Both the position numbers and the translations under genes were made by a program. The notes beneath the pieces are model-generated. The model worked only from the letters and a program-made list of their open reading frames with translations, had not been told where the DNA came from and did not search any database. 64,000 nt of DNA from Cohaesibacter celericrescens (GTDB lineage: Bacteria > Pseudomonadota > Alphaproteobacteria > Rhizobiales > Cohaesibacteraceae): assembly GCF_002866925.1 (NCBI RefSeq), contig NZ_PKUQ01000001.1:434001-498000 (forward strand), written 5' to 3'. Numbering within the stretch: position 1 is the first letter of the stretch; each line of letters begins with the position of its first letter. Positions 1 to 64,000 of this stretch are shown here, piece after piece.

Positions 1-1281
1 GCATGTTTCGATCATTCCGTCTTCGGTAATCGTAATAATGCCATCGACGATAGTCTCAAGCACCGCATTGGCCTTGGCGCGACTTTCGGTCAAGTCATTG
101 GCGAGCTGGCTAAACGCCCGAGCCAGATCGCCAATCTCGTCTTTTAATGCAACGGGAAGCCCGACCAGCGCCGTCGTAACATTCGCGCTCCGTACCGTTT
201 TTGTCATAGCTCTAAGAGGCTTTGTGAGACGATGCGCAAACAACGCTGCCATAATAGCTGACAGGACAATCAATCCTAAAGAAAATATGAGCGAATTACG
301 CAAAACAACATAGGCTGGTGTCATCAATTCAGCACTTGGCACACACAAGACAATACCGAGAAAAGCGCTTGGGTTGGCGGGGTTAACATTCAGCTTAACA
401 AAATAGGAGACACCATCGTCGTCTTGATGAGAGGCTTCATCAACGGTCAAATTTTTGAATTTATTTATAATTACGGGAGGTGTCCTGGTATAGTCCTCGT
501 GAAATTCAAGCCGACCCAACTGTCCATCTTTTTGGTATTCCAGATAGTCACCAGCATTGTTGACACTGAACGCTCCTTTTTCAGGGAGACTGTCCTGAAA
601 CGCCAAAGCCAAAAGCTTTTCATAGTTGGCGTTGATCACAATAATACCAAAAAAGCGCCCGTCACCGTCAAGCACTGGCACCGCAGCTCTCAATGTTGGA
701 ATTTTGCTTTGTTGCACCTGTCCATATTCACGGTTGTAGGTAATTTCCGAGAAATAGACCCCGTTGCGGCCCACCGACTGGGCACCAGAAAAATAGGGTT
801 CATCCATTTTTTGCTGCATCTGGTCGATGCCTACATGTTCGAAATGATCTCCCACCCGATTGGTACGGACGAGTTCACGCCCGCCGTCTGCAACACCGAT
901 ATACCGGATCTGCGTATAATGTGGCCTTGAGGACATGATTGAAGCGAAAACAGCTTCCAGTCGCTTGCGCCATTGGTCAGATGACAACCCATCAAAAGCT
1001 TTCACATCATTGTTGTCCATCGCCCGGACCAGTTCCAGAATCGGTGGAGCTTGCGCTATGACGAATGCGTCATTCTTCAACTCGTGGTAATTGCTTGCGA
1101 ATTTTTGTGCCAAGAGGCGCGTTTCCCCAGCAAGCCCTTCAATCGTTGTGTCCAGAATGACTTTGCGTAGATGGACATAATTAAAAGCACTGATCAGGAT
1201 CGCAATAACCAAAGCAACGCTGCAAACAACAATGGTTATTTTTGTCGACAGAGTACGAATCGGAAAGGATACGGCCTTCAT
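1..1281 (-). CDS. membrane sensor protein, HAMP and PAS domains (C-terminus beyond window)
   Basis: Translating the minus strand from the ATG at 1279-1281 gives 427 open codons that run off the left edge, so this is the N-terminal part of a longer gene. A first membrane segment lies at about residues 17-37. A large extracytoplasmic sensing region of Cache type follows (about 38-315). A second membrane segment lies near 323-343, then a HAMP linker containing DEIGDLARAFSQLAND. The visible part ends in the start of a PAS domain (AVLETIVDGIITI). Families with this layout end in a histidine kinase, a GGDEF/EAL module or a chemotaxis signalling domain, and which one cannot be told here. The ligand is unknown. 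Confidence 0.8.
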   Translation of the reverse strand, partial: MKAVSFPIRTLSTKITIVVCSVALVIAILISAFNYVHLRKVILDTTIEGLAGETRLLAQKFASNYHELKNDAFVIAQAPPILELVRAMDNNDVKAFDGLSSDQWRKRLEAVFASIMSSRPHYTQIRYIGVADGGRELVRTNRVGDHFEHVGIDQMQQKMDEPYFSGAQSVGRNGVYFSEITYNREYGQVQQSKIPTLRAAVPVLDGDGRFFGIIVINANYEKLLALAFQDSLPEKGAFSVNNAGDYLEYQKDGQLGRLEFHEDYTRTPPVIINKFKNLTVDEASHQDDDGVSYFVKLNVNPANPSAFLGIVLCVPSAELMTPAYVVLRNSLIFSLGLIVLSAIMAALFAHRLTKPLRAMTKTVRSANVTTALVGLPVALKDEIGDLARAFSQLANDLTESRAKANAVLETIVDGIITITEDGMIETC

Positions 1282-1853
1282 GACCAACCCCAATTGGGTT
1301 TGACCAACCGCGAAAGACCAAATAGACAGCATATAATTTCTGAATACAATTGCATCCCAATATTTCTAAAGCCTATTGCAGGCATAAGGGTCTCCTCAAC
1401 CAACCTCTGTTGCGCCGGATGCATTGCGCTAGGATGATCACCATTGTGGTACATCTCAACTAAAAAGTTATTTAGTTATAACAAGACCCGTGGTTAATAT
1501 ATGGTTTCGAATGCTTCAAATTACGACGATTACTGTATGGTTTTGCAAGATTGAGATCTGCCATTGCAGAATGGAGCACTATTCCATCAGCCCCAAGGCT
1601 GATTTCGAACCAGTTACCTTGCATCAGGCGATGCATAAAGCGCGCGCCCTTGTTCGTCCGCCAAAATAGATGCCAAATTGACACCCCATGCAATCCTGTT
1701 GGCAGGGCGTACAGCACTGGCGGCTCAGGCGTGTTTTGCCGAAAGCCTTTATCCGTCAAAGAGTGAGTAGCTGTCTGAACCGTCAGGTTCAAACAACGAG
1801 ACGTCATGCACCTATCTTCCGGTACTTGACGTCTCCAATTGACAGATTGACGG
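1282..1853. other. intergenic region without a convincing gene
   Basis: This 572-base gap separates the partial sensor gene from the stop of the RND pump gene, both on the minus strand. The longest open frame (1472-1807, minus) has no recognisable motif and unlikely composition. The AT-rich part around 1440-1510 may hold the promoter of the sensor gene, but I see no clear -35/-10 pair and no strong terminator. Confidence 0.4.
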
Positions 1854-4800
1854 CTATTTTTTCAACCATTTTTCGACGGATTTGAAATCGAAATAGATCG
1901 ATAACAGACTTGGGAAGACAAAGATCACCAGCAACGTCGAGGCTAACAGACCAAAGGCGACCGATGTGACCAGCGGCACCAGAGTTTTGACATAGGGACT
2001 GGTCTCAAAGGTAATGGGAATGAGACCGATAAAGGTGGTCAAAAACGATAGCAACACGGGACGGAAACGATGCCGCACCGCTTCAATGGCTGCGGTTGTA
2101 TAATCACCGTCTTTGATCTCGCTTTCAAAGAATGTCATGAACAGGATGGCATTGTTGACCACCACCCCCGACAGCGAGGCAAACCCGATAAAACTGGGCA
2201 TCGAGATATCAAGCCCCATGAGCAAGTGACCATAGATCGTGCCAATCAAAGCAAAGGGGATCGACAGCATAATGATCAAAGGAAGGCTATAGGACCGGAA
2301 CTGGAACGCCAAAATAAGATAGACAGCCACCAGTCCGGTAAGGAGCGCGGTTACAATAGAGCCTTGCGTTTCCGCCTGCTCTTCTGTTGCCCCACCAATA
2401 TCAATAGAAACGTCCGGATAGGCTTCTGAAATGCTGGGCCAAGCCTCTCGGGAAGCAAATTGCGCGATTTGGCCCGCTGTTGTTGCCTCCTTATCGATAT
2501 TACCGACAATCTTGGCGATGACGCGCCCATTCTCGCGGGTGATTTGGCTGTAGCTATCTCTGGCCTCAAGAGCCGCGATACGGCTCAAAGGAACACTTTT
2601 GCCACCAGTCAGCGTAATCGGGTAATCCTCGAGCGCGGTAATAGAAGGCACCGCATCGGATATTTCCACGCGCACCGAATTATCCGACAGCCCAACCTTG
2701 AAGCTGTCAGTTTCAACACCGGAGAAGGCCGACCGCAATTGGTTGGTAACGCTTTGCGGCGTCAGGCCGATTGTATAAGCATATTCATTCAGTTTGAGTT
2801 CGATGGTCGGGCGATCCTTACGAAAATCCTGATACACACTGGTCACATCCGGTCTGGACTGGACCAGCAGGAACAAGTCGGAAATGGCCGATTCCAGCTG
2901 GATTAGATCGCGCGAGGAGAGCTGGATTTCAATATCATTGCCCCCAGGCCCCTTTACACTCTGGGTAAAGTTTTTTTGCATCAAATCAGGGATCGGGCCA
3001 GCAGCTTGTTGCCACAGCTCTAAAACGTCATCGGCCAGTATGTTGCGTTGGTCACTATCCAATAGATCAACTGTGATGGTGAAGCTGTGCGAACCATTAT
3101 TCTTCAAGTCCGCATTCGTCGCATACATCACCAGAACTTGTTTGACCAAGTCTTGCCCGTCTTTGGTCTTGGGCGTCCAGTCGGCATTCACGGTATCCAA
3201 GGCCGCCAGCAATTGCGCAGCAACTTTTTCTGTCTGCTCGAGCGGCAAGCCCGGGGTTAGCGCAATACGGACCTCAATCGTGTTTTCCTCGCTAGAGGGA
3301 AAGCCGATCACATTGACCGAACCGGACGTTATCAAACCAATCGAGACAATGAAAACGGCAACAATGCTCCCGACCGTGGCATAGCGCCAGCGCACAAATA
3401 ACGCAACGATTGGCAGAACAAAGGCTTCTTTGCCCTTATCCAGATAACGCGGGAAAAACCGATTGCTTGTGTCCCTCATCGAGCTATGCACATGGCTCAG
3501 GTGATTGGGCAAAATAAAGAATGCCTCAAACAGGCTGGCGGCCAGGGTGATAAGCAACACAATTGGAATAAACTGGAGCACTTTGCCGATTTGGCCGTCA
3601 AGAAACATCAGCGGCCCAAACACTGCCGCCGTCGTCAGAAAGGAAGAAACCACGCCTGACATGACTTCTTGGGCGCCATTAACCGCAGCCTCTTTATGAT
3701 CGACCTTATCGCGCCATTTGGAGATATTATCGGCAATGACGATGGAATCATCCATGATCAATCCGATAGACATCAACAGCCCCAATAGGGTGACCATATT
3801 GATGGTGACACCCAATAGGCTCATTACAAAGATGCCTGCCAAGAACGAGAAGGGAAGCGCCAGGGAAATCCAGATGGCTTCCTTGACCGAGAAAAACAAA
3901 TACATCACCAACACGACCAGAAGCATCGACTGGGCCGCATTTTGCAGGACGATCCTAAGCTGCTCTGAAACCGGCTCCGTTGTATCCGCAACCACGCTGA
4001 TTTCAAAGGGATCTGGATAGCGCAGCTCTTCGCGTGCCATTAAGCTTCGAACCTGATCCATGGCTTCGATAGCGTCATCATCCCGCGTTTTGGAAATCTG
4101 GATAATCGCGGCGCGTTTGCCATTGATGAAGGAACGAGAGTTCTCTTCACTTTCAACCAAAGTCACCGTACCCAGATCAGAGACGCGCACATATCCGCCT
4201 CCCTCATTCTGGAAGATGATCAGGTCTTCCAAGTCTTCCACCGACCGGCGCGCATCGGTGTAACGCACTGTGATAGAGCGATCACTGGTTTTGATCTGGC
4301 CCACAGGAACCTGCATAGAACGGGCGGAAAGTGCGTCAGAAACATCCTTGGCGCTCACGTTATAGCGACGCAGGGCTTGCGTGTTAAACTCGACCAGCAG
4401 CTCATCATCCGAAATTCCGCTCACAGTGGCGGTTGCCACCTTTGAGAGATTGGAAATCTCATCTGCCAGTTGATCGGCATAATGCACCAGAGCGCTTGGG
4501 TCTTCGATGCCCGATACAGCCAGAAAGGCAAGCATATCGTTACGGCTGGCCACAGAGATTTGTGCCGCTTCGGCATCTGCTGGAAAATCGCTAATGGCTG
4601 AGGTAGCAGAGGACACGTCATTATAAAACTGCCCAATATCGCCGCCATCATTCATCGTCAATGTTGCGGTTGCTTTGCCATCTATCGACAAACACGACAT
4701 TTCTTTCAATTCAGAAACAGACCCAAGCTCGTCATCAAGCTTGACGCAGATCTGGTCGTCCACATCCGCAGCAGACGCTCCGGAATATGAGATGCCGACA

Positions 4801-4931
4801 GTCACCCTGTCTGAGGAAAACGCAGGGAAAGATTCCCGCTCCATACCGCCGATGACAGTAAGGCCGAGATAAACAACAGCCAGCAACACCAGATTGGCGG
4901 CGACCGGATGACGCGTGAAATAGTTAATCAT
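1854..4931 (-). CDS. RND-family efflux transporter, inner-membrane pump subunit
   Basis: This 1025-residue protein has the layout of AcrB-type proton-driven exporters: a first membrane helix at about residues 10-29, a large periplasmic porter and docking region, a cluster of membrane helices (about 333-480), a second periplasmic half and a second helix cluster (about 850-1010). The adjacent acidic residues D394 and D395 in GLIMDDSIVIADN match the proton-relay pair in helix 4 of the family. The gene follows a membrane fusion protein gene by 14 bases, so the two form one operon. No outer-membrane factor is encoded nearby, so an unlinked TolC-like channel is expected. The substrate cannot be inferred. 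Confidence 0.93.
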   Translation of the reverse strand: MINYFTRHPVAANLVLLAVVYLGLTVIGGMERESFPAFSSDRVTVGISYSGASAADVDDQICVKLDDELGSVSELKEMSCLSIDGKATATLTMNDGGDIGQFYNDVSSATSAISDFPADAEAAQISVASRNDMLAFLAVSGIEDPSALVHYADQLADEISNLSKVATATVSGISDDELLVEFNTQALRRYNVSAKDVSDALSARSMQVPVGQIKTSDRSITVRYTDARRSVEDLEDLIIFQNEGGGYVRVSDLGTVTLVESEENSRSFINGKRAAIIQISKTRDDDAIEAMDQVRSLMAREELRYPDPFEISVVADTTEPVSEQLRIVLQNAAQSMLLVVLVMYLFFSVKEAIWISLALPFSFLAGIFVMSLLGVTINMVTLLGLLMSIGLIMDDSIVIADNISKWRDKVDHKEAAVNGAQEVMSGVVSSFLTTAAVFGPLMFLDGQIGKVLQFIPIVLLITLAASLFEAFFILPNHLSHVHSSMRDTSNRFFPRYLDKGKEAFVLPIVALFVRWRYATVGSIVAVFIVSIGLITSGSVNVIGFPSSEENTIEVRIALTPGLPLEQTEKVAAQLLAALDTVNADWTPKTKDGQDLVKQVLVMYATNADLKNNGSHSFTITVDLLDSDQRNILADDVLELWQQAAGPIPDLMQKNFTQSVKGPGGNDIEIQLSSRDLIQLESAISDLFLLVQSRPDVTSVYQDFRKDRPTIELKLNEYAYTIGLTPQSVTNQLRSAFSGVETDSFKVGLSDNSVRVEISDAVPSITALEDYPITLTGGKSVPLSRIAALEARDSYSQITRENGRVIAKIVGNIDKEATTAGQIAQFASREAWPSISEAYPDVSIDIGGATEEQAETQGSIVTALLTGLVAVYLILAFQFRSYSLPLIIMLSIPFALIGTIYGHLLMGLDISMPSFIGFASLSGVVVNNAILFMTFFESEIKDGDYTTAAIEAVRHRFRPVLLSFLTTFIGLIPITFETSPYVKTLVPLVTSVAFGLLASTLLVIFVFPSLLSIYFDFKSVEKWLKK

Positions 4932-4945
4932 CGATCCGTCTCCGC

Positions 4946-6292
4946 TTAGGATTTTACTGGGTCAAGCAGGCTGCCAATGACGGCAGGGATCGGCTCGCTG
5001 ATAACAACACTGTCGCCAACGTTCAAACCCTCGCGAATGACAATCATGCTATCAAGCGCAGGCCCAACAACAATCTCTTTAGTTGCGAGGCGACTATCGC
5101 TATCCATCACATAGACAAAGGTTTTACCATCACTGGAGGTGTGAACCGCAGAGCGAGGAATACGGATGGCTTCCAACGGATTTCTGGCGGACAGTGTCAC
5201 CTTGACAAAGGTACCGTTCGACAGCGGTGGGCGGCGATTGATCGGATCTGGCTTATAGGGTGTCTCGATGCGCACAGCCATGCCAAGCGCCCCGGTTGTT
5301 CCGTCCGCGGTGCCATTGAAGCGAACCAGTTTGGCAGGCCAGATTACAAGGCCCTCATCGTCTGGCAATCGGATGCTGGCTTTGAGATCCAGTTCACTTA
5401 TGCGATCAAACACATCGATTTCTTCTCCCATAACCAACAGTTCCTGAAGGTCCAGGCGTGCAATCGAGCGAAACAATTGACCCAGCACATAAGGCTGAAA
5501 CTCTGCCACCACTTCAGAGGCACTGATATCCTCCAGCGTCAGCATCTTGTCGCCCACGCGCATATATTGGTCTTTAGCTATGTCTTTTTCCGTCACCAGA
5601 CCGGTAAAAGGCGCCGTGATAACGGTGTTATCCAAGGAGCGCTGGGCTTCTTCAATCTCGACATCGCGTGCAGCTATGCTCGCTTCAAGCGAGGCCTTTT
5701 GGGCAGGCACAAGACGCAATGTATTCTCAATGCCAAGGATCACCTTCTGCTGAGCAAGCAGGGATCGGCGCGCCGTATCGACAGTTGTCTGGGAGGCACT
5801 ACCACGCGACTTCAACTCAATCTGACGATCGAGATCAGATTGCAGCAGGCTTTTGACTTCTTGTTCAAGCTTCAGTGTAGCGCGATTGTTGCTTTGCGTG
5901 GTGTCCAGTTCGTCGAGTGCGGCTTGAGCGCTGTCTCTATTGGCCTTGGCTCGGTCTAATGCGATTTCATAATTGCGTGAATCGATGCCGATCAACTTTG
6001 AGTCTTCCGGAACCAGCTTACCAACAGCCGTGGCCGGATCCAAATAGGATGCGCGACCTTCTACCTGTGCAATCGCAGACCAGCTCTGCACAGCCTCAAG
6101 GCGACCAAACCCAGAGATTTCCGGGATAAAGGAGCGCTTGGCAATTTCCACAACACGCACCGCCTGCGCTTGTTCGGGTATGCTTGTTGCGGTCTGATCC
6201 TTGTTGGCATTGTTCATCCATAGAAACACACCAATACCAATGGCCAACGGTGGAATGAAAAGCAGTTGGCGTGCATTCATGGGGAACTTCAT
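4946..6292 (-). CDS. RND efflux membrane fusion (periplasmic adaptor) protein
   Basis: The 448-residue product has an N-terminal membrane anchor (about residues 9-26), a split lipoyl/barrel-sandwich domain around a long coiled-coil hairpin (about 110-220, Ala/Gln/Arg rich), the phrase NTVITAPFTGLVTEKDI typical of HlyD/AcrA adaptors, and beta-barrel and membrane-proximal domains after that. It would link the pump encoded just downstream to an outer-membrane channel. The start ATG at 6290-6292 is followed directly by the anchor. It is the first gene of a two-gene operon, and no adjacent regulator gene is seen. Confidence 0.9.
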   Translation of the reverse strand: MKFPMNARQLLFIPPLAIGIGVFLWMNNANKDQTATSIPEQAQAVRVVEIAKRSFIPEISGFGRLEAVQSWSAIAQVEGRASYLDPATAVGKLVPEDSKLIGIDSRNYEIALDRAKANRDSAQAALDELDTTQSNNRATLKLEQEVKSLLQSDLDRQIELKSRGSASQTTVDTARRSLLAQQKVILGIENTLRLVPAQKASLEASIAARDVEIEEAQRSLDNTVITAPFTGLVTEKDIAKDQYMRVGDKMLTLEDISASEVVAEFQPYVLGQLFRSIARLDLQELLVMGEEIDVFDRISELDLKASIRLPDDEGLVIWPAKLVRFNGTADGTTGALGMAVRIETPYKPDPINRRPPLSNGTFVKVTLSARNPLEAIRIPRSAVHTSSDGKTFVYVMDSDSRLATKEIVVGPALDSMIVIREGLNVGDSVVISEPIPAVIGSLLDPVKS

Positions 6293-6825
6293 TTGCTATT
6301 TCTCCGGCCGGTTCACGTTGTTGGGTCGTTGGATGCGTCTGCCGCTAAACTGACTATTTGGTTTTTAAAAATGCTCAAACAAAAGCAAAAAGCTCGGCGC
6401 GCTACCAAAGTCATTTGCATCGCAGATACAAGCTATTGCCAAAATGGTACACCAGAAAAATGTATCCAAATGTAATGTGTGGAGCAAATGCCGCTTGTCG
6501 GTGCCGAATTTGGCGAGCAAATAGCCCCCTTTGGGCCAACAACGTCCAAGACCGACGCCAAAAAACCCATCGCCAACATCGGCTTTCAGATCCGACGCTC
6601 ATCATAGCGAACAGTGCAGGATAGAAATGAAACGCAGCGCTCTCGCGACACAATTTTCAAAAACCGGCGATGCCTAGTGAAGTCTGAGCTCTTTGGAGAT
6701 GTGGCGCCACAGTGAGAATACCATTTTTCACGAAGGTGAACGGGCGTGAAATGGTCTCCGGCATGGTCTACGGCTCCTAGCAGCTGCTAAAAGCTGGAGA
6801 AAAAAGAATGATTTAACTGAGAAAA
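6293..6825. other. intergenic region upstream of the efflux operon
   Basis: These 533 bases lie between the efflux operon start and tRNA-Phe. Short open frames on both strands (for example 6411-6653 minus) have no family resemblance and overlap one another, so I call no gene. The AT-rich stretch at 6355-6385 is a plausible location for the efflux operon promoter, but no consensus hexamers can be assigned with confidence. Confidence 0.35.
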
Positions 6826-6901
6826 TGGTGCCCGGAGGCGGATTCGAACCACCGACACGCGGATTTTCAATCCGCTGCTCTACCAACTGAGCTATCCGGG
6901 C
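6826..6901 (-). tRNA. tRNA-Phe (anticodon GAA), CCA encoded
   Basis: The reverse complement folds into a standard cloverleaf: acceptor stem GCCCGGA paired with TCCGGGC, a D-arm with AGCTCAGTTGGTAGAGC, anticodon loop TTGAAAA giving GAA, and a T-arm with GGTTCGAATCC. The 3' CCA is encoded (6826-6828). All stems pair completely. Confidence 0.97.
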
Positions 6902-7172
6902 GCTTTGCGATGCTTTTATCTTGACCAACCAGTCAGGACACAAGTTCTGGTTTGACCCAGCGGGGTGTCTCCCCGTGCAAATTGTTTGGGCGTTATAAAA
7001 GGTTCAAATTGCCCTGTCCAGTCCGCTTTTGGCTTTATCTACAGGGGGGATGATGTTTTCCCCGATTGCCTGCGATTTACGCGTTTTTTCGGACCTTTAT
7101 CGTTTATCAGAGCCAGTACCCCTGCTCTATCTTATTGTTTTGACGATTATTTCAAGCAGGCCATTCGAGCGC

Positions 7173-7436
7173 TCAAGAGAATTGGCCAAAATCGTCGTCA
7201 TCGGGATCATCCTGCTCGACCGCAGCGATCGCATAAGACCCCTTAAACCAACGGCTCAGGTCCACATCCTTACAGCGCGGGGAGCAAAAAGGGTAATTGG
7301 CCTTCACAGAAGGCTTGGAACAAATGGGACAAGGCCTAGCGCGGCGCAGGCCGGCTACTTTGCCTACACCCGTTTCAGCATCAGCACCCGTCTGAGCCTC
7401 GGGTGCGGTTCGGATTGATTTGTCTTTGTCGGTCAT
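7173..7436 (-). CDS. yacG: DNA gyrase inhibitor YacG (zinc-binding)
   Basis: This small protein carries the YacG zinc knuckle, with paired cysteines in CPICSKP and FCSPRCKDVDL, and an acidic C-terminus (DDPDDDDFG). In characterised homologues YacG binds GyrB and blocks DNA binding by gyrase. The ATG at 7434-7436 is preferred over the upstream frame start at 7472 because AGGAC lies just before it. It is the last gene of the hisD-to-yacG block, 77 bases after maf. Confidence 0.9.
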   Translation of the reverse strand: MTDKDKSIRTAPEAQTGADAETGVGKVAGLRRARPCPICSKPSVKANYPFCSPRCKDVDLSRWFKGSYAIAAVEQDDPDDDDFGQFS

Positions 7437-7513
7437 AAAACGTCCTGTAAGCGCTCTAATGGGTCGAGCCAAACACTTGATCGCTCATGGCTAGAAACAT
7501 AAGCTTCGAACCA

Positions 7514-8137
7514 CTAGCGCACACCGCCCAGCCATTTCAAACGCAAGGGGTATTTTTCACCAATCAACAAGTTGGCAGTTTCATTAAGCGGCAGTCCGAC
7601 AACGGAACTGTAAGAACCGACCAGATTGACCACAAAAGATCCGGCAATGCCTTGGATGGCATACCCACCCGCCTTGCCGCGCCATTCACCCGATGCGATA
7701 TAGGGATCGATATCATCGGATAAGCGCTTGAAACGGACGCGTGTCTCCACAACCTTGGTGCGCGTTTTACCCTTGGGCGTAACCAGACAGATGCCTGTGT
7801 GCACCTTGTGAGAGCGGCCAGAAAGCAAATTCAGACACTGGTTGGCTTCTTCCGCCAATTCGGTCTTGGGCAAAATGCGGCGCCCCACAGCCACCACGGT
7901 ATCGGCGGCCAGAATGTAACAGCCCGACAAATAGTCATCGTCTTTGTAGGCCTGATAGACAGCCTTGGCTTTGGCCTCACACAAACGACGGGCCAGCGCC
8001 CGCGGCTGTTCATTCTTCAACGGGGTTTCATCAAGATCTGCGGGTTTTAGCGCCGTTGGCTCGATGCCGATTTGCTGGAGCAACTGCAAACGCCGAGGCG
8101 ATGCCGAGGCCAAAATGAGACGATAAGGATCGGACAT
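7514..8137 (-). CDS. maf: Maf-family nucleoside triphosphate pyrophosphatase
   Basis: The protein begins [20 protein letters not shown], with the SASPRR motif that defines the Maf/YhdE family of house-cleaning nucleotide pyrophosphatases. It retains the central AADTVV segment with its acidic residue and the [14 protein letters not shown] region. Length (207 residues) is normal. The open frame extends to 8218, but the first 27 codons are poor in conserved features, so the ATG at 8135-8137 is chosen. It lies between infA and yacG on the same strand, and the three are probably co-transcribed. Confidence 0.92.
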
Positions 8138-8308
8138 AATGCAATGCTTTTTTGATGAAAACAGGGGCAAATTGACACACGGCCAACGCTCCAGCAGAAC
8201 CCAGAGCGCAGCAGCCAATCAATTTTTCAACCGGTTCACCCCAATAGCGCTCCACAACCACCCTAGGTGGGGTCACCCCACCTACTCAGTGGTCTGCAAG
8301 GTGAGCGG

Positions 8309-8527
8309 TTATTTGAAGCGATAAGTGATGCGACCTTTGGTCAGATCGTAAGGTGTCATTTCTACCTGCACCTTATCACCAGCAAGAACACGGATGCGGT
8401 TTTTACGCATACGACCAGCGGTATGGGCTACGATCTCGTGCTCATTTTCAAGTTTCACCCGAAAGGTGGCATTTGGCAGCAACTCGGTGACAACACCTGG
8501 AAATTCCAGTACTTCTTCTTTCGCCAT
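8309..8527 (-). CDS. infA: translation initiation factor IF-1
   Basis: The 72-residue product is a full-length IF-1: an OB-fold starting [13 protein letters not shown], then [20 protein letters not shown], ending in [13 protein letters not shown]. It binds the ribosomal A site during initiation. Gene length and sequence are typical of alphaproteobacteria. It is followed by maf after a gap of about 170 bases and preceded by the phosphatase gene. Confidence 0.98.
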
Positions 8528-8811
8528 AAGCGTTCTAAACGTCCTTTAGATTTGCATGCGTTTCGTGCGGGATTGGCGAGAAAACGATTCTCCACCTCAA
8601 TCAAAAGGCAGAAATATTTCTTCTTCGCTGCAATCTGAACATTGTCATGAGACAGATTGTAGCGCGCATCCCCTTGCTTTATTACAAGTTTCCGAAGCGA
8701 ATGATACAGTTCTTATTCTGAGATTGCGGGCAATCTAGTCCAAAGCGTGTATGAGTGCAATCGCTTAGCGCAGATTTCGCGCAAAGGATTATACCACAAC
8801 AGCCCCAAACG

Positions 8812-9273
8812 TCACTCTCCCGTGTGCGCCATCCATTCAAAACGGTCTTTGAGTTTGATTATCAAGCCGTCACGTACAGAGCGATAGGCATCCATAATCT
8901 GTTCTCGCGACCCCATCGCCAGCGCAGGATCAATAGTGGGCCAATATTCTGTTTCCACGGCGTGCCCGCGGCTCCACTCCAACGACCGATGATGAGCTTC
9001 AGGAGCAAGCGAAATGATCAGATCAAAATAGCTATCTTCCAAATCATCAAATGTAGTGGGTTCATGCTCGGATATGTCCAATCCGATCTCTTCCATTACA
9101 GCGGCGGCAAAGGGGTCCGGCTTACCGCACCTCACACCAACAGATTTGACGTAAAAAGCACCCGGAAAAAGATGGTTCGCCAAAGCAGCCGCCATCGGAG
9201 AGCGAATGGCATTCATACCGCAGGCAAACAAGATGGAGTCGGGGCGGAAATCGACACCAATCACACCGGCCAT
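8812..9273 (-). CDS. low-molecular-weight protein-tyrosine phosphatase / ArsC-like protein
   Basis: The chosen protein begins MAGVIGVDFRPDSILFACG. It carries the phosphatase P-loop C-x5-R-S as CGMNAIRS near the N-terminus, followed by MAAALANHLFPG, the usual next helix of the low-molecular-weight phosphatase and arsenate reductase fold. The later acidic loop (EYWPTIDPA) may supply the general acid. Members of this family at this place in alphaproteobacterial genomes are annotated as protein-tyrosine phosphatase or ArsC, and activity is not established from sequence. The open frame continues to 9468 across the upstream UPF0262 gene. The ATG at 9271-9273, next to the UPF0262 stop, is the sensible start. 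Confidence 0.85.
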   Translation of the reverse strand: MAGVIGVDFRPDSILFACGMNAIRSPMAAALANHLFPGAFYVKSVGVRCGKPDPFAAAVMEEIGLDISEHEPTTFDDLEDSYFDLIISLAPEAHHRSLEWSRGHAVETEYWPTIDPALAMGSREQIMDAYRSVRDGLIIKLKDRFEWMAHTGE

Positions 9274-9277
9274 CCCG

Positions 9278-9847
9278 CTAGCCTCTCCAATGTAAAGAGC
9301 AAATGAGCGTAAACAGCCGTCGCGCAGTGGGGAAATCTGTGGTGATCTTGCCTTCAAGTCGGGATTGCAGAATTTGAGACCCTTCGTTGTGGAGCCCCCG
9401 ACGCCCCATATCGATTGCCTCGATCCGACTAGGCGTGGCCGTTTTAATCGCCTCGTAATAACTGTCACAAATCAGGAAATAATCTTTGATGATACGCCGA
9501 AAAGGCGTCAAAGAAAGAATGTGCGTAGCAATCGGACTATCGTTCTCCAGCTTGATTTCCATAACCAGCTTACGCTCAATGAGGGTCAGATTAAGCGTAT
9601 AGGGCCCTCCATCTTCATGGCCAACCGGATGGAAGCTGTTGTCTTCGACCAAATCATGAATCGCGACAGAGCGCTCATGTTCGATATCAGCCGAGGCAGG
9701 CTGAATGGAATTGGGGTCCAGATTGACCGCACAAAGTCGAAAACCGGCTGTTTGGTCAACCGCGTCCCCGACCGGAGCAGCGGAGCAATTGCTTTTTCCT
9801 TCGTCAAAGATCGCGCCCGGCTCGTCGGTTCCGTTCGTTTCAACCAT
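9278..9847 (-). CDS. UPF0262 family protein
   Basis: From about residue 35 ([14 protein letters not shown]) the protein matches the UPF0262 family, with [19 protein letters not shown] and [19 protein letters not shown]. Family members are about 160 residues and of unknown function, and sit between hisD and the phosphatase gene in many alphaproteobacteria. Here the frame is 189 residues, with an Asp/Glu/Gly-rich N-terminal extension of about 30 residues. The extension may be real or the start may lie further in. The stop almost touches the next gene's start, implying translational coupling. Confidence 0.85.
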
Positions 9848-9960
9848 ATTGCCCCAAACCTAATCTACCCTGCTGCATCCGAGATGATAGTCGCCCATTT
9901 TTAGGCATACTGTCAAACCACTGCCACGTCCAACGCAAAAAATGCTAGTATCCAGCAAAA

Positions 9961-11256
9961 TCATCCCATATTCAAACGCTTGGCAACCGAAAGAGCGTGG
10001 GCTTCCAGCCCCTCCTGACGGGCTAACGTTACCGCAGCGGGGCCAATCTCGCGTAAATTCATTGCGTTGCATTCCAGCACAGACGTGCGCTTTACAAAAT
10101 CAAGCGTCGAAAGACCGGAAGAGAATCGGGCCGATCTGGCTGTTGGCAAAACGTGATTAGAGCCGCCAACATAGTCCCCCACAGCCTCTGGCGTGAAGTG
10201 ACCAACAAAGATCGCCCCGGCATTGTGCACTTTGTCCACCATATCCGAAGCACCATCCATCGCAAGTTCCAGATGTTCAGGTGCAATGCGGTTGGCCAGC
10301 ATCATACCAACCTTCCAGTCAGGCACGATAATCACAGCTCCATAGTCACGCCAGCTTGCACCTGCGATCTCGGCCTTTGGCAGCGTGGTTAGAACGCGCT
10401 CTACAGCCGCTTCAGTGGCATCGGCAAGATCGACATCATTTGTAATCAGGATCGACTGGGCGGCCATGTCATGCTCGGCCTGAGCCATCAGATCCACAGC
10501 CAGCCAATCAGGATCATTGTTCTTGTCGGCCATGATAAGGACTTCGGATGGTCCAGCGATCATGTCGATGCCAACAAGCCCAAAAACCCGGCGTTTGGCT
10601 GCGGCGACAAAGGCATTGCCGGGCCCAACAATTTTATAAACAGGGGCGATGCTGTCAGTACCATAGGCCAACGCGGCCACAGCCTGTGCACCACCGACAC
10701 GATAAATTTCGTCAACACCGGCCAGCTTTGCCGCAGCAAGCACCAGCGGGTTCAATGTCCCATCCGGCGTGGGCACCACCATCACAAGCCGCTCAACGCC
10801 AGCCACTTTGGCCGGAACAGCATTCATCAACACCGACGAAGGATAAGCGGCCAGTCCCCCGGGGACATAGATTCCAACTGCTTGCACCGCCGTCCAGCGA
10901 GACCCCAACTTGACACCAAGCGCATCTTCATACGTGTCATTTTTGGGCATTTGGCGCGCATGATGAGACTGGATACGATCGCGCGCCAACACCAAAGCGG
11001 CCATCACATCGGGATCAACTTTGGCAACAGCAGCGTCGATCTCCTCTTGAGAAATGCGCAAACCCTTGGGGCGCGCATCAAAGCGATCAAACTTGGCGGT
11101 ATAATCATAAAGCGCGTCATCTCCGCGGGTTTTCACATCCTCGATAATGTCGCGGACAACGGCATCCACATCGTCAGAAACCTCACGTTTCATAGACAGC
11201 AAATCACGGAATGCAGTTTCAAAATTGCTATCACTGGCGTCAAGGCGAATGGCCAT
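9961..11256 (-). CDS. hisD: histidinol dehydrogenase
   Basis: The 431-residue protein is a full-length HisD, which oxidises histidinol to histidine in two NAD-dependent steps. Visible family signatures are GIYVPGGLAAYPSSVLMNA, the nucleotide-binding GPGNAFVAAAK, AGPSEVLI, the zinc-site region MAQAEHDMAAQS, and the C-terminal GGSNHVLPTARSARF. It heads the minus-strand block that continues with UPF0262, the phosphatase, infA, maf and yacG. Confidence 0.97.
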   Translation of the reverse strand: MAIRLDASDSNFETAFRDLLSMKREVSDDVDAVVRDIIEDVKTRGDDALYDYTAKFDRFDARPKGLRISQEEIDAAVAKVDPDVMAALVLARDRIQSHHARQMPKNDTYEDALGVKLGSRWTAVQAVGIYVPGGLAAYPSSVLMNAVPAKVAGVERLVMVVPTPDGTLNPLVLAAAKLAGVDEIYRVGGAQAVAALAYGTDSIAPVYKIVGPGNAFVAAAKRRVFGLVGIDMIAGPSEVLIMADKNNDPDWLAVDLMAQAEHDMAAQSILITNDVDLADATEAAVERVLTTLPKAEIAGASWRDYGAVIIVPDWKVGMMLANRIAPEHLELAMDGASDMVDKVHNAGAIFVGHFTPEAVGDYVGGSNHVLPTARSARFSSGLSTLDFVKRTSVLECNAMNLREIGPAAVTLARQEGLEAHALSVAKRLNMG

Positions 11257-11587
11257 AGCGGTATCCTCACGAGGCTCTGAAAGGGCGGAACTAATTCGGC
11301 AGTCTTTATGCGAGCTTCTTTAAAGTGAAGCAAGGGCGGCGGAGCAAAATATATGGAAAACGCCAAGGAAAGCATTCCCGAGCCTGATTTGGAGGAAAGG
11401 CACAGTTTCCGGCTGAACGCCCATGTACATTCAGCCTCGAATTGATGCGATCAATTCAGAAGGCACAAAGCCCCCCCCGCATAACAATAATTAATAACAA
11501 ACTAATATTTACAATAAAACAAAATTAAGACACTTCGGCTATAAACTTGTGTTGAGCTGCCCATTGGGCGGCAGATGAGAGGTGACA
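11257..11587. promoter_or_regulatory. divergent promoter region between hisD and the GGDEF-EAL gene
   Basis: This 331-base gap separates the divergent hisD and GGDEF-EAL genes. It contains no plausible gene. A very AT-rich stretch at about 11485-11530, just upstream of the plus-strand gene, is the likely promoter area, though no clean consensus hexamers can be assigned. An eight-C run lies at about 11471-11478. Confidence 0.4.
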
Positions 11588-13681
11588 ATGCTTTTTGATC
11601 AACTGAAGGTCAGGTATAAAATCCGGCTGCCTATCTGGATCCTTGCGGCATTCATTTTTGTTACCGCAGTCTACAGCCTTCATACATTCAAAACGACGCT
11701 TGAAAGCGGGCATATCGCCAAAGTCAAAGCCTTGGTCGAAACGAGCCTGTCAATCGCCCAAGACAATTACAATCTTTACAAACAAGGCCTGTTAACCGAA
11801 GCAGACGCACAAAATCGCGCACGCGATGCCATAAGGGCGATGCAGTTTGATGGCGGTGCTCGGGTCTTTGCTTTTGATACCAAGGGCATTCGGGTTGTAA
11901 GCAATCAATTATATAAAGAAGGCACAAGTGCGTGGAAGGCCAAGCAAACCAAGTCCATGATCAAACTGGCTTTGGAAGGTGGTGGCCTTACATATTACAA
12001 CGGTGCACGCACTCTTAATAACGTCGTAACCAGAAGAGTACCAAAGGTTGCATGGTCAGAGCATTTTGCCCCTTGGGGATGGGTCGTCGCTTCAGCCGTC
12101 TATTTAGACGACGTGACGGCTGCAGTCTGGAACAAACTTATCACGCTGATTGTGTTTCTTGGCGGCGGAGCTGTTGTGGTCCTGATGATTGCCAATACCA
12201 TGGCCCGCACGATAACCGTGCCACTTTCTCAGCTAACAGACAGCATGAAGAAACTGGCTGCGGGGGATACAACCGTGACCATTTCCGGAACGGCACGCGG
12301 TGATGAAATCGGTGAGATGGCCTCGGCTATGCAAACCTTTGTCTCCCATGAAACTCAGCGATTGGCTTTACAAAAACAATTGACCGACCTGGCCTATACC
12401 GACAGCCTTACAGGTCTTCCCAATCGGACTGTGTTTTATGAAAGCCTGCCTACCGAAATCAACGCCGCCCGCCAAAACGACAGTATATGCGCGCTCATGA
12501 TTCTCGATCTGGATCGATTCAAATCCGTCAATGACAGCCTTGGCCATTCAGCTGGCGATACTTTGCTCGTCGAATTTTCCAACCGCATCACCACCCTGAT
12601 TGGCCCGCAAGGAAAATTCGGGCGTCTGAGCGGAGATGAATTTTTTATTATTCTGTTCAATCTGCAAAACCGCACGGAGGCGGACAACATTGCGACGTCT
12701 GTTTCGGACGTGACAAAGCAACCCTTCACTCTGGAAGGGATTCCTGTGCAAATGTCCTCCAGTATCGGGTTGGCGGTCGGGCCTGACGACAGCACAAGCG
12801 ATGCTGATCTTTACCGATTTGCAAGTTTGGCACTTTACGAGGCCAAGCAGGCAGGAGGAGCCTGCATCTGTCATTACCAACCAGAAATGAATCAAAAAAT
12901 GGAGAAACGTTTTGAATTGGAGACCATGATCAACGATGCGTTGCTCTGCAATCAATTCAAAGCACATTTTCAGGCAAAGATTGATTTGGTTTCTCGTCAA
13001 ATCATCGGGGCAGAAGCATTGTGTCGCTGGCATCATCCGGAAAAAGGAACGATCAACCCAATTGATTTTATTCCGACTGCGGAAGAAACCGGCCATATCA
13101 TTAAAATTGGTGATTTGATGCTGAAACAGGCCTGCCAATTCGCAGTTGAATGTAACAGCTGGACACAAGAGCCCTTTGTTGTGGCGGTGAATGTATCGCC
13201 CAAGCAATTATTCTATGGTCGTTTTCTCTCTTCGTTGGGACAATGCTTGGAAGAGACCGGCTGCAAAGCGTCTTGGATCGAATTAGAAATAACCGAAAGC
13301 GTATTAATCAACGATAGCGACGAGATCATTACACTCCTTGAAACGATCGCCGCTCTGGGTGTTATGATCACGATAGATGACTTTGGAACCGGTTATTCTG
13401 CAATGAGCTACCTTCACCGCTTTCCCATCAAGTGCCTTAAAATCGACCAATCTTTTGTCCGAGATATGCGCGCAGACCCTCAAAAACAAATATTGGTGAC
13501 AGCGATGTTAGCAATGGCACACGGGTTAGGTTTGAAAACCGTTGCCGAAGGAGTTGAATATGAAGATGTTGCCGACACACTTACTGAACTGAAGTGCGAT
13601 ATCGGCCAGGGATATTTGTGGCATCGCCCCTCGCCAGCAGAACAGCTTCTTGGAAAAATACGCACAGAGAAAGCCGCATAA
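11588..13681 (+). CDS. Cache-HAMP-GGDEF-EAL cyclic-di-GMP signalling protein
   Basis: The product (about 697 residues) has a membrane helix at about 15-35, a single-Cache extracytoplasmic domain, a second membrane helix near 190-210, a HAMP linker, then GGDEF and EAL domains. The GGDEF signature reads SGDEF (in GRLSGDEFFI), one residue off consensus, so cyclase activity is uncertain. The EAL domain retains EALCRWHH, ELEITESVL, DDFGTGYSA, KIDQSF and AEGVE, so phosphodiesterase activity is likely. The ATG at 11588 is preferred to the GTG at 11582 because AGAGG sits five bases before it. The gene interrupts the usual hisD-DUF2948-murA order, on the opposite strand. Confidence 0.93.
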   Translation: MLFDQLKVRYKIRLPIWILAAFIFVTAVYSLHTFKTTLESGHIAKVKALVETSLSIAQDNYNLYKQGLLTEADAQNRARDAIRAMQFDGGARVFAFDTKGIRVVSNQLYKEGTSAWKAKQTKSMIKLALEGGGLTYYNGARTLNNVVTRRVPKVAWSEHFAPWGWVVASAVYLDDVTAAVWNKLITLIVFLGGGAVVVLMIANTMARTITVPLSQLTDSMKKLAAGDTTVTISGTARGDEIGEMASAMQTFVSHETQRLALQKQLTDLAYTDSLTGLPNRTVFYESLPTEINAARQNDSICALMILDLDRFKSVNDSLGHSAGDTLLVEFSNRITTLIGPQGKFGRLSGDEFFIILFNLQNRTEADNIATSVSDVTKQPFTLEGIPVQMSSSIGLAVGPDDSTSDADLYRFASLALYEAKQAGGACICHYQPEMNQKMEKRFELETMINDALLCNQFKAHFQAKIDLVSRQIIGAEALCRWHHPEKGTINPIDFIPTAEETGHIIKIGDLMLKQACQFAVECNSWTQEPFVVAVNVSPKQLFYGRFLSSLGQCLEETGCKASWIELEITESVLINDSDEIITLLETIAALGVMITIDDFGTGYSAMSYLHRFPIKCLKIDQSFVRDMRADPQKQILVTAMLAMAHGLGLKTVAEGVEYEDVADTLTELKCDIGQGYLWHRPSPAEQLLGKIRTEKAA

Positions 13682-13755
13682 AGCGCGGCATCTCAACCGC
13701 GAAACAATCTTTCCAAACGGTATAGACGCGGGCTTTCACCCCCGTGGCACCCCAT

Positions 13756-14241
13756 TCAGCCCGTCTGCATATTCGGATCAAATGTTTCGGCAGCCTCATG
13801 TTCTGGGAGATTCTCGGTTTCCCAAGCGCCACCGGTATCCGTCAATTGGGCTTCGATGCATTCTACACCAATCCGCAATTCGGCATCGCCTGCAAAAATG
13901 ATAGAAACATAGCCGTCAGGGCCTTCTTCATTTTGCTCAAAGGTAATGGCCAGCATATTCAGAACGGCTTCTTTGGCATCCATACGGATGTTGCGGGCCT
14001 TAACAGATGTCACGCGGTCAAAATGCAAGACCGCCTGATGGCGTTCGTAGGTCGGTTTCGGGCCAAAAAAGCCGCGTTTCTGGAGCGCTTCTTCCCATGC
14101 GAACCGGTGCATGGACATGACAATACGTCCTTCGGACTGGATCCAGTTGACCGCTCCGACTTTGACCACAGCATCTTGAATTTGACTAGACAGGACCGCG
14201 AGATCTTCTGCATCCAGTGCGGCAAGTTTCAGCATCGGCAT
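13756..14241 (-). CDS. DUF2948 family protein
   Basis: The 161-residue protein matches DUF2948 (MLKLAALDAEDLAVLSSQIQDA, then NWIQSEGRIVMSMHRFAWE), an alphaproteobacterial family of unknown function almost always found beside murA. GGAGAG lies a few bases before the ATG at 14239-14241. It follows murA by about 175 bases on the same strand and is probably in its transcription unit. Confidence 0.9.
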   Translation of the reverse strand: MPMLKLAALDAEDLAVLSSQIQDAVVKVGAVNWIQSEGRIVMSMHRFAWEEALQKRGFFGPKPTYERHQAVLHFDRVTSVKARNIRMDAKEAVLNMLAITFEQNEEGPDGYVSIIFAGDAELRIGVECIEAQLTDTGGAWETENLPEHEAAETFDPNMQTG

Positions 14242-14415
14242 GTGTCTCTCCTTAGAAAGCTCCCAATCGCATAAGCGATCGACGTTGAGTGTTATTCAAA
14301 CAGATAAGGGCGATACAGCCAGATACAAGAGCCACACAGAGCAAAGCCCAAGCCAGCGGGACAAGGCAGCAGGAAGGGGCAACAGGAAAGGGCAAGTGCC
14401 CTCCCCCATTCAATT

Positions 14416-15705
14416 TTATGCAGAGATACGCTCGACAGTCGCCCCACAAGCCGCCAGTTTGTCTTCCAGGCGCTCAAAACCGCGATCCAGATGATACACG
14501 CGGTGGACTTTGGTTTCGCCTTCAGCGACCAGCCCAGCGATAACAAGCGACACAGAGGCACGCAAATCAGTTGCCATCACCTGCGCGCCCTTAAGTGTCT
14601 CAACGCCCGTGACATGCGCCTTCTGACCATCCAGAGCAATCTTTGCACCCAAGCGTGCCAATTCCTGCACATGCATGAAGCGGTTTTCAAAAATCGTTTC
14701 CGTGATGGTAGACGTGCCGCCAGCCATGGTCATAAGCGCCATGAATTGGGCTTGCAGATCAGTCGGAAACCCCGGATAGGGCTGGGTCGACACATCAACA
14801 GCCTTCAGTGCGGTCCCGTTGCGGGAAACACGAATGCCTTCCTCTGTGGTTTCGATTTTTGTGCCGGTCTTGGCCAAAGTGTCCAGCGCAGATTGAAGCA
14901 GGTCTGCCCGTGCGCCCTTGAGCAAAACATCACCACCCGTCATAGCAACCGCCATGGCATAGGTGCCGGTCTCAATACGATCAGGCAAAACCGAGTGACG
15001 TGCGCCATGGAGTTTTTCAACGCCTTCGATGGTGATGGTCTCCGTACCCGCGCCGGAAATCTTGGCACCCATAGCGATCAGGCAATCGGCCAGATCAACC
15101 ACTTCGGGTTCCCGTGCAGCATTTTTGATCACCATTGTACCCTTGGCCAGACTTGCTGCCATCATCAAAACATGGGTCGCACCGACAGAGACGCGCGGGA
15201 AAGTGAATTCACCACCCTTTAGGCCATTGGGTGCCTTGGCCATCGCATATCCATTTTCGATTTCAATTTCAGCGCCCATAGCCTTCAGACCGTCAATGAA
15301 AAAATCGACAGGGCGCGTACCGATGGCACAGCCACCGGGCAGAGACACTTCACATTGGCCCATGCGCGCCAATAGCGGTCCGATAACCCAGAAACTGGCG
15401 CGCATCTTTGAAACAAGATCATAAGGCGCGCGGGTATCGATGATTTCCTTGGCTTGCAGATGGACAACCTGACCAGCCATGGAGTCTTGACCAGGGCGCT
15501 TACCCTGAATCATATAGCTAACCCCGTGGTTGGAAAGAATCTGTTGCAGCTGTTGCACGTCACGCAGACGCGGCAGATTTTCGAGAATCAATTCCTCATC
15601 GGTCAAAAGCGCAGCGATCATCAATGGCAGGGCAGCATTTTTCGCCCCTGAGATAGGAATAACCCCGTTCAGCTCGGCGCCACCAACAATGCGAATTGCG
15701 TCCAT
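14416..15705 (-). CDS. murA: UDP-N-acetylglucosamine 1-carboxyvinyltransferase
   Basis: The 429-residue product is a full-length MurA, catalysing the first committed step of peptidoglycan synthesis (enolpyruvyl transfer from PEP to UDP-GlcNAc). It starts [20 protein letters not shown], includes the substrate loop [13 protein letters not shown], and has the catalytic loop [13 protein letters not shown], retaining the cysteine that is the fosfomycin target. It ends with the family phrase [19 protein letters not shown]. Neighbours are DUF2948 downstream and a small conserved gene upstream. Confidence 0.97.
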
Positions 15706-15846
15706 TTCAAACTCTTTCTGTTCTGGACGGGATGTCCCGGTCCGTTAAATTCATGCGCCAGACATCTGGCAATCGATCAAGCCTCAATTCAAACAGGCCT
15801 GCCTTGTTTCGATTGCCGTGCCATACAGCAATATTGATTGGTAGTA

Positions 15847-16074
15847 TTACGCGTCTTCACCCGCACCATCTGGTGTCTTTGTGTCCGAAAGAGCCTGAAC
15901 TGAAGCTGAACTCTCTGCTTTGCGCGCCCGTTGCTGGGTCTTGCGTCGTCGCAGATTGTCCCTCAAAGCCTGAGACAAACGGTTTTGCCGCTCCAAAGCC
16001 TTGCTGTCCCGCTCGGCAGTTTTGTCCTGACTAGCAGATTGGTTTGAATTGTCTTGACCATCAGCGTTCGGCAT
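15847..16074 (-). CDS. small conserved basic protein upstream of murA
   Basis: This 75-residue protein begins MPNADGQDNSNQSASQD and contains the basic helix RLSQALRDNLRRRKTQQRARK. Similar short proteins with a DNLRRRK-type helix are common just upstream of murA in Hyphomicrobiales, and their function is unknown. The frame extends to 16155, but the ATG at 16072-16074 fits the family length and has GGA eight bases upstream. No membrane segment or signal is visible. Confidence 0.7.
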   Translation of the reverse strand: MPNADGQDNSNQSASQDKTAERDSKALERQNRLSQALRDNLRRRKTQQRARKAESSASVQALSDTKTPDGAGEDA

Positions 16075-16398
16075 TGAATTTCCAACAGATACATATTGAA
16101 GGATGAAGGGTGAGAAAGTTTCTATACCAAAAGCAAGTGACAAGAAAGACCGCAATAGGGTCTTTTCATGGCGATAATCCGCTTTTTAGTGGCATGGCTA
16201 ACAGCTGGACGTTGCGTTCCGGACTGGCCACAGCCATGAAATCCAGTTCAAATATCGGAGCGATGGGATTTAACAAGTCCGACCCAATTCACAACATTCG
16301 TGCCTTTTTTCAAAAACAAGCTTGCATAATCAAATCCGGTGTGCAAAAAACCGCCCGCATCAAGTGGTTATCACTTGACCCAAAAAACACCGTGGCAA

Positions 16399-16473
<75 letters not shown>

Positions 16474-16692
16474 CGGTTTTTTTGTATCTACCCCCACAAA
16501 ATAGCAGAAACCAGCCATTTATGGCACCTAATGCAAGGGCGATATATCATCCAGCCCCTGTTAAATCTTGCGCGGTTTTGCAGAACATTGACAGAACAAA
16601 GGCACGGCGTGCCATATCATTTGGCACGTTTACGACACAGTAGAACAGCCGCTCGCTCTTATTCCCTGCAACAAGCTCTCAGCAACACCATC

Positions 16693-19600
16693 TTATTGGG
16701 ATAAGGATGCTTTTTGATCAGGGTCAGACTCTTCCCCTTTGCTCACGATCGAACGCAGCGCTGAGACATGCACATCGGTGAATTTCTGTGCCTCTAGCGC
16801 GAGAATGGCGGCAACTTTGTCTTGTGGAGCATCACAAATGACCAGATCAATCGGCAGTGGCTTACCGATCAGGTAACCTTGCAATTGGTCACACCCATTC
16901 AGACGCAAGAAAACCGCTTCTTCCACCGTTTCCACACCCTCGGCTACGATTTTCATACCCAACCCCGCACCCAAGCCAATGATTGCTTTCAATATGGCAA
17001 CAGCGTTGTCTTCATGTCCCAAAGCAGCAACGAAACTACGATCAATCTTGATTGTGTCGAAAGGATATTTTGAAAGATAGGAGAGCGAAGAGTATCCGGT
17101 TCCGAAATCATCAAGCGCAAGTGATAGCCCGAGTGTCTTGAGCATTTTCATGATTGACAAGCCGCGGATATCATCTTCAACCAGCATGCCTTCTGTCAAT
17201 TCAAGCTCGAGCTGAGAAGGGTCGGCCCCCGTCTCCCGCAATATCGTCTCGAACTTCTCTACAAAGTCTTTTTGCTGAAATTGCAAAGGGCTCAGATTCA
17301 CACTGATATGAGCGCCTTTAAGCTGGTTGGTAGCTGCCTTACAGGCTTCCCTGAAGACCCAAGTGTCAATGTCGATAATCAACCCACAGGCTTCTGCCAC
17401 GGGGATAAATTCGACAGGGCTGACAATCCCCCTTTCCGGGTGGTTCCATCTCAACAGGGCTTCATAGGAGCGAATATCAAGCGTTTGGGCATTGGTGCGC
17501 GGTTGGTAATAGAGCTCAAGTTCATCTTGCTCCAGGGCCTTCTCAAGATCCGCCTGCAAGGCACGGCGTTTTTCAATAAGAGCATTAAGACCATCACGAA
17601 ACAAATTTGAGGCATTTCTTCCGGTGTTTTTGGAATGGTAAAGAGCGATATCTGCTCGAGAAAACAGCGTCTCGGCATCTGTGGCATGGTCAGGAGATAG
17701 CGCAATGCCAACACTTGCCCCAATCATCACACTTACACTCTCGTCCAACAACATCGGTTTTGATAATTCAGCAACGATTCTGTGGCCAGTGTCCGCAGCT
17801 TGGTTGGTGAAATGGATGCCCCGCTGAATAATGGCGAACTCATCGCCACCCAGTCGAGCGACAACAGCCCCGGCACCTGCAATTTTGAGCAATCGCTGCG
17901 CTGTCTTTTTGATAACCGCATCACCAGCCTGATGGCCATGCACATCGTTCACATTCTTGAAGCGATCCAAATCCACTAGAATCAGGGCCACGCCCTGATT
18001 CCGCTTGGCATTTTGAACCGCAACATCGAGCTGTTCATTGAAAAGAGACCGATTTGCAAGGCCCGTCAGGGCATCCTGCTGCGCCATAATACGGATATCA
18101 TTTTCGGCGGCCTTCCGTTCGCGCAGATCGACAAAACACGCGATACGGACCTGTACGCCCTTATAATTAGTGACGCGCGCCCGAATAGCGACGGGGATCC
18201 GATCGCCCTTCTTAGACAGGACCACCGCCTCATAAGGGTCAATTTTATCCTCGGCAATAGCACTATAAATCGCCTCGGCTGATTCTTCGGCAATCAAATC
18301 CACAAGCGGCTTGCCGACCATCTCGTCAATTTCATAGCCAAGCAGCTCGGACATTTGCAGGTTACTATCCATAATGATGTCACCATTATGCATTATAATG
18401 CCTTCGAATGTCGCATCAGACAGGGTCGCAATACGTTCAGCTTCCTCTGATTTAACTTTATGCAACTCCAGCTCACTCAGCTTTTGATGCTCATCTTCAA
18501 GACTAGAGACCAGTTTATTAAACAAAGAGGTAAGCTTTTCGGCTTCGTCTCCAGCCACCTCAGGCAATCTATGCTCGAAGCTTCGCTTTCCCGACAGCAA
18601 CTTCTCCATGGCAACTTCCACATGCCCAACGCCAATGCGCGTGGCATGTTCAGAAATATTCAGACCAATGCGCTCTTGTTCGTTGCTCACACCGATTTTT
18701 GAGTACCGATTGAGCAGCCAGAAGAAGCCGTATCCCAGCCCAAAACTGAAGCAAAAATTCAGCACAGAACCAAAAGTCTGCACATACAATTGGTAAAGCC
18801 AGCCATTCGAAAATTGCTCGGCCGGAGCAAGCAACGCCAGTCCGATGGTTCCTGCGACACCGGCAAAAGCATGGGCACCGATGGCCCCAACGGCGTCGTC
18901 AACTTTCCATTTTTGCTCAATAATATGATTGGCAACGAGGGCAACCAAACCACCAACAATCCCGATAGCAATAGCGCCAATGGGCGTAAGAATGGCACAT
19001 CCAGCCGTCACAGCAACAAGCCCACCAATCAGGCCATTAACTGATTTTTCTGGCAAATAATAACCATCTTGATAATAACCCAACAGGTGGCCTGCGGCCG
19101 CACCGAAGCCACCGGCCAGCACCGTATTCAAGATGATAAAAGCGACATCTTCTCCTGCTTTCAGGGTCGACCCACCATTAAAGCCGATCCATCCAATAAA
19201 AAGCAGCAACCCACCGGTCGTTGCCAACACAGGACTATGACCGGAAAAACGAACAGCATTTCCGCGCGCATCAAAGCGGCCGGTGCGAGGCCCCAACACA
19301 AGACACGCCGCAAGAGCAACCCAGCCACCGGTCGAATGCACCACGGTTGAGCCCGCAAAATCGATAAATCCGAGATTGGCGAGAAACGCACCTTCATTGG
19401 GTTGAAGCGCATTGCCCCATGCCCAGTGCACAAAAAGAGGATAAATCAATGCCGAAAGGAATATGGAACCGACGATATAGGCGGAAAGGCGCATGCGCTC
19501 GGCAACAGCGCCCGAAACAATGGTTGCCGCTGTGCCACAAAACATAACCTGAAAGACAAAAAAGGCAGCTTCATAGGCCGTAATATGTTGAAGCCCAAGA

Positions 19601-19917
19601 TAGTTCCAATCAAAACCAGGCATCAAAAATTCAGACGCACCGAATGCCACCATGAAACCAACGACGGCAAATGCCGCAACGGAAAATACAAAGTCTAGAA
19701 GATTTTTCTGGGCAACATTGACCGAGTTCTTGGACCGCACCATTCCCGCCTCAAGCAGCAAGAAACCCGCCTGCATGAACATGACAAGGGCGGCAGCCAT
19801 CATCATCCATGTTATGTCGATTTTGGTCTCTACACTTTCTGAAGCACTTGCCCACCCAATAGCAGGCGTAAAAGCCATAATAAAAGCAATTGAAAATACT
19901 GAAGGATTTTTACGCAT
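16693..19917 (-). CDS. ammonium transporter fused to PAS-GGDEF-EAL
   Basis: About 1074 residues. After a signal peptide (MRKNPSVFSIAFIMAF) comes a complete Amt channel domain (about 35-430) with both pore histidines visible in DFAGSTVVHSTGGW and GAIGAHAFAGVAG. A coiled-coil linker follows, then a PAS domain (IIMHNGDIIMDSNLQMSELL), a GGDEF domain with intact LGGDEF, and an EAL domain with EALLRWNHPE, ELELTEGML, DDFGTGYSS, KIDRSF and AEGVE. The protein would couple ammonium transport or sensing to cyclic-di-GMP turnover, which is inference. The ATG at 19915-19917 is preferred over the GTG at 19932 because it starts the signal peptide. No glnK gene is adjacent. Confidence 0.93.
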   Translation of the reverse strand: MRKNPSVFSIAFIMAFTPAIGWASASESVETKIDITWMMMAAALVMFMQAGFLLLEAGMVRSKNSVNVAQKNLLDFVFSVAAFAVVGFMVAFGASEFLMPGFDWNYLGLQHITAYEAAFFVFQVMFCGTAATIVSGAVAERMRLSAYIVGSIFLSALIYPLFVHWAWGNALQPNEGAFLANLGFIDFAGSTVVHSTGGWVALAACLVLGPRTGRFDARGNAVRFSGHSPVLATTGGLLLFIGWIGFNGGSTLKAGEDVAFIILNTVLAGGFGAAAGHLLGYYQDGYYLPEKSVNGLIGGLVAVTAGCAILTPIGAIAIGIVGGLVALVANHIIEQKWKVDDAVGAIGAHAFAGVAGTIGLALLAPAEQFSNGWLYQLYVQTFGSVLNFCFSFGLGYGFFWLLNRYSKIGVSNEQERIGLNISEHATRIGVGHVEVAMEKLLSGKRSFEHRLPEVAGDEAEKLTSLFNKLVSSLEDEHQKLSELELHKVKSEEAERIATLSDATFEGIIMHNGDIIMDSNLQMSELLGYEIDEMVGKPLVDLIAEESAEAIYSAIAEDKIDPYEAVVLSKKGDRIPVAIRARVTNYKGVQVRIACFVDLRERKAAENDIRIMAQQDALTGLANRSLFNEQLDVAVQNAKRNQGVALILVDLDRFKNVNDVHGHQAGDAVIKKTAQRLLKIAGAGAVVARLGGDEFAIIQRGIHFTNQAADTGHRIVAELSKPMLLDESVSVMIGASVGIALSPDHATDAETLFSRADIALYHSKNTGRNASNLFRDGLNALIEKRRALQADLEKALEQDELELYYQPRTNAQTLDIRSYEALLRWNHPERGIVSPVEFIPVAEACGLIIDIDTWVFREACKAATNQLKGAHISVNLSPLQFQQKDFVEKFETILRETGADPSQLELELTEGMLVEDDIRGLSIMKMLKTLGLSLALDDFGTGYSSLSYLSKYPFDTIKIDRSFVAALGHEDNAVAILKAIIGLGAGLGMKIVAEGVETVEEAVFLRLNGCDQLQGYLIGKPLPIDLVICDAPQDKVAAILALEAQKFTDVHVSALRSIVSKGEESDPDQKASLSQ

Positions 19918-20135
19918 AATCACCAAAACCACGACACGTCAGATATGTAATATCTTAACCGTATGGAGTTTGGGTTAAATTTTGGTGTTGCACCGCAAAC
20001 AGAAGATGAAAATAGATCGTCTTTTTAATGACCTATCCACCAAGCGCCTAAATACAGAGGCGTTTTGCCCAAATGAGGCAGGTTCAAGCGAACCTGCGTC
20101 CTGTCTGTAAAATAGAGCTAAGAAATTGAGAAGAG

Positions 20136-20151
20136 TGGTAGGCCCGGAGGG
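20136..20151 (+). repeat. attL core, 16-bp duplicate of the tRNA 3' end
   Basis: TGGTAGGCCCGGAGGG here is identical to 60561-60576. As the reverse complement it is CCA, the discriminator base, the acceptor-stem strand and one T-stem strand of the tRNA. No other tRNA part is present here, so it is a border duplication and not a tRNA gene. Confidence 0.9.
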
Positions 20152-20193
20152 GCGGCAACAATCCGAAAACAATTAATAGTTTCAACGGCTGGC

Positions 20194-20258
20194 TGGACCA
20201 GATTGTCGACAAAAGCCGCCCAATGAATACAATTACTTGTTTGAAATGTGGACCAGAC
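20194..20258 (+). promoter_or_regulatory. left-end integrase arm-type sites (candidate)
   Basis: TGGACCAGA occurs at 20194-20202 and again at 20249-20257, the second inside the longer AAATGTGGACCAGAC (20244-20258). The same longer sequence recurs at the other end of the prophage right after the integrase gene. Paired repeats just inside both att sites are typical arm-type integrase binding sites. Function is inferred from position. Confidence 0.6.
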
Positions 20259-20270
20259 CAACAAACATAA

Positions 20271-20300
20271 AAAAAGCCCGCCAGATTTCTCCAGCGGGCC
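20271..20300 (-). terminator. rho-independent terminator of the late operon
   Basis: On the minus strand GCCCGC and GCGGGC form a stem around a 12-base loop, followed directly by a run of seven T. It sits 13 bases after the last late gene and just before the left border region, so it ends the long minus-strand transcript. Confidence 0.85.
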
Positions 20301-20312
20301 ATTGCATTGTGA

Positions 20313-20633
20313 TTATTTTACGCGCGGAATCGTCGGGTTGTCTCGCCATCGTTTGGCCAGTTTGACCACCCCGTCAGAAATTGCCAGCCCGCACAGGCCG
20401 AGCATAAACCCTACAGAGCCGCCAACACTGGGATCGCTATATCCGAGATAGCGATCGACCAAAGGCATCGCGACTGGTGTCATGTAACCCGAAAATAAAG
20501 CCCCGACAATTGTGGCGCCGATGGTATAGGTGACGCTGCGATCCGGATGAATAATCGCCCGCACAAGGCCACCAAAAAAGCCCGCCACCAAGTGAGCGAG
20601 CTTTATGCCGAGAATGGTCTGGAAAGGCTCCAC
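20313..20633 (-). CDS. small membrane protein, holin candidate
   Basis: The 106-residue product has about three hydrophobic segments (around residues 12-28, 36-55 and 70-90) and a basic tail KLAKRWRDN. It is the last gene of the lysis cassette, directly after the secreted nuclease, and its size and topology fit a class I-type holin. No family motif is recognised, so holin is an inference from topology and context. Another small membrane protein upstream (21606-22163) competes for that role. Confidence 0.5.
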   Translation of the reverse strand: MEPFQTILGIKLAHLVAGFFGGLVRAIIHPDRSVTYTIGATIVGALFSGYMTPVAMPLVDRYLGYSDPSVGGSVGFMLGLCGLAISDGVVKLAKRWRDNPTIPRVK

Positions 20634-21257
20634 CTAATCACCCTCCTCAGTCTTTGGGGCAGAGGGCAGCGCCATCGGAGGGCCTTCGCACCACCAAGCA
20701 GATTTGGTGCCGCCATCATAAGGCACAGCCAATTGCTGCTCGATCAGCATCGCACCAATGCTCGGGCACTTGCTTAGATCAAGGCTGGCTGCACAGGCCT
20801 GCAGCTGATCAAGCGAGTTGGCATAATGAACATCCACCACCGCCCTGCCCGCATATTTGCCAGGAGCAACATTGCGCAGCAAAACCCAATCCCCCGCCTT
20901 GATGAGATCCGACACCACTTTTGTGGCGTGTTTGCCCAGATCATTTTCATAGGCCTTGAACCGCGCCTTGTCGGCAGCGGTCAGCTTGCCACTTTTCCAG
21001 AGCGGATGCGACTTACAGCCCGATCCGCGTTTTTCTGGCGTATCGACCCCATTCACACGAGCCCCAATATCCTTGTAGCTTTTGGTCCAATATTTGGCCC
21101 GCACATAAATCGTGTCCGCATCGTAAACACGCTCCACTTGCGCCGGCACAAGAATGGGCCCGTCAAACGGATCCCGCTCTGCCGATTGCCCCAACCCTAT
21201 CGAGCAGAGAATGGCCAAGGCAAAGCCACACCCCAAAATAAATAACTTCCGCATCAT
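20634..21257 (-). CDS. secreted staphylococcal-nuclease-like (thermonuclease) protein
   Basis: The 207-residue protein has an N-terminal signal peptide (MMRKLFILGCGFALAILCS) and an SNase domain with catalytic positions visible: an acidic cluster in VYDADTIYVRA (D46/D48), R67, D72 and E75 in ARVNGVDTPEKRG, and R138 in KYAGRAVVDV. Cysteines at 81 and in the C-terminal half may form disulphides. It lies between the spanin genes and a small membrane protein in the lysis cassette, so an exported nuclease would act in the periplasm at lysis or during infection. Such a gene in a lysis module is unusual. Confidence 0.82.
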   Translation of the reverse strand: MMRKLFILGCGFALAILCSIGLGQSAERDPFDGPILVPAQVERVYDADTIYVRAKYWTKSYKDIGARVNGVDTPEKRGSGCKSHPLWKSGKLTAADKARFKAYENDLGKHATKVVSDLIKAGDWVLLRNVAPGKYAGRAVVDVHYANSLDQLQACAASLDLSKCPSIGAMLIEQQLAVPYDGGTKSAWWCEGPPMALPSAPKTEEGD

Positions 21258-21258
21258 C

Positions 21259-21537
21259 CTATTGCCTCATCAATTGGCAGGCTGTCTGGCTGTCATTGAT
21301 AGCACAGACTTGCCGCCGTAGCGTGTAAAGGTCAGCCGTCACGACGCGAACTGCGCTGCCAGCCGGTGATTGGTCCAGTTCAAAGATCAATTGATCGACA
21401 AACACTTTGCTATATGTCTTGATGCGCGGCACAGGATGCTCCACCTGCGCCGCAGCACTTGGCTGATCAGAGCTGTCCATCGTTGCGCAACCGGTCAACA
21501 ATGCCGTCGCCGCCGGGATTATCCAGAGCCTCTTCAT
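21259..21537 (-). CDS. outer-membrane spanin (Rz1-like) lipoprotein candidate
   Basis: From the ATG at 21535-21537 the product begins MKRLWIIPAATALLTGCATMD: a lipoprotein signal with lipobox LTGC. A short periplasmic part follows. The N-terminus overlaps, in another frame, the 3' end of the preceding gene (21467-21697), which encodes a single-span membrane protein. Overlapping inner-membrane and lipoprotein genes are the hallmark of Rz/Rz1 spanin pairs. GAGGGG lies about 9 bases before the ATG. The frame's extension to 21579 is unlikely. Confidence 0.65.
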   Translation of the reverse strand: MKRLWIIPAATALLTGCATMDSSDQPSAAAQVEHPVPRIKTYSKVFVDQLIFELDQSPAGSAVRVVTADLYTLRRQVCAINDSQTACQLMRQ

Positions 21538-21697
21538 TGGCCTGCCCCTCCGCTTGCCGCGCCCGCTTTTCCAGATCAAGCGCGGTGTCCAGATCGTCGG
21601 CCCTGTCAGCCTTGCGCTTGAGCGTTTGGTCCTGCGCCCAACCCGTCAGTAAGGTCAAGAGGACCTTGCCCAGACCCGTTAGAACCCGCGTCCACAT
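21467..21697 (-). CDS. inner-membrane spanin (Rz-like) candidate
   Basis: The 76-residue product starts with a hydrophobic segment (MWTRVLTGLGKVLLTLLTGWA) followed by a charged helical region rich in Lys, Asp, Glu and Arg and ending DRLRNDGQL. One N-terminal membrane anchor plus a coiled-coil periplasmic part fits an i-spanin. It overlaps the upstream holin-like gene by about 90 bases and the downstream lipoprotein gene by about 70, the tight packing usual in lysis cassettes. Confidence 0.6.
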   Translation of the reverse strand: MWTRVLTGLGKVLLTLLTGWAQDQTLKRKADRADDLDTALDLEKRARQAEGQANEEALDNPGGDGIVDRLRNDGQL

Positions 21698-22163
21698 TTC
21701 TCGCCTCCGTTAAAGCTTTGATGTTGGTTCCCACCCGTCCAAGGATCATGCTTTCCAGATCAGCAGGCGATAGCCCGAAGTGCTTGACCGCATCGGGAGC
21801 CTTGGAAATCACATAGTCTGAAACTGATTTGAGTAGCTGGCGTTTGGTTTGGATGATGGGTGCGTGCTGGTCAGCGGCATAAGCAAGGGCCTGCCTGAGG
21901 CGCGACTGGATCACACTTTCAATCGTCGCTCGATGCTTGGCGTCAAGTTGGACACCCAGATACTTGTTGGCCTTGGCAGACAGCCAAGTGGTGACAACAG
22001 CCACGCCAGCCATTAGCAGGGTCTCAACATAGGGCAGCATCATTTGCACCAATGGGGCAGTGTCTATTTGGTAGCCTTGCACCTCCTGCGCAAAAGCCGA
22101 TGAGCTGACAAACGCACCTGCCAATAGGCTATAGATGGCAGTAACGAAACTTGATTTTCGCAT
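21606..22163 (-). CDS. membrane protein of the lysis cassette (holin-like)
   Basis: The real start is the ATG at 22161-22163, giving MRKSSFVTAIYSLLAGAFVSSSAFAQ, an apparent signal peptide. The frame above it is only translation of a repeat element. A second hydrophobic segment (MLPYVETLLMAGVAVVTTWLSA) and an amphipathic region (LRQALAYAADQHAP) follow, the layout of LL-H-type phage holins. The C-terminus is Gly/Asn rich. The gene follows the M15 endolysin, so holin is plausible, but similarity is at the level of layout only. Confidence 0.55.
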   Translation of the reverse strand: MRKSSFVTAIYSLLAGAFVSSSAFAQEVQGYQIDTAPLVQMMLPYVETLLMAGVAVVTTWLSAKANKYLGVQLDAKHRATIESVIQSRLRQALAYAADQHAPIIQTKRQLLKSVSDYVISKAPDAVKHFGLSPADLESMILGRVGTNIKALTEARNVDAGSNGSGQGPLDLTDGLGAGPNAQAQG

Positions 22164-22220
22164 AATCGTATCTCCAAAATTTGGGGGATGAGAGGCGAGG
22201 CAAAACGCGCCGACGCCGTT

Positions 22221-22288
22221 TAAGGCAAGGCTGTAGAACAGCCGCCGCCGAAAGGGTGACAGCCAATTGCGCAGCAAATGGTGAGAAC
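22221..22288 (+). repeat. two-hairpin prophage element, copy A1
   Basis: Stem 1 is GGCTGT-aga-ACAGCC (22229-22243), followed by the conserved CGCCGCCG. Stem 2 is CCA-A-TTGC-gca-GCAA-A-TGG (22263-22281). A stem-1-like fragment also lies just upstream at 22191-22220. The copy sits between two minus-strand lysis genes and reads on the plus strand. Both stems differ in sequence from the other copies but keep pairing. Confidence 0.7.
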
Positions 22289-22290
22289 CC

Positions 22291-22326
22291 AAAGCGCCAG
22301 TCAATTGCGAAGCAAATGACGAGAGC
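22291..22326 (+). repeat. two-hairpin prophage element, copy A2 (stem 2 half only)
   Basis: AAGCGCCA is followed by GTCA-A-TTGC-gaa-GCAA-A-TGAC (22300-22320) and GAGAGC. The first hairpin is missing or replaced by copy A1 directly upstream. It keeps the central A-A mismatch seen in other copies. Confidence 0.7.
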
Positions 22327-22367
22327 GTGGGTGATTTTTAAAGATGAGAGAGGGTGTAGAGTGACCG

Positions 22368-22808
22368 TTACCAGTCTTTATTCACGCCGCGTGTATCGAC
22401 GTGGACGCCCCATGAATAGAGGCCAAGACCGCCTGTGAAGCCGCCTTGAGATCGGAAGTATTTGAGCCGGTTGAAACAGAACCCCGGCGACTTGCTTTTG
22501 GCGTAAAAATCCAACGCGGTGAAATTCATATGCTGGCTGACAGCCGCGCCACCAATGGCCTTGTTGTAAGCTGGCGATCGATAGCCACTGAGCAGGCTGA
22601 TCGGCTCATCAATATCAGCCCGAAGCCATTCCAGTGCCCGCACCGTGGCAATGATATTCCACCACAATTCTGGTGGCGGATCGGTGTTCAGCCCGAAGCC
22701 CGGATCGTCGGGGTCAACGTGGCTTGTGCCCTTCGTCAGGATTTCAGCCGCCGTGAAATATTTGAAGCCAAAGCCCGCATAGAATTGCTCAAAGCTCATG
22801 CCCTGCAT
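22368..22808 (-). CDS. M15-family peptidase, phage endolysin
   Basis: The 146-residue protein carries the M15 zinc peptidase core: SGYRSPAYNKAIGGAAVSQH with H93, D100 in MNFTALDFY, and a C-terminal histidine H136 in WGVHVD. This family cleaves peptidoglycan peptide cross-bridges. No signal peptide is seen, so release would depend on a holin. GGAGAGAG lies five bases before the first ATG, and an alternative ATG is three codons further on. It opens the lysis cassette and is flanked on both sides by copies of the two-hairpin element. Confidence 0.85.
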   Translation of the reverse strand: MQGMSFEQFYAGFGFKYFTAAEILTKGTSHVDPDDPGFGLNTDPPPELWWNIIATVRALEWLRADIDEPISLLSGYRSPAYNKAIGGAAVSQHMNFTALDFYAKSKSPGFCFNRLKYFRSQGGFTGGLGLYSWGVHVDTRGVNKDW

Positions 22809-22820
22809 GGCTCTCTCCTT

Positions 22821-22889
22821 TAAGGCAAGGCGCGATGCGCCGCCGCCGTTAGCACGCGCCAGTTCCTCGCGTAAGCGATGAACGAGAGC
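22821..22889 (+). repeat. two-hairpin prophage element, copy B
   Basis: AAGGCAA leads to GGCGC-gat-GCGCC (22829-22841), then CGCCG, GCGCCA, and stem 2 GTTC-C-TCGC-gtaa-GCGA-T-GAAC (22862-22883) and GAGAGC. It lies immediately upstream of the M15 endolysin start, in the opposite orientation to that gene. Confidence 0.75.
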
Positions 22890-23047
22890 AGGCAGTTTTT
22901 TTTTGGGGGGGGGTATTTCGTCTTACGGCTCAGTGCAAAACCGGATTGCATCCGAACAATACCTATACTTAAGGGGGATATTCACCCCAAGAGATTGTAA
23001 TTTTTAACTATTCTAATTACAGAATATTCTAGGTAAGGAATATTCAA

Positions 23048-23278
23048 ATGCTTGTTACGTTAATTCTGTCGGCTGTTATTACTGGATTTGCAGCACTGAG
23101 CGGCTGGCTCATAATCCCTCTTGCACTGAGTTATGGAATAATTGCGGTTGAGCAAGCCGACACAATCTATTCAAACGCGTTCGCGCTCCTTGCTTCGATC
23201 TGGATACTTTTAAATGTGGTTCCGTTTTGCTGGATCATGTGGCAAGCATACGGGCAAAATACAGACAAAGACAATTGA
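23048..23278 (+). CDS. small two-helix membrane protein, plus-strand moron in the late region
   Basis: The 76-residue product has a hydrophobic N-terminal half (MLVTLILSAVITGFAALSGW), more hydrophobic segments and a charged tail. It is the only plus-strand gene within about 31 kb of minus-strand phage genes, preceded by an AT-rich 120-base region and a fair ribosome site (TAAGGA). Isolated, separately promoted small membrane genes in tail or lysis regions are often lysogen-expressed (for example superinfection exclusion). That role is inference, and no family is recognised. It ends eight bases before the stop of the facing tail gene. Confidence 0.55.
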   Translation: MLVTLILSAVITGFAALSGWLIIPLALSYGIIAVEQADTIYSNAFALLASIWILLNVVPFCWIMWQAYGQNTDKDN

Positions 23279-23286
23279 GTTGGATG

Positions 23287-24588
23287 TCAGGCGGTCACCA
23301 AACCCGTCAATATCTCGGTTGTCGGCTGATCTGGAACAAAGATCAGGTCATGCGTACAGATCGTACCAAAACTTCCCTCTGATTGCGACGTACCCAGAAA
23401 CAACGTCGTCAAATCAACCGGACTATAAGAAGCCAGATCAGCAACCGATGTGGCAACGCCGTCGATAATTAACTGCGTGAAATTCGGCCCGACACCAAAT
23501 ATGATCTCATGATAACCAGACCATAAAATGCCACCGGATGCTGGCGCAGGTTCTTTCTCGACTTCAGAGCCATCATAGAATGAAAGACGCAGCTGACTGG
23601 CTGATCCGTTGGCCCTTAACATAACATAGTCTTGACCACCGATCGAACCAACCTCCAATATGCGGTCCCAATTATCATTCCAGCCAGCTATCTCACCACG
23701 CCAAACGCCATAAAATCCATCGGTCAAATCAGCTCCAGACAAATCAAAATTGGTTTTGTCAGCAGCCGTCACGCTCGCATCTAGTATTGGCGGAGCCAGA
23801 TACCGCGTCTCTGTCAGATTCGGGATCCCGATTTTTAGCGTTGCCGAAAACACCTCGCCATCAGGCACGGTCGGACCGATCTGGCCTATCACATAACTGA
23901 GACTTAAATCAGTGGTCGCTCTGGTGATTTCATTGCGACCATTTGTTAAAACAGCAGCAGAGCTGGCCAAGTAGCCGTAGGAACCGTCCTTCTCTTCGGC
24001 AATCACAGAAATATCGTGGGTAGTTGAGCTGATCTCAGCCCAAACAGACGCAGTAAAGACATCACCAGTCGTGGCACTCGGCAGGGTCGCGACATCGGGC
24101 TTTAGCCGAGGGTATGCAGGTGCACCGCCAACGCTGTTATCCAATGTCCACAGGACCTCAATCCACGGCATTCCATTGGTTGAGCCAATAGACAAGACTT
24201 CGATCGAGTCCGTGCTAACGACAGACCAATCATCTGGCAGAGCCCCACCAGAACCAACAACACCAACAACAGCTCCGGTACAATCAGGGCTGGGGAAATA
24301 CTGTTCAATGGATGGGCCTGTATATAGCCCAGCGCTACCAACACGAGGCTCATCAGCTCCGTACTGATGGACCACTCCAGACGCGTCAATCCCCCATCCG
24401 ATGGTCGCCCGATCCAAATCAAAAGCCTTAGAAACCTGAAGAGGAGAACCATTTGCAAGCACTGCATTATGCTTAAAGTCAGCCCACAAAACGGCAGACT
24501 CATCAACCGGCCCATGAAGACGCGGATCATAAATAAAGCCGCCACCAGCAAGCGGCGCTCCCAGCCCAAACAATCCAAACCGCATCAC
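23287..24588 (-). CDS. putative receptor-binding tail protein with lectin-like C-terminus
   Basis: The 433-residue protein begins MMRFGLFGLGAPLAGGGFIYDP. Its repeated beta-strand pattern, including GYHEIIFGVGPNFTQLIIDG near the C-terminus, resembles concanavalin/LamG-type folds. An N-terminal Gly-rich stretch fits tail attachment. It is the most distal tail gene, after the J-like tip protein, which suits a fibre or host-recognition protein. No catalytic motif is visible. Overlap of four bases with the upstream gene indicates coupling. Confidence 0.6.
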   Translation of the reverse strand: MMRFGLFGLGAPLAGGGFIYDPRLHGPVDESAVLWADFKHNAVLANGSPLQVSKAFDLDRATIGWGIDASGVVHQYGADEPRVGSAGLYTGPSIEQYFPSPDCTGAVVGVVGSGGALPDDWSVVSTDSIEVLSIGSTNGMPWIEVLWTLDNSVGGAPAYPRLKPDVATLPSATTGDVFTASVWAEISSTTHDISVIAEEKDGSYGYLASSAAVLTNGRNEITRATTDLSLSYVIGQIGPTVPDGEVFSATLKIGIPNLTETRYLAPPILDASVTAADKTNFDLSGADLTDGFYGVWRGEIAGWNDNWDRILEVGSIGGQDYVMLRANGSASQLRLSFYDGSEVEKEPAPASGGILWSGYHEIIFGVGPNFTQLIIDGVATSVADLASYSPVDLTTLFLGTSQSEGSFGTICTHDLIFVPDQPTTEILTGLVTA

Positions 24589-24863
24589 ACAGACTCCACC
24601 AAATAGACTGCATCAAGACCAGTCACATCAAAATATTCAGGCGAATTTCCCATCACCTTCACACCACCCGAACTGGTTAATCCAGCCGCGTATGCAAGCC
24701 GCACCGGCGCGTCTGACAGAATGCGCATTTTGCTCACGCCTTCTGGCACAGCGACATCCACAACCGTATCCGCGACAACCTCATCTTGAGCGGTCGCACC
24801 GCTCATCATCAGCAGGTCGGCTTCAACCGACCGCGACCCAAACGTAAGATTGACATTTGCCAT
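24585..24863 (-). CDS. small tail-associated protein
   Basis: This 92-residue protein (MANVNLTFGSRSVEADLLMM) has no recognised domain. It sits between the J-like tail tip gene and the receptor-binding candidate, overlapping the latter's start. Its composition suggests a beta-rich structural protein. Similar short proteins accompany tail tip genes in phages of alphaproteobacteria. Confidence 0.6.
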   Translation of the reverse strand: MANVNLTFGSRSVEADLLMMSGATAQDEVVADTVVDVAVPEGVSKMRILSDAPVRLAYAAGLTSSGGVKVMGNSPEYFDVTGLDAVYLVESV

Positions 24864-24879
24864 TTTCTATCCTTCTCAA

Positions 24880-27216
24880 TCAGTTCACATGAACGCGGGA
24901 ATCTTCAAGCACCGCCGTGATCTCGACCAAAGCGGTATTGTTACGCGGCACAACTTTGATGACCCGCGCCAATTGAGACCAGTTTTCGCCCTCGCCAAAC
25001 GCAAAGATTGTGCGCTCGGATGCTGCTCCGGTGTATGGTTCGAAGTCAGGCAGAGTATCCAAAATGATCTCGGTCGGAGAGACGATGCTGGCAACGTCAA
25101 CAACAGATCCGACACCGCCCCGCTTGGTGCGCAATCCAATCATGTAGCTTTTGCCGTCTTCATGTTCGATCGGCTCGGACAATGTCATTGTTTTGCTAGA
25201 TGCATCCCATGTCACAACATCGCCAGACACGCCCCAGCGCGGCACATCGTGCGACACCGCGATCAAACTCCCGTAAGTGGGCAAAAGCCCCTCCAGCTCC
25301 GTCTGGAAGGTAACAAACACGCGCCTGTAAACATTAGACGCAGCAATATACTGACCCTCGCGCTGCGCGTGATCCCGATCCGTAATCCCGAAAAGCTGGA
25401 CAGTGGCAGGCTTGTCTTGGTCACCGCCTGGCAAAACAGCCAGCTCTGTCGAACCTTTCCATGTCTTTGCATTAAAAAAGCCGACCTTGACCGCGTCTGC
25501 TGTTTCTTCCGAAGGCACAACAAAGTCTATGGAAAAACTGCCCTGCACGATGTTGCGCGTGCTAAACATCGCCACAGGCAGGGTCAGGGGCTCATCACGT
25601 ATCAAGCGGAACAATGCACCTTGCTGCACAGGAACCGCCCGACCGCACCGCGCAACAGAGGCCAGCGCGTCCCAAATCGATGACAGACTATCGAAAATGC
25701 CATCGCAATAGTCGCCACGGGCAGTGAGCTTGACATCGAGGGCGGCTAATTCGGACAACAATAAATTGTCATCACTGAGCTGCCCACCATACTCGGCGCG
25801 CAGAATGTCACAAAATGCCCAAACGATAGAGCGGGTCGCCACAGGCGCTGACCAGACCTTCAGAACATCGTCCCATATCGGCAGCTTGCGGGTTTGAATA
25901 ACATTGATCCGCCGTGACGTGCGGCTGGACAGGTTGTTGGTGGCCCTCGCCTTGACCAACAAAACAGTCAATCCGGGCCACGACGAAACCCCATTAATTG
26001 AACTACGCAAACCAACCCACTGCAAATCATTGCCAGCGCGAGAACTAAGGTCTTTGTCATTGGTGCGCTCAAGGCGCACTTCATAACGACCATTGCTGAC
26101 CGCATAAGAATAACTTCTCCGAATGGCTGTTGCCGTCGCGTCTGTGATACTTTCACTACCGAGGGAAATCCAGCTACCAAGCGGCTGATCATCATCATCG
26201 ATCAAACGCGCTTCCACATCCCAAGTGACGGTCCTGTTTTCAAGATCACCATTATCATCGGCATAATAAAGCCCACGGGCCAGAACAATATCGATGTGAA
26301 TAGAAGTAACCACGGTCTCCACCGCCGTGGCGACAAAAGGGCCAACCCAATCAGCACCGGTCTCATTTGTCCCTTTGGCTTCTTGCCCACTCACCTCTTC
26401 TGCGGTGATTACATTGGTATCAAACAGCGTGGCTGTTGCACCTGGCAACACAAGCTCGGTGGTTATTTCGTCAAAATTTGCGATGTCTGTTTTATCAATC
26501 CTTGTGCGATGGATTTCACATTCACCCACACCAAGACACAGCGTCTGATAGAGATATTGCTCGTTGCTTGAATATTCAGCCCAAGGCGGAGCAATATAAT
26601 CCGGAAACAATATATGGCGCCCATACTGCACCGGCACCACATCGCCAAATCTCGCAGTGTTACCCTGTGCGGCCAGTGAATAGGTGGGGCTTGTAGATAT
26701 CGAGCTGGTATTCCTTGACGCCGAATTATTGGCGACCGGCACCAACGCGTTGACCAGCGCCATGCCGCCGATTGTAACCGCAGCACTTGCAGCAGCCCCA
26801 GCCAAACCACCAAGGATTCCGCCACCAACAAAAGCAGCAACGCCGCCAGTCACGATGGTTGCAGCCACCATCACAGCGACAGTCAAAACAGTGCGAAGCG
26901 GGTTGGACCCGCCGCCCGATCCGCCGCCACCTGCGGGCAACGCGACAAACAGACATATATCATTATCAGCGACCATACGGTCGCTCCAGTCGCCTCGCAA
27001 AACCGGCTCATTGTTAATCAGGCAGATCGTAGGGACTGCAAAATCATCAATGCCGTTTGACTCTAAATAGGTCAAAACGGTCATTGGCGCAGACAACACG
27101 ATTGGCTCACAGCCGTCATGCGGGCTGAAAGCGTTCCGCACATGCACAACAACCGGACCATGCGCCGGAGCATTATTCGCACCGGTCAAGCCGTGAAGAT
27201 CTGGAAAATCATTCAT
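24880..27216 (-). CDS. tail tip / host specificity protein, J-like
   Basis: The 778-residue product follows an NlpC/P60-type tail protein, the lambda K-I-J order. An N-terminal region with a ubiquitin-like feel (VLTYLESNGIDDF) leads into a Gly-rich segment (PAGGGGSGGGSN) and a hydrophobic Ala/Gly/Val segment (about residues 105-160), as in TipJ-type tail tip proteins. The rest is beta-rich, with RARATNNLSSRTSRRINVI typical of J homologues. It would form the tail tip and contact the host. It overlaps the NlpC/P60 gene by four bases. Confidence 0.82.
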   Translation of the reverse strand: MNDFPDLHGLTGANNAPAHGPVVVHVRNAFSPHDGCEPIVLSAPMTVLTYLESNGIDDFAVPTICLINNEPVLRGDWSDRMVADNDICLFVALPAGGGGSGGGSNPLRTVLTVAVMVAATIVTGGVAAFVGGGILGGLAGAAASAAVTIGGMALVNALVPVANNSASRNTSSISTSPTYSLAAQGNTARFGDVVPVQYGRHILFPDYIAPPWAEYSSNEQYLYQTLCLGVGECEIHRTRIDKTDIANFDEITTELVLPGATATLFDTNVITAEEVSGQEAKGTNETGADWVGPFVATAVETVVTSIHIDIVLARGLYYADDNGDLENRTVTWDVEARLIDDDDQPLGSWISLGSESITDATATAIRRSYSYAVSNGRYEVRLERTNDKDLSSRAGNDLQWVGLRSSINGVSSWPGLTVLLVKARATNNLSSRTSRRINVIQTRKLPIWDDVLKVWSAPVATRSIVWAFCDILRAEYGGQLSDDNLLLSELAALDVKLTARGDYCDGIFDSLSSIWDALASVARCGRAVPVQQGALFRLIRDEPLTLPVAMFSTRNIVQGSFSIDFVVPSEETADAVKVGFFNAKTWKGSTELAVLPGGDQDKPATVQLFGITDRDHAQREGQYIAASNVYRRVFVTFQTELEGLLPTYGSLIAVSHDVPRWGVSGDVVTWDASSKTMTLSEPIEHEDGKSYMIGLRTKRGGVGSVVDVASIVSPTEIILDTLPDFEPYTGAASERTIFAFGEGENWSQLARVIKVVPRNNTALVEITAVLEDSRVHVN

Positions 27217-27629
27217 GATCCGCTACCCTGAAAACGATAGTAAGCGTGGATATTCCAGCCACTCTGTTGCAAATCAGACAAAGACTGGAAAATAACCCCA
27301 TGGCCCTGCACACAATGCAGAACGCCACCACCGTCCACATCGACCCAGACGCCGACATGGACCGGATACCGCGCCTGCCTCATCAGAACGCAGTCACCTT
27401 CACAAGCGGTATCCACCGCCCGCCAGCGCTGCAGTTCTGGATGGCCTCGAAACAGCCGCACGATATCCAATAGAGTTTCCGGAGTTGGAATTTCGGAAAC
27501 CGTACGGCCAAAATTCACGCGCTGCACCCAGCGTACAAACGACCAGCAGTGAAAACAGTCCGGTCCGTTTCCGGTCGCAGACCAGCGCCGCCCGACATAC
27601 TCGGTTGCCCAATGCATAACACTCTCCAA
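27213..27629 (-). CDS. NlpC/P60-family tail-assembly cysteine peptidase
   Basis: The 138-residue protein keeps the NlpC/P60 pattern: a catalytic cysteine in GPDCFHCWSFVRWVQ and a histidine in YPVHVGVWVD. In siphoviruses this is the lambda K-type protein that processes or assembles the tail tip and may open peptidoglycan during entry. It lies between the DUF1833 and J-like genes, the expected place. Confidence 0.82.
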   Translation of the reverse strand: MESVMHWATEYVGRRWSATGNGPDCFHCWSFVRWVQRVNFGRTVSEIPTPETLLDIVRLFRGHPELQRWRAVDTACEGDCVLMRQARYPVHVGVWVDVDGGGVLHCVQGHGVIFQSLSDLQQSGWNIHAYYRFQGSGS

Positions 27630-27635
27630 AATTGA

Positions 27636-28244
27636 TTATGCCAGCGATGGCGAACGGTCGACGTCATATCGCCAGTTAGGAAAAGACAAATTGCTGATAT
27701 TCAGAACCGTTGCTCTGGCAACAACAGAAGAGCCGCTCGCTGCGGCATGCACCAGATCCATGGTGAGAGGAGGATCCATTTGAGGCCCCAGCATGTCGCT
27801 GGCCAGATAGGGACGGTAAATAATCTTTGTCACCACCTGACTGGTTGCCGCATCCTTCAGCGCATCAGTCACCAATAAAGAGGCATTATCCAGCCGAACC
27901 GAAAGCTCCGGACTCGGAGACGTGTCTTTTTCCGGCAAGTCCAATTCGAAGGCCAGCGCAATAAACGCAACATATTGATCTGCATTACGTGCAGCGCCAG
28001 ACTCTATCTTGCCAACAAAACCGACTTGATCCAGAACATCGTCATCAAGACCATCAATAAAGGACTGGGCAGCCCCATCGCCCTGCGCCCGCCACGTCTC
28101 GACATCCGTATGATTTTGCACCAGATAAATAGGACCATCCTCGAAGGTCGGATGATATATTTCCAGCGTATGCAAGATGACCTGGTCTGCTGGCGCACTC
28201 GCATACGCTTCCTCGATAGCCGCCGATAATTGATTGTCAGACAT
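27636..28244 (-). CDS. DUF1833 family tail protein
   Basis: The 202-residue product has the DUF1833 hallmarks: an N-terminal LHTLEIYHPTFEDGPIYLVQ, a central region ending FELDLPEKD, and a C-terminal half that is beta-rich. This family stands where lambda L-type tail tip proteins are encoded and is probably structural. Seven bases separate it from the NlpC/P60 gene. Confidence 0.8.
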   Translation of the reverse strand: MSDNQLSAAIEEAYASAPADQVILHTLEIYHPTFEDGPIYLVQNHTDVETWRAQGDGAAQSFIDGLDDDVLDQVGFVGKIESGAARNADQYVAFIALAFELDLPEKDTSPSPELSVRLDNASLLVTDALKDAATSQVVTKIIYRPYLASDMLGPQMDPPLTMDLVHAAASGSSVVARATVLNISNLSFPNWRYDVDRSPSLA

Positions 28245-28253
28245 AGAAGCCCC

Positions 28254-28910
28254 TTAATCCGATTTGCGATAAGCCAGAATGACAGAACCGCCTTGGCCTG
28301 ACTGACCAGGATTATCGCCACCGGCACCGGAGCCACCGGCACCGATTGTTATTTGGATTCCACCAAAACCACTGATATTGACATTGGTAAGTTCAGCCAT
28401 AACACCGGCCCCGCCGTCGCCAGCTATTTGCGGGCTTGCCCCAAAGATAGCCCCGCCCAATCCGCCTATATTGCCAGGCAATGTGCTATGCGGTTCGGCG
28501 GTTGTGACAACGCCGGTATGGTCTGTTTCATCCCGAGCGGTTGCTGTTTTTCCGCCTTTCCCGCCACTGATAGAAACAATGCTGCCAAAGGACGTTACAC
28601 CGCCATCGCCGCCATCCGCAGCACCACCCCCCAAGGAAGCTCCACCACCAGAGGCCCCGATGACGGCAAGATATTCCAACCGGACGACGTCTTCAGGGAT
28701 CGGGAAAAAATAGCTTTCGTCAACGAACATCACGACCAAACCGTGATTGATTTCCGCCTGCACACGCAGCAAAGACTTGATCTTACCATTGCTCGTTGAT
28801 ATCAGACTGTCCGGACCGTCTGGAGGGCCTTCAACGACCGATTCAACAATACTCGCTGACGCTTCAATATTTGAAATTGCCGTCTGCGCACGCTCTTCCA
28901 ATGTGGCCAT
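28254..28910 (-). CDS. glycine-rich tail fibre-like protein
   Basis: The 218-residue protein has about 80 unremarkable N-terminal residues, then a long Gly-rich low-complexity part (GASGGGASLGGGAADGGDGG and similar blocks), ending IILAYRKSD-like. Such Gly-rich sandwiches occur at the tips of phage fibres and in host-binding adhesins. Its location in the middle of the tail tip genes supports a virion role. Confidence 0.6.
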   Translation of the reverse strand: MATLEERAQTAISNIEASASIVESVVEGPPDGPDSLISTSNGKIKSLLRVQAEINHGLVVMFVDESYFFPIPEDVVRLEYLAVIGASGGGASLGGGAADGGDGGVTSFGSIVSISGGKGGKTATARDETDHTGVVTTAEPHSTLPGNIGGLGGAIFGASPQIAGDGGAGVMAELTNVNISGFGGIQITIGAGGSGAGGDNPGQSGQGGSVILAYRKSD

Positions 28911-28922
28911 TATTGCACCTCG

Positions 28923-29423
28923 TTACCATCCAGCCATATTGGGCCATCTGTCATTTATGAATGTATCGACCGAAATAGACATCGCCTCAAAGGCAGCAAA
29001 GTCATCGCGCGTCAAAAGCAGATCCAAGACGTCAGACGACAACACCGGAGGCTCTCGGGCCTCCACCATGGCGGTAACTTCCCAACGATTTGTGCTGGAA
29101 AGATTGGCTGTAAACGCTGTCTGGCCTTGGCCCTTGAACCGCACTTCGTGAGGGGTCAGCCCCAAGCTGCCTTGCAATGTAATCGAGATCCACGCAGCAC
29201 CGGATTTAGCGCGATCCCGATACCACGATTGAAAGAGAGCAAACTGCCACTCGGAAAAAACCCAACGCACCGACAAGAGCTCCGGCGCGTTGGTGAATTT
29301 TAATCTCTGCCGCGCATATCCGGATTCCATTTCCGTCCGTTGAATACGATCCAGCGGGGACATGCTGTAATTTTTATAGGTTGGAAGCGGCAGCTTGTCT
29401 GGGTAGACAACGATATCAGTCAT
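28923..29423 (-). CDS. conserved tail protein of unknown function
   Basis: The 166-residue protein (MTDIVVYPDKLPLPTYKNYS) has a Trp-rich middle with FSEWQFALFQSWYRDRAKSG and the phrase AWISITLQGSLG. It stands directly after the tape measure gene, where the distal tail or hub protein (lambda M-like) is encoded. No domain is recognised. Confidence 0.65.
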   Translation of the reverse strand: MTDIVVYPDKLPLPTYKNYSMSPLDRIQRTEMESGYARQRLKFTNAPELLSVRWVFSEWQFALFQSWYRDRAKSGAAWISITLQGSLGLTPHEVRFKGQGQTAFTANLSSTNRWEVTAMVEAREPPVLSSDVLDLLLTRDDFAAFEAMSISVDTFINDRWPNMAGW

Positions 29424-29436
29424 TTACCAAACCCCA

Positions 29437-31824
29437 TTACCGGAAAGCCCCCGCCGAACGGTTCAGCCCGTATTGACTTTCAATGACAGGGGCAAGCCCC
29501 TTGCCTTTGGCGATATTTTGACCCATTTGACTCTCCACCTGTTCAATCATGACAGTGACATCAAAGCCGCCATTTCCATTCGGCGTTGCCTCTGCACTCG
29601 CCTCAGAGCCAGAAGCATTGTTGTGAATGGTGATTGTCACGCTGCCGCCTTGAGGACGACTTGCTAACGACGCAAGACCGCGAATGGTATCCGCCGTCTT
29701 TGTTTGCTGCGCCGCTGTCAAAATACGCTCATTCTCCAGCGCAACGATGGCCCGCTCGCCTGGGCGCAAACCATCACTTACATTGCCGCCAGCGTGAAAC
29801 CGCGGCGCATCTGAAAACACCGCAGAATCAACAGACCGGCTGACACCAGAGCCACGACCAACAGCGCCACCAGAGTGGAACAGATGCCCGATCGACAAAC
29901 TTGAGCCAGCCGCAGATCCACCAAACAAATTAGAAAAGTTGAACGCCCCCAGCAATCCACCCAAACCTTGCGACAATGGTCCGGTGATATTCTGCTGGAT
30001 GGTCATTCGGGCGATGTCCGCAACAATGGAATCGACCAAATCACCAAATTCAAGCTTTCCGGTGCTGACAAAATCAACGAGCTTGCTTTCGAGCCCGTCC
30101 AGCGCACCCCCCATAACACCCTCGATCTGGGCGGCACTGTTGGTTGCGCCATCGGCATAAGCCTCAAGCGCCCGCTGCATACCGTCAGATGCCATTCTGC
30201 TTTCAGCAAGCTTCTGTTTCTCCGCTTGCGCAAAAACGCGGGAAGCCTCTTCAACGCCGCGATTGTAGGTTTCTTGAGAAATCGCCCCCGCTTCAAGATA
30301 CTTGTTAAGCTCGGCAATGCGATCCGAATAGGTCTCGCTGGCGGTCATCAATGACCGCATAATGCTCTCGCCTTCCCGCTGCGCATCAGAAACCTTGGCC
30401 GTCGATTTGGCCTCTTTTCCCTTCAGTGCGGAAATTTTAGCCGAGGCCGTTTCCTCGATCTTGGCTCTGGCGTCCGCCTTTTCTTCAGCGGAAAACCCTT
30501 GCGCATCCAAAGCGGCAATCTGTTGGTCGCGCTCCCAATTGATCAGCTCCACACGCTGGTTGGTCGCAGCCAAATGCGCACGATAGATATTATCGAGATA
30601 CTGTTTTCGCTTGGACAGCGTTTCTTGCAATTCATCAGGCACCGCGCTGGGGCTGGCACTGGAGCTTTCTGGCGTTTGACGACTTTTGAAAATATTAACA
30701 ATCTCGTCATTCTCTGCGATTAACGCCCGCCTCTCGGCTTCCAGCCTTGCTATCCTTGCGTTGGACCGTTTGGCATTCTGCCCCGTCCAGTTCTGAGCCT
30801 GGTCACGCTCGATCTGGCTGGTGAGCTCGTTTATTCTTGCGCTGTTACCGCTCATTTGCGTTTGCAGACCGGCGCTTGTCCGATCTTCCAGCTCGCGCAT
30901 TTTATCGATAGCCGCGCCAACTTGTTGAGCCAGATATGCGAACCCTTCTGCCGCCGTTATCGCCAGCGGAGCCAGATCAATCAGAGCGCTGTCAAGATTG
31001 CGGTCAATTACCAGAGCCAAAGTCTTGAGCTGTTTGGATGCCTCGGCTCCTTTTTCGACAATATGGCGATCGATCACCACACCCAACTCACGCCCCTCGC
31101 GCGCCATATCCGCCATTGCATCAGTACCAGCATTGACAAATTTTACCAGCTGCTCACCACCAGCACCGCCAAATACCTCATCAAGAGCAATGAGCTGGGC
31201 TGCTTTGTCCAACTCACCAATCTTTTTAATGATCTCATTAAAAAAGACCGGCGCATCTTTCAGCTTTTTGGCGACATCATCTTGCGTGTAACCAAGCTCT
31301 TGAAAGGCCTCCACAGCAGGGCCCGCACCACGCTGCGCAAATTCCTGCCCACGCAACTGCAATTCCTTGAAGCCGTCGACAAGAGCATCTTTCGAAACCC
31401 CGAGTTTATTGGCCATAAACTCAAATTCTTGGAAGGCTTCAACATCAAGACCGGCAATCGCGGCCTCTCCCTTCAGCTCCGCCAGAGATTCAGCCGCGTT
31501 GATAGCCGCTCTGCGCATAGCCTCGAAAGCAACAACAGCAGCACCGATTGCGGCTCCGGCCACCAATCCAGCCGGTCCGATGCTCCGCAACACACCACCC
31601 GTGGCACCAAGTCGGCTGGTCAAACCATCTGCCGTTGATCTCAATTCACCAGAGGCGGCACTCACGCCTTTCAAGGCCGCGCTTGCAGGTTGCCCTGCCG
31701 TGTTGATTTTTTTGAGGGCAAGCTCACCCTCTTTGCCAAAATCCTTCAGCGCCTTCTCAACCACAGCCTTGTCTTTGACTGACAGCCGAATGGAGACAGA
31801 TCCTGCATCGCGGTTACTGGCCAT
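29437..31824 (-). CDS. tail tape measure protein
   Basis: The 795-residue product shows the usual features: long charged coiled coils (about 350-520), an early Ala/Gly/Val membrane-like segment (GLVAGAAIGAAVVAFEAM near 80-115), and a C-terminal segment with PGERAIVALENERILTAAQ, typical of lambda-type tape measures. It follows the frameshifted tail chaperone genes. Its length implies a moderately short siphovirus tail. Confidence 0.9.
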   Translation of the reverse strand: MASNRDAGSVSIRLSVKDKAVVEKALKDFGKEGELALKKINTAGQPASAALKGVSAASGELRSTADGLTSRLGATGGVLRSIGPAGLVAGAAIGAAVVAFEAMRRAAINAAESLAELKGEAAIAGLDVEAFQEFEFMANKLGVSKDALVDGFKELQLRGQEFAQRGAGPAVEAFQELGYTQDDVAKKLKDAPVFFNEIIKKIGELDKAAQLIALDEVFGGAGGEQLVKFVNAGTDAMADMAREGRELGVVIDRHIVEKGAEASKQLKTLALVIDRNLDSALIDLAPLAITAAEGFAYLAQQVGAAIDKMRELEDRTSAGLQTQMSGNSARINELTSQIERDQAQNWTGQNAKRSNARIARLEAERRALIAENDEIVNIFKSRQTPESSSASPSAVPDELQETLSKRKQYLDNIYRAHLAATNQRVELINWERDQQIAALDAQGFSAEEKADARAKIEETASAKISALKGKEAKSTAKVSDAQREGESIMRSLMTASETYSDRIAELNKYLEAGAISQETYNRGVEEASRVFAQAEKQKLAESRMASDGMQRALEAYADGATNSAAQIEGVMGGALDGLESKLVDFVSTGKLEFGDLVDSIVADIARMTIQQNITGPLSQGLGGLLGAFNFSNLFGGSAAGSSLSIGHLFHSGGAVGRGSGVSRSVDSAVFSDAPRFHAGGNVSDGLRPGERAIVALENERILTAAQQTKTADTIRGLASLASRPQGGSVTITIHNNASGSEASAEATPNGNGGFDVTVMIEQVESQMGQNIAKGKGLAPVIESQYGLNRSAGAFR

Positions 31825-31829
31825 AGATT

Positions 31830-32581
31830 TCAGCCTCCATCTTGCTGATGGGCTTTACTCTGCCCCACCAAATATCCAGACTCCCCATACTCAAGGAGGC
31901 GAGCCAGAAAATCATGGTCCAGATCACTGGGACAGCGCGATAAAGCCTCACGCATTTCAAGTCCAATGACCCGACCATCAAAGTCATTGCGACGCCATAC
32001 GGACGCCCGCTTAAGCACACGGATAGCCGTCAGGCCTTCGTGGCTTTCTACTTTGTGTATTTTTTGTGGACAGGCTGCACATTGGGTTTCACACGCAGCA
32101 CAATAGCCAAGGCCACCCTGACCAAACCATTCAGCAAGGTGGCCTATTGCTCCCCCTCGCGGGCCTCCAGAAAGATCGAGACATAAGCGTGGCTCTCGAA
32201 ATTGGCCAGAAAACCCGTATCCTGAAACAGCATGCCAAAAGCGGAGAGCGATGGATCTATGGGTTTGCCATCCTCATCGCCTACGCCTTCCCAGCCACTC
32301 ACCACCATTTCAGCCACATAGACCGCAATCAAAATACGAGACAGCCCATTGAGCATGTATCGATGATCCTCATTGCTCCCGTTTCCCACCGAGATTTCAG
32401 GCAGGCCAACAAGTGAAAGGGCACCACTACCGTCAAGAAAGCCGGAAACCATATCGCTTGCCCGCTCCTTTGCGGCAGCATGCTCCACAGCAGAGACAGG
32501 TCGCATAATCAAACTGACCCCGCGCCCTAAATCCTTCGACCCTTCTTTGAGATCGAGACGGGTTTTATTCAGCCGGATCAC
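31830..32581 (-). CDS. tail assembly chaperone GT, -1 frameshift product
   Basis: The first 143 codons are shared with the G protein. A slip on the run of five G at 32152-32156 moves into a -1 frame that stays open for 107 codons to the TGA at 31830-31832, giving about 250 residues. The added part contains YCAACETQCAAC, a four-cysteine cluster that could bind zinc, and ends six bases before the tape measure start. A stem-loop 6 bases after the G run supports the shift. The coordinates span both frames, so a simple translation will hit the G stop. Confidence 0.8.
32110..32156 (-). promoter_or_regulatory. programmed -1 ribosomal frameshift signal
   Basis: On the coding strand a run of five G (32152-32156) is followed after six bases by an 8-bp stem, AGGCCACC (32138-32145) with GGTGGCCT (32110-32117), and an inner CTGA/TCAG pairing. 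The zero-frame stop TAG overlaps the stem base. Slippery run, spacer and structure are what a -1 shift needs. Confidence 0.8.
32144..32581 (-). CDS. tail assembly chaperone, G-like (zero-frame product)
   Basis: The 145-residue protein (MIRLNKTRLDLKEGSKDLGRG) occupies the lambda G position between the tail tube gene and the tape measure. It ends FLEAREGEQ at a TAG lying inside the frameshift signal. In lambda-like phages, G and its frameshifted form GT bind the tape measure and recruit tail tube subunits, and neither is in the virion. Overlap of four bases with the tail tube gene suggests coupling. Confidence 0.8.
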   Translation of the reverse strand: MIRLNKTRLDLKEGSKDLGRGVSLIMRPVSAVEHAAAKERASDMVSGFLDGSGALSLVGLPEISVGNGSNEDHRYMLNGLSRILIAVYVAEMVVSGWEGVGDEDGKPIDPSLSAFGMLFQDTGFLANFESHAYVSIFLEAREGEQ

Positions 32582-33552
32582 AATGCATAACTTTCGATTT
32601 CGTTTTTAAGCGTGGCCGTGACCATCGGATCGCTGCCAGTTTGCTCCGCATACCAGCTTACGCTGGCCTGCATGCCCCCCGGGCCTGCAATCGGCGCGAT
32701 AGGGCCCTTTTCAAACCGCACGGCAGGCATCAAAAAGGACAACGAAGAAGTCGCACTGATTTGGAAAATCAATTCCATCGAATGCGCCGTACCGGCCTCT
32801 GCTTTGTCATAGAAAGATTCATCAACATAACGAACGGTTAGATCACCATCGCAAGTGGCCGTTTCAGTCAAATCATAACCGCTGCTGTATTTGGTGCCGT
32901 TGATCTCATCATTTGCCGTGGGATTGTTGTTATAATTAAACGACACGGCAGTAACAGAACCGACCTCGACAGTGTCAACTTTCAGCGCGCCATTAAAGTT
33001 TGGCATAGGCACGCGGTCCATTTGCGTGGCTGGCGAGCCCCCGCCTGATGCAGCAAGCTTATTCTCGTTCCGGCCCATCGCCTGCAATTCAACTTGCTTA
33101 TATCCACCCTCGCGGGAGGCACTCAAAGACAGTTGAGAAAGCAAAACACCAACATGCTGGAAAAAGACTGCCCCAGCCCGTTTCTCGAACTCCAGTGTCA
33201 GATAGGGCAAAGACTCCGCGCCGGATTTGAACACATGAGAATAAGGCCCTGCCCCCGTACTGGTTGGATCACCAAAGAGACCCGTCAACCACAAGCCCAG
33301 ATGGTTCACATCCATTGGCACAGTCAACCCGCCTTCATGCTTGCGCAAATCAGGGGCTTTTTCGCTTTGGTCGCGATTGTTGATCCGGGCTACACCAAGC
33401 ACAGGATCATCAACCTTTCCCTCTGTTTCAGCGAGACTTTCGCTATAAAACAGCGTCGATACATAATCACCAGTCGCTGGCGTATCAAAATCCGCCTGTT
33501 TTTTAACAAGCAGGTTCGTCGCCCGACCGTGCGGCCGCACAATGGTTGGCAT
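32578..33552 (-). CDS. phage tail tube protein
   Basis: The 324-residue protein (MPTIVRPHGRATNLLVKKQADFDTPATGDY) has the start and beta-rich character of siphovirus tail tube proteins, with an N-terminal half carrying SLAETEGKVDDPVLG and a C-terminal half with GGMQASVSWYAEQTG, possibly an Ig-like or receptor domain. It lies between the tail terminator-like gene and the chaperone G gene. Confidence 0.8.
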   Translation of the reverse strand: MPTIVRPHGRATNLLVKKQADFDTPATGDYVSTLFYSESLAETEGKVDDPVLGVARINNRDQSEKAPDLRKHEGGLTVPMDVNHLGLWLTGLFGDPTSTGAGPYSHVFKSGAESLPYLTLEFEKRAGAVFFQHVGVLLSQLSLSASREGGYKQVELQAMGRNENKLAASGGGSPATQMDRVPMPNFNGALKVDTVEVGSVTAVSFNYNNNPTANDEINGTKYSSGYDLTETATCDGDLTVRYVDESFYDKAEAGTAHSMELIFQISATSSLSFLMPAVRFEKGPIAPIAGPGGMQASVSWYAEQTGSDPMVTATLKNEIESYAL

Positions 33553-33590
33553 GGCCTAACCCTTTCTTTGTGTTGGATTTTTGAAACAAC

Positions 33591-34067
33591 CTAAAACGGC
33601 TGATCTGATATGAAGGTCAGCGCGACAGTTACAATCGCACCCTTTGTATTTGGCACACCTGCCGTCACCAGATTGTCGCGTTGGAACCTTGTTATGCGAG
33701 CGTAGCAGCCAACAGCGGCGAGCCCCCCAATCATATCGTGGTCATTTGCCAGATCGATCTGATTAGAAATTTTAGTAACCAGATCCGAAATGGCTGCACG
33801 GCAGCTTGGTTCATCGGCACATTTGACAATCAACTCAAAAGAGGCAAGCTGCTCAAGCTCGAAGGAATCGCTGACGCCCAACGCTTCCTCATTAACGTCA
33901 GTGTCTCCGTCGACCATATTGAGCCAAGCCTTACCACCATCTTCCAGCGCCTCAAGCCCATCATCAAGGGTTTGGTTTCTGTTGAGCGTTGGCAGTCCTT
34001 CACCCGTACTAACAACGCCAGCCAGCACATCGAGCATTTGATCTGACTTCAAGCTATCAGTCATCAT
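33591..34067 (-). CDS. tail terminator-like protein
   Basis: The 158-residue product (MMTDSLKSDQMLDVLAGVV) is an acidic protein ending VTVALTFISDQPF. Its position between the neck protein and the tail tube matches the lambda U-type tail terminator that caps the tube. Size is right, but sequence identity to a named family is not clear. It overlaps the preceding gene by 11 bases. Confidence 0.6.
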   Translation of the reverse strand: MMTDSLKSDQMLDVLAGVVSTGEGLPTLNRNQTLDDGLEALEDGGKAWLNMVDGDTDVNEEALGVSDSFELEQLASFELIVKCADEPSCRAAISDLVTKISNQIDLANDHDMIGGLAAVGCYARITRFQRDNLVTAGVPNTKGAIVTVALTFISDQPF

Positions 34068-34749
34068 TCAACTCCCGTGCGACATGGTGCGCGATTTTAA
34101 CCGGCAACAACTGAACAGCTGACCGGCTGACACTTTCCAGATTAAGCCTCTTGTCCAAGCGGACTTGTTTGATTGCGATAAACATCAAGATCGGCTCGGA
34201 TTTGGCTTTAGAGCCTTGCTTGATCCTCCGCGCACGCTTGACCCGCTTGCTCGGTTTTCTTGATTTGGTGTGGCGGAAACCCTGTTTCGCAACCAGATAG
34301 AGAACGCGGCCAGCGCTATCGCCCGGAACCGGCTGCAAGCTTTCGCCGCCAAATGTATCTGTGAATTCTTCAACCGACATAGGACGTCGGCGCTTAATGC
34401 GCGATCGCGGCACATCTTTTGTCGGTATCGTTAGCCGCGCACCGGACCACTGGGTGGTTGGCTTGATGGTCGCACCATGTTCAAACGCCCCGACTATATG
34501 CGGTGCCTTGGTGTAGATCATCGCCGCAGGCTCTAGACTTTTGGCACCCCGCTTCGGGAAAACAGCATCACGGACAGTGTTCGCCAGCCTCCGGCTGAAG
34601 ATGGATGCAATGTGATCGCGATAGGCATATTTTACATCGTTGGATGCCTCTCGCATTCCGTCATAGATAGCACCCGCCATCCTGTCAGGTATCTTTTCAA
34701 GATATTCTGAAATATCTTCTTTGATGGCGATTTCGAATAATTCACTCAT
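34057..34749 (-). CDS. neck/minor tail protein, DUF6441-like
   Basis: The 230-residue protein starts MSELFEIAIKEDISEYLEK, has an Ala-rich helical N-terminal half and a highly basic C-terminal portion (SRKPSKRVKRARRIKQG). It lies where siphoviruses encode the head-tail connector or tail-completion protein (HK97 gp10 or lambda Z-like). I think it fits DUF6441, with moderate confidence. It overlaps the neighbours at both ends by a few bases. Confidence 0.6.
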   Translation of the reverse strand: MSELFEIAIKEDISEYLEKIPDRMAGAIYDGMREASNDVKYAYRDHIASIFSRRLANTVRDAVFPKRGAKSLEPAAMIYTKAPHIVGAFEHGATIKPTTQWSGARLTIPTKDVPRSRIKRRRPMSVEEFTDTFGGESLQPVPGDSAGRVLYLVAKQGFRHTKSRKPSKRVKRARRIKQGSKAKSEPILMFIAIKQVRLDKRLNLESVSRSAVQLLPVKIAHHVARELNDD

Positions 34750-35045
34750 AATTCATCCACCACCATGCGCCAGACGTCACGCTCGATGCCGGTGTGGCGC
34801 GGCTTGCTCTCAACCTTGTATTGGGTCGCAGCGCCGTCTGGATCAATGGTAAAGACCCCGCCTTTTGTTGGCGTCAATGCGCCGCTTTGCACTTCAAGTG
34901 CAATCTTGTCCAGCAAGGGCCTGCTTTCAAATTCTCCAAACTCGGCATCATCCGAATATAAAATCACAGTGCAATCCACCGCATCTCCAGATACCGGCTG
35001 ATAAGAGGCGGCAACGCCCTCAATCAGAAAATGAGCCTCTGACAT
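34746..35045 (-). CDS. head-tail connector-type small protein
   Basis: The 99-residue protein (MSEAHFLIEGVAASYQPVSG) sits between the DUF2190 decoration gene and the neck gene and overlaps the latter's start. Its place and length match head-completion or joining proteins (lambda FII or ATPase-stopper-like). No domain is recognised. Confidence 0.6.
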   Translation of the reverse strand: MSEAHFLIEGVAASYQPVSGDAVDCTVILYSDDAEFGEFESRPLLDKIALEVQSGALTPTKGGVFTIDPDGAATQYKVESKPRHTGIERDVWRMVVDEL

Positions 35046-35089
35046 TACCGCCTCCTATTGGTATTTTCAGGTCCGCCGACTATGGGCCG

Positions 35090-35431
35090 TTAAGCCCCGA
35101 GACCGGGAATAAGCTTGATTTGCACGGCGACAACCGTATCCGCAGCAGATGTGTAAGCGATGCCAACCTTTGTGTTGGCGGTTGAAGTCTTGGTCAATTC
35201 TTTGGCGGTGTCATCCCAATAAAGAACGTCACCAACCGAGACCACATCAGCAGATTTGCACGGCAGTTCCCAGACACCTTCCGTATGCAAAACAAAGGTC
35301 TCTGTCGCCTCGACTGTGTCACCAGCAACACCAAAGAAAGCACCGATCAAAACGGCGGCACCAGATACAACGCCTCCAACCGGAGCAGCGAGATCCAGCG
35401 CAACACCGTTGCGAATTTTATTTTGAGCCAT
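35090..35431 (-). CDS. DUF2190 family capsid decoration protein
   Basis: From the ATG at 35429-35431 the protein is 113 residues (MAQNKIRNGVALDLAAPVG). It has the Gly/Ala/Val-rich repeated strands of DUF2190, including SADVVSVGDVLYWDDTAKELT. This family supplies capsid cement or decoration proteins next to the major capsid gene. TTTGAGGAAAT before the ATG supports this start over the longer frame (35458). Confidence 0.78.
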   Translation of the reverse strand: MAQNKIRNGVALDLAAPVGGVVSGAAVLIGAFFGVAGDTVEATETFVLHTEGVWELPCKSADVVSVGDVLYWDDTAKELTKTSTANTKVGIAYTSAADTVVAVQIKLIPGLGA

Positions 35432-35511
35432 TTCAATTTCCTCAAATAAAAGGGCCACCCAGTAGGCAGCCCTCGTGAAGGTTCAAATTTCAGATCAAAG
35501 CACGATCAGGA

Positions 35512-37557
35512 TTAGGATGCGCCAGCGTTGTGATAAGCGCCCTTGGCATCAAGAGGAGCTGCTGCAAAGTGATCCTTAACGCGGATCTTCACACCGTCTG
35601 CCGACCAGCTTTGGTTGGAGAAGGATTGCGGCCCTTCCTGACCATCCAGCCAACCAAAGGCCATAGCAGCCATCACGGCAGGGTCAGCAAAGAGTGACCA
35701 GCCTTTAGCAGCCAAGCTATCAAACATGGGCTCATAAACCGGTTTGATAGACCGCTGCGTTGGTGTCACGACCGTGGTGCTGTTGTCCACCAGATTAACC
35801 GGCAAAAGCAGGCGCTCGATGGTGTCGGAAAGAGCGGAGCCACTAACAATGTAAGCAGGAGAAACCCCGATAGATTCACCATCTTTGTTCGCTTGCGTGC
35901 GTATCGCCGTAATGCCCTTGCCCAGCGTGTCGCTGGATGGGGCAGCGCCCGTCGTCGCTTTGTTTTTATGGTCGGCATGGAACATGACTTTCCCGTCCGC
36001 CATCTTTGCCGTAAACACAGCCGTCCAGAAAAGCTTGTTCTCAAAACGAGCTGCACGCTCTGCCATGGTTCGCTCAAAATCGGTGAAGGCACCGAGATCA
36101 TCATTGATGATCATCTCTTCACTCATGGCAAATTCCAAGCCATAAGTGCCAAGCTTCATCGCTTCTTTGCCCTCAGACAAAGAGAAGCTTTCGTACTCGC
36201 CGTTCTCTTTTTTTGGCTTCAACTCTGGCACATCACCAAAGCTGATCAGACTTGTATCACGAAAATCCTTCATGTTGCGCTGTGCGCCAAGCATACGGAA
36301 CGTGCCAGGATGCGCCTGATAAGCAGCCGCCAACACCCGATTGCCCGCCTCGCCGAGCAAAATCGGGAAGTCAGACATTGACGTCGCGGCCCGTAGAATC
36401 CGCTGTTTGCCCGCCACACTGCCGAGGTCTCGGAAAGAGACACCCTTGGCACCAAGCTCGACCATCATGCCCAACATGGACAAGCCGCGATATTTCTGCC
36501 ACCCGTGTGGATCCGCATCAATTTCAGACGCTTCATTCTTGATCTGGACACAACGGCCAGCGATCGCCTTGGCCATGCGTTCATGAATGACAGCAGGATC
36601 GTCATTTGAAAAACCCTGCTCTGTACGCTGGCCAGTGATTTCCACAGCGGCAGACTTTTCGGCCAAATGCTCAAGAATGGCACTGCGAACAACGTCAATC
36701 GAAACATCCTGTTCGATAAAAGCATCAGCTCGTTCGTTTAGCCCATGCTGCGCGCAAAGCGAGCGCACTTCTTTTGCGTAAGCCAGCGCTTCTCGGCGGA
36801 TGGCATCTGCGTCTGGCTGGGCCGCTTGCTGACCAGTTGGCGCGGCAGGGGCTTGCGGCTCGATAACAGCTGGTGCGCCGTCTGGATTTGCGCGGGTGTC
36901 TGGGGCAGTGCCTTGCCCCTGGTTAGTTTGGGTTTTGCGTGGCATATCTGCCTCTTCCTCTTTGCTGTTGAAAATAACACAGGGGCTTGTCCGCTCCTGA
37001 TCTGATCTTGTTTGTGCTGCATTGTCCGCAGGGATCAATACAAAGGACACCTCCATTGGCGTCCAACGGGTCGCGCGGAATACCGGCAACTGGCCTTCCT
37101 CACGAATGGCCTCATATTCCTGAATGGAATAACCGACCGAGATTTTGGAAAGGATCTTGGTTTGAACATCGCGCCAATGCGGCTCGACATCATCGCGCTC
37201 GGAAAAGCGCACAGAGGCAATACCCTGATCACCCTCAATCCTTGCCGATCCTTCAACAACAGCCCCAAGCTGACTCGTCAAATCATAGGCCATATGGCTC
37301 TTTAGCAGCGGCGCACCGGCGTTGAGCCGCGAGAGGTCTATCGCCTTTTCACTAACCTCAAGCTCTTCAATCCAACGCCCATATTCACCGTCCGGCATAT
37401 AGCCGCGCCGTGTGACTTGCGCTCCGGTCGTAAAAACGATTTCGACCGTGCGGTCATCTGCGTTAAGGCTGTCTGATCGGATAATCAGACATGCGTCATC
37501 AGCTGCCCCACGCGACTGCAGGGGCAGGTCAAAAGTCTTTTTCTTTGGCATGATCAA
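35512..37557 (-). CDS. prohead protease / major capsid protein fusion
   Basis: The 681-residue product joins an HK97-type prohead protease (about residues 25-185, with histidine in LLKSHMAYD and serine in ILSKISVGYSIQEYE) to a scaffold-like Pro/Ala/Gln linker (about 205-290) and a major capsid protein (about 330-681). Fusions of this type are annotated in related prophages. An internal ATG at 36943-36945 (residue 205), preceded by AGGAAGAGG, could yield the capsid part alone. The portal gene overlaps its start by four bases. Confidence 0.85.
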   Translation of the reverse strand: MIMPKKKTFDLPLQSRGAADDACLIIRSDSLNADDRTVEIVFTTGAQVTRRGYMPDGEYGRWIEELEVSEKAIDLSRLNAGAPLLKSHMAYDLTSQLGAVVEGSARIEGDQGIASVRFSERDDVEPHWRDVQTKILSKISVGYSIQEYEAIREEGQLPVFRATRWTPMEVSFVLIPADNAAQTRSDQERTSPCVIFNSKEEEADMPRKTQTNQGQGTAPDTRANPDGAPAVIEPQAPAAPTGQQAAQPDADAIRREALAYAKEVRSLCAQHGLNERADAFIEQDVSIDVVRSAILEHLAEKSAAVEITGQRTEQGFSNDDPAVIHERMAKAIAGRCVQIKNEASEIDADPHGWQKYRGLSMLGMMVELGAKGVSFRDLGSVAGKQRILRAATSMSDFPILLGEAGNRVLAAAYQAHPGTFRMLGAQRNMKDFRDTSLISFGDVPELKPKKENGEYESFSLSEGKEAMKLGTYGLEFAMSEEMIINDDLGAFTDFERTMAERAARFENKLFWTAVFTAKMADGKVMFHADHKNKATTGAAPSSDTLGKGITAIRTQANKDGESIGVSPAYIVSGSALSDTIERLLLPVNLVDNSTTVVTPTQRSIKPVYEPMFDSLAAKGWSLFADPAVMAAMAFGWLDGQEGPQSFSNQSWSADGVKIRVKDHFAAAPLDAKGAYHNAGAS
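36937..36970 (-). promoter_or_regulatory. internal ribosome site inside the protease-capsid gene (candidate)
   Basis: The coding strand reads AAAGAGGAAGAGGCAGAT directly before an in-frame ATG (36943-36945) that starts MPRKTQTNQGQG. The site is as strong as any in the operon and lies exactly at the junction between the protease and the scaffold/capsid parts. It would give a nested 477-residue product, as lambda C/Nu3 does. Confidence 0.5.
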
Positions 37558-39065
37558 TCCTCTTTTGAGGGGTCCAGCGCCCCGAAATCATTGGCGACAC
37601 CGGTCTTGGTCACCTTGCGAGGGTCGCTATCAAAGATTAATCCCTCTTTGTCAGCGGCCTTGTAGTGGTCCAAGAAAGCTTGCAGCGTTCGGGCATGGTC
37701 GTTGCCGCGCTCCGCCATTTTTTGTTGTGGCGTTGCAAAGCCGGATCGGACTTCGATCAAGTCCGCCATCACATCCTTCAACGGGTCGATGCTTTCAAAC
37801 ACCGGCCATGTGATCTCTGGACGATACCCCGGCTTGATACCAGCAAACCGTCCAACCAACTTGCCCGTGGCCAGAACAGACCGCCAGCAAGGGCGCACAA
37901 ACTGATGCGCAAGCACTTGCTTTTGAAAGCGCCTGAAATCAAGCCGCGCCTCGATCAGACCTCCGCGCATGGAGGAATAGTTAGCTTGGCTCATATCGCC
38001 GGTGAGCTGCATTTCTGTAATGTTGCCACCGGCTGCAAGACCACGATATTTATGCTTGAGATAGCCAGAGTCCTCAGACGCTGGAGGGGTGAAACTTTCA
38101 ACCTTCAAGTTGCCAGGCAAACCAAAAATGGCCCCGGGTTCCAACAAGCCAACAAGGTCAGAGCCAAGCAGCTTCTGCAAGATGACTTCTTCGTTGGCTT
38201 CCGTTCCCATTGCCTTCGCGACAGCGGCCACATCGTCGCTATCGCCACCGGTCACAAACGCCGCCATGCAAGCCTCGATCGCCTTGCGTTGATCGACTGC
38301 TGTCTCATAATTGTCTGTATCGCGCCAGCGTGTCAGAGACGATGCCAAGGCAGGCACCCCATGCACCTGACCTGGGCGGGTGCGCTCATAAATATGCATG
38401 AATTGATCTGCAGGGACGCGAATGCTTTGCACCCCATAGCGACCAAAATTCACCCGCTCTCCGGGGTGATCCTGAAACAACCAATAAGCAACCCGCCGAC
38501 CGGAGAGATCATATTCAACCCCATTGACGATGCGACCATTTTTGATGTCATCATTCTTGCCGTGGTCAAGATAGTCCGGCTCTATGACTTGGAGCTGCAA
38601 AGGAATATGCAGACCTTCGCGCGGATGGACAGCAATCTGGCGCACCAGCGCCGAACCACTCTCAAAGATCGCACTGGATATAAGCGTTTCCAGACCAGCC
38701 AGATCACTCACACGCTCGGGATCGCATTCATCTGACCAGTTCATCAGATCGTCATAGGCATCATCAACCACACGCGGCATGATGCCATCAGGCCCAACCG
38801 TATTATTCACCCAAACCCGCTGCGCTTTTTCAGCAAACGGATTGTTGCGAATAAGATCACGAGACCGCGCTCTCAAGGTGGCAAGGTCTCGACCAATTTC
38901 CGTGTTGGCTCCGGTTTGTCGCGCATCCCATCCAGCCGTATTGCGGCCATGCTTTGCGCCGTCATAACTTCTGACCCCGTCAAGAGCCAGTCGCGCTCGC
39001 ACTCGGTTGACGCCTGCCAATGGACTGAAATATGACACCGTGCGATCAATGATATTCATTTTCAT
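37554..39065 (-). CDS. phage portal protein, lambda family
   Basis: The 503-residue protein begins MKMNIIDRTVSYFSPLAGVNRVRARLAL. It has family traits of lambda B-type portals: RSRDLIRNNPFAEKAQRVWVNN near the N-terminus, FMHIYERTRPGQVHGVPA in the middle and NYSSMRGGLIEARLDF towards the end. Twelve copies would form the DNA entry ring. It follows gpW and overlaps the protease-capsid gene, the lambda order W-B-C. Confidence 0.9.
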   Translation of the reverse strand: MKMNIIDRTVSYFSPLAGVNRVRARLALDGVRSYDGAKHGRNTAGWDARQTGANTEIGRDLATLRARSRDLIRNNPFAEKAQRVWVNNTVGPDGIMPRVVDDAYDDLMNWSDECDPERVSDLAGLETLISSAIFESGSALVRQIAVHPREGLHIPLQLQVIEPDYLDHGKNDDIKNGRIVNGVEYDLSGRRVAYWLFQDHPGERVNFGRYGVQSIRVPADQFMHIYERTRPGQVHGVPALASSLTRWRDTDNYETAVDQRKAIEACMAAFVTGGDSDDVAAVAKAMGTEANEEVILQKLLGSDLVGLLEPGAIFGLPGNLKVESFTPPASEDSGYLKHKYRGLAAGGNITEMQLTGDMSQANYSSMRGGLIEARLDFRRFQKQVLAHQFVRPCWRSVLATGKLVGRFAGIKPGYRPEITWPVFESIDPLKDVMADLIEVRSGFATPQQKMAERGNDHARTLQAFLDHYKAADKEGLIFDSDPRKVTKTGVANDFGALDPSKED

Positions 39066-39068
39066 AAA

Positions 39069-39275
39069 TCAACCCCGCCGCACCCCAGATAAATAGATAA
39101 CACTCTTCTTCTGCCCCTGAGAGGCAGCAATGTCGCCTTTGATACGGTCTTCGACCTTCATCATCTCAGCCGCAGATTGATAGGTTGTCACGCGGCCATC
39201 GCTGAAAGTGACGGACTTCACCCCGCTTGCGATGGCCTTTTGCAGCCGCGCCAGATCATCGGTTGTATAGGCCAT
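39069..39275 (-). CDS. head-tail joining protein gpW family
   Basis: The 68-residue protein (MAYTTDDLARLQKAIASGVK) matches the short gpW-like family, with VTFSDGRVTTYQSAAEMMK. gpW closes the filled head and prepares it for tail joining. It lies between the large terminase and portal genes, as in lambda. Confidence 0.88.
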   Translation of the reverse strand: MAYTTDDLARLQKAIASGVKSVTFSDGRVTTYQSAAEMMKVEDRIKGDIAASQGQKKSVIYLSGVRRG

Positions 39276-39315
39276 TCCATTCTCCTGTGTTTCGCGATCA
39301 TGAAAGGCAAAACAA

Positions 39316-41472
39316 TTAGCGATTTCTCAAAAAGTTGGGGTTGCGCTGCAGCTTCATGCGAGCGGGTCTTTGGCTTCCAGCCGTTGCTTGAGCTGGCGCT
39401 GGCTTCGCTTCCGCTTCAGGCTTTTCAACCGGCTCAATTCTCACCGCCAACAGATTGAAAGGCGCTGTCTGCGCCCATGATGGCGGGTTGCTCCAGTCGA
39501 TTTTTTCAGCACCCAAAACGATTGTCTCTGCGCGACCGTAGCAAGCCAGATCAAGCGCCTCGTTGGCTCGAGACCCAGCCTTCTTTTCCCACCCCTTCTT
39601 GGCGGTTTTTTTCTCTGCGCTCAGTTCTTCAAACACAGCATCGGGCAGATGCACCGACAAATGATATTTGTTGGGCCCTGCATCTTCACGCAACAGGGAT
39701 GCAGACACGGCATCCTTCAAGGATCCTCGCGAGACAAACAACAACGGAATATCGCTGGCTACCTTTCGGCCTTTAGCCGCACTTTCAGGGTATGATATCT
39801 CCGCCCGTTTTGCGCGGTCATTGGAGGCCCCCTTGACCAACTGAAACCGCTTATGCAATCCAGTTGGTAACGGATCTTTGCCCGCCTTCAATTTGCGCCA
39901 AAACTTGTACGCGTTGTCCGCGACACCGGCTTCACCACCGGAATCACATGCGATGCGAATTGGCTTCAAAGCAAAGCCAGTGCCATCGACCTCATATTGA
40001 CGATCAAACAGCGGCAGCAAAGCATCCCAATCCTCTGCATAAAGAGGAGGCTTGATCGATCGGTCATCATCCCCAGGCGCACTGGATGGCGGGTTGACGA
40101 TATCAAATCGGTCGATACACCAGCGCTCAAGGTTCGGACCCCATGCATCGGCCTGACCAACAAAAGCACCCTTCTGCACATCAAGCTGGATGGTGATAAA
40201 GCGCGTGTCTTTTGGCGCAATCTTAAGCGGATAATCCTCGGCCAAAGCTTTCAATTTTTCGACGGTCAGTTCATCTTCATCGGACAACCCACCCGGCAAA
40301 TACGGCTTACCCTGATCAACAGTAACCGTCGCCTTGAGCGATGAATCGTCACCTGTTTTTTCCAAATGCGCCTTTGCAATCAGATAGCGATAGACCAGCT
40401 CTGACCAGTTCTGAAATGTTGCACATGGCCCTTTTAACCAATAAGACACCGCATCAGTGTCTTTGATTTTCGGATCATCGATCGTAACAAGCGTCCCGTC
40501 ACTCGCCTCATGTAGCCATTGGCCTTTGAGGTTGAGATCATACTTAAGGGACGGATCAATTATCTCGCCGCAACAAGGGCACTGCATGACCACATTAGCT
40601 CTCGCTTCTTCCGGAGAAACGTCCTGCGGATATTTCAGATCGTCAAAGTCTGGCTCGAATGCCTGCTGGCAATCCTCATGCGGACAAGTCCAATAATACC
40701 TCGCCCGTGTGCCGGTGTTATATTCAGCCAGCCCACCCTCACACGGAGGTGCTTCATGCGCGGTTTGCGGTCTCCATGTCTCATCAAGAATGGGTTTGCC
40801 TGGTGAACACTCCAGCGCGGCCATGCCCTGCGACCCGAATGTCTGGGTACGCTTGCGCATCATCGCAAATGGCGAGCCCTCTTTTCCCACATCCATCGGC
40901 ATGCGGTCGTAATCGATCGCCGCGATAAAGGGCCAATCCGATCCAGACAAGTGAGGAACCGTGGGCCACCCCATCGTGACCGACGCGCCGTTGTTAAATC
41001 TTTTGTGTTTGAGCGTGCTATCTCGGCGACTTGTTCCAAGACGGCGCTTGATCTCCGGTGATGCTTCGATCATCACATCAAGTTTTTTTTCTGAAAACTC
41101 ATCTGCCGTAGTCTCGGTCATGTGGATGAGTTTCATTGGCAGAGGGCTGCATATAATCCGATGCGCCACGGCATTCAAAATCAATCCTTCTGTTTTGATG
41201 GTTCTGGCTGGGCCGATAAAAATCATCGCGGTAAAGCGACGGCTACCCATCATATTCATGGGCTCGACCAAATATGGCGCATCTTCATGCCGCCATGGTC
41301 CGTTATAGGCACCGCCAGAGACGCGCCGAAATTCGACAGCAGCATCAGCAACACTCATCCGCATCGGTGGACGTGCTGCATCGATCACATCGGCGATGAT
41401 CTCATAGGGCTGGACATAAGGAGGGACTGCCCCCTTACTACGATGGTAGTTTGGGATCCCCCGATCTGGCAT
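39316..41472 (-). CDS. terminase large subunit, lambda GpA family
   Basis: The product from ATG 41470-41472 is 718 residues. The ATPase region contains the variant Walker A GPARTIKTEG and a probable Walker B FIAAIDYDRMP. The nuclease half includes FITIQLDVQKGAFVG and acidic positions near ACDSGGEAG. This family cuts cos ends and packages DNA. The frame above 41472 overlaps the small subunit gene. The C-terminal tail is Pro/Ala/Lys rich. Confidence 0.9.
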   Translation of the reverse strand: MPDRGIPNYHRSKGAVPPYVQPYEIIADVIDAARPPMRMSVADAAVEFRRVSGGAYNGPWRHEDAPYLVEPMNMMGSRRFTAMIFIGPARTIKTEGLILNAVAHRIICSPLPMKLIHMTETTADEFSEKKLDVMIEASPEIKRRLGTSRRDSTLKHKRFNNGASVTMGWPTVPHLSGSDWPFIAAIDYDRMPMDVGKEGSPFAMMRKRTQTFGSQGMAALECSPGKPILDETWRPQTAHEAPPCEGGLAEYNTGTRARYYWTCPHEDCQQAFEPDFDDLKYPQDVSPEEARANVVMQCPCCGEIIDPSLKYDLNLKGQWLHEASDGTLVTIDDPKIKDTDAVSYWLKGPCATFQNWSELVYRYLIAKAHLEKTGDDSSLKATVTVDQGKPYLPGGLSDEDELTVEKLKALAEDYPLKIAPKDTRFITIQLDVQKGAFVGQADAWGPNLERWCIDRFDIVNPPSSAPGDDDRSIKPPLYAEDWDALLPLFDRQYEVDGTGFALKPIRIACDSGGEAGVADNAYKFWRKLKAGKDPLPTGLHKRFQLVKGASNDRAKRAEISYPESAAKGRKVASDIPLLFVSRGSLKDAVSASLLREDAGPNKYHLSVHLPDAVFEELSAEKKTAKKGWEKKAGSRANEALDLACYGRAETIVLGAEKIDWSNPPSWAQTAPFNLLAVRIEPVEKPEAEAKPAPAQATAGSQRPARMKLQRNPNFLRNR

Positions 41473-42049
41473 TGAGCTTGGCTCCCAAACTTTTCTCGAC
41501 CTTGTCTGCCGATTCCTGCAACATGGCATCACATGCCGCAGCAGCCTTCTCCACCTGGTCTGGTTTCAATCCGCATTCGCGGGCAAGTCGGTCAGGCAAA
41601 ATACCCAAACCGTCTCGGTAAACTTGCAAAACTTCAATCATCATATTGACGACGCTGGACCGCATCATCATTTCGCCGCGTTCACGCGCCAGCGCCATAT
41701 ATTCGCGCTCGGCGGCAAACAGGTCTTTCTTCTGTTTTTCAGTGAGACCGGCATGAGGATCTGATTCATCCTTGCCAAGCAAGGCAAGGCTCATTTGCCG
41801 AACGGCAGCCTTCCGTTGTTCATCTTCCGAACGCTCGATATCTTTGCGCTCGGAGATCCAAGCAAAGCAAGCTGACAACTGAAATTCGTAAGAGCGACCG
41901 TTACTGCCCTCGGTAATAACGGGCATTCCAGACTTGCGATATGTGTCGATGGTTGGAGGCGAAACCTGCAGCGCGTCGGCCAACATTTCTCGGTTGAGCA
42001 CAACATCATCAACACCGTCAGGCAGTGGATACTTTGCTATGTCAACCAT
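41438..42049 (-). CDS. terminase small subunit, Nu1/DUF1441-like
   Basis: The 203-residue protein has an N-terminal winged-helix region (LNREMLADALQVSPPTIDTY) fit for binding cos, then a helical middle and a C-terminal part for contact with the large subunit. It overlaps the large subunit start by about 35 bases and lies about 75 bases from a candidate cos sequence. Confidence 0.8.
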   Translation of the reverse strand: MVDIAKYPLPDGVDDVVLNREMLADALQVSPPTIDTYRKSGMPVITEGSNGRSYEFQLSACFAWISERKDIERSEDEQRKAAVRQMSLALLGKDESDPHAGLTEKQKKDLFAAEREYMALARERGEMMMRSSVVNMMIEVLQVYRDGLGILPDRLARECGLKPDQVEKAAAACDAMLQESADKVEKSLGAKLNARSGDPKLPS

Positions 42050-42124
42050 TCTAAAACCTAAATCATAAACAAAAACAACATCCTAAGACCACCAATAGAC
42101 CGTATCAACGAACACAACACGCTA

Positions 42125-42133
42125 CGCCGCCCC
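42125..42133 (-). other. candidate cos site
   Basis: Read on the minus strand the sequence is GGGGCGGCG, nine bases identical to the region around the lambda cohesive end (overhang GGGCGGCGACCT). It lies 76 bases upstream of the small terminase gene, the right place for cos. The match is short and end structure cannot be seen in an integrated prophage, so this is only a candidate. Confidence 0.45.
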
Positions 42134-42205
42134 CTATTGCTTTTGGTTAGCCAGGAAGGACCCAAGTTTTCACATGACTTTGGGGAACGCCCACCCAAAA
42201 GAAAA

Positions 42206-42236
42206 CCGCCCTTAAGAGGATTAACTCTCAGGGCGG
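42206..42236 (-). terminator. terminator between replication and late genes
   Basis: CCGCCCT (42206-42212) and AGGGCGG (42230-42236) form a 7-bp stem. On the minus strand it is followed by TTTTCTTTT. It would separate the replication genes from the late operon, whose promoter should then lie in 42050-42200. On the plus strand CTTTT follows, so it could act in both directions. Confidence 0.75.
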
Positions 42237-42268
42237 CTTTTGCTGGTTTTTTGTTCGCTGTCATCGTG

Positions 42269-43009
42269 TCAAATGCTCAGCTCCAAGTCAATTACCTTTT
42301 TCAATCGCATGGCCGGTTTTGTGTGGGCAGGAGCGAAAGCGCGTTGAAATATCTGGACTTTCCAGCTTTTGAGTTTTGGCATTTCCTGTGAAATAAACCC
42401 GATGCCAACCTTCCAGAGGTCATAATGCTCGAGTAAATGCAGATCCAGCTCGGCGGTTTGATCAAAGATCACTTCGCAGGCTTGCCCGTGATGGCACACC
42501 CGACCGTCTGGATGACGAACCTTGCGCCTTGACCGCTCGGCCAATCTTTCACCCGTATCCCAATCCCAATAACTCATCATCACCGCGCCGCCTCTGCCCC
42601 GCATAGGCTGGATCGTGCCAGCATCCAGCGTTGGCCGCTCAGGCGTGCGACCGGCTTGCGCATGTTCGACGATCAAACCAGCCGCGACTTGCCCATCCAG
42701 CCCAAGCTTGGCCAAACGACACACCACACCATGCACGGCCAGCGCGTCCTGATGTGGCTCGGTGATCGAATGCCCACCACCGTCGACATGAGTGCCCAGC
42801 TCGTTCAATCGCTCAAGCCCTGCCAAGCTGTTGCCACCCGCCAGATAGCGCCGATCATCCACCGTATCGCCATCCTGATAGACCCGCTGGTCACGATAGG
42901 CCCACTCAAGCAACGCCAATAGGCCGATGGCCCGCACTTCCCGCTTGTCAGCCTGATCATAGCGGATGTTGAGATTGTAGGTTGCGCTCTGTGCCAGTCC
43001 GATTGCCAT
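42269..43009 (-). CDS. conserved phage protein of unknown function
   Basis: The 246-residue protein (MAIGLAQSATYNLNIRYDQA) has no recognised domain. It has a central cysteine/histidine stretch (GRVCHHGQACEVIFD) and a basic C-terminus. It lies between the iteron cluster and the terminator, after the helicase gene, so a replication or regulatory (antitermination-like) job is possible. Confidence 0.6.
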   Translation of the reverse strand: MAIGLAQSATYNLNIRYDQADKREVRAIGLLALLEWAYRDQRVYQDGDTVDDRRYLAGGNSLAGLERLNELGTHVDGGGHSITEPHQDALAVHGVVCRLAKLGLDGQVAAGLIVEHAQAGRTPERPTLDAGTIQPMRGRGGAVMMSYWDWDTGERLAERSRRKVRHPDGRVCHHGQACEVIFDQTAELDLHLLEHYDLWKVGIGFISQEMPKLKSWKVQIFQRAFAPAHTKPAMRLKKVIDLELSI

Positions 43010-43053
43010 TGTCCTGCCCTTTCGAATGTCTGTTGGTGGTGACCCGCCCTCTT

Positions 43054-43336
43054 GCGAGGGTTGCGATAGTTCTGCGAGGGTCTAAGCCAAACCCTCGCGG
43101 GTATTTTATTAATTAATTCAGATAGTTATCTAACCCTTGCGAGGGTAGCGATAGTTATAGTCTCTATAAACGCATGAGAAATCTTTTCTAATTCCATTCC
43201 CCGCACCCCTCATATGCATATGCGCGCGTGAACTATCGCAACCCTCGCAGCATCGGCGTAAAGCATTGGAAATGCGCACCTTTTCCTATGCGATAGTTTA
43301 CGCCAAACCCTCGCATGACCCTCGCGCAACCCTCGC
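43054..43336. repeat. iteron cluster with AT-rich stretch, candidate replication origin
   Basis: The region holds repeats of GCGAGGGTT in both directions: the 18-base GCGAGGGTTGCGATAGTT at 43054-43071, one mismatch copy at 43139-43156 and an exact inverted copy at 43231-43248, plus shorter copies at 43074-43082, 43090-43098, 43306-43314, 43318-43325 and 43328-43336. An AT-rich run lies at 43101-43130. It is next to the primase-helicase gene and holds no good gene. Confidence 0.7.
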
Positions 43337-43411
43337 ATAATTGGCCCCGATCCAGCCTGCACCCGTTCACATTTGGCGCACACTGGCATCCCATGGGTGG
43401 GTGTGGGCGGG

Positions 43412-45076
43412 TTAGTGGTCCTTGTTGTGGTGCGGAAATTCGTCTTCATAGGAAATCTCCTCGGGCAGTTGGATTTTGACATTGATATATTTGCGGATGC
43501 GTCCATTGACCTTCTCGATGCCCTTCTTGGGCAGCTCGCGCCCGAACAGGGTGGAGGAGAATATCTTCACCCCAGAGGCCCGACACCACGTCTCATAGGC
43601 TTTGTACATGGCTGAGCCGGTCACCTCGCTCAGAGGCTTTCCCTCGTCATCAGGCGGCACATGGACCACACAGGCGTCGATAAAATTCTGTATCGGGTCC
43701 ATTTCGGATTTATAGCTATTGGTCAAATCCGAGATGCTGCTTGGCACCTGCAAACCTTCATTGACATAGATGGACAACCCCTCCAGCAACCAGTTGAGGA
43801 TGCCCGATCGCTCGGCGTCAAATTCGGCCAACACCTCGGCCATAGGGCGCTTTTCCGCCTCTGATATGGTCACGTCCCACGGCACGATCAGCAACCGCCG
43901 CCATATGCCCCAGTCGGTGCCGGTGATGTAAGGCATGTCGTTGCCGCTCATCACCGCCTTGAAGATTGGAACCAGATCAAAGAAGCCCTGATGCAACAGC
44001 CGCACTTTCATCGGCTCGCCACCCGTCAGACCCTTGATGAGATCCTCTTTCACCGATTGCCCCTTGGGCAGCTCGGACACACGCACCAACCGGATGCCCA
44101 CCAAGGTGGCGAGATCCGGCGTTGCCTGGTCACCACGGCGCTGGCCGGTGCCAGAAACAGACTCGGGGTTGAGCTGACCGGCATAGGCCCCCATCAACCG
44201 GCAGATAGCCTCGGTCAATGTCGATTTGCCGTTGGCCCCCTTGCCATAGTTGTAAATCAGCTTCTGCTCATCGGTCAGACCAGTCAGGCCATAGCCAAAA
44301 TACACCTGCAAGAATGTCCGCCTGTCTTCATCGGGCTGAAATCTTTCGAGAAAGGCTTTCCACTTCGGGCAATCTGCACTGGGGTCATAGACCACGGGCG
44401 CGCATTTACTGATGCGCATATCGCGATCATGCTCGACCAGTTTCATATCCAGCACCGGCCCTTCCATCGGGTCTTTGATGCGCTTGAAAACCAGCGTGCC
44501 ATTCAGGCAATTGAACACCATCGGGTCCGCATCCAGCGCCTCTGGCCCCACAGTTATGTGCGGTGCGGCTTGCTTCACCATGCCCATCAGCTTGCCATTG
44601 TTGCCCGAACTAAGGGCATATTTGCGCCGCCCCGCCCGTCTGCTTTGCACCTTGGAGCGGACCGCTTCTGCCTCTTTGATCTTGAGCTTGTCTTCCTCAC
44701 TCATGTCGTCACTAACGGTCACCTTGCGCGCCTCATCGAGCGCCAATTGTTCCCATGGTTCGATTGCAATGAAGTTGGCTTCCTGCTCGATCAGCTTGGC
44801 GGTCTTCTGCGCAAATATCGCCACCTGTTCCTCGCCGCCGGTCAGTTGCCAGTGGGTACCAGACCATTGATGAAAGCCGTGCTCACGCACGTTCAAAATG
44901 CCGTCGCCAAAGTGACAGATAAGCCGCAAGGCGTTGCCTATGTCGTTCTGATCCAGCGTGGCGCAATGGGCGATCTTGTTGTCGTTGGAGGCCAGCGGTG
45001 GCTGGGCCTCACGCTCGGCAGCATCAAGGCTGTCTCGAATTTGATCATCAGGCAGAGGCTTCTTGTTGTCAGTCAT
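43412..45076 (-). CDS. D5/P4-type primase-helicase ATPase
   Basis: The product (about 554 residues from ATG 45074-45076) has an N-terminal D5_N-like region (HFGDGILNVREHGFHQWSG) and a superfamily 3 helicase core with Walker A GKGANGKSTLTEA, then GLTGGEPMKVRLLHQG and GNDMPYITGTDWGIWRR. It would open the origin. AAGGAGG before the ATG supports this start over the frame beginning at 45103. It overlaps the primase gene by 8 bases and ends near the iteron cluster. Confidence 0.88.
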   Translation of the reverse strand: MTDNKKPLPDDQIRDSLDAAEREAQPPLASNDNKIAHCATLDQNDIGNALRLICHFGDGILNVREHGFHQWSGTHWQLTGGEEQVAIFAQKTAKLIEQEANFIAIEPWEQLALDEARKVTVSDDMSEEDKLKIKEAEAVRSKVQSRRAGRRKYALSSGNNGKLMGMVKQAAPHITVGPEALDADPMVFNCLNGTLVFKRIKDPMEGPVLDMKLVEHDRDMRISKCAPVVYDPSADCPKWKAFLERFQPDEDRRTFLQVYFGYGLTGLTDEQKLIYNYGKGANGKSTLTEAICRLMGAYAGQLNPESVSGTGQRRGDQATPDLATLVGIRLVRVSELPKGQSVKEDLIKGLTGGEPMKVRLLHQGFFDLVPIFKAVMSGNDMPYITGTDWGIWRRLLIVPWDVTISEAEKRPMAEVLAEFDAERSGILNWLLEGLSIYVNEGLQVPSSISDLTNSYKSEMDPIQNFIDACVVHVPPDDEGKPLSEVTGSAMYKAYETWCRASGVKIFSSTLFGRELPKKGIEKVNGRIRKYINVKIQLPEEISYEDEFPHHNKDH

Positions 45077-46337
45077 TCCCCGCACCTCCTTGAATTGATT
45101 CACCGTTCGAACTCGACGCTTCAGCGGGCCGATGGACGCTCTCGTTCATTGCCTTGCAATGCTCGGCGGTGTCCGCCTTGCGGACTTGCCTGCCGTAATC
45201 ATTCAAATCTTGCCTGCCGTCCGGCCACAGCTGACCAGCAGAACGGCCCTCATACCGGATGCGTCGTGTGGTCATGTCCAGATACGCCCGAAGGCTGGCC
45301 AGATCCTTTGTGTCGCCATCGGCGATCAAAATCTCTTTGCTGCACTCTGCCGGCACATGCATCCGCAGGCTGGACCAATCTGGCACCAAGGCAGGCAACA
45401 GGCGCAACGCGTCATCGGGATGTGGGGTGCGGGGAGCATCGGGGTGGAAGCGTCCGGTCAGATTGCCCAACGTACCGGCCACCCAGCCCGCCTTGCCCAA
45501 TCGGGTGATTTCACCAACCGTCTCGATGCCCTCACCCACATACATCGTGGGTGCTGGCGGCGTCAGCCTGATCGAGCAACCAAGGAAAGGCCCGCGGATC
45601 TTTTTGGCTGGCAGCTTCTCAGCCTTGCCATCGATGAGCGCCTCAATCACCGCCTTGCCCGATCCGTCCGGCAAAAGCCAGGTCATATGCACAGCACTGA
45701 AATGCCCGCAACGGTCTTGAAACGCGGCCAGCATCGCAGGGCCGGAATGGACAATGCGAAAGACGTCCTTTTCCACTTCTTCCCAATAAGGCAAATCAGC
45801 GGTGAAGCGCAGGCAAGGCACATCGACGTTAAAACCCGCCAGATCGCGCCCCTCGACCATATAGGTCTCGGCGATTGTGCCCTTGGCGCTCACACCAGCA
45901 GCAAAGATTTGGCGGGCTTTAAGCTGGCTTTTGGCCGCACTCTTCTTCGCTTCCTCATCCCTTGCCGCTTGGCGGGCCTTGGCCTCATCACTCATCTTTT
46001 GGCGCACCGGCGCCGACAAAGACTCGCGCTTGCCGCCCAGCATTTCCATAGCTTCGTTAAAGTCAGCCGCCCCACAAAAATGCATCATCCAGTCGACAGG
46101 GCTAAACCAACGCTCGTTCAGTTCGCAGCCGGTCGAATAGCAGTGATAAAGATTGCTGGACGGATTCATCACAAAGCTTGCGCCTCGATCGCGGTGCGCA
46201 GGGTTCGGACAGCGGCCAGACATCAACGCCCCAGCCTTCTTGAGCCGCGTATGGGCACCAATCGCGCCAACCAGATCAAACTCTGCCTTGGCGCGGGTGA
46301 CAACTTCATCGGGGTAGCGCATGCGAGGGGACGTCAT
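45069..46337 (-). CDS. CHC2 zinc-finger / Toprim DNA primase
   Basis: The 422-residue protein begins with a CHC2-type zinc finger (GRCPNPAHRDRG and LYHCYSTGC), followed by a Toprim-type domain with VGEGIETVGEITRLG and acidic LIADGDTKD. Together with the D5-type helicase it makes a split primase-helicase pair. It overlaps its neighbours on both sides, showing tight coupling. Confidence 0.87.
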   Translation of the reverse strand: MTSPRMRYPDEVVTRAKAEFDLVGAIGAHTRLKKAGALMSGRCPNPAHRDRGASFVMNPSSNLYHCYSTGCELNERWFSPVDWMMHFCGAADFNEAMEMLGGKRESLSAPVRQKMSDEAKARQAARDEEAKKSAAKSQLKARQIFAAGVSAKGTIAETYMVEGRDLAGFNVDVPCLRFTADLPYWEEVEKDVFRIVHSGPAMLAAFQDRCGHFSAVHMTWLLPDGSGKAVIEALIDGKAEKLPAKKIRGPFLGCSIRLTPPAPTMYVGEGIETVGEITRLGKAGWVAGTLGNLTGRFHPDAPRTPHPDDALRLLPALVPDWSSLRMHVPAECSKEILIADGDTKDLASLRAYLDMTTRRIRYEGRSAGQLWPDGRQDLNDYGRQVRKADTAEHCKAMNESVHRPAEASSSNGESIQGGAGND

Positions 46338-46624
46338 CAGAACAGCCCTCCCTGCTCTGGGTTTTCAACGAGCACAGGGCGCTCAGCCGCATCTTTGGCC
46401 TTTGCCTGCTCACGGGCCCGATCTCGTAATTGCAAATATTGAGCGCGATGGGTGGAACAGAACCACAGTTGACTGAGCGCACCTTTGCCAGACGCGGGCA
46501 TGAAACCAAAATCACCCCAGCTTGAGCAGCCCTGCGCCATGCACCAATGTTCCACATGCGGGCTGGACCCATCGTCCTTTGGCGCTTTGGAAGGATCAAT
46601 TTTGAGAGTGCTGGAGTCAGTCAT
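46337..46624 (-). CDS. small zinc-binding-like phage protein
   Basis: The 95-residue product (MTDSSTLKIDPSKAPKDDG) contains WCMAQGCSSWGDFG and WFCSTHRAQY, a Cys/His set that could bind zinc. It overlaps the methyltransferase stop and the primase start. Function is unknown. Confidence 0.7.
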   Translation of the reverse strand: MTDSSTLKIDPSKAPKDDGSSPHVEHWCMAQGCSSWGDFGFMPASGKGALSQLWFCSTHRAQYLQLRDRAREQAKAKDAAERPVLVENPEQGGLF

Positions 46625-47310
46625 GACGCCACCCCCAGTTTCTGAAACTCATTATCTGCCTTGGCAATACGCTTCTCAGCCACGTCGAACCACTCGCGCT
46701 CGATCTCGACGCCGATAAACTCCCGCCCCAACTTGGCAGCGGCCACGCCGGTGGAGCCGGACCCCATGAAAGGGTCAAACACACTCGCGCCTTCGTCTGT
46801 CGAATTGCGGATATAACGTTGCAGCAGCGGCCAAGGCTTCTCGGTCGGGTGATTGGTTTCATCCGGCCACGGCATTTCAACCAAAGACATCGAGCCGGGC
46901 TGATTGATGGTGAAGGCCTTGCCCTTGCCCAAAAACAGAACAAATTCGACCGGCTTCATATACCAGCGGTTCGGCATGGCGCTGCGCTTGTTCCACAGCA
47001 GCACATTATGCAGCCGGAACCCCGCGCGATCGGCGGCATTCATCGCCTCACGCAAATTCTTGTCATTGGTGAAAACATAGGCGTGCGATCGAGCAGCAAG
47101 AGACCGGAACAACAAATCCATGATCTCATCCCAGCTGATATCGCAGGTAACAGGCTGGCCTTTGTTGTTATAATCCTTCAGCCAGCCACCGCGCGGCGCG
47201 TCCGGATGAGGCGACTTGCCACCCATAGTCAGACGATAAGGCACGTCAGACACAGCACAGGCCGCATCCCGAACAACAATATCCCGCGCATCGGCATGAA
47301 AGAGGGTCAT
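46621..47310 (-). CDS. orphan DNA methyltransferase (N4/N6, beta class)
   Basis: The 229-residue protein has motif IV as DVPY (residues 22-25) before motif I as FDPFMGSGSTG (near 180), the beta-class order, and NHPTEKPWPLLQR between. It may methylate adenine or cytosine amino groups. No restriction enzyme is adjacent. It may protect phage DNA or regulate genes. The ATG at 47308-47310 overlaps the stop of the upstream PP-loop gene (TAATG), preferred to the frame start at 47340. Confidence 0.85.
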   Translation of the reverse strand: MTLFHADARDIVVRDAACAVSDVPYRLTMGGKSPHPDAPRGGWLKDYNNKGQPVTCDISWDEIMDLLFRSLAARSHAYVFTNDKNLREAMNAADRAGFRLHNVLLWNKRSAMPNRWYMKPVEFVLFLGKGKAFTINQPGSMSLVEMPWPDETNHPTEKPWPLLQRYIRNSTDEGASVFDPFMGSGSTGVAAAKLGREFIGVEIEREWFDVAEKRIAKADNEFQKLGVAS

Positions 47311-48134
47311 TAGAAACACTCCCCGCCATTTTTCTGGCACAGAGCATCTTCTTGCGACAGCACGAGATCACCCTGCCTATCCATGAACTCACGAAGTTGG
47401 CGACGGCTAAAGCGGTCTGAGAATTGTCTTCCTACACCTCTTTCATGCGCTTCCCACCATGCGTGACGGCTCGGTTGATCCCTCGCAATTGATGCCAGAA
47501 ATGCTTCTGATTTTAGAAAACACCCGTCGCAATTTCCGCCGATAGTTTTTCCGCCAAACACAGGCAAATCAAGATCAAACGATTGCGACCGCCAAAAGCT
47601 AAGCACCTTGTGGCGCGTGACACCAGCTTCACGTAACGGCAGCCATGTAGATGTTCTGTTATCTGCGTAGGGAGTACGATGGCTTTCATCTGCACGAAAC
47701 CCAACCGCCGAGACCCAACGCCGCCAGCCTTTTGAAACCAAATATCGCTTAGCCGTCTTAGTTTTCAATTCGGCAGAACACCATTTTCTAAATTGATTTG
47801 GCAGCGCCTTTTTTTTCGCAATCAGAGCATCGAATGGCTCACCATTCCGCGCCGCACCTTGATATCCAACGATCTCAAACAAAGGCATCATCGGCCGATA
47901 TTCTAGCCAAGTGACCATGACACCCCAACGCCGCCCGACTTCAGCAACAAAATCTAGTGTTTGAGGCATTTCGCGACCGGTGTTCTGGAAGGTCACTTCC
48001 ACCCGGTCTGGCAAATCGCCATTGGCCGAAAGGATCTCATGCAACATAAATGCCGATGTACGGCCACCTGAAAAGGCTATCTGGACATTACCCGCAGGCA
48101 ACAAATATCGCGCGTCGGCGTGGTGAAGGGTCAT
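47310..48134 (-). CDS. PP-loop ATPase, PAPS reductase-like
   Basis: The 274-residue product starts MTLHHADARYLLPAGNVQIA, then the PP-loop SGGRTS (residues 22-27). It retains WCSAELKTKTAKRYL and GNCDGCFLKS, cysteines that could hold a cluster, as in PAPS reductase-family enzymes acting in sulfur transfer. Such genes are common in phages and their substrate is unknown. Its coupling to the methyltransferase suggests nucleic acid modification. ATG at 48132-48134, with the stop of the upstream gene overlapping. Confidence 0.8.
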   Translation of the reverse strand: MTLHHADARYLLPAGNVQIAFSGGRTSAFMLHEILSANGDLPDRVEVTFQNTGREMPQTLDFVAEVGRRWGVMVTWLEYRPMMPLFEIVGYQGAARNGEPFDALIAKKKALPNQFRKWCSAELKTKTAKRYLVSKGWRRWVSAVGFRADESHRTPYADNRTSTWLPLREAGVTRHKVLSFWRSQSFDLDLPVFGGKTIGGNCDGCFLKSEAFLASIARDQPSRHAWWEAHERGVGRQFSDRFSRRQLREFMDRQGDLVLSQEDALCQKNGGECF

Positions 48135-48481
48135 TGCGCCACCTCTTCCAGACATTCCAGCCGATAAACAGGCACACCCCGTTGTTTTCGACTGACCGTC
48201 CAGCCGAAAGGCCGCAGCAGATTGCGCGCAAAGCACTTGTGCGTTTGCAATGCATTGTTGGCGTCCAGCGGCCCGCCGTCCGGTCCATCCCATATGTGAT
48301 TGATCAGCTGCTCAGACGTCATCCCCAAAGGGCGATCAAGCAAAGCAACGATAATTTTCTCGGCGTTAGAATTGGCAGACGGCCAACGCATCCGGATTGC
48401 CTCCAGCCCGCTCACCTTCCCTTTGCCATGACAGCAAGGACAAATGGACTCCGCGCCGCGCTCAGAGTGGTGTGAGGTCAT
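48131..48481 (-). CDS. zinc-ribbon and winged-helix regulator-like protein
   Basis: The 116-residue protein has a DnaJ-type CPCCHGKG near the N-terminus and a C-terminal part (LLDRPLGMTSEQLINHIWDG then RGVPVYRL) resembling a winged helix of response-regulator type. It may bind DNA. It overlaps both neighbours, in an operon of early minus-strand genes. Confidence 0.65.
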   Translation of the reverse strand: MTSHHSERGAESICPCCHGKGKVSGLEAIRMRWPSANSNAEKIIVALLDRPLGMTSEQLINHIWDGPDGGPLDANNALQTHKCFARNLLRPFGWTVSRKQRGVPVYRLECLEEVAQ

Positions 48482-49113
48482 TTGTCGGCCTCTTTTCCCA
48501 CGGTTCTTGCTTTATGCTCCAGCTTGGTAACTGCCATAATGACCGGCTTCAGGTCTGGATCCGCATGATCAAACCCACGTCCGTACCGGCCACACAGACG
48601 AGGCAACATGGCGCGAGGGATCTCGACCCAGTTATCAGGGTCTGTATTGGCCAGATTGCCATCAAGGCACTTGAGGCAATGACCCTCTTTTATTGGCCCG
48701 TTTTTTTGTTCCCAGAGCCAACGATGCTTCAACACATAGCGCCGTTCAAAGCCGGTATGCGGGTTGGTCTCATCCACACTGATTTCCACATAACCATCTT
48801 TTGACACACGTTCATGGCCCAGATAGTTGGCATTATGCGGCGTCTGGCCTTTCTTGAACTGGGTGCGAGCAGAGTTGGGATTGAAGGGCATTTTCTTGCC
48901 CTTGTTCAAAGGGATGTTTCCCTTTTCAATCAGGCCTGTCCGTCCTGTTTTCCAGCCATTGCGACTGCAAAGTGATTTGTAATTTTCAAAAGACACGTCA
49001 GGCCGGTTGAACAATTCAACAAATACCGCATGAGATTCCTTGCGCACATCGGTCTTATGCGCCTCGACCCAAGCCAGCTCAGCTTTGCTATAAATGATGC
49101 GTACGCCCTTCAT
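48478..49113 (-). CDS. HNH-family endonuclease-like protein
   Basis: The 211-residue protein carries YVLKHRWLWEQKNG then GHCLKCLDGNLANTDPDNW, the HNH pattern of phage nucleases. The N-terminal part (VRIIYSKAELAWVEAHKTD) may bind DNA. It could be a homing-type nuclease or help packaging or replication. Its overlap with the neighbours suggests it is a regular operon gene. Confidence 0.75.
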   Translation of the reverse strand: MKGVRIIYSKAELAWVEAHKTDVRKESHAVFVELFNRPDVSFENYKSLCSRNGWKTGRTGLIEKGNIPLNKGKKMPFNPNSARTQFKKGQTPHNANYLGHERVSKDGYVEISVDETNPHTGFERRYVLKHRWLWEQKNGPIKEGHCLKCLDGNLANTDPDNWVEIPRAMLPRLCGRYGRGFDHADPDLKPVIMAVTKLEHKARTVGKEADK

Positions 49114-49364
49114 TTGTCGCTCCCGTCTTCGATCAGTGGGAATGACTTGAGGTGACGCTTCACAAAGGCACCGTGGTTGACCATCAACTCAACGCCCTTC
49201 ACCTGAAGAGCTGCATTTTTGATGATCTGATCAGTGACCGAAACCAAAGCTCCTGTTCGGGCAACTTCTTTTTCAATGCCCTCTTGATCAAGCTCCTCAT
49301 CGCCAAGGCGCTCAAGCTGCATGAAAAGGTGATTATTCAAATCTGAAAGTTTGTTTTGCATCAC
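49110..49364 (-). CDS. conserved small phage protein
   Basis: The 84-residue protein (MMQNKLSDLNNHLFMQLERL) is mainly helical with charged residues. Similar proteins occur between regulators and HNH genes in alphaproteobacterial prophages. Function is not known. Overlaps of four bases at both ends. Confidence 0.65.
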   Translation of the reverse strand: MMQNKLSDLNNHLFMQLERLGDEELDQEGIEKEVARTGALVSVTDQIIKNAALQVKGVELMVNHGAFVKRHLKSFPLIEDGSDK

Positions 49365-49579
49365 GCCACCTCACTTTGTTGTTTGGCCTTGACCAGATCA
49401 TTCACCCGATCGCGCAACTCGATAAGCTCACCAAACGTGAGCAAACTGTCGCGGATATCGCGGTTCTGGAATGGACCGGCCGCGCGATAAAAGACGTTAC
49501 CGGACACCTGATCAGGCACCTCATAAACCGCGATCCGGCGCGTTGGTGTGAAGGTTTGTTTCTTGCGGCGATTACCCAT
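49361..49579 (-). CDS. small basic phage protein
   Basis: The 72-residue product (MGNRRKKQTFTPTRRIAVYE) is basic at its N-terminus with an acidic helical C-terminus (LTFGELIELRDRVNDLV). No family is recognised. It overlaps the DnaA-like gene's stop by eight bases. Confidence 0.6.
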   Translation of the reverse strand: MGNRRKKQTFTPTRRIAVYEVPDQVSGNVFYRAAGPFQNRDIRDSLLTFGELIELRDRVNDLVKAKQQSEVA

Positions 49580-50411
49580 GACGCGCTACCTCACCGTGAC
49601 GCAGGACTCTCTTGAAAGTCGCTGGCGCGAAATGCTGTCGCTGCGTTATCGGCGTCGGCTGTTTCACAGCCTTGCCTGTCTTGCCGAGTGTTTTTGCGTC
49701 GGCATTAAGAGCATCAGCTTGCTGCGCTGTCAGCCCGATTGATCGGGCATGCCCGTCGATCTGGTCGCGCACGGTTGCATGCGAGCATTTCAGCCAGCGC
49801 GCAATTTTTGAGATAAATTCGCCACGCTCTGTATAGAGCTTGTAAGACAGATGATTGCGGGCCGCAGTAGCCACATTCTGCTGACCAATGCCTTTAACAA
49901 TAGCCCACTCGGTGGTGCCATATTCGCCCGCCAAGGCCCGCACCAATGGCGCGATAGGCGTTGGCATTTTGGGTGGCTCTGGTGCCAGCGCCGGAACCTT
50001 GCCAGTCCATCGGTTGGCCAGCTTGCAAACGACCTGGGGCCTAAGCCCGAGGAGTTCAGACATTTCCTCATAGCCCATAGCCCAACGGTGGCGCAGCGCA
50101 TAACAAAGCTGTGACCGAGCAGCAGAGCCTTTGTGATAGGCCATCAAATCAGATAGGGAAAGATCGTGGTAGGCACAACATTCGCGCACCAGATGTTTGA
50201 TACGCCCATCAAGCAGCTTGAACCAAACCGGATCTGATGACGGGATTTCTGTTTCGTCCGAATCCGTGGCTCCGCGTGGTCGTCCGCCCTGTATCGCATA
50301 TATATCAGCCAAGATATTCGGGCTGTCAGGATAATCCAGAGCAATGCGGCGCGGACTGTTGCCACGGGTCAGCCGCTGGCGAATGCGGGCTGCTTCTTGC
50401 GGGTTGATCAT
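49572..50411 (-). CDS. DnaA domain IV-like DNA-binding protein, replication-linked
   Basis: The 279-residue protein has two helical modules that look like DnaA C-terminal DNA-binding domains: RSQLCYALRHRWAMGYEEMS with LLGLRPQVVCKLANRW, and ARNHLSYKLYTERGEF with IARWLKCSHATVRDQIDG. The segment between them is Pro-rich. With the iteron cluster about 6 kb downstream, an initiator role is possible. That is inference from layout only. Confidence 0.55.
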   Translation of the reverse strand: MINPQEAARIRQRLTRGNSPRRIALDYPDSPNILADIYAIQGGRPRGATDSDETEIPSSDPVWFKLLDGRIKHLVRECCAYHDLSLSDLMAYHKGSAARSQLCYALRHRWAMGYEEMSELLGLRPQVVCKLANRWTGKVPALAPEPPKMPTPIAPLVRALAGEYGTTEWAIVKGIGQQNVATAARNHLSYKLYTERGEFISKIARWLKCSHATVRDQIDGHARSIGLTAQQADALNADAKTLGKTGKAVKQPTPITQRQHFAPATFKRVLRHGEVARHG

Positions 50412-50893
50412 TGCTCGCTCTCCTCAATCAGTTTGATGGATTGGTCCATACCGACCAACACGCTCAACGCATCGGCAATTTCCTTGCGCAGCTGGTGCTG
50501 GCGGGCCTCATCGCGCGAGACACAGCCGTCATCAGCGAGGCAAACACCTATTTTTTGACTGATTTCGCCGATCTCTTTGAACATCTGCGCCAGCTGCTGG
50601 TTGATGTCGCCTTCCCAGCGTCCATCGGGCAGCTTGACGATTTCATAGCCCTGAAGCTGGACAAGTGCGCGGCTGACAATCGGCTCGCCAATGTCTTTTT
50701 CCAGATCGGCGATCACATCAGCAGGCATCCAGTCAGCACCGTGTGGCTGGCCATAACGGGCCAATTGCGCCTGATTGACCCGCGTGATTTCAGAAGCACA
50801 TTCAATGCCGCCCGCCTTTTTGACGATGTCACGACACCGGCGGCGCAAGCGCAAATAAAGCTCGTTAGAAAACTGACGACCCATAGATTTCAT
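50408..50893 (-). CDS. phage regulatory protein, CII-like
   Basis: The 161-residue product (MKSMGRQFSNELYLRLRRRC) has an N-terminal helix-turn-helix-like part (GIECASEITRVNQAQLARYG) followed by MPADVIADLEKDIGEP, a phrase frequent in phage regulators next to cro. It probably regulates early genes, but the target is unknown. It follows the Cro-like gene by one small gene. Confidence 0.6.
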   Translation of the reverse strand: MKSMGRQFSNELYLRLRRRCRDIVKKAGGIECASEITRVNQAQLARYGQPHGADWMPADVIADLEKDIGEPIVSRALVQLQGYEIVKLPDGRWEGDINQQLAQMFKEIGEISQKIGVCLADDGCVSRDEARQHQLRKEIADALSVLVGMDQSIKLIEESEQ

Positions 50894-51138
50894 GATAAAT
50901 CCCCCGAAACTCTATCGATGACAGGCGTCGGGCAGTCCTTCAGACTGCCCGCAAAACACATCCAGACAGGAGCTAGATCATGGTAAGGAAACTCAACCAC
51001 ACCCTCAGCTTCAGCCAGAAACCGGTTAACAAAAGCACTAAATTGAGGGGCAAGCGGATCGATGAACAGCTCAGCCTGATCGCGCGAGCTCACATCACCG
51101 GAGCCGTTTTGGCCGGTTTGAACATTAGAGAGGATCAT
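50890..51138 (-). CDS. small phage protein after the Cro-like gene
   Basis: Starting at ATG 51136-51138 (GGAG upstream) this gives an 82-residue protein (MILSNVQTGQNGSGDVSS). No domain is recognised. A long inverted repeat (GGGCAGTC with GACTGCCC) lies within its last codons near 50930-50953, without a T-run. The frame extending to 51198 overlaps the Cro-like gene and is less likely. Confidence 0.55.
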   Translation of the reverse strand: MILSNVQTGQNGSGDVSSRDQAELFIDPLAPQFSAFVNRFLAEAEGVVEFPYHDLAPVWMCFAGSLKDCPTPVIDRVSGDLS

Positions 51139-51142
51139 CCGC

Positions 51143-51367
51143 CTACTCCGCAGCAGAATGAGGGAGGCGATAAAACTGATTAGGCAAAAGAGCCCCATTG
51201 GTTTTGTCGATAATGCGCTGCATCAACTCGGAGCTTGGCGGACGGTTATCATTAATGATGCGGGATATTGTTGTGTCTGCACATCCGAACCGGTGTCCAG
51301 CTTCCGTGAGCGTAATATTTTCACGGGCTAGATAACTAGCGAGAGGGTGCTGTTTAGCGGATATCAT
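51143..51367 (-). CDS. Cro-like helix-turn-helix protein
   Basis: The 74-residue protein from ATG 51365-51367 has the helix-turn-helix LTEAGHRFGCADTTISRIIN and a short tail. It is divergent from the C1-like repressor, and two CTGC-N6-GCAG operators lie in its leader (51382-51395, 51406-51419). It would be the lytic-side regulator of the minus-strand genes. The longer frame (to 51427) covers the operators and is rejected. Confidence 0.82.
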   Translation of the reverse strand: MISAKQHPLASYLARENITLTEAGHRFGCADTTISRIINDNRPPSSELMQRIIDKTNGALLPNQFYRLPHSAAE

Positions 51368-51381
51368 CACATAACTCCATT

Positions 51382-51475
51382 CTGCCTTTATGCAGACTAG
51401 ACTGCCTGCACTAATGCAGATTGTCAAGCCTTATAAGCAGAATGCATGTTGATGAAAAATACTGCATAATTGCAG
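51382..51475. promoter_or_regulatory. immunity operators OR-like, three CTGC-N6-GCAG sites
   Basis: CTGCCTTTATGCAG (51382-51395), CTGCACTAATGCAG (51406-51419) and CTGCATAATTGCAG (51462-51475) lie between the divergent cro-like and repressor genes. On the minus strand TTGACA (51422-51427) is a good -35 for the cro-like gene, placing one operator between -35 and start. The third overlaps the likely repressor promoter (TTGATG at 51449-51454), suggesting autoregulation. Confidence 0.8.
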
Positions 51476-51489
51476 AATAAAAACCAACG

Positions 51490-52293
51490 ATGGGAAATCC
51501 GATGAAACCAGCAACCCAAAAAGCCCGTCAACAACTCATTCTTGCATTGAAAATAACAGGCCTAAGCTCGAACGCTCTTTCCAAGCAAACAGGAGTAGCT
51601 GACACCACCTTGTCTCGTTTAGAAAAATCAGACAACCCGCCCGAGCCTCGCGTTTCAACAGTAGAAGGCATTGACTTAGCCGTACACAAACACATCGCCA
51701 GCGGCGATGCGACAGAAGAACAAGTCGCCATCTATGAAAAGGAGTATTTGCCACTCCAAGGAGTACGAAGCACTCCATACACAGAACCGCAAACACAAAG
51801 TGTTGTGCCAGCTCAAATCGAGCGAAATCATATGTCCGATTTTCAAACAGATCCGCGCACAATTCCCGTGATGGGCACAGCAGCAGGGTCTGCCCTCGGC
51901 TCATTCGAGATCGGCTCGGACATCATAGACAGGGTGCGCTGTCCGCCAAATCTGGTCGGAATCAAGGGGATTTATGGTATTGTTGTTGTCGGAGAAAGCA
52001 TGGTGCCCGAGCACAAGCCAGGCGACCTACGCATTATCCATCCAGGAAGACCACCTCAGCCCGGCGATAGCGTGGTGATACAGACCTACAATGCAGCGAC
52101 AGACACACGAGAAGCTTTTATAAAGATATTGGTCAAAGCCAACGGCAAAGAGGTGAAGTGCCGCCAACACAATCCCCCCATGGAAATAACCTATATCCAG
52201 CCAAACGGCGACCCAGAGAAAAACAACGGCAAACAAACCTATGTGCTCAAGGTGCACAAGGTTTTGACCGTCAACGAACTACACGGTTTTTAG
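51490..52293 (+). CDS. C1-like prophage repressor, S24 peptidase type
   Basis: The 267-residue protein has an N-terminal helix-turn-helix (SSNALSKQTGVADTTLSRLE, about 26-45) and a C-terminal S24 self-cleavage domain: cleavage site TAAGSA (A132-G133), S170 in VVVGESMVP and K212 in EAFIKILVK. RecA-stimulated self-cleavage on DNA damage would induce the prophage. It is divergent from the Cro-like gene over shared operators. A second ATG at 51502 is possible. Confidence 0.93.
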   Translation: MGNPMKPATQKARQQLILALKITGLSSNALSKQTGVADTTLSRLEKSDNPPEPRVSTVEGIDLAVHKHIASGDATEEQVAIYEKEYLPLQGVRSTPYTEPQTQSVVPAQIERNHMSDFQTDPRTIPVMGTAAGSALGSFEIGSDIIDRVRCPPNLVGIKGIYGIVVVGESMVPEHKPGDLRIIHPGRPPQPGDSVVIQTYNAATDTREAFIKILVKANGKEVKCRQHNPPMEITYIQPNGDPEKNNGKQTYVLKVHKVLTVNELHGF

Positions 52294-52330
52294 ACAAATA
52301 AAAGCCCGCAATAAGCGGGCTTTTATTTGT
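52294..52330. terminator. bidirectional terminator after the repressor gene
   Basis: A perfect 16-bp inverted repeat, ACAAATAAAAGCCCGC and its complement, with loop AATAA. It has A-tract and T-tract on both sides, so it can stop transcripts from both the repressor gene and the converging SWIM-motif gene. Confidence 0.92.
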
Positions 52331-52345
52331 CGCAACATGGCATCA

Positions 52346-53236
52346 TCAATACATCCCCTTATCCATCTCACGGCCCAACTGTTTTTTAAGGTCACGCTCC
52401 CTCTTTGCCCACCGGGCCTTTTCTGTCGCAGCCTTTGCTATCTCTTCAATATGTTTCGGAAATTTGGTTTTGGAAAATGCGCCAAGGACCACATCCAGAT
52501 CACTCTCGTTACTTGACAGCACATTGCCAACCTCCCCACTAAGCAAATCCAGCCTATGCCGACACATGCCACCATACGCACCAGCAGCACAGGTGCAGCG
52601 CATCGAAAACTTCCCCTCACTCATCTCGACGGTAACGAAATAAGAATCACCCTTCGACCCCTCGACCTCAAATGTGATTTCGTCCATATTCTTGACCTCC
52701 CCCAATCCATTTCGCAACACACCAACAAAGCCTTCTTGCGTGAAACGAAGACGCTCGACCACCCCAGAAGACCAGTCATGGTGTTTTATTATCAACTCCC
52801 CACCATCAACAGCCTCAACAACCAATGAGTGACCCTTAGGGTTTTTAGGCCACGGCTCGCACGCCAGCGACCGGCTAGAGTGGACAAGATCCCCCACCGA
52901 AAACGCCCAATCAGGCCTCTTTCCTTGCGTCATAAGCTCAATAGTATCGGTGATGGGTTTATTGGTTTTTGGATCAATGACATCACGCCCTGTATTCCGG
53001 TCTTGTCGGCGCACCTTCCACGTCGACACAGACAAATCCAGCGCATCGTTAAACGCCGGCAACGGAACAAAAAACGCCCAGCCATCACAAAATGCCTCTG
53101 GGTTAACAATATGCACCCGGCTCGCTCTGGCATTATTTACCTTTTCCGATGGATTAAAAATAAACACGACAAGCCCCGCGAACACTGAGACACCCAACCA
53201 CAACGCGAGCCTACACGCAGCTTCACAACCAGACAA
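52346..53236 (-). CDS. membrane-anchored protein with SWIM zinc motif, lysogeny region
   Basis: The 296-residue product has an N-terminal membrane helix (about 10-27), a region rich in beta strands and a SWIM motif C-x-C-x8-C-x-H (C214, C216, C225, H227, in RCTCAAGAYGGMCRHRL). The C-terminus is very basic and helical. SWIM domains bind DNA or proteins. The start is not ATG: TTG at 53236 or GTG at 53188. It lies between repressor and early operon, where lysogenic-conversion or exclusion genes are usual. Confidence 0.65.
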   Translation of the reverse strand: MSGCEAACRLALWLGVSVFAGLVVFIFNPSEKVNNARASRVHIVNPEAFCDGWAFFVPLPAFNDALDLSVSTWKVRRQDRNTGRDVIDPKTNKPITDTIELMTQGKRPDWAFSVGDLVHSSRSLACEPWPKNPKGHSLVVEAVDGGELIIKHHDWSSGVVERLRFTQEGFVGVLRNGLGEVKNMDEITFEVEGSKGDSYFVTVEMSEGKFSMRCTCAAGAYGGMCRHRLDLLSGEVGNVLSSNESDLDVVLGAFSKTKFPKHIEEIAKAATEKARWAKRERDLKKQLGREMDKGMY

Positions 53237-53297
53237 GCAAAAAAGCGAGTCGGAACAACGCGTTATGCATTGCCTGCATTAATGCCGATATTTTGAC

Positions 53298-53343
53298 TTG
53301 ACAATTCTGCATAATTGCAACTTAATGTTCTGCATTAGAGCCG
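53298..53343 (+). promoter_or_regulatory. early plus-strand promoter with operators
   Basis: TTGACA (53298-53303) and CTTAAT (53321-53326) are spaced by 17 bases. The operator CTGCATAATTGCAA (53307-53320) fills the spacer, and a weaker copy, CTGCATTAGAGCCG (53330-53343), follows. These match the sites at the repressor promoter, so the repressor should shut off the whole plus-strand early operon including the integrase. Confidence 0.8.
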
Positions 53344-53357
53344 AATTGGAGCGTATC

Positions 53358-53615
53358 ATGTCCCCTGAACCACAACTCAGCCATGCACCACACCTTCCCA
53401 GTCGCCGCGTCCCCAGCCCAGCAGACACAGCCGTCATCAACGGCAAACGCTATCGCTGGCCTTCGCGCTATTCGTGGAAGCAGCTCAGCAGCACGGCTGA
53501 CGCGACAACCATCCGTATCATTCTAAGCCGATGGTTTTCCGGAGCGGAGCCTCCAGTCTTTATGCAAGATTCTGAACGGGCCGCATTGGCCTTTCTAAAA
53601 CGCGCAAACGCTTGA
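53358..53615 (+). CDS. small early protein, first of the plus-strand operon
   Basis: The 85-residue protein from ATG 53358 (TGGAGC before it) begins MSPEPQLSHAPHLPSRRVPS and contains RYRWPSRYSWKQLSSTADAT, which may fold like an excisionase-type helix-turn-helix. The longer frame covers the operators and is rejected. As the first repressor-controlled gene an Xis or regulatory role is possible, but not shown. Confidence 0.6.
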   Translation: MSPEPQLSHAPHLPSRRVPSPADTAVINGKRYRWPSRYSWKQLSSTADATTIRIILSRWFSGAEPPVFMQDSERAALAFLKRANA

Positions 53616-53734
53616 TCCTCCCTTGCCCACCAAGACGGGCAGACAGGAGCGAGATGAGGCCTGTTCCTCCCACCTCACCTCGCTCCAATTCAACGTTCAC
53701 CACTCGCGGGCTTTGTATTGCGTGCCCGCACTTC

Positions 53735-53808
53735 AGGCAAGGCCATTGGCCGACGCCGATCGCAAGCGCATAGCGCGCGCCAGTTCATCGCAAGTGATGA
53801 ACGAGAGC
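53735..53808 (+). repeat. two-hairpin prophage element, copy C
   Basis: CAGGCAA, stem 1 GGCC-att-GGCC (53741-53751), linker GACGCCG, AGCGC, GCGCCA, then stem 2 GTTCATC-gcaagt-GATGAAC (53783-53802) and GAGAGC. It is 21 bases from the ATG of the next gene candidate. Confidence 0.75.
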
Positions 53809-53829
53809 CTCTTAAACCGGAGTCCAGTC

Positions 53830-54108
53830 ATGACCTGCTACCTCCCCACCAGCCAGCCCCGCTTTGAGCATCGGCGCCTTGCTTTGGCTTCTGCATTGGC
53901 CAGCACAGCGCTGCACACGTTGTTTGATGTCAGGCAAGGCGGATGCGCCGCCGACGCCGACAACCAGCGCCAGTCAATTGCAAAGCAAATGACGAGAGCA
54001 CCACGGGCTAATGAATGGGTCACATGCCTCAAACATTTGCCTGCGCTGGGCTTCACGCTCGCCGGCACAACCACTTTCACCTTTTTCATCATCGCAATCG
54101 GAACCTAG
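53830..54108 (+). CDS. small protein with C-terminal membrane segment (uncertain)
   Basis: The 92-residue frame starts at ATG 53830 with GGAG seven bases upstream. Its N-terminal part (FEHRRLALASALASTALHTL) is helical, the middle is an in-frame translation of element copy D, and the end (TTTFTFFIIAIGT) is hydrophobic. Either a gene that has absorbed the element, or two shorter pieces. Between two early genes, and no family recognised. Confidence 0.35.
   Translation: MTCYLPTSQPRFEHRRLALASALASTALHTLFDVRQGGCAADADNQRQSIAKQMTRAPRANEWVTCLKHLPALGFTLAGTTTFTFFIIAIGT
53931..53999 (+). repeat. two-hairpin prophage element, copy D
   Basis: CAGGCAA, stem 1 GGCG-gatg-CGCC (53938-53949), linker GACGCCG, CAGCGCCA, stem 2 GTCA-A-TTGC-aaa-GCAA-A-TGAC (53973-53993) and GAGAGC. 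Stem 2 is nearly identical to A2. It lies inside a possible reading frame. Confidence 0.75.
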
Positions 54109-54184
54109 GCAAGGCGCGGAGCGCCGCCGCCGAACGCAAGCGCATAGCGCGCGCCAGTTCCTCGCGCAAGCGAAGAACGAGAGA
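54107..54184 (+). repeat. two-hairpin prophage element, copy E
   Basis: TAGGCAA, stem 1 GGCGC-gga-GCGCC (54113-54125), GCCGCCG, CATAGCGCGCGCCA, stem 2 GTTC-C-TCGC-gcaa-GCGA-A-GAAC (54157-54178), GAGA. The first base overlaps the TAG stop of the frame before. It precedes the gene at 54214 by 29 bases. Confidence 0.75.
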
Positions 54185-54213
54185 CCTAACCGCACCAAGA
54201 GAAAGCCAAAACA

Positions 54214-54576
54214 ATGAGCGAAGACACCCCAATTTTACGACAATTCAGCCAGGTGCTGCAGAGCATTTCAGACGGCGACTTTCATCAAGATTGCTCAGAC
54301 GAGCTGGAAAGGGTCCGCAGCACTCTGGTCGAACACATGCTGGACTTTGGCGGTGAGCCATCGGGCACACTGACCATCAAGCTCAAGCTGAAAGTCGAAA
54401 AAGGCATCCTGTCTATTCGCCCATCGCTTGATGCAACGGTGCCCAAAAAGCCGCGCAGCACATCCACCCTCTGGATGACTGAAAAAGGCCTCACACCGCT
54501 GAACCCGAAACAGATGGAAATGTTCAACGGCAAACCAAGAACCATCACCGAAAACACCGAAGTCAAAGTCCTTTAA
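54214..54576 (+). CDS. conserved early phage protein
   Basis: The 120-residue protein (MSEDTPILRQFSQVLQSISD) has a helical N-terminal part and a beta-rich middle (TLTIKLKLKVEKGILSIRP). Proteins of this type occur upstream of DUF2303 genes in alphaproteobacterial phages. The function is unknown. It is flanked by element copies E and F. Confidence 0.65.
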   Translation: MSEDTPILRQFSQVLQSISDGDFHQDCSDELERVRSTLVEHMLDFGGEPSGTLTIKLKLKVEKGILSIRPSLDATVPKKPRSTSTLWMTEKGLTPLNPKQMEMFNGKPRTITENTEVKVL

Positions 54577-54580
54577 CAAA

Positions 54581-54648
54581 GCAAGGGCGCACCGCGCCCG
54601 ACGCCGCAAGCCAGCGCCAGTTGATAGCCATAGGCAATCAATGAGAGC
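54581..54648 (+). repeat. two-hairpin prophage element, copy F
   Basis: GCAA, stem 1 GGGCGC-acc-GCGCCC (54585-54599), linker GACGCCG, AGCGCCA, stem 2 GTTGAT-A-GCC-ata-GGC-A-ATCAAT (54620-54642) then GAGAGC. The stem 2 bases are almost all different from other copies, yet pair fully around the same A-A mismatch, the clearest case of compensating change. Confidence 0.8.
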
Positions 54649-54676
54649 GACCAACCCCAACCACACAGGCAAGACA

Positions 54677-55672
54677 ATGGATCTAACCGCAGCCATCAAC
54701 CGAATTTCTGAAATGTCCGGCCAATTCAGCGACCCCGAAATTCTGACTATTCCGCACAGCAACGGCGAAGACAAACTCTCTTTTGTGATCACCCGTGACG
54801 CTCAAGGCGGCATGGTGACCAAAGACGTCACCAAGGATCTGGAACGGTTCGATGATCACCCGTTGCGCCGCGAAGGAACAGCGGTGATGGGCAACCTCGA
54901 CAGCCTGATCGCCCACGTCAACCGCTTCAAAACCCCTGAAAGCGCCTTGTTTGGCGAGCGTGTGGGTAACAATGAAGTCCTGAAAATCACCGGGGTGATT
55001 GACTATCATGATCGCGTCAACAAACCGGAAGAGGATAAATGTCCGGACGATCTGCCAATGCATCCAGACGCCAATCCCCAGCATTGCAAACATCGGGTAA
55101 CGCATGAATTCCCCCTGTCCGATGAAATCAAGGCATGGACGAAAGTCGCCAAAAACCCGCTGGACCTTCTCAGCTTTGCTTTGTTTCTTGAAGACAACAT
55201 TCTGGATGTGCTCCCGCTGCCCGATTTTCTCAGCAGCGAAACAGAACCAGAGTCCAATTCCGACAAAAACCTCAAAGAGCTGGTCTACAAATTGGATGGC
55301 AAGCCATGCGGCTATCGTAAGCTAATGGAGCTGTCCAAAGGCATCCAGATCAATGAAGGCAGCAAGTCTCAAACCTTCATAAACAAAGACACCGGCGAAC
55401 AACAGATTGGCTTTGAGAGCGAGCACGAGGATGCCGAAGGCAACAAGCTCGAAGTGCCAAACATGTTCCTGATTGCCATCCCGATTTTTGAAGGCGGCGC
55501 CGTCTATCGCATTCCAGTGCGGCTGCGCTATCGCAAAAATCGCGGCGACCTTGTCTGGCTGATCGAACCCTACCAGCTGGATCGCTACATCAAAGACGCA
55601 TTCACCGAAGCATGCGCCGACGCAGCAGGCTTCACCGGCCTACCGCTCTTCTTTGGTCAACCAGAGACATAG
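54677..55672 (+). CDS. DUF2303 family phage protein
   Basis: The 331-residue protein starts MDLTAAINRISEM and is a full DUF2303 member, with LDSLIAHVNRFKTPESALFG and YRIPVRLRYRKNRGDLVWL. The family is frequent in early regions of phages, its function unknown. The ATG at 54677 is chosen over ATG 54641, which lies in element copy F. It is followed by a 160-base structured gap. Confidence 0.85.
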   Translation: MDLTAAINRISEMSGQFSDPEILTIPHSNGEDKLSFVITRDAQGGMVTKDVTKDLERFDDHPLRREGTAVMGNLDSLIAHVNRFKTPESALFGERVGNNEVLKITGVIDYHDRVNKPEEDKCPDDLPMHPDANPQHCKHRVTHEFPLSDEIKAWTKVAKNPLDLLSFALFLEDNILDVLPLPDFLSSETEPESNSDKNLKELVYKLDGKPCGYRKLMELSKGIQINEGSKSQTFINKDTGEQQIGFESEHEDAEGNKLEVPNMFLIAIPIFEGGAVYRIPVRLRYRKNRGDLVWLIEPYQLDRYIKDAFTEACADAAGFTGLPLFFGQPET

Positions 55673-55836
55673 AATCCCGTAGCGAACCCCACGCAGTGAA
55701 GCGCAAACCCAAAGGGTGACCGTGGAGCGTGGGTAGTAGGCCGCATGGGGCGGACCATGCAGGGGGAACGCCACCTCCTATCAGGCGTGACAGTCGGGAG
55801 AGTACCGACACCTGATTTTATTGAGAGGAAATCGAT
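55673..55836 (+). ncRNA. structured leader ahead of the Acb2-like gene (candidate)
   Basis: The 164-base gap folds into three hairpins: CCCACGC/GCGTGGG (55688-55694, 55727-55733) enclosing ACCC-aaa-GGGT; GCATGG/CCATGC (55743-55748, 55755-55760); and ATCAGG/CCTGAT (55780-55785, 55811-55816) enclosing GTCGG/CCGAC. GAGAGGA follows, before the ATG at 55837. No known riboswitch or RNA family is recognised. Confidence 0.55.
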
Positions 55837-56289
55837 ATGAAAGCCTATCAATCACACAAAGTTGTTGAAGCAGCCAAGATCACGAAAGCCGAACACCAAG
55901 AAGATGGCCGCTGGCATCTCATGCTTGATGGAGACGTGGTCGAGACAACCACTATCGATGAAGCAAAGCGGTTCAAGGTCACTGAAGAAGATCTCGGATA
56001 TTTTGTTCGCTACCCTGATGGTTACATTTCTTGGTGGGCAACAAAGGCCTTCGAGGAAGCGTATGAAAAAACTGCCACCGCCAAACCTGCCTCGCCACCT
56101 CGCGATAATATTATGCAGTTTTTCACATTCACCCATTTGCCTGAGTTTTTGCAGGAAGCGAGCGAGCCATTCTGCAAATTGGCCGAATTTATTCAGGTGA
56201 ACATCCCGCGCAATCCTGAGCGCACTGTCGCTCTTCGGAAATTGCTGGAAGCAAAAGACGCGGCAGTCCGCGCCGTTGTCGCCAAGTAA
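55837..56289 (+). CDS. two-domain early protein with Acb2/Tad1-like C-terminus
   Basis: The 150-residue product has an N-terminal domain (1-76; MKAYQSHKVVEAAKITK, ending DGYISWWATKAFEEAY) frequent in phage proteins, and a C-terminal helical hairpin (95-150) with FTHLPEFLQEASEPF and PRNPERTVALRKLLEAKDAA. The latter pattern resembles the Acb2/Tad1 hairpin, which binds cyclic nucleotides and blocks CBASS or Thoeris defence. The match is from memory of family features, so function is provisional. Ribosome site GAGAGGA. Confidence 0.6.
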   Translation: MKAYQSHKVVEAAKITKAEHQEDGRWHLMLDGDVVETTTIDEAKRFKVTEEDLGYFVRYPDGYISWWATKAFEEAYEKTATAKPASPPRDNIMQFFTFTHLPEFLQEASEPFCKLAEFIQVNIPRNPERTVALRKLLEAKDAAVRAVVAK

Positions 56290-56394
56290 CCCAATTCCCC
56301 GCGTCGGGCACCTCTGAAACTGGCCCGTTTCAAACCAATACACAGCCCGTCGCGGGGTGCATAAGCAAGGCAAACATCGCCACCGGAGATCACT
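56290..56394 (+). ncRNA. structured leader ahead of the HD-domain gene (candidate)
   Basis: CCCCGCG-T-CGGG pairs with CCCG-T-CGCGGGG across about 45 bases (about 56296-56358) with a T-T mismatch, and inside it GAAAC pairs with GTTTC. AAGCAAGGCAA follows, as in the start of the two-hairpin elements. It fills the gap between two early genes. Confidence 0.5.
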
Positions 56395-57114
56395 ATGACC
56401 CTCGCACAAAAACACAGCAGTTATGCTCCACCCCATCGCCCGATGAACCTGCCGGCAGACTATAGCCCAAGCCGCGAGTGGCTCAAGCTGGGCGATGATG
56501 GCTGGTGGGATTTTGAAAATCCGGAAAACAGCCGTTGGAGCTGGCGCGGGCTGGCATCCAGCATCGCCAAGCAGCCACGATACAACGGCAACACCGGCAC
56601 CATCTGGTCGGTCGCTCAGCACAGCGTTCTGTGCCACGACCAGGCACCGGATGAAATCAAGTTTTTTGCCTTGGTCCATGACCTGCCCGAAGGGGCATTT
56701 GGCGACAAGGTCCAGCCGCAAAAGGCCTATGACAAGCGATTGATCGCAGAGCATTTTGCGAGGGCAGGATCACTGATGCCAGCCGATGCGCACGCTCGCA
56801 TCCTCCGCCAATTGATGTTCGATTTGCTCGAAGAATTGGAACGCCCAGAACACGACGTGTTGCTGAAAATATTTGTTAGAGCCAAGAAGTCACTCCCGTC
56901 CATAGAGCAAGGACGCATCATGAAAGTCATAGACCATCGCGCCCTGTTGACCGAAATGCACCAGCTCAATTTCGCGCCGGACTGGCCGCTGAATATCGAC
57001 CCCGCACTCATGCCTTTCGACGTCGCCATCCTGCCCCATCATCGTTGGCAGGATTCCTATGAGGAATACCTCGATCGCTTGTCGCTTTACGTAGATTTAG
57101 GCGCTCAACGCTAG
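56395..57114 (+). CDS. HD-domain phosphohydrolase-like protein
   Basis: The 239-residue protein has an HD core: SVAQHSVLCHD (H and H) and FFALVHDLPEG (HD), with GDKVQP after. It resembles YfbR-type 5'-nucleotidases carried by phages, which may adjust dNTP pools. It ends at a TAG that overlaps the start of element copy G. Confidence 0.82.
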   Translation: MTLAQKHSSYAPPHRPMNLPADYSPSREWLKLGDDGWWDFENPENSRWSWRGLASSIAKQPRYNGNTGTIWSVAQHSVLCHDQAPDEIKFFALVHDLPEGAFGDKVQPQKAYDKRLIAEHFARAGSLMPADAHARILRQLMFDLLEELERPEHDVLLKIFVRAKKSLPSIEQGRIMKVIDHRALLTEMHQLNFAPDWPLNIDPALMPFDVAILPHHRWQDSYEEYLDRLSLYVDLGAQR

Positions 57115-57172
57115 GCGTTGACGCCGTCAGCAAGCAAAGCGCGCCAGTTCATCGTAAGCGATGAACGAGAGC
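57114..57172 (+). repeat. two-hairpin prophage element, copy G
   Basis: Stem 1 GGCG-ttga-CGCC (57114-57125), a shorter linker, GCGCGCCA, then stem 2 GTTCATCG-taag-CGATGAAC (57147-57166) and GAGAGC. The next gene starts 28 bases further. It has lost the CAAGG leader and part of the linker. Confidence 0.72.
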
Positions 57173-57200
57173 CTTCACACAAGAACAAAGGAATCGCCCC

Positions 57201-57425
57201 ATGACCCCATGCACCCTATCTTTCCCCTGCTCCATTGGTGACCGCGTCTTCAGCCAGCGCCTTGGTAAAGCAGGCAATGTGATCGGCCTTCAAAAATGCG
57301 AGAACTGCGGGCCAAAGGCCTTTATTGAATATCTAAACAACGACGGCGAGCCCAAAACTCTATGGGCCTTCTGCGACACGCTCCGTGCGCCTATCAACAA
57401 GGAAGAGCGGGAGACAGAGCAATGA
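57201..57425 (+). CDS. small early protein
   Basis: The 74-residue protein (MTPCTLSFPCSIGDRVFSQR) looks like a small beta barrel (GDRVFSQRLGKAGNVIGL), with CENCGP in the middle. AAAGGA lies before the ATG. The stop overlaps the next ATG (ATGA). Function unknown. Confidence 0.65.
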   Translation: MTPCTLSFPCSIGDRVFSQRLGKAGNVIGLQKCENCGPKAFIEYLNNDGEPKTLWAFCDTLRAPINKEERETEQ

Positions 57426-57961
57426 CCGGCACCCTGATCTTCCCGCTGCCATCAGCACAGGCGCTTGTCATGGACGGACGCAAACGCCCCACTATCCCGC
57501 TGCGCAGCATGGCCCAGCTGATGTCTCGCCGGTTCATTCTGGCCAACATCACCGACCAGCCGATTTCGCTGGCACAATTCAATTGCCTGATGGCCCAACA
57601 CGCACCACAGGCCATCAAACAAGCATGCCTGATGCATCGCGCCGCAGAAACCATCTATGACCCTCTGCATGGTTTCCTGTCCGAAGATGGGGCGGTTTTG
57701 CATGATGCACCCGAGACCAGCCACCCGCAGCACCTCCACCTGTTGCCTGACAATTGGCACATGGCCATGGACAAAGTGCAGACATGGGCCGAAGCCACCA
57801 CAAACAGCCTGCTCAATCAACTCAGCATCCACGGCAGTCCGAACCTTCCCACCCTACCCCTCAAGCGCAAAATCAAGCCCCTTCCGCCAGAAGACGCTGC
57901 ATGGCAATGGGCTGAAGCAATGGAACACCTAACCCAGCGCCCCATGGCGCAGGCAGTGTGA
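57422..57961 (+). CDS. conserved early phage protein
   Basis: The 179-residue protein (MTGTLIFPLPSAQALVMDGR) has PLRSMAQLMSRRFILANIT and a long helical part. No domain is recognised. It is coupled to the gene before by an ATGA overlap. Confidence 0.6.
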   Translation: MTGTLIFPLPSAQALVMDGRKRPTIPLRSMAQLMSRRFILANITDQPISLAQFNCLMAQHAPQAIKQACLMHRAAETIYDPLHGFLSEDGAVLHDAPETSHPQHLHLLPDNWHMAMDKVQTWAEATTNSLLNQLSIHGSPNLPTLPLKRKIKPLPPEDAAWQWAEAMEHLTQRPMAQAV

Positions 57962-57971
57962 GGAGGATGGG

Positions 57972-58448
57972 ATGAAAAGAGAATATTTGCTAACCGTAAA
58001 GCTTGTGCTTGAGCCATACAGTGATCAGGCGGATTTTGCTGACTATCATAACGAACTCGATGATTTCGAAGGCGAGCAGGTTGAAGTAACCCCTGAAGGA
58101 CTTTTGGAAGAGCTATCTCCCGAATCTCTGATTGATAGCTTGGATTTGAACAATGATGAATTGTTTGCGGGCACGGGAATTTATGCGGATGTCGCTGAAA
58201 TATCAGTTGTTGATGCCATTGCTATTTCACCCTCATCAGAAACAGAACACAGCAAACAATCTGAAATTTCTGAAATCGATCCGGCATGCATCTCAGAGTT
58301 TGCAACCGAACTCGAAGGCATGAAGATCGAGGAGATCGACCAAGAGATCAATCGCGCCCAAGATGTCATTGATGAGGAGGAGCCTTGGCTTGAGGCTTTG
58401 TGCGCGCGCAAACGGCAGATCGAATTGGAGGCCCAAGCGAATGACTGA
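57972..58448 (+). CDS. acidic early protein with coiled coil
   Basis: The 158-residue product (MKREYLLTVKLVLEPYSDQA) is strongly acidic (ELDDFEGEQVEVTPEG), with a C-terminal coiled-coil part (KIEEIDQEINRAQDVIDEEE). Such acidic small proteins may mimic DNA, as some anti-restriction proteins do, but there is no direct support. Confidence 0.6.
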   Translation: MKREYLLTVKLVLEPYSDQADFADYHNELDDFEGEQVEVTPEGLLEELSPESLIDSLDLNNDELFAGTGIYADVAEISVVDAIAISPSSETEHSKQSEISEIDPACISEFATELEGMKIEEIDQEINRAQDVIDEEEPWLEALCARKRQIELEAQAND

Positions 58449-58728
58449 CATGGCAAACGACAACATCCACGAAGATGACTTACCTGAACAAATCGGATCC
58501 TGTGTCGCTTGCGGGACTACCATCAGGGATGGCGATGATTATCTGTCTTGCATCGATGGCGATATGATGTGTCGAAACTGCAGCCCAACCTATCAAGACA
58601 TTCTGGATAATCCGACACACCTTTGGCAGGCCGACACCGAAATGCCATTCACTCAGAAAGAAGCGCAAGTATTTGTCAACGCTCACCTCTCCCAAGGCGG
58701 CAAACTAACCGACAAGGCGACGTCATGA
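58441..58728 (+). CDS. zinc-finger early protein
   Basis: The 95-residue protein from ATG 58441 contains GSCVACGTTIRDGDDYLSC and MMCRNCS, a four-cysteine zinc ribbon-like set. It overlaps the previous gene by eight bases and the next by four (ATGA). Function unknown. Confidence 0.65.
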   Translation: MTDMANDNIHEDDLPEQIGSCVACGTTIRDGDDYLSCIDGDMMCRNCSPTYQDILDNPTHLWQADTEMPFTQKEAQVFVNAHLSQGGKLTDKATS

Positions 58729-59198
58729 GTAACCCTTCAGTAAACCGCTACCTTAAAAACAAGACCTTTGATCACATAGATCATGCGCTAGGCCGTCCGA
58801 TCCAGCCGCTAAAAGACAGCCACCGCAATTACTTTGCTATCGGCGCAAAATGCGAAATGGCTGATCAGTTCCGCGCCTCTCCTTATTGGGAAGAAGGGCG
58901 GGGAATGGGCGACATGACTTCGTTTTATGTAAATGAGGCGGGCCGCAAAGCACTGGACGATCATCTGACCGAAATAGGAGATCAACACCGCCTGTATGAG
59001 GTGATGGTAAAGGACTATGACGGCCAAGTTTATCCAAGTGAGCAGGTCGCGAAAACCCGTTCCGGCGCGAAATATCAATGGCTCATCGGGTGCGACTCCG
59101 ACGATCCATTTAACGAAGTTATTCAGCGGATTGTTTCAGTCCGCACGTTAACGCCTAAGCGCCCCCTAACAAACCAGCAAGAAGGCGAGAGGGTATGA
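58725..59198 (+). CDS. early phage protein of unknown function
   Basis: The 157-residue protein (MSNPSVNRYLKNKTFDHIDH) contains LGRPIQPLKDSHRNYFAIG, a phrase seen in phage proteins of about this size. The upstream frame to 58623 is a shadow of the zinc-finger gene. ATGA coupling at its start. Confidence 0.65.
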   Translation: MSNPSVNRYLKNKTFDHIDHALGRPIQPLKDSHRNYFAIGAKCEMADQFRASPYWEEGRGMGDMTSFYVNEAGRKALDDHLTEIGDQHRLYEVMVKDYDGQVYPSEQVAKTRSGAKYQWLIGCDSDDPFNEVIQRIVSVRTLTPKRPLTNQQEGERV

Positions 59199-59407
59199 AC
59201 ATGAAGGCATCAAACTCTCCAAAAACAGGATCAGTCACCCAGCCTCAGATCGAAAGGGCAATTAAAGCTGCCCAGTGCCGAGGACTCGACATTTCAGAAA
59301 TGCTGATCGAGCATAAAAAAGTCCGGCTTGTTTTTACCGGCGGGCAGGCACATGATGTTTCAAACCAACAGGAAACAGCAACACCACCGCTTAAAAGCTG
59401 GGACTAG
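59195..59407 (+). CDS. small protein before the integrase
   Basis: The 70-residue protein (MNMKASNSPKTGSVTQPQIE) has RAIKAAQCRGLDISEMLIEH. Proteins of this type often precede integrase genes in alphaproteobacterial prophages, with unknown function. It overlaps the previous gene by four bases. Confidence 0.65.
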   Translation: MNMKASNSPKTGSVTQPQIERAIKAAQCRGLDISEMLIEHKKVRLVFTGGQAHDVSNQQETATPPLKSWD

Positions 59408-59413
59408 GTCGCT

Positions 59414-60484
59414 ATGATAAAGCTCAAATACCCCGGTCTGACCAGAGAAAATTTGCCAACTGGCGAAATACGCCATCGCGTGCGGGTGCAAGGCGATGCC
59501 AATCGAAAAATCACACTGCTTGCAGGGCCAGACCATAAGGAATTCTCAGAGCTTTATCATGCGGCTCGCAGAGGCATTCAGTTAAAAACAACAACACCGG
59601 CAGAGGAACGCGCCACACGCGGATCCCTTGCATGGCTTACCTATCTCTATCTAGACCATATCGAAAAACAAGTCGAAGCAGGCCTTAAATCCCAATATAC
59701 GCTGGTTCAACAAAGATCATTTCTCATTCGGCTTAGAACAGCTTACCCCGATTATGTGATGGAAATGCCAAAGTCTCAGGTGATCAAAATCCGCGACGGC
59801 ATGATGAAAACCCCAGGCGCTGCGGACAACATGGTCAAGACAATCCGCACGATGTACAATTGGGGAATTGAGACCGGGCATTGCACCGACAATCCAGCGA
59901 TCGGCGTTGCAAAAATCAACAAGAATTCAAAGGGCGGGGCAAAACCATGGACGGTTGACGACCTCAAAACCTTCCGCGCCACGCACCAAGCTGGCACCAC
60001 TGCCCATCTATATCTCACGCTACTCATGTTTACAGCCTGCCGCATCAGCGACGCCACATGGCTTGGGCGGCAGCAAGAGTTTGACCATGAGGGCCAGAAA
60101 TGGCTTGGGTGGCAGCCCAAAAAGAAAAACTCTCCCTATGTCGAAGTCCCGATGCTCCCCCCTCTGCTCAAAGCCACACGCGCAGCAAAGATATTGGGGA
60201 TGTCCTATATCCTGACAGAACACGGCCAATCGTTCCGGTCTGAAAAAGCCCTCGGCAACCGGATGCGCAAATGGTGTGAGCAAGCAGGATTGCATCATTT
60301 GTCAAGTCACGGGGTGCGCAAGGCAGCAGGTGAGCTTCTGGTACATGAAGGCTGCACCACATATGAGGTGATGGCGATCCTTGGCCACAGCGAATCAAAG
60401 ACGTCCGAAGTTTACACAAAAGGCGCAGAACGACGCCGCCTGGCAATGAGTGCTCTGAGCAAGCTTGAGGGCATGAAATGGTAA
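59414..60484 (+). CDS. int: tyrosine recombinase, prophage integrase
   Basis: The 356-residue protein has the catalytic set of tyrosine recombinases: R210 in FTACRISDATWL, H299 and R302 in SSHGVRKAAG, H325 in ILGHSESKT and nucleophile Y334 in SEVYTKG. It integrates and excises the prophage at the tRNA end only 77 bases from its stop. The last codons overlap an inverted repeat of arm-type sites. Confidence 0.95.
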   Translation: MIKLKYPGLTRENLPTGEIRHRVRVQGDANRKITLLAGPDHKEFSELYHAARRGIQLKTTTPAEERATRGSLAWLTYLYLDHIEKQVEAGLKSQYTLVQQRSFLIRLRTAYPDYVMEMPKSQVIKIRDGMMKTPGAADNMVKTIRTMYNWGIETGHCTDNPAIGVAKINKNSKGGAKPWTVDDLKTFRATHQAGTTAHLYLTLLMFTACRISDATWLGRQQEFDHEGQKWLGWQPKKKNSPYVEVPMLPPLLKATRAAKILGMSYILTEHGQSFRSEKALGNRMRKWCEQAGLHHLSSHGVRKAAGELLVHEGCTTYEVMAILGHSESKTSEVYTKGAERRRLAMSALSKLEGMKW

Positions 60485-60523
60485 ATGTGGACCAGACTTA
60501 TATTATATCTGGTCCACATTTAC
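60481..60523. promoter_or_regulatory. right-end integrase arm-type sites, 16-bp inverted repeat
   Basis: GTAAATGTGGACCAGA (60481-60496) and its exact complement (60508-60523) flank an 11-base AT spacer. The core TGGACCAGA also occurs twice at the left end. The first arm overlaps the integrase stop. It may also act as a terminator, though no T-run follows. Confidence 0.65.
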
Positions 60524-60560
60524 TATAAGCCGCTGGTTTAAAAGGCTTATTTCTTTATTA

Positions 60561-60576
60561 TGGTAGGCCCGGAGGG
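60561..60576 (+). repeat. attR core within the tRNA gene
   Basis: The 16 bases are identical to attL (20136-20151). They cover CCA, the discriminator base, one acceptor strand and one T-stem strand. Integration therefore leaves the tRNA intact at this end. Confidence 0.9.
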
Positions 60577-60637
60577 ACTTGAACCCCCAACCAGACCGTT
60601 ATGAGCGGTCGGCTCTAACCAGTTGAGCTACAGGCCT
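60561..60637 (-). tRNA. tRNA with anticodon CAT (probably Ile2, possibly elongator Met), prophage attachment site
   Basis: The reverse complement begins AGGCCTGTAGCTCAACTGG, with anticodon stem GACCG/CGGTC, loop CTCATAA giving CAT, and T-arm GGGTTCAAGTCCC. CCA is encoded (60561-60563). CAT tRNAs of this form are often Ile2 with modified C34; Met cannot be excluded. attR core is 60561-60576. Confidence 0.9.
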
Positions 60638-60916
60638 TTAAAAAGGTGTAACCCGTCTATACTGAATTGCACCAACAGGCAAGCCCCAGCGAGCCTATAG
60701 TGGATAGCGACCCACCGTTTGGCCTGCCCATTTCAACAATTGTCCCCGACTTTTCAGCACACCTCCCTAATCCGGCCATAAAGTCCTAAGACAGTTGCCG
60801 CGACTTGACCTATTCCACCCCCATTCCAACGGCAAAGCCGCGAGCGATCAACTCTGCCCAATATGGCGCCTCTTTTTTTGAAACAGAATACACCGACAAA
60901 TCCGGAGATCCATTTT

Positions 60917-61621
60917 ATGAGAAAACATCTGCTGATACTTGCCGCCCTCGTCCCAATGATAATGACGCCCGCGATGGCAGACGAAACCAAAGGCGGGAGC
61001 ATTTCGGTTGTTGGCATGGGGATCGTAGAGATGGCCCCTGACATGGCTATCGTGTCCGCTGGCGTACAATCCCGATCAGAGACAGCACAGGCCGCTCTGG
61101 CGGCTAACAACGCCAGCATGAAGGCCCTGTTCGATGAGCTGGAAAAGGCAGGCATTGAGAAAAAAGACATTCAGACCGCCAATTTCAACATCAATCCAGA
61201 AATTGTCTATCCAAAAACCAATAAACAAGCGCCCCAGATCGTTGGCTATATCGTCAACAATCAGGTTTCGGTGAATATCCGCAAGCTTGAAAATGTCGGT
61301 TCAGTTCTCACTGCTTTGGTGGATGCAGGCTCTAACAACATGTCCGGCCTGCAGTTTGATGTTTCCAACAAAACCGAATTGCTGGCGCAGGCCCGCAAAG
61401 CTGCCATTGCAGACGCCCGCCAAAAAGCCCAGCTGTATGCCACAGAGCTGGGTGTGAAAATAAAACGCCTGACCAGCCTATCTGAATCGGGGGGATATCG
61501 CCCTCAGCCAATGATGATGCGGGCCGCCAAAATGGAAATGATGTCTGCCGATGTCCCCGTCGCAGAAGGCTCCATGCAAATCTCTATCTCGGTCAACACC
61601 AGCTGGGAATTGGCAAATTAG
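60917..61621 (+). CDS. SIMPL (DUF541) periplasmic protein
   Basis: The 234-residue protein has a signal peptide (MRKHLLILAALVPMIMTPAMA) and a SIMPL domain, with ISVVGMGIVEMAPDMAIVSA and KAAIADARQKAQLYATELGV. Family members (BP26 in Brucella) form ring-like assemblies in the periplasm, with unclear function. ATG 60917 is chosen since it starts the signal peptide. A paralogue follows. Confidence 0.9.
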   Translation: MRKHLLILAALVPMIMTPAMADETKGGSISVVGMGIVEMAPDMAIVSAGVQSRSETAQAALAANNASMKALFDELEKAGIEKKDIQTANFNINPEIVYPKTNKQAPQIVGYIVNNQVSVNIRKLENVGSVLTALVDAGSNNMSGLQFDVSNKTELLAQARKAAIADARQKAQLYATELGVKIKRLTSLSESGGYRPQPMMMRAAKMEMMSADVPVAEGSMQISISVNTSWELAN

Positions 61622-61683
61622 GCCCGTATCTCGAATGAAGCTAGTTTTAAAAGCTCTTAAACTACATCAATCTGGACGGTGAT

Positions 61684-62493
61684 ATGAAACTTCGGAATCT
61701 TTTTGCCGCGATACCGTTGCTGATATGGACACATAGCTCCATCGCAATTGCGGCAGACACGCAATATAGAACCATCGCCGTCAACGGATCTGGTTACGCT
61801 GAGAAGCCAGCCGACTATGCGTCCCTAACGGCAGGCGTGACGACAAAATCACCAAGTGCCAAAGAGGCTTTTGTAGAGAATGCACGCAAATCGAGATCCA
61901 TCTTTGATGCTGTGATAAAAGCTGGCGTCAATCCAAAAGACTTTGTAACCGATACTGTTAAACTGGACTCTGAAAGTCTTTGGGTCTCGGATGGTGAAAA
62001 ACGCAAACCCGGTTTTGTAGCAAAAAATAGAATCAGAATCAAAATACGGGCAATTGGGAAAATCGGACAGATCATGACGTCGTTGGTCGAAGCTGGAGCT
62101 AATGATGTCTCCAATCTGAGTTTTGGTCTCGAAAAGAACACTCTGGGAAATCAGGCAAGAGAAAACGCGTTCGACAATGCTTACAAAAAGGCACAACTGT
62201 TTGCGGCAAAAGCAGGCCTAAAACTTGGGAACGTCATAAAGATCAATGAAGGTGCAGACTATAGCGTTGATCATCGCGTTTCATTCAAAGTTTACGATGA
62301 GAATGATGGTGTTGCTGATATGCCCATTGCTGAGGCGGTCAACGATAGTGCCATAGTCACAGTCTCTCAGTCAGTAGGCGTAATTTGGGAATTGAAAAAC
62401 TTTAAATCACCATCAATCGCTTACAAGTTTGACTACAATGCCTTTGGCACAACGACCAACGACATAGTCATCACAGAAAACCACTCCTTTTAA
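61684..62493 (+). CDS. second SIMPL (DUF541) protein, tandem paralogue
   Basis: The 269-residue protein begins MKLRNLFAAIPLLIWTHSSI, a signal peptide, then a SIMPL domain (VNGSGYAEKPADYASLTAGV, with ARENAFDNAYKKAQLFAAKA). It is more diverged, is AT-richer than its neighbour, and has a C-terminal extension of about 30 residues. It probably arose by duplication. Confidence 0.87.
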   Translation: MKLRNLFAAIPLLIWTHSSIAIAADTQYRTIAVNGSGYAEKPADYASLTAGVTTKSPSAKEAFVENARKSRSIFDAVIKAGVNPKDFVTDTVKLDSESLWVSDGEKRKPGFVAKNRIRIKIRAIGKIGQIMTSLVEAGANDVSNLSFGLEKNTLGNQARENAFDNAYKKAQLFAAKAGLKLGNVIKINEGADYSVDHRVSFKVYDENDGVADMPIAEAVNDSAIVTVSQSVGVIWELKNFKSPSIAYKFDYNAFGTTTNDIVITENHSF

Positions 62494-62553
62494 AAGCAAC
62501 AAACCTACACTCGAAAGCTTATCTAAACTGGGAAATTACACTCCCAAAAAACA

Positions 62554-62581
62554 AAGGCCGGACAATTGCTTGTCCGGCCTT
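62554..62581. terminator. bidirectional terminator between SIMPL and rpoD genes
   Basis: AAGGCCGGACAA and TTGTCCGGCCTT form a 12-bp perfect stem with loop TTGC, followed by T on one side and preceded by A on the other. It stops both converging transcripts. Confidence 0.92.
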
Positions 62582-62609
62582 TTTGATTCACGATGAGATC
62601 AAATAGACT

Positions 62610-64000
62610 CTAGCTATCAAGGAAGCTGCGCAGTTTGCGCGAGCGGCTTGGATGCTTGAGCTTACGCAAGGCTTTGGCTTCAATCTGACGAATACGCTCG
62701 CGGGTCACAGAGAACTGCTGTCCCACTTCTTCCAGCGTATGGTCGGTGTTCATACCGATACCAAAGCGCATGCGCAACACGCGCTCTTCACGCGGGGTGA
62801 GCGAAGCCAAAACGCGGGTCGTTGTTTCGCGCAAGTTGGCCTGAATGGCTGCATCGATTGGCAGGATGGCGTTTTTATCCTCGATGAAATCACCCAAGTG
62901 TGAATCTTCCTCATCCCCGATCGGGGTTTCAAGGGAGATCGGCTCTTTGGCGATCTTGAGAACTTTACGCACCTTTTCAAGCGGCATCTGCAGCTTTTCA
63001 GACAGCTCTTCCGGTGTTGGTTCGCGACCAATCTCATGCAGCATCTGGCGTGATGTCCGCACGATCTTGTTGATCGTCTCGATCATATGCACCGGAATAC
63101 GGATGGTCCGCGCCTGATCCGCAATCGAGCGGGTGATGGCCTGACGAATCCACCAAGTGGCATAGGTCGAGAATTTGTAACCACGGCGATATTCAAATTT
63201 ATCAACGGCCTTCATCAGGCCGATGTTGCCTTCCTGAATGAGATCGAGGAATTGCAATCCGCGGTTGGTGTATTTTTTCGCAATCGAGATAACCAGACGC
63301 AGGTTGGCTTCCACCATTTCCTTCTTGGCCTGACGGGCTTCACGCTCGCCTTTCTGCACAGAGGAAACAATGCGGCGGAATTCACCAATTTCCAAACCGG
63401 TTTCAGTCGCCAGCATCTGGATGTCTTCACGCAGTTCTTTGATCCGGTCTTTTTCGTGCTGGATAAAATCTTTCCAGCCGCGCGAGGTCAGATTGGCAAC
63501 GCGACGGATCCAGTTGGGGTCCAGCTCATGACTTTGATACTGGTTCAAAAATTCAGACCGGTTAACACCATAGGCCTCGGCCAAGCGCAATAGACGGCCT
63601 TCACGGCCAACCAACTGCTTGTTGATGTCATAAAGCTGGGAAACCAGAGCATCAATACGATTCTGGTTCAAAGACAGGCTTTTAACCTCAATGATGATGT
63701 CATCTTTGAGTTTGTTATGGCGACGCTCCTGACTGGGTGACAGGGTCTTGTTGGCCATCCGGTTTTCAACCAGCTGGTCCTGCAAGCGGCGCAATTTTTT
63801 GTAATCATCAGCAATCTGGTCAAAAATCACCAGAACTTTTGGCTTCAGCTCGGCTTCCATGGCGGCAAGAGACATGTTGTTTTCCATGTCGTCATCGTCG
63901 TCATCATCATCCGGATTTTCTGACGTTTCAGCGCCACCTTCAGCCGTTGTTGCACCAGCAGCAGGCGCGGAGCCAGCCACAGGCGCAGCCCCGGCAGCAC
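62610..64000 (-). CDS. rpoD: RNA polymerase primary sigma factor RpoD (N-terminus beyond window)
   Basis: The visible 463 codons hold region 2 ([40 protein letters not shown]), region 3 ([12 protein letters not shown]) and region 4 ([29 protein letters not shown]). The frame remains open to the right edge with an acidic stretch ([10 protein letters not shown]), so region 1.1 lies beyond the window. Housekeeping gene. Confidence 0.96.

Follow-up and report, generated by a model that had tools for sequence, protein, structure and literature searches.

A prophage of Cohaesibacter celericrescens carries repeats of about 70 bases, each made up of two hairpin modules, which are probably small non-autonomous mobile palindromic repeats of the temperate phages of one Hyphomicrobiales genus. 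The family is real, and its structure is kept by compensating base changes. A sequence-only reading of the window, by which the whole analysed stretch of 64,000 nucleotides is meant, had left three options for these repeats, namely a control element of the phage, a protein-binding palindrome and a small mobile palindromic repeat. The last of these is favoured here because copies occur in both orientations to genes, lie in part inside coding sequences, are found nested and occupy a site that is empty in relatives, and the first two are judged unlikely. Mobile palindromic repeats are already known from bacterial chromosomes; a full form residing in phages, with relatives at transposase genes, would represent a parasite of parasites. 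Moreover, the family carries a warning, in that covarying positions at the borders of phage genes can be a mark of mobile DNA and not of a regulatory RNA.

Copies of the element in the prophage

All ten copies in the window lie within a prophage of about 40.4 kb (20136..60576), delimited by a 16-bp direct repeat of the 3' end of tRNA-Met (20136-20151 and 60561-60576, the presumed att sites) and containing repressor, primase, endolysin and integrase gene families. The earlier observation that the host flanks contain no copy holds within the window, since all ten copies stand between the presumed att repeats. They were detected with a covariance model, R1, built from six window copies and one copy on contig C15, which at E ≤ 0.01 gave 11 matches in the host's own genome of 5.0 Mb (E-values down to 3e-14), these being the ten in the window and the one on C15. 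All eight stretches listed by the sequence-only reading are present with the plan it described, and two further window copies were recovered, each in a predicted gene near its 3' end.

In the lysis region, a two-hairpin element at 22223..22289 (plus strand, 72.5 bits with R1), in which a U-A outer pair replaces C-G in a compensated manner, runs opposite to its flanking genes and stands in tandem with a solo hairpin 2 at 22291..22326 (plus strand; 32.5 bits with R1 over model positions 33-69, 50.9 bits with R3, a model of hairpin 2 alone). A further two-hairpin element at 22823..22890 (plus strand, 80.5 bits) lies 14 nt from the start codon of an opposite-strand endolysin-like gene, and the orientation opposite to the genes that had been noted for the lysis region is correct for all three copies. 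Two plus-strand elements belong to the early region, at 53735..53809 (64.6 bits) and at 53932..54000 (81.6 bits, the top R1 score). Of the remaining plus-strand copies, 54107..54185 (68.3 bits) is located 28 nt 5' of the start codon of a 120-aa gene, 54579..54649 (72.7 bits) directly 3' of the stop codon of the gene at 54214-54576, and 57108..57173 (45.9 bits) at the stop codon of a gene ending at 57114. The two additional copies are on the minus strand: a shortened one at 45139..45191 (34.5 bits with R1; E 5.6e-7 with the larger model R2), in the 3' part of a primase-like gene, and a diverged one at 49607..49677 (54.7 bits), in the 3' part of the predicted gene 49572-50411. Most of the eight stretches listed earlier are indeed two-hairpin elements; the exceptions are 22291-22326, which is hairpin 2 only, and 57114-57172, in which hairpin 1 is degenerate.

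With R2, built from 48 copies, 10 of the 12 matches in the own genome at E ≤ 1e-3 fall inside the prophage, which makes up 0.8% of that genome. The copy on C15 adjoins a tail-lysozyme/endolysin-like gene, and R2 adds a copy on C50, where it comes right after a tRNA-Ala gene preceded by tRNA-Ile. Completeness of the own assembly is 91% and contamination 8%, so that the C15 and C50 copies may come from another organism.

Structure and covariation

A full copy measures about 65-87 bp, and each of its two hairpin modules is also found singly. Module 1 follows the plan A-GGC-AA-[stem 1]-GAC/GCC-GCC-G and is separated by a spacer of about 5-21 nt from module 2, a 33-nt hairpin with the plan GC-GCCA-[stem 2]-GAGA-GC. 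The two stems had been recognised in the earlier plan, which missed two short outer helices: in the first, the 5' GGC pairs with the GCC behind stem 1, and in the second, GC/GC closes hairpin 2 outside the GNCA/GAGA internal loop. A central mismatch had also been described as a fixed feature of stem 2, which it is not, the centre being unpaired in 23 and paired in 28 of the 51 matches that have letters there.

The compensating base changes proposed earlier are borne out by an alignment of 48 copies (46 distinct rows, mostly from the host's genus and three from genus g24), in which 94.1% of the cells are paired, as against 25-44% in slid controls, and double-sided changes occur in 171 cells versus 50.4 +/- 5.4 in shuffles. 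The wider set of 56 matches at E ≤ 1 gives 93.8% of cells paired and 197 double changes versus 57.6 shuffled. As both alignments were fitted to the model, which biases the pairing counts in its favour, all 2122 column pairs were ranked instead, using 41 rows with less than 85% identity from the same alignment. Ten of the 11 top-ranked pairs are proposed ones. Above the 95% level of column-shuffled nulls there are ten proposed pairs and eight others, several of which neighbour proposed pairs.

Distribution among relatives

In the own genome and 60 relatives, all R1 matches below 1e-5 are within the host's genus, where 14 of 18 genomes have an R2 match at E ≤ 0.1. With regard to the phage setting, one gene per locus, near a copy or up to about 6 kb from it, was compared with PHROG families at 20 loci (L546, L553 and 18 of the 27 loci in relatives), and 18 of the 20 gave a match at E ≤ 1e-3, some of these weak, so that the two-module form is in the main a phage element of the host's genus. 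The phage modules beside the copies vary and include primase, tail, lysis, DUF2303 and RusA genes.

Further afield, pattern scans returned at least 120, 71 and at least 120 stretches from IMG/VR and at least 120 from genome_contigs, mostly chance matches. A stem filter passed eight IMG/VR loci, two of which were counted as true among the matches listed, one being the window prophage itself (L222) and the other a prophage identical to that of genome G006 (L201). No genome_contigs locus passed this filter, which misses diverged copies, among the matches listed. With one copy as query, blastn found 2 records in INPHARED (none covering 80%, best E 0.1) and 13 among plasmids (none covering 80%, best E 0.04). 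The earlier statement that no known family has this plan is upheld as regards Rfam, for which the whole window gave three tRNAs only at the gathering score; at E ≤ 10, the region 53500-57300 has four matches, which score well under the gathering threshold and all concern eukaryotic families. Likewise, no description of this family was found in the open-licence PMC literature.

Placement relative to genes

The position of the copies relative to genes was assessed for the 56 matches at E ≤ 1, a set that takes in partial ones as well as three from g24, with gene calls from a simple finder of our own. Twenty of them have opposite-strand genes on both sides and 16 have same-strand genes on both sides; 13 are located within a same-strand gene and 2 within an opposite gene, while 5 are mixed. 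Where the upstream gene is on the same strand (n=28), the copy starts -7 to +13 nt from the stop codon in 18 cases, and where it is on the opposite strand (n=28), the copy stands 14-16 nt from the start codon in 8, just outside the ribosome-binding site; these tight edge distances are absent in 10 of 28 and 20 of 28 cases, respectively. Among the 34 matches with a downstream same-strand gene, 18 are found 16-47 nt before its start. In the window, five copies had been said to precede early genes by about 20-30 bases, which applies to three of them: 54107 at 28 nt, 57108 at 27 nt and also 54579, provided that its gene begins with the ATG at 54677. It does not apply to 53735 and 53932, for which the next predicted gene is 404 and 213 nt away, with only short ORFs in between.

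Some copies are read through as protein. The GAG-AGC frame is used by four of the six copies that overlap a same-strand predicted gene. As judged by eye, it is also used by the window copy in the primase-like gene, and copy 49607 uses another frame. Across 41 copies, the GAG-AGC frame is open in 28 and the other two frames in 23 and 18.

A regulatory element, too, could be expected beside stop codons and ribosome-binding sites. The compensatory changes, the two-hairpin plan of about 70 nt and the 18 matches shortly before a downstream start are what would be displayed by a phage RNA element that acts in cis on the neighbouring gene's transcript, through its translation, its stability or antitermination. 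Nevertheless, such an explanation for the family seems unlikely given the 20 matches between opposite-strand genes, where the mRNA is the complement and does not present the conserved loop letters, the copies that are translated through and the lack of an Rfam match. The mismatches point in the same direction. With the mid-stem pair left out, the element strand has 35 G.T, 13 A.C and 25 other mismatches over all copies. With the mRNA as functional strand, A.C and not G.T should be tolerated in copies that run against the genes, and the reverse is seen (14 G.T versus 5 A.C on the element strand), although a G.T bias is partly expected, since the model scores G.U above A.C and the copies are related and not independent. 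These counts hint that the folding strand is the element strand whatever the direction of the gene, that is, a folded single-stranded DNA or an antisense transcript. An RNA role may apply to some copies.

Related hairpins outside phages

Hairpins akin to module 2 are found beyond phages as well. Model R3, based on 37 sequences of hairpin 2 from phage, g24 and chromosomal copies, has at least one match at E ≤ 0.01 in 49 out of 397 genomes from the order; three of them, from g24, a genus of another family, have 11, 12 and 7 matches. The sequence-only reading had taken a REP-like spread over host genomes as a sign of a mobile repeat, and such a spread is seen for hairpin 2 in g24. Among eight proteins encoded next to chromosomal copies, of the g24 type or others, there was no transposase and one phage integrase.

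A second form of about 40 bp, roughly CATTGMCCGGCAR-stem-GAGAGG, is located in or beside transposase genes. A transposase-type Pfam domain was found at 21 of 30 loci, a raw count that draws on one flanking frame per locus, as much as 344 nt away from the hairpin in some cases. Within this count, a single insertion sequence may account for L617 (called a transposase from HTH_21 alone), L625 and L628, and L627 and L628 are neighbours. Judged by their domains, the transposases are assigned to seven insertion-sequence groups: IS3, IS481, IS5, IS6, IS256, IS630 and IS91. The other nine loci have Fic, MalK-type, DUF1826, enoyl-CoA hydratase, AMP-binding or EAL domains (six) or nothing (three). Left out of the 30 were L541, L543, L594, L595, L602, L623 and L626 as duplicates of the same insertion, L613, L615 and L620 as pattern matches devoid of a hairpin, and L606, L611 and L612 as R3 matches of a different form.

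For three of these groups, IS6, IS3 and IS256, insertion within the gene is directly apparent. Uninterrupted homologues lack 40 nt in IS6, 40 nt in IS3 and 40 nt in a Roseibium IS3 gene, and 39 nt in IS256, where the hairpin is one base shorter; in comparison with a diverged IS6 copy from the own genome the difference is 41 nt. No target duplication is visible by eye at these 40-bp insertions in the IS6, IS3 and IS256 genes. Translational bypass as a role of the transposase hairpins was considered and dropped in view of their occurrence in both orientations to the gene. The pattern TTGMCCGGCAR-N-GAGAGG has 16 matches, three of them without a clear hairpin, in 9 of 385 genomes of the class versus 5 for the reversed control, and a 43-nt consensus gives hits at E ≤ 10 in 87 plasmid records, most of which are from roseobacters. 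The phage and transposase-gene hairpins may share descent, as judged from a common structure and short stretches of sequence, R3 itself having been built from both.

These findings also bear on the idea of a duplex DNA palindrome that is bound by a phage protein, such as a repressor, replication or recombination factor, and is hence kept at gene borders. The occurrence in either orientation, the several copies per prophage and the short conserved motifs in both modules would agree with it, but the paired positions vary freely with pairing kept, which is needless in duplex binding sites, and the hairpin plan recurs in transposase genes and host chromosomes, making such a palindrome an improbable explanation.

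Signs of mobility

The clearest sign of mobility of the phage form concerns window copy 54579, whose site is empty in four relatives (L182, L179, L193 and L190). The gap between the flanking gene pair is 28, 28, 8 and 8 nt in these relatives versus 64 nt in the window, or 100 nt if the downstream gene starts at 54677, and visual comparison places the L182 leader, which there comes after the stop codon, behind the element in the window. The contrasts of L182:11603 with L179 and of L179:5889 with the window are less clean, so that the empty site of the phage form amounts to one clear case, with 37-65% protein identity, and several less clean ones. Furthermore, in L189 a module 1 sits inside the stem of a module 2, again by eye, and tandem or partly duplicated copies are present in L178, L180 and L186. 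That the repeats are recombination linkers, providing homologous joints for gene shuffling among phages of the genus, is very improbable: they do stand at prophage gene borders beside different phage modules, but their stems differ between copies and leave only short shared stretches, a copy may be present or absent between otherwise collinear genes, and such a linker role could be a side effect of mobile copies.

A possible mechanism and a putative mobilising enzyme

If the repeats are mobile, an enzyme acting in trans would recognise one polarity of the element as a folded single strand, which replication for instance might expose, and would move it to new sites, this recognition keeping the structure conserved. 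The surviving insertions would then be those at low-harm sites, such as directly after a stop codon, before a ribosome-binding site, in tolerant gene ends and in dispensable transposase genes.

Hairpins of this type are known to be carried by Y1 transposases. In seven genomes carrying one form or another, the Y1 domain PF01797 was found at E ≤ 0.001 in G000 and G006 and not in the other five, namely G016, G008, G040, G120 and G150 (the last genome being 78% complete). Y1 frames occur in 9 of 18 genomes of the genus and, fragments aside, encode 147-179 aa, which is IS200 size; a search with R2 beside 24 Y1 places gave nothing convincing (best E 0.076). A link to Y1 transposases is unsupported, given their absence in five of seven carriers and the lack of a convincing R2 match beside them. 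Y2 proteins are encoded in three of the seven carriers, and no mobilising enzyme was found among the carrier genomes searched. It is conceivable, and proposed here tentatively, that both forms belong to a superfamily parasitic on mobile DNA, whose members would be folded single-stranded DNA elements of 40-80 nt in phages and transposase genes of Alphaproteobacteria, inserting without target duplication through an enzyme other than Y1/RAYT. With filled and empty sites in hand, a search for the insertion chemistry and for the missing enzyme becomes feasible.

Comparison with known systems

The put sites of HK022, found in phage early operons, likewise consist of two hairpins and measure about 70 nt; they act in cis upon RNA polymerase during early transcription, and there are two per phage, in transcript orientation. 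The repeats described here differ from them in number, with ten copies, and in lying in either orientation and in part within genes.

The present repeats resemble REPs (repetitive extragenic palindromes, with the GTAG and CGTC superfamilies) as short, imperfect and dispersed hairpins, and the imperfect hairpin of 20-40 bp and dispersal by which REPs are recognised are found for the 33-nt module 2 and in g24. In the REP/TnpA-REP (RAYT) system, as outlined in PMC8266576, one polarity of the folded single strand is recognised via a foot and stem irregularities. The feet of module 2 are mostly S-C-G-N-C-A on the 5' side and GAGAG on the 3' side. Unlike REPs as defined in PMC3733652, these sequences have no GTAG tag, and CGTC occurs in only 2 of 37 module-2 sequences; unlike the CGTC REPs treated there, they have neither AT-initial stems nor a CCA tail. 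The 11, 12 and 7 matches in g24 also contrast with the more than 100 copies given as usual for REPs in PMC2817692. In addition, the two-module form is largely confined to phages, and five of seven carriers have no Y1. Since they lack the tag and the RAYT association, the repeats are not filed as REPs, nor are they filed as MITEs, because no target-site duplication is visible by eye at the 40-bp insertions.

As for other palindromic repeats, the Rickettsia palindromic elements, according to PMC10969869, are about 150 bp long, often lie within genes and add a peptide when inserted in frame. Compared with that description, most of the present copies are intergenic, phage-borne and composed of two modules; the palindromic nature is shared, and four of the six gene-overlapping same-strand copies use one frame. 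The repeats are not filed as Rickettsia palindromic elements either. The BOX/RUP-type repeats of pneumococcus, which are described as clustering and inserting into one another (PMC10969869), differ in that no target duplication is seen here, but by description they are similar in both their clustering and their nesting.

The hairpin in insertion sequences

In the genome assembly of C. celericrescens, IS6-family transposase genes on contigs C1, C23 and C45 (loci L593, L594 and L595) are interrupted by the same hairpin at an identical insertion site. Since these IS6 copies, which are about 86% identical, carry the hairpin at one shared place, the spread of the interrupted element seems to have followed the hairpin insertion. 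The 40-bp form, a relative of the second hairpin of the repeat, is also present in two further sets of insertion-sequence regions (L540/L541 and L542/L543), each near-identical at two chromosomal places.

Surroundings of the two-hairpin copies

The prophage of the window lies between the two copies of a 16-bp direct repeat (20136-20151 and 60561-60576) at the 3' end of a tRNA-Met gene, presumably attL and attR. Its IMG/VR record spans 43,792 bp, the left end of which falls by position arithmetic at about 16693, beyond the repeat at 20136. Directly behind the copy at 22823-22890, nine T are followed by nine G (22896-22913), either an assembly artefact or a hypervariable tract.

Four plasmid records from Mesorhizobium and Agrobacterium (H88, H89, H92 and H93) match one copy in part (query bases 2-46 or 14-50, E 0.5) within DUF1403 genes, reflecting either chance or in-gene relatives. 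On contig C50, which may belong to another organism, a two-module copy (L538, 6185-6251) directly adjoins a tRNA-Ala gene (6252-6327), and the order tRNA-Ile then tRNA-Ala resembles that of an rRNA operon spacer.
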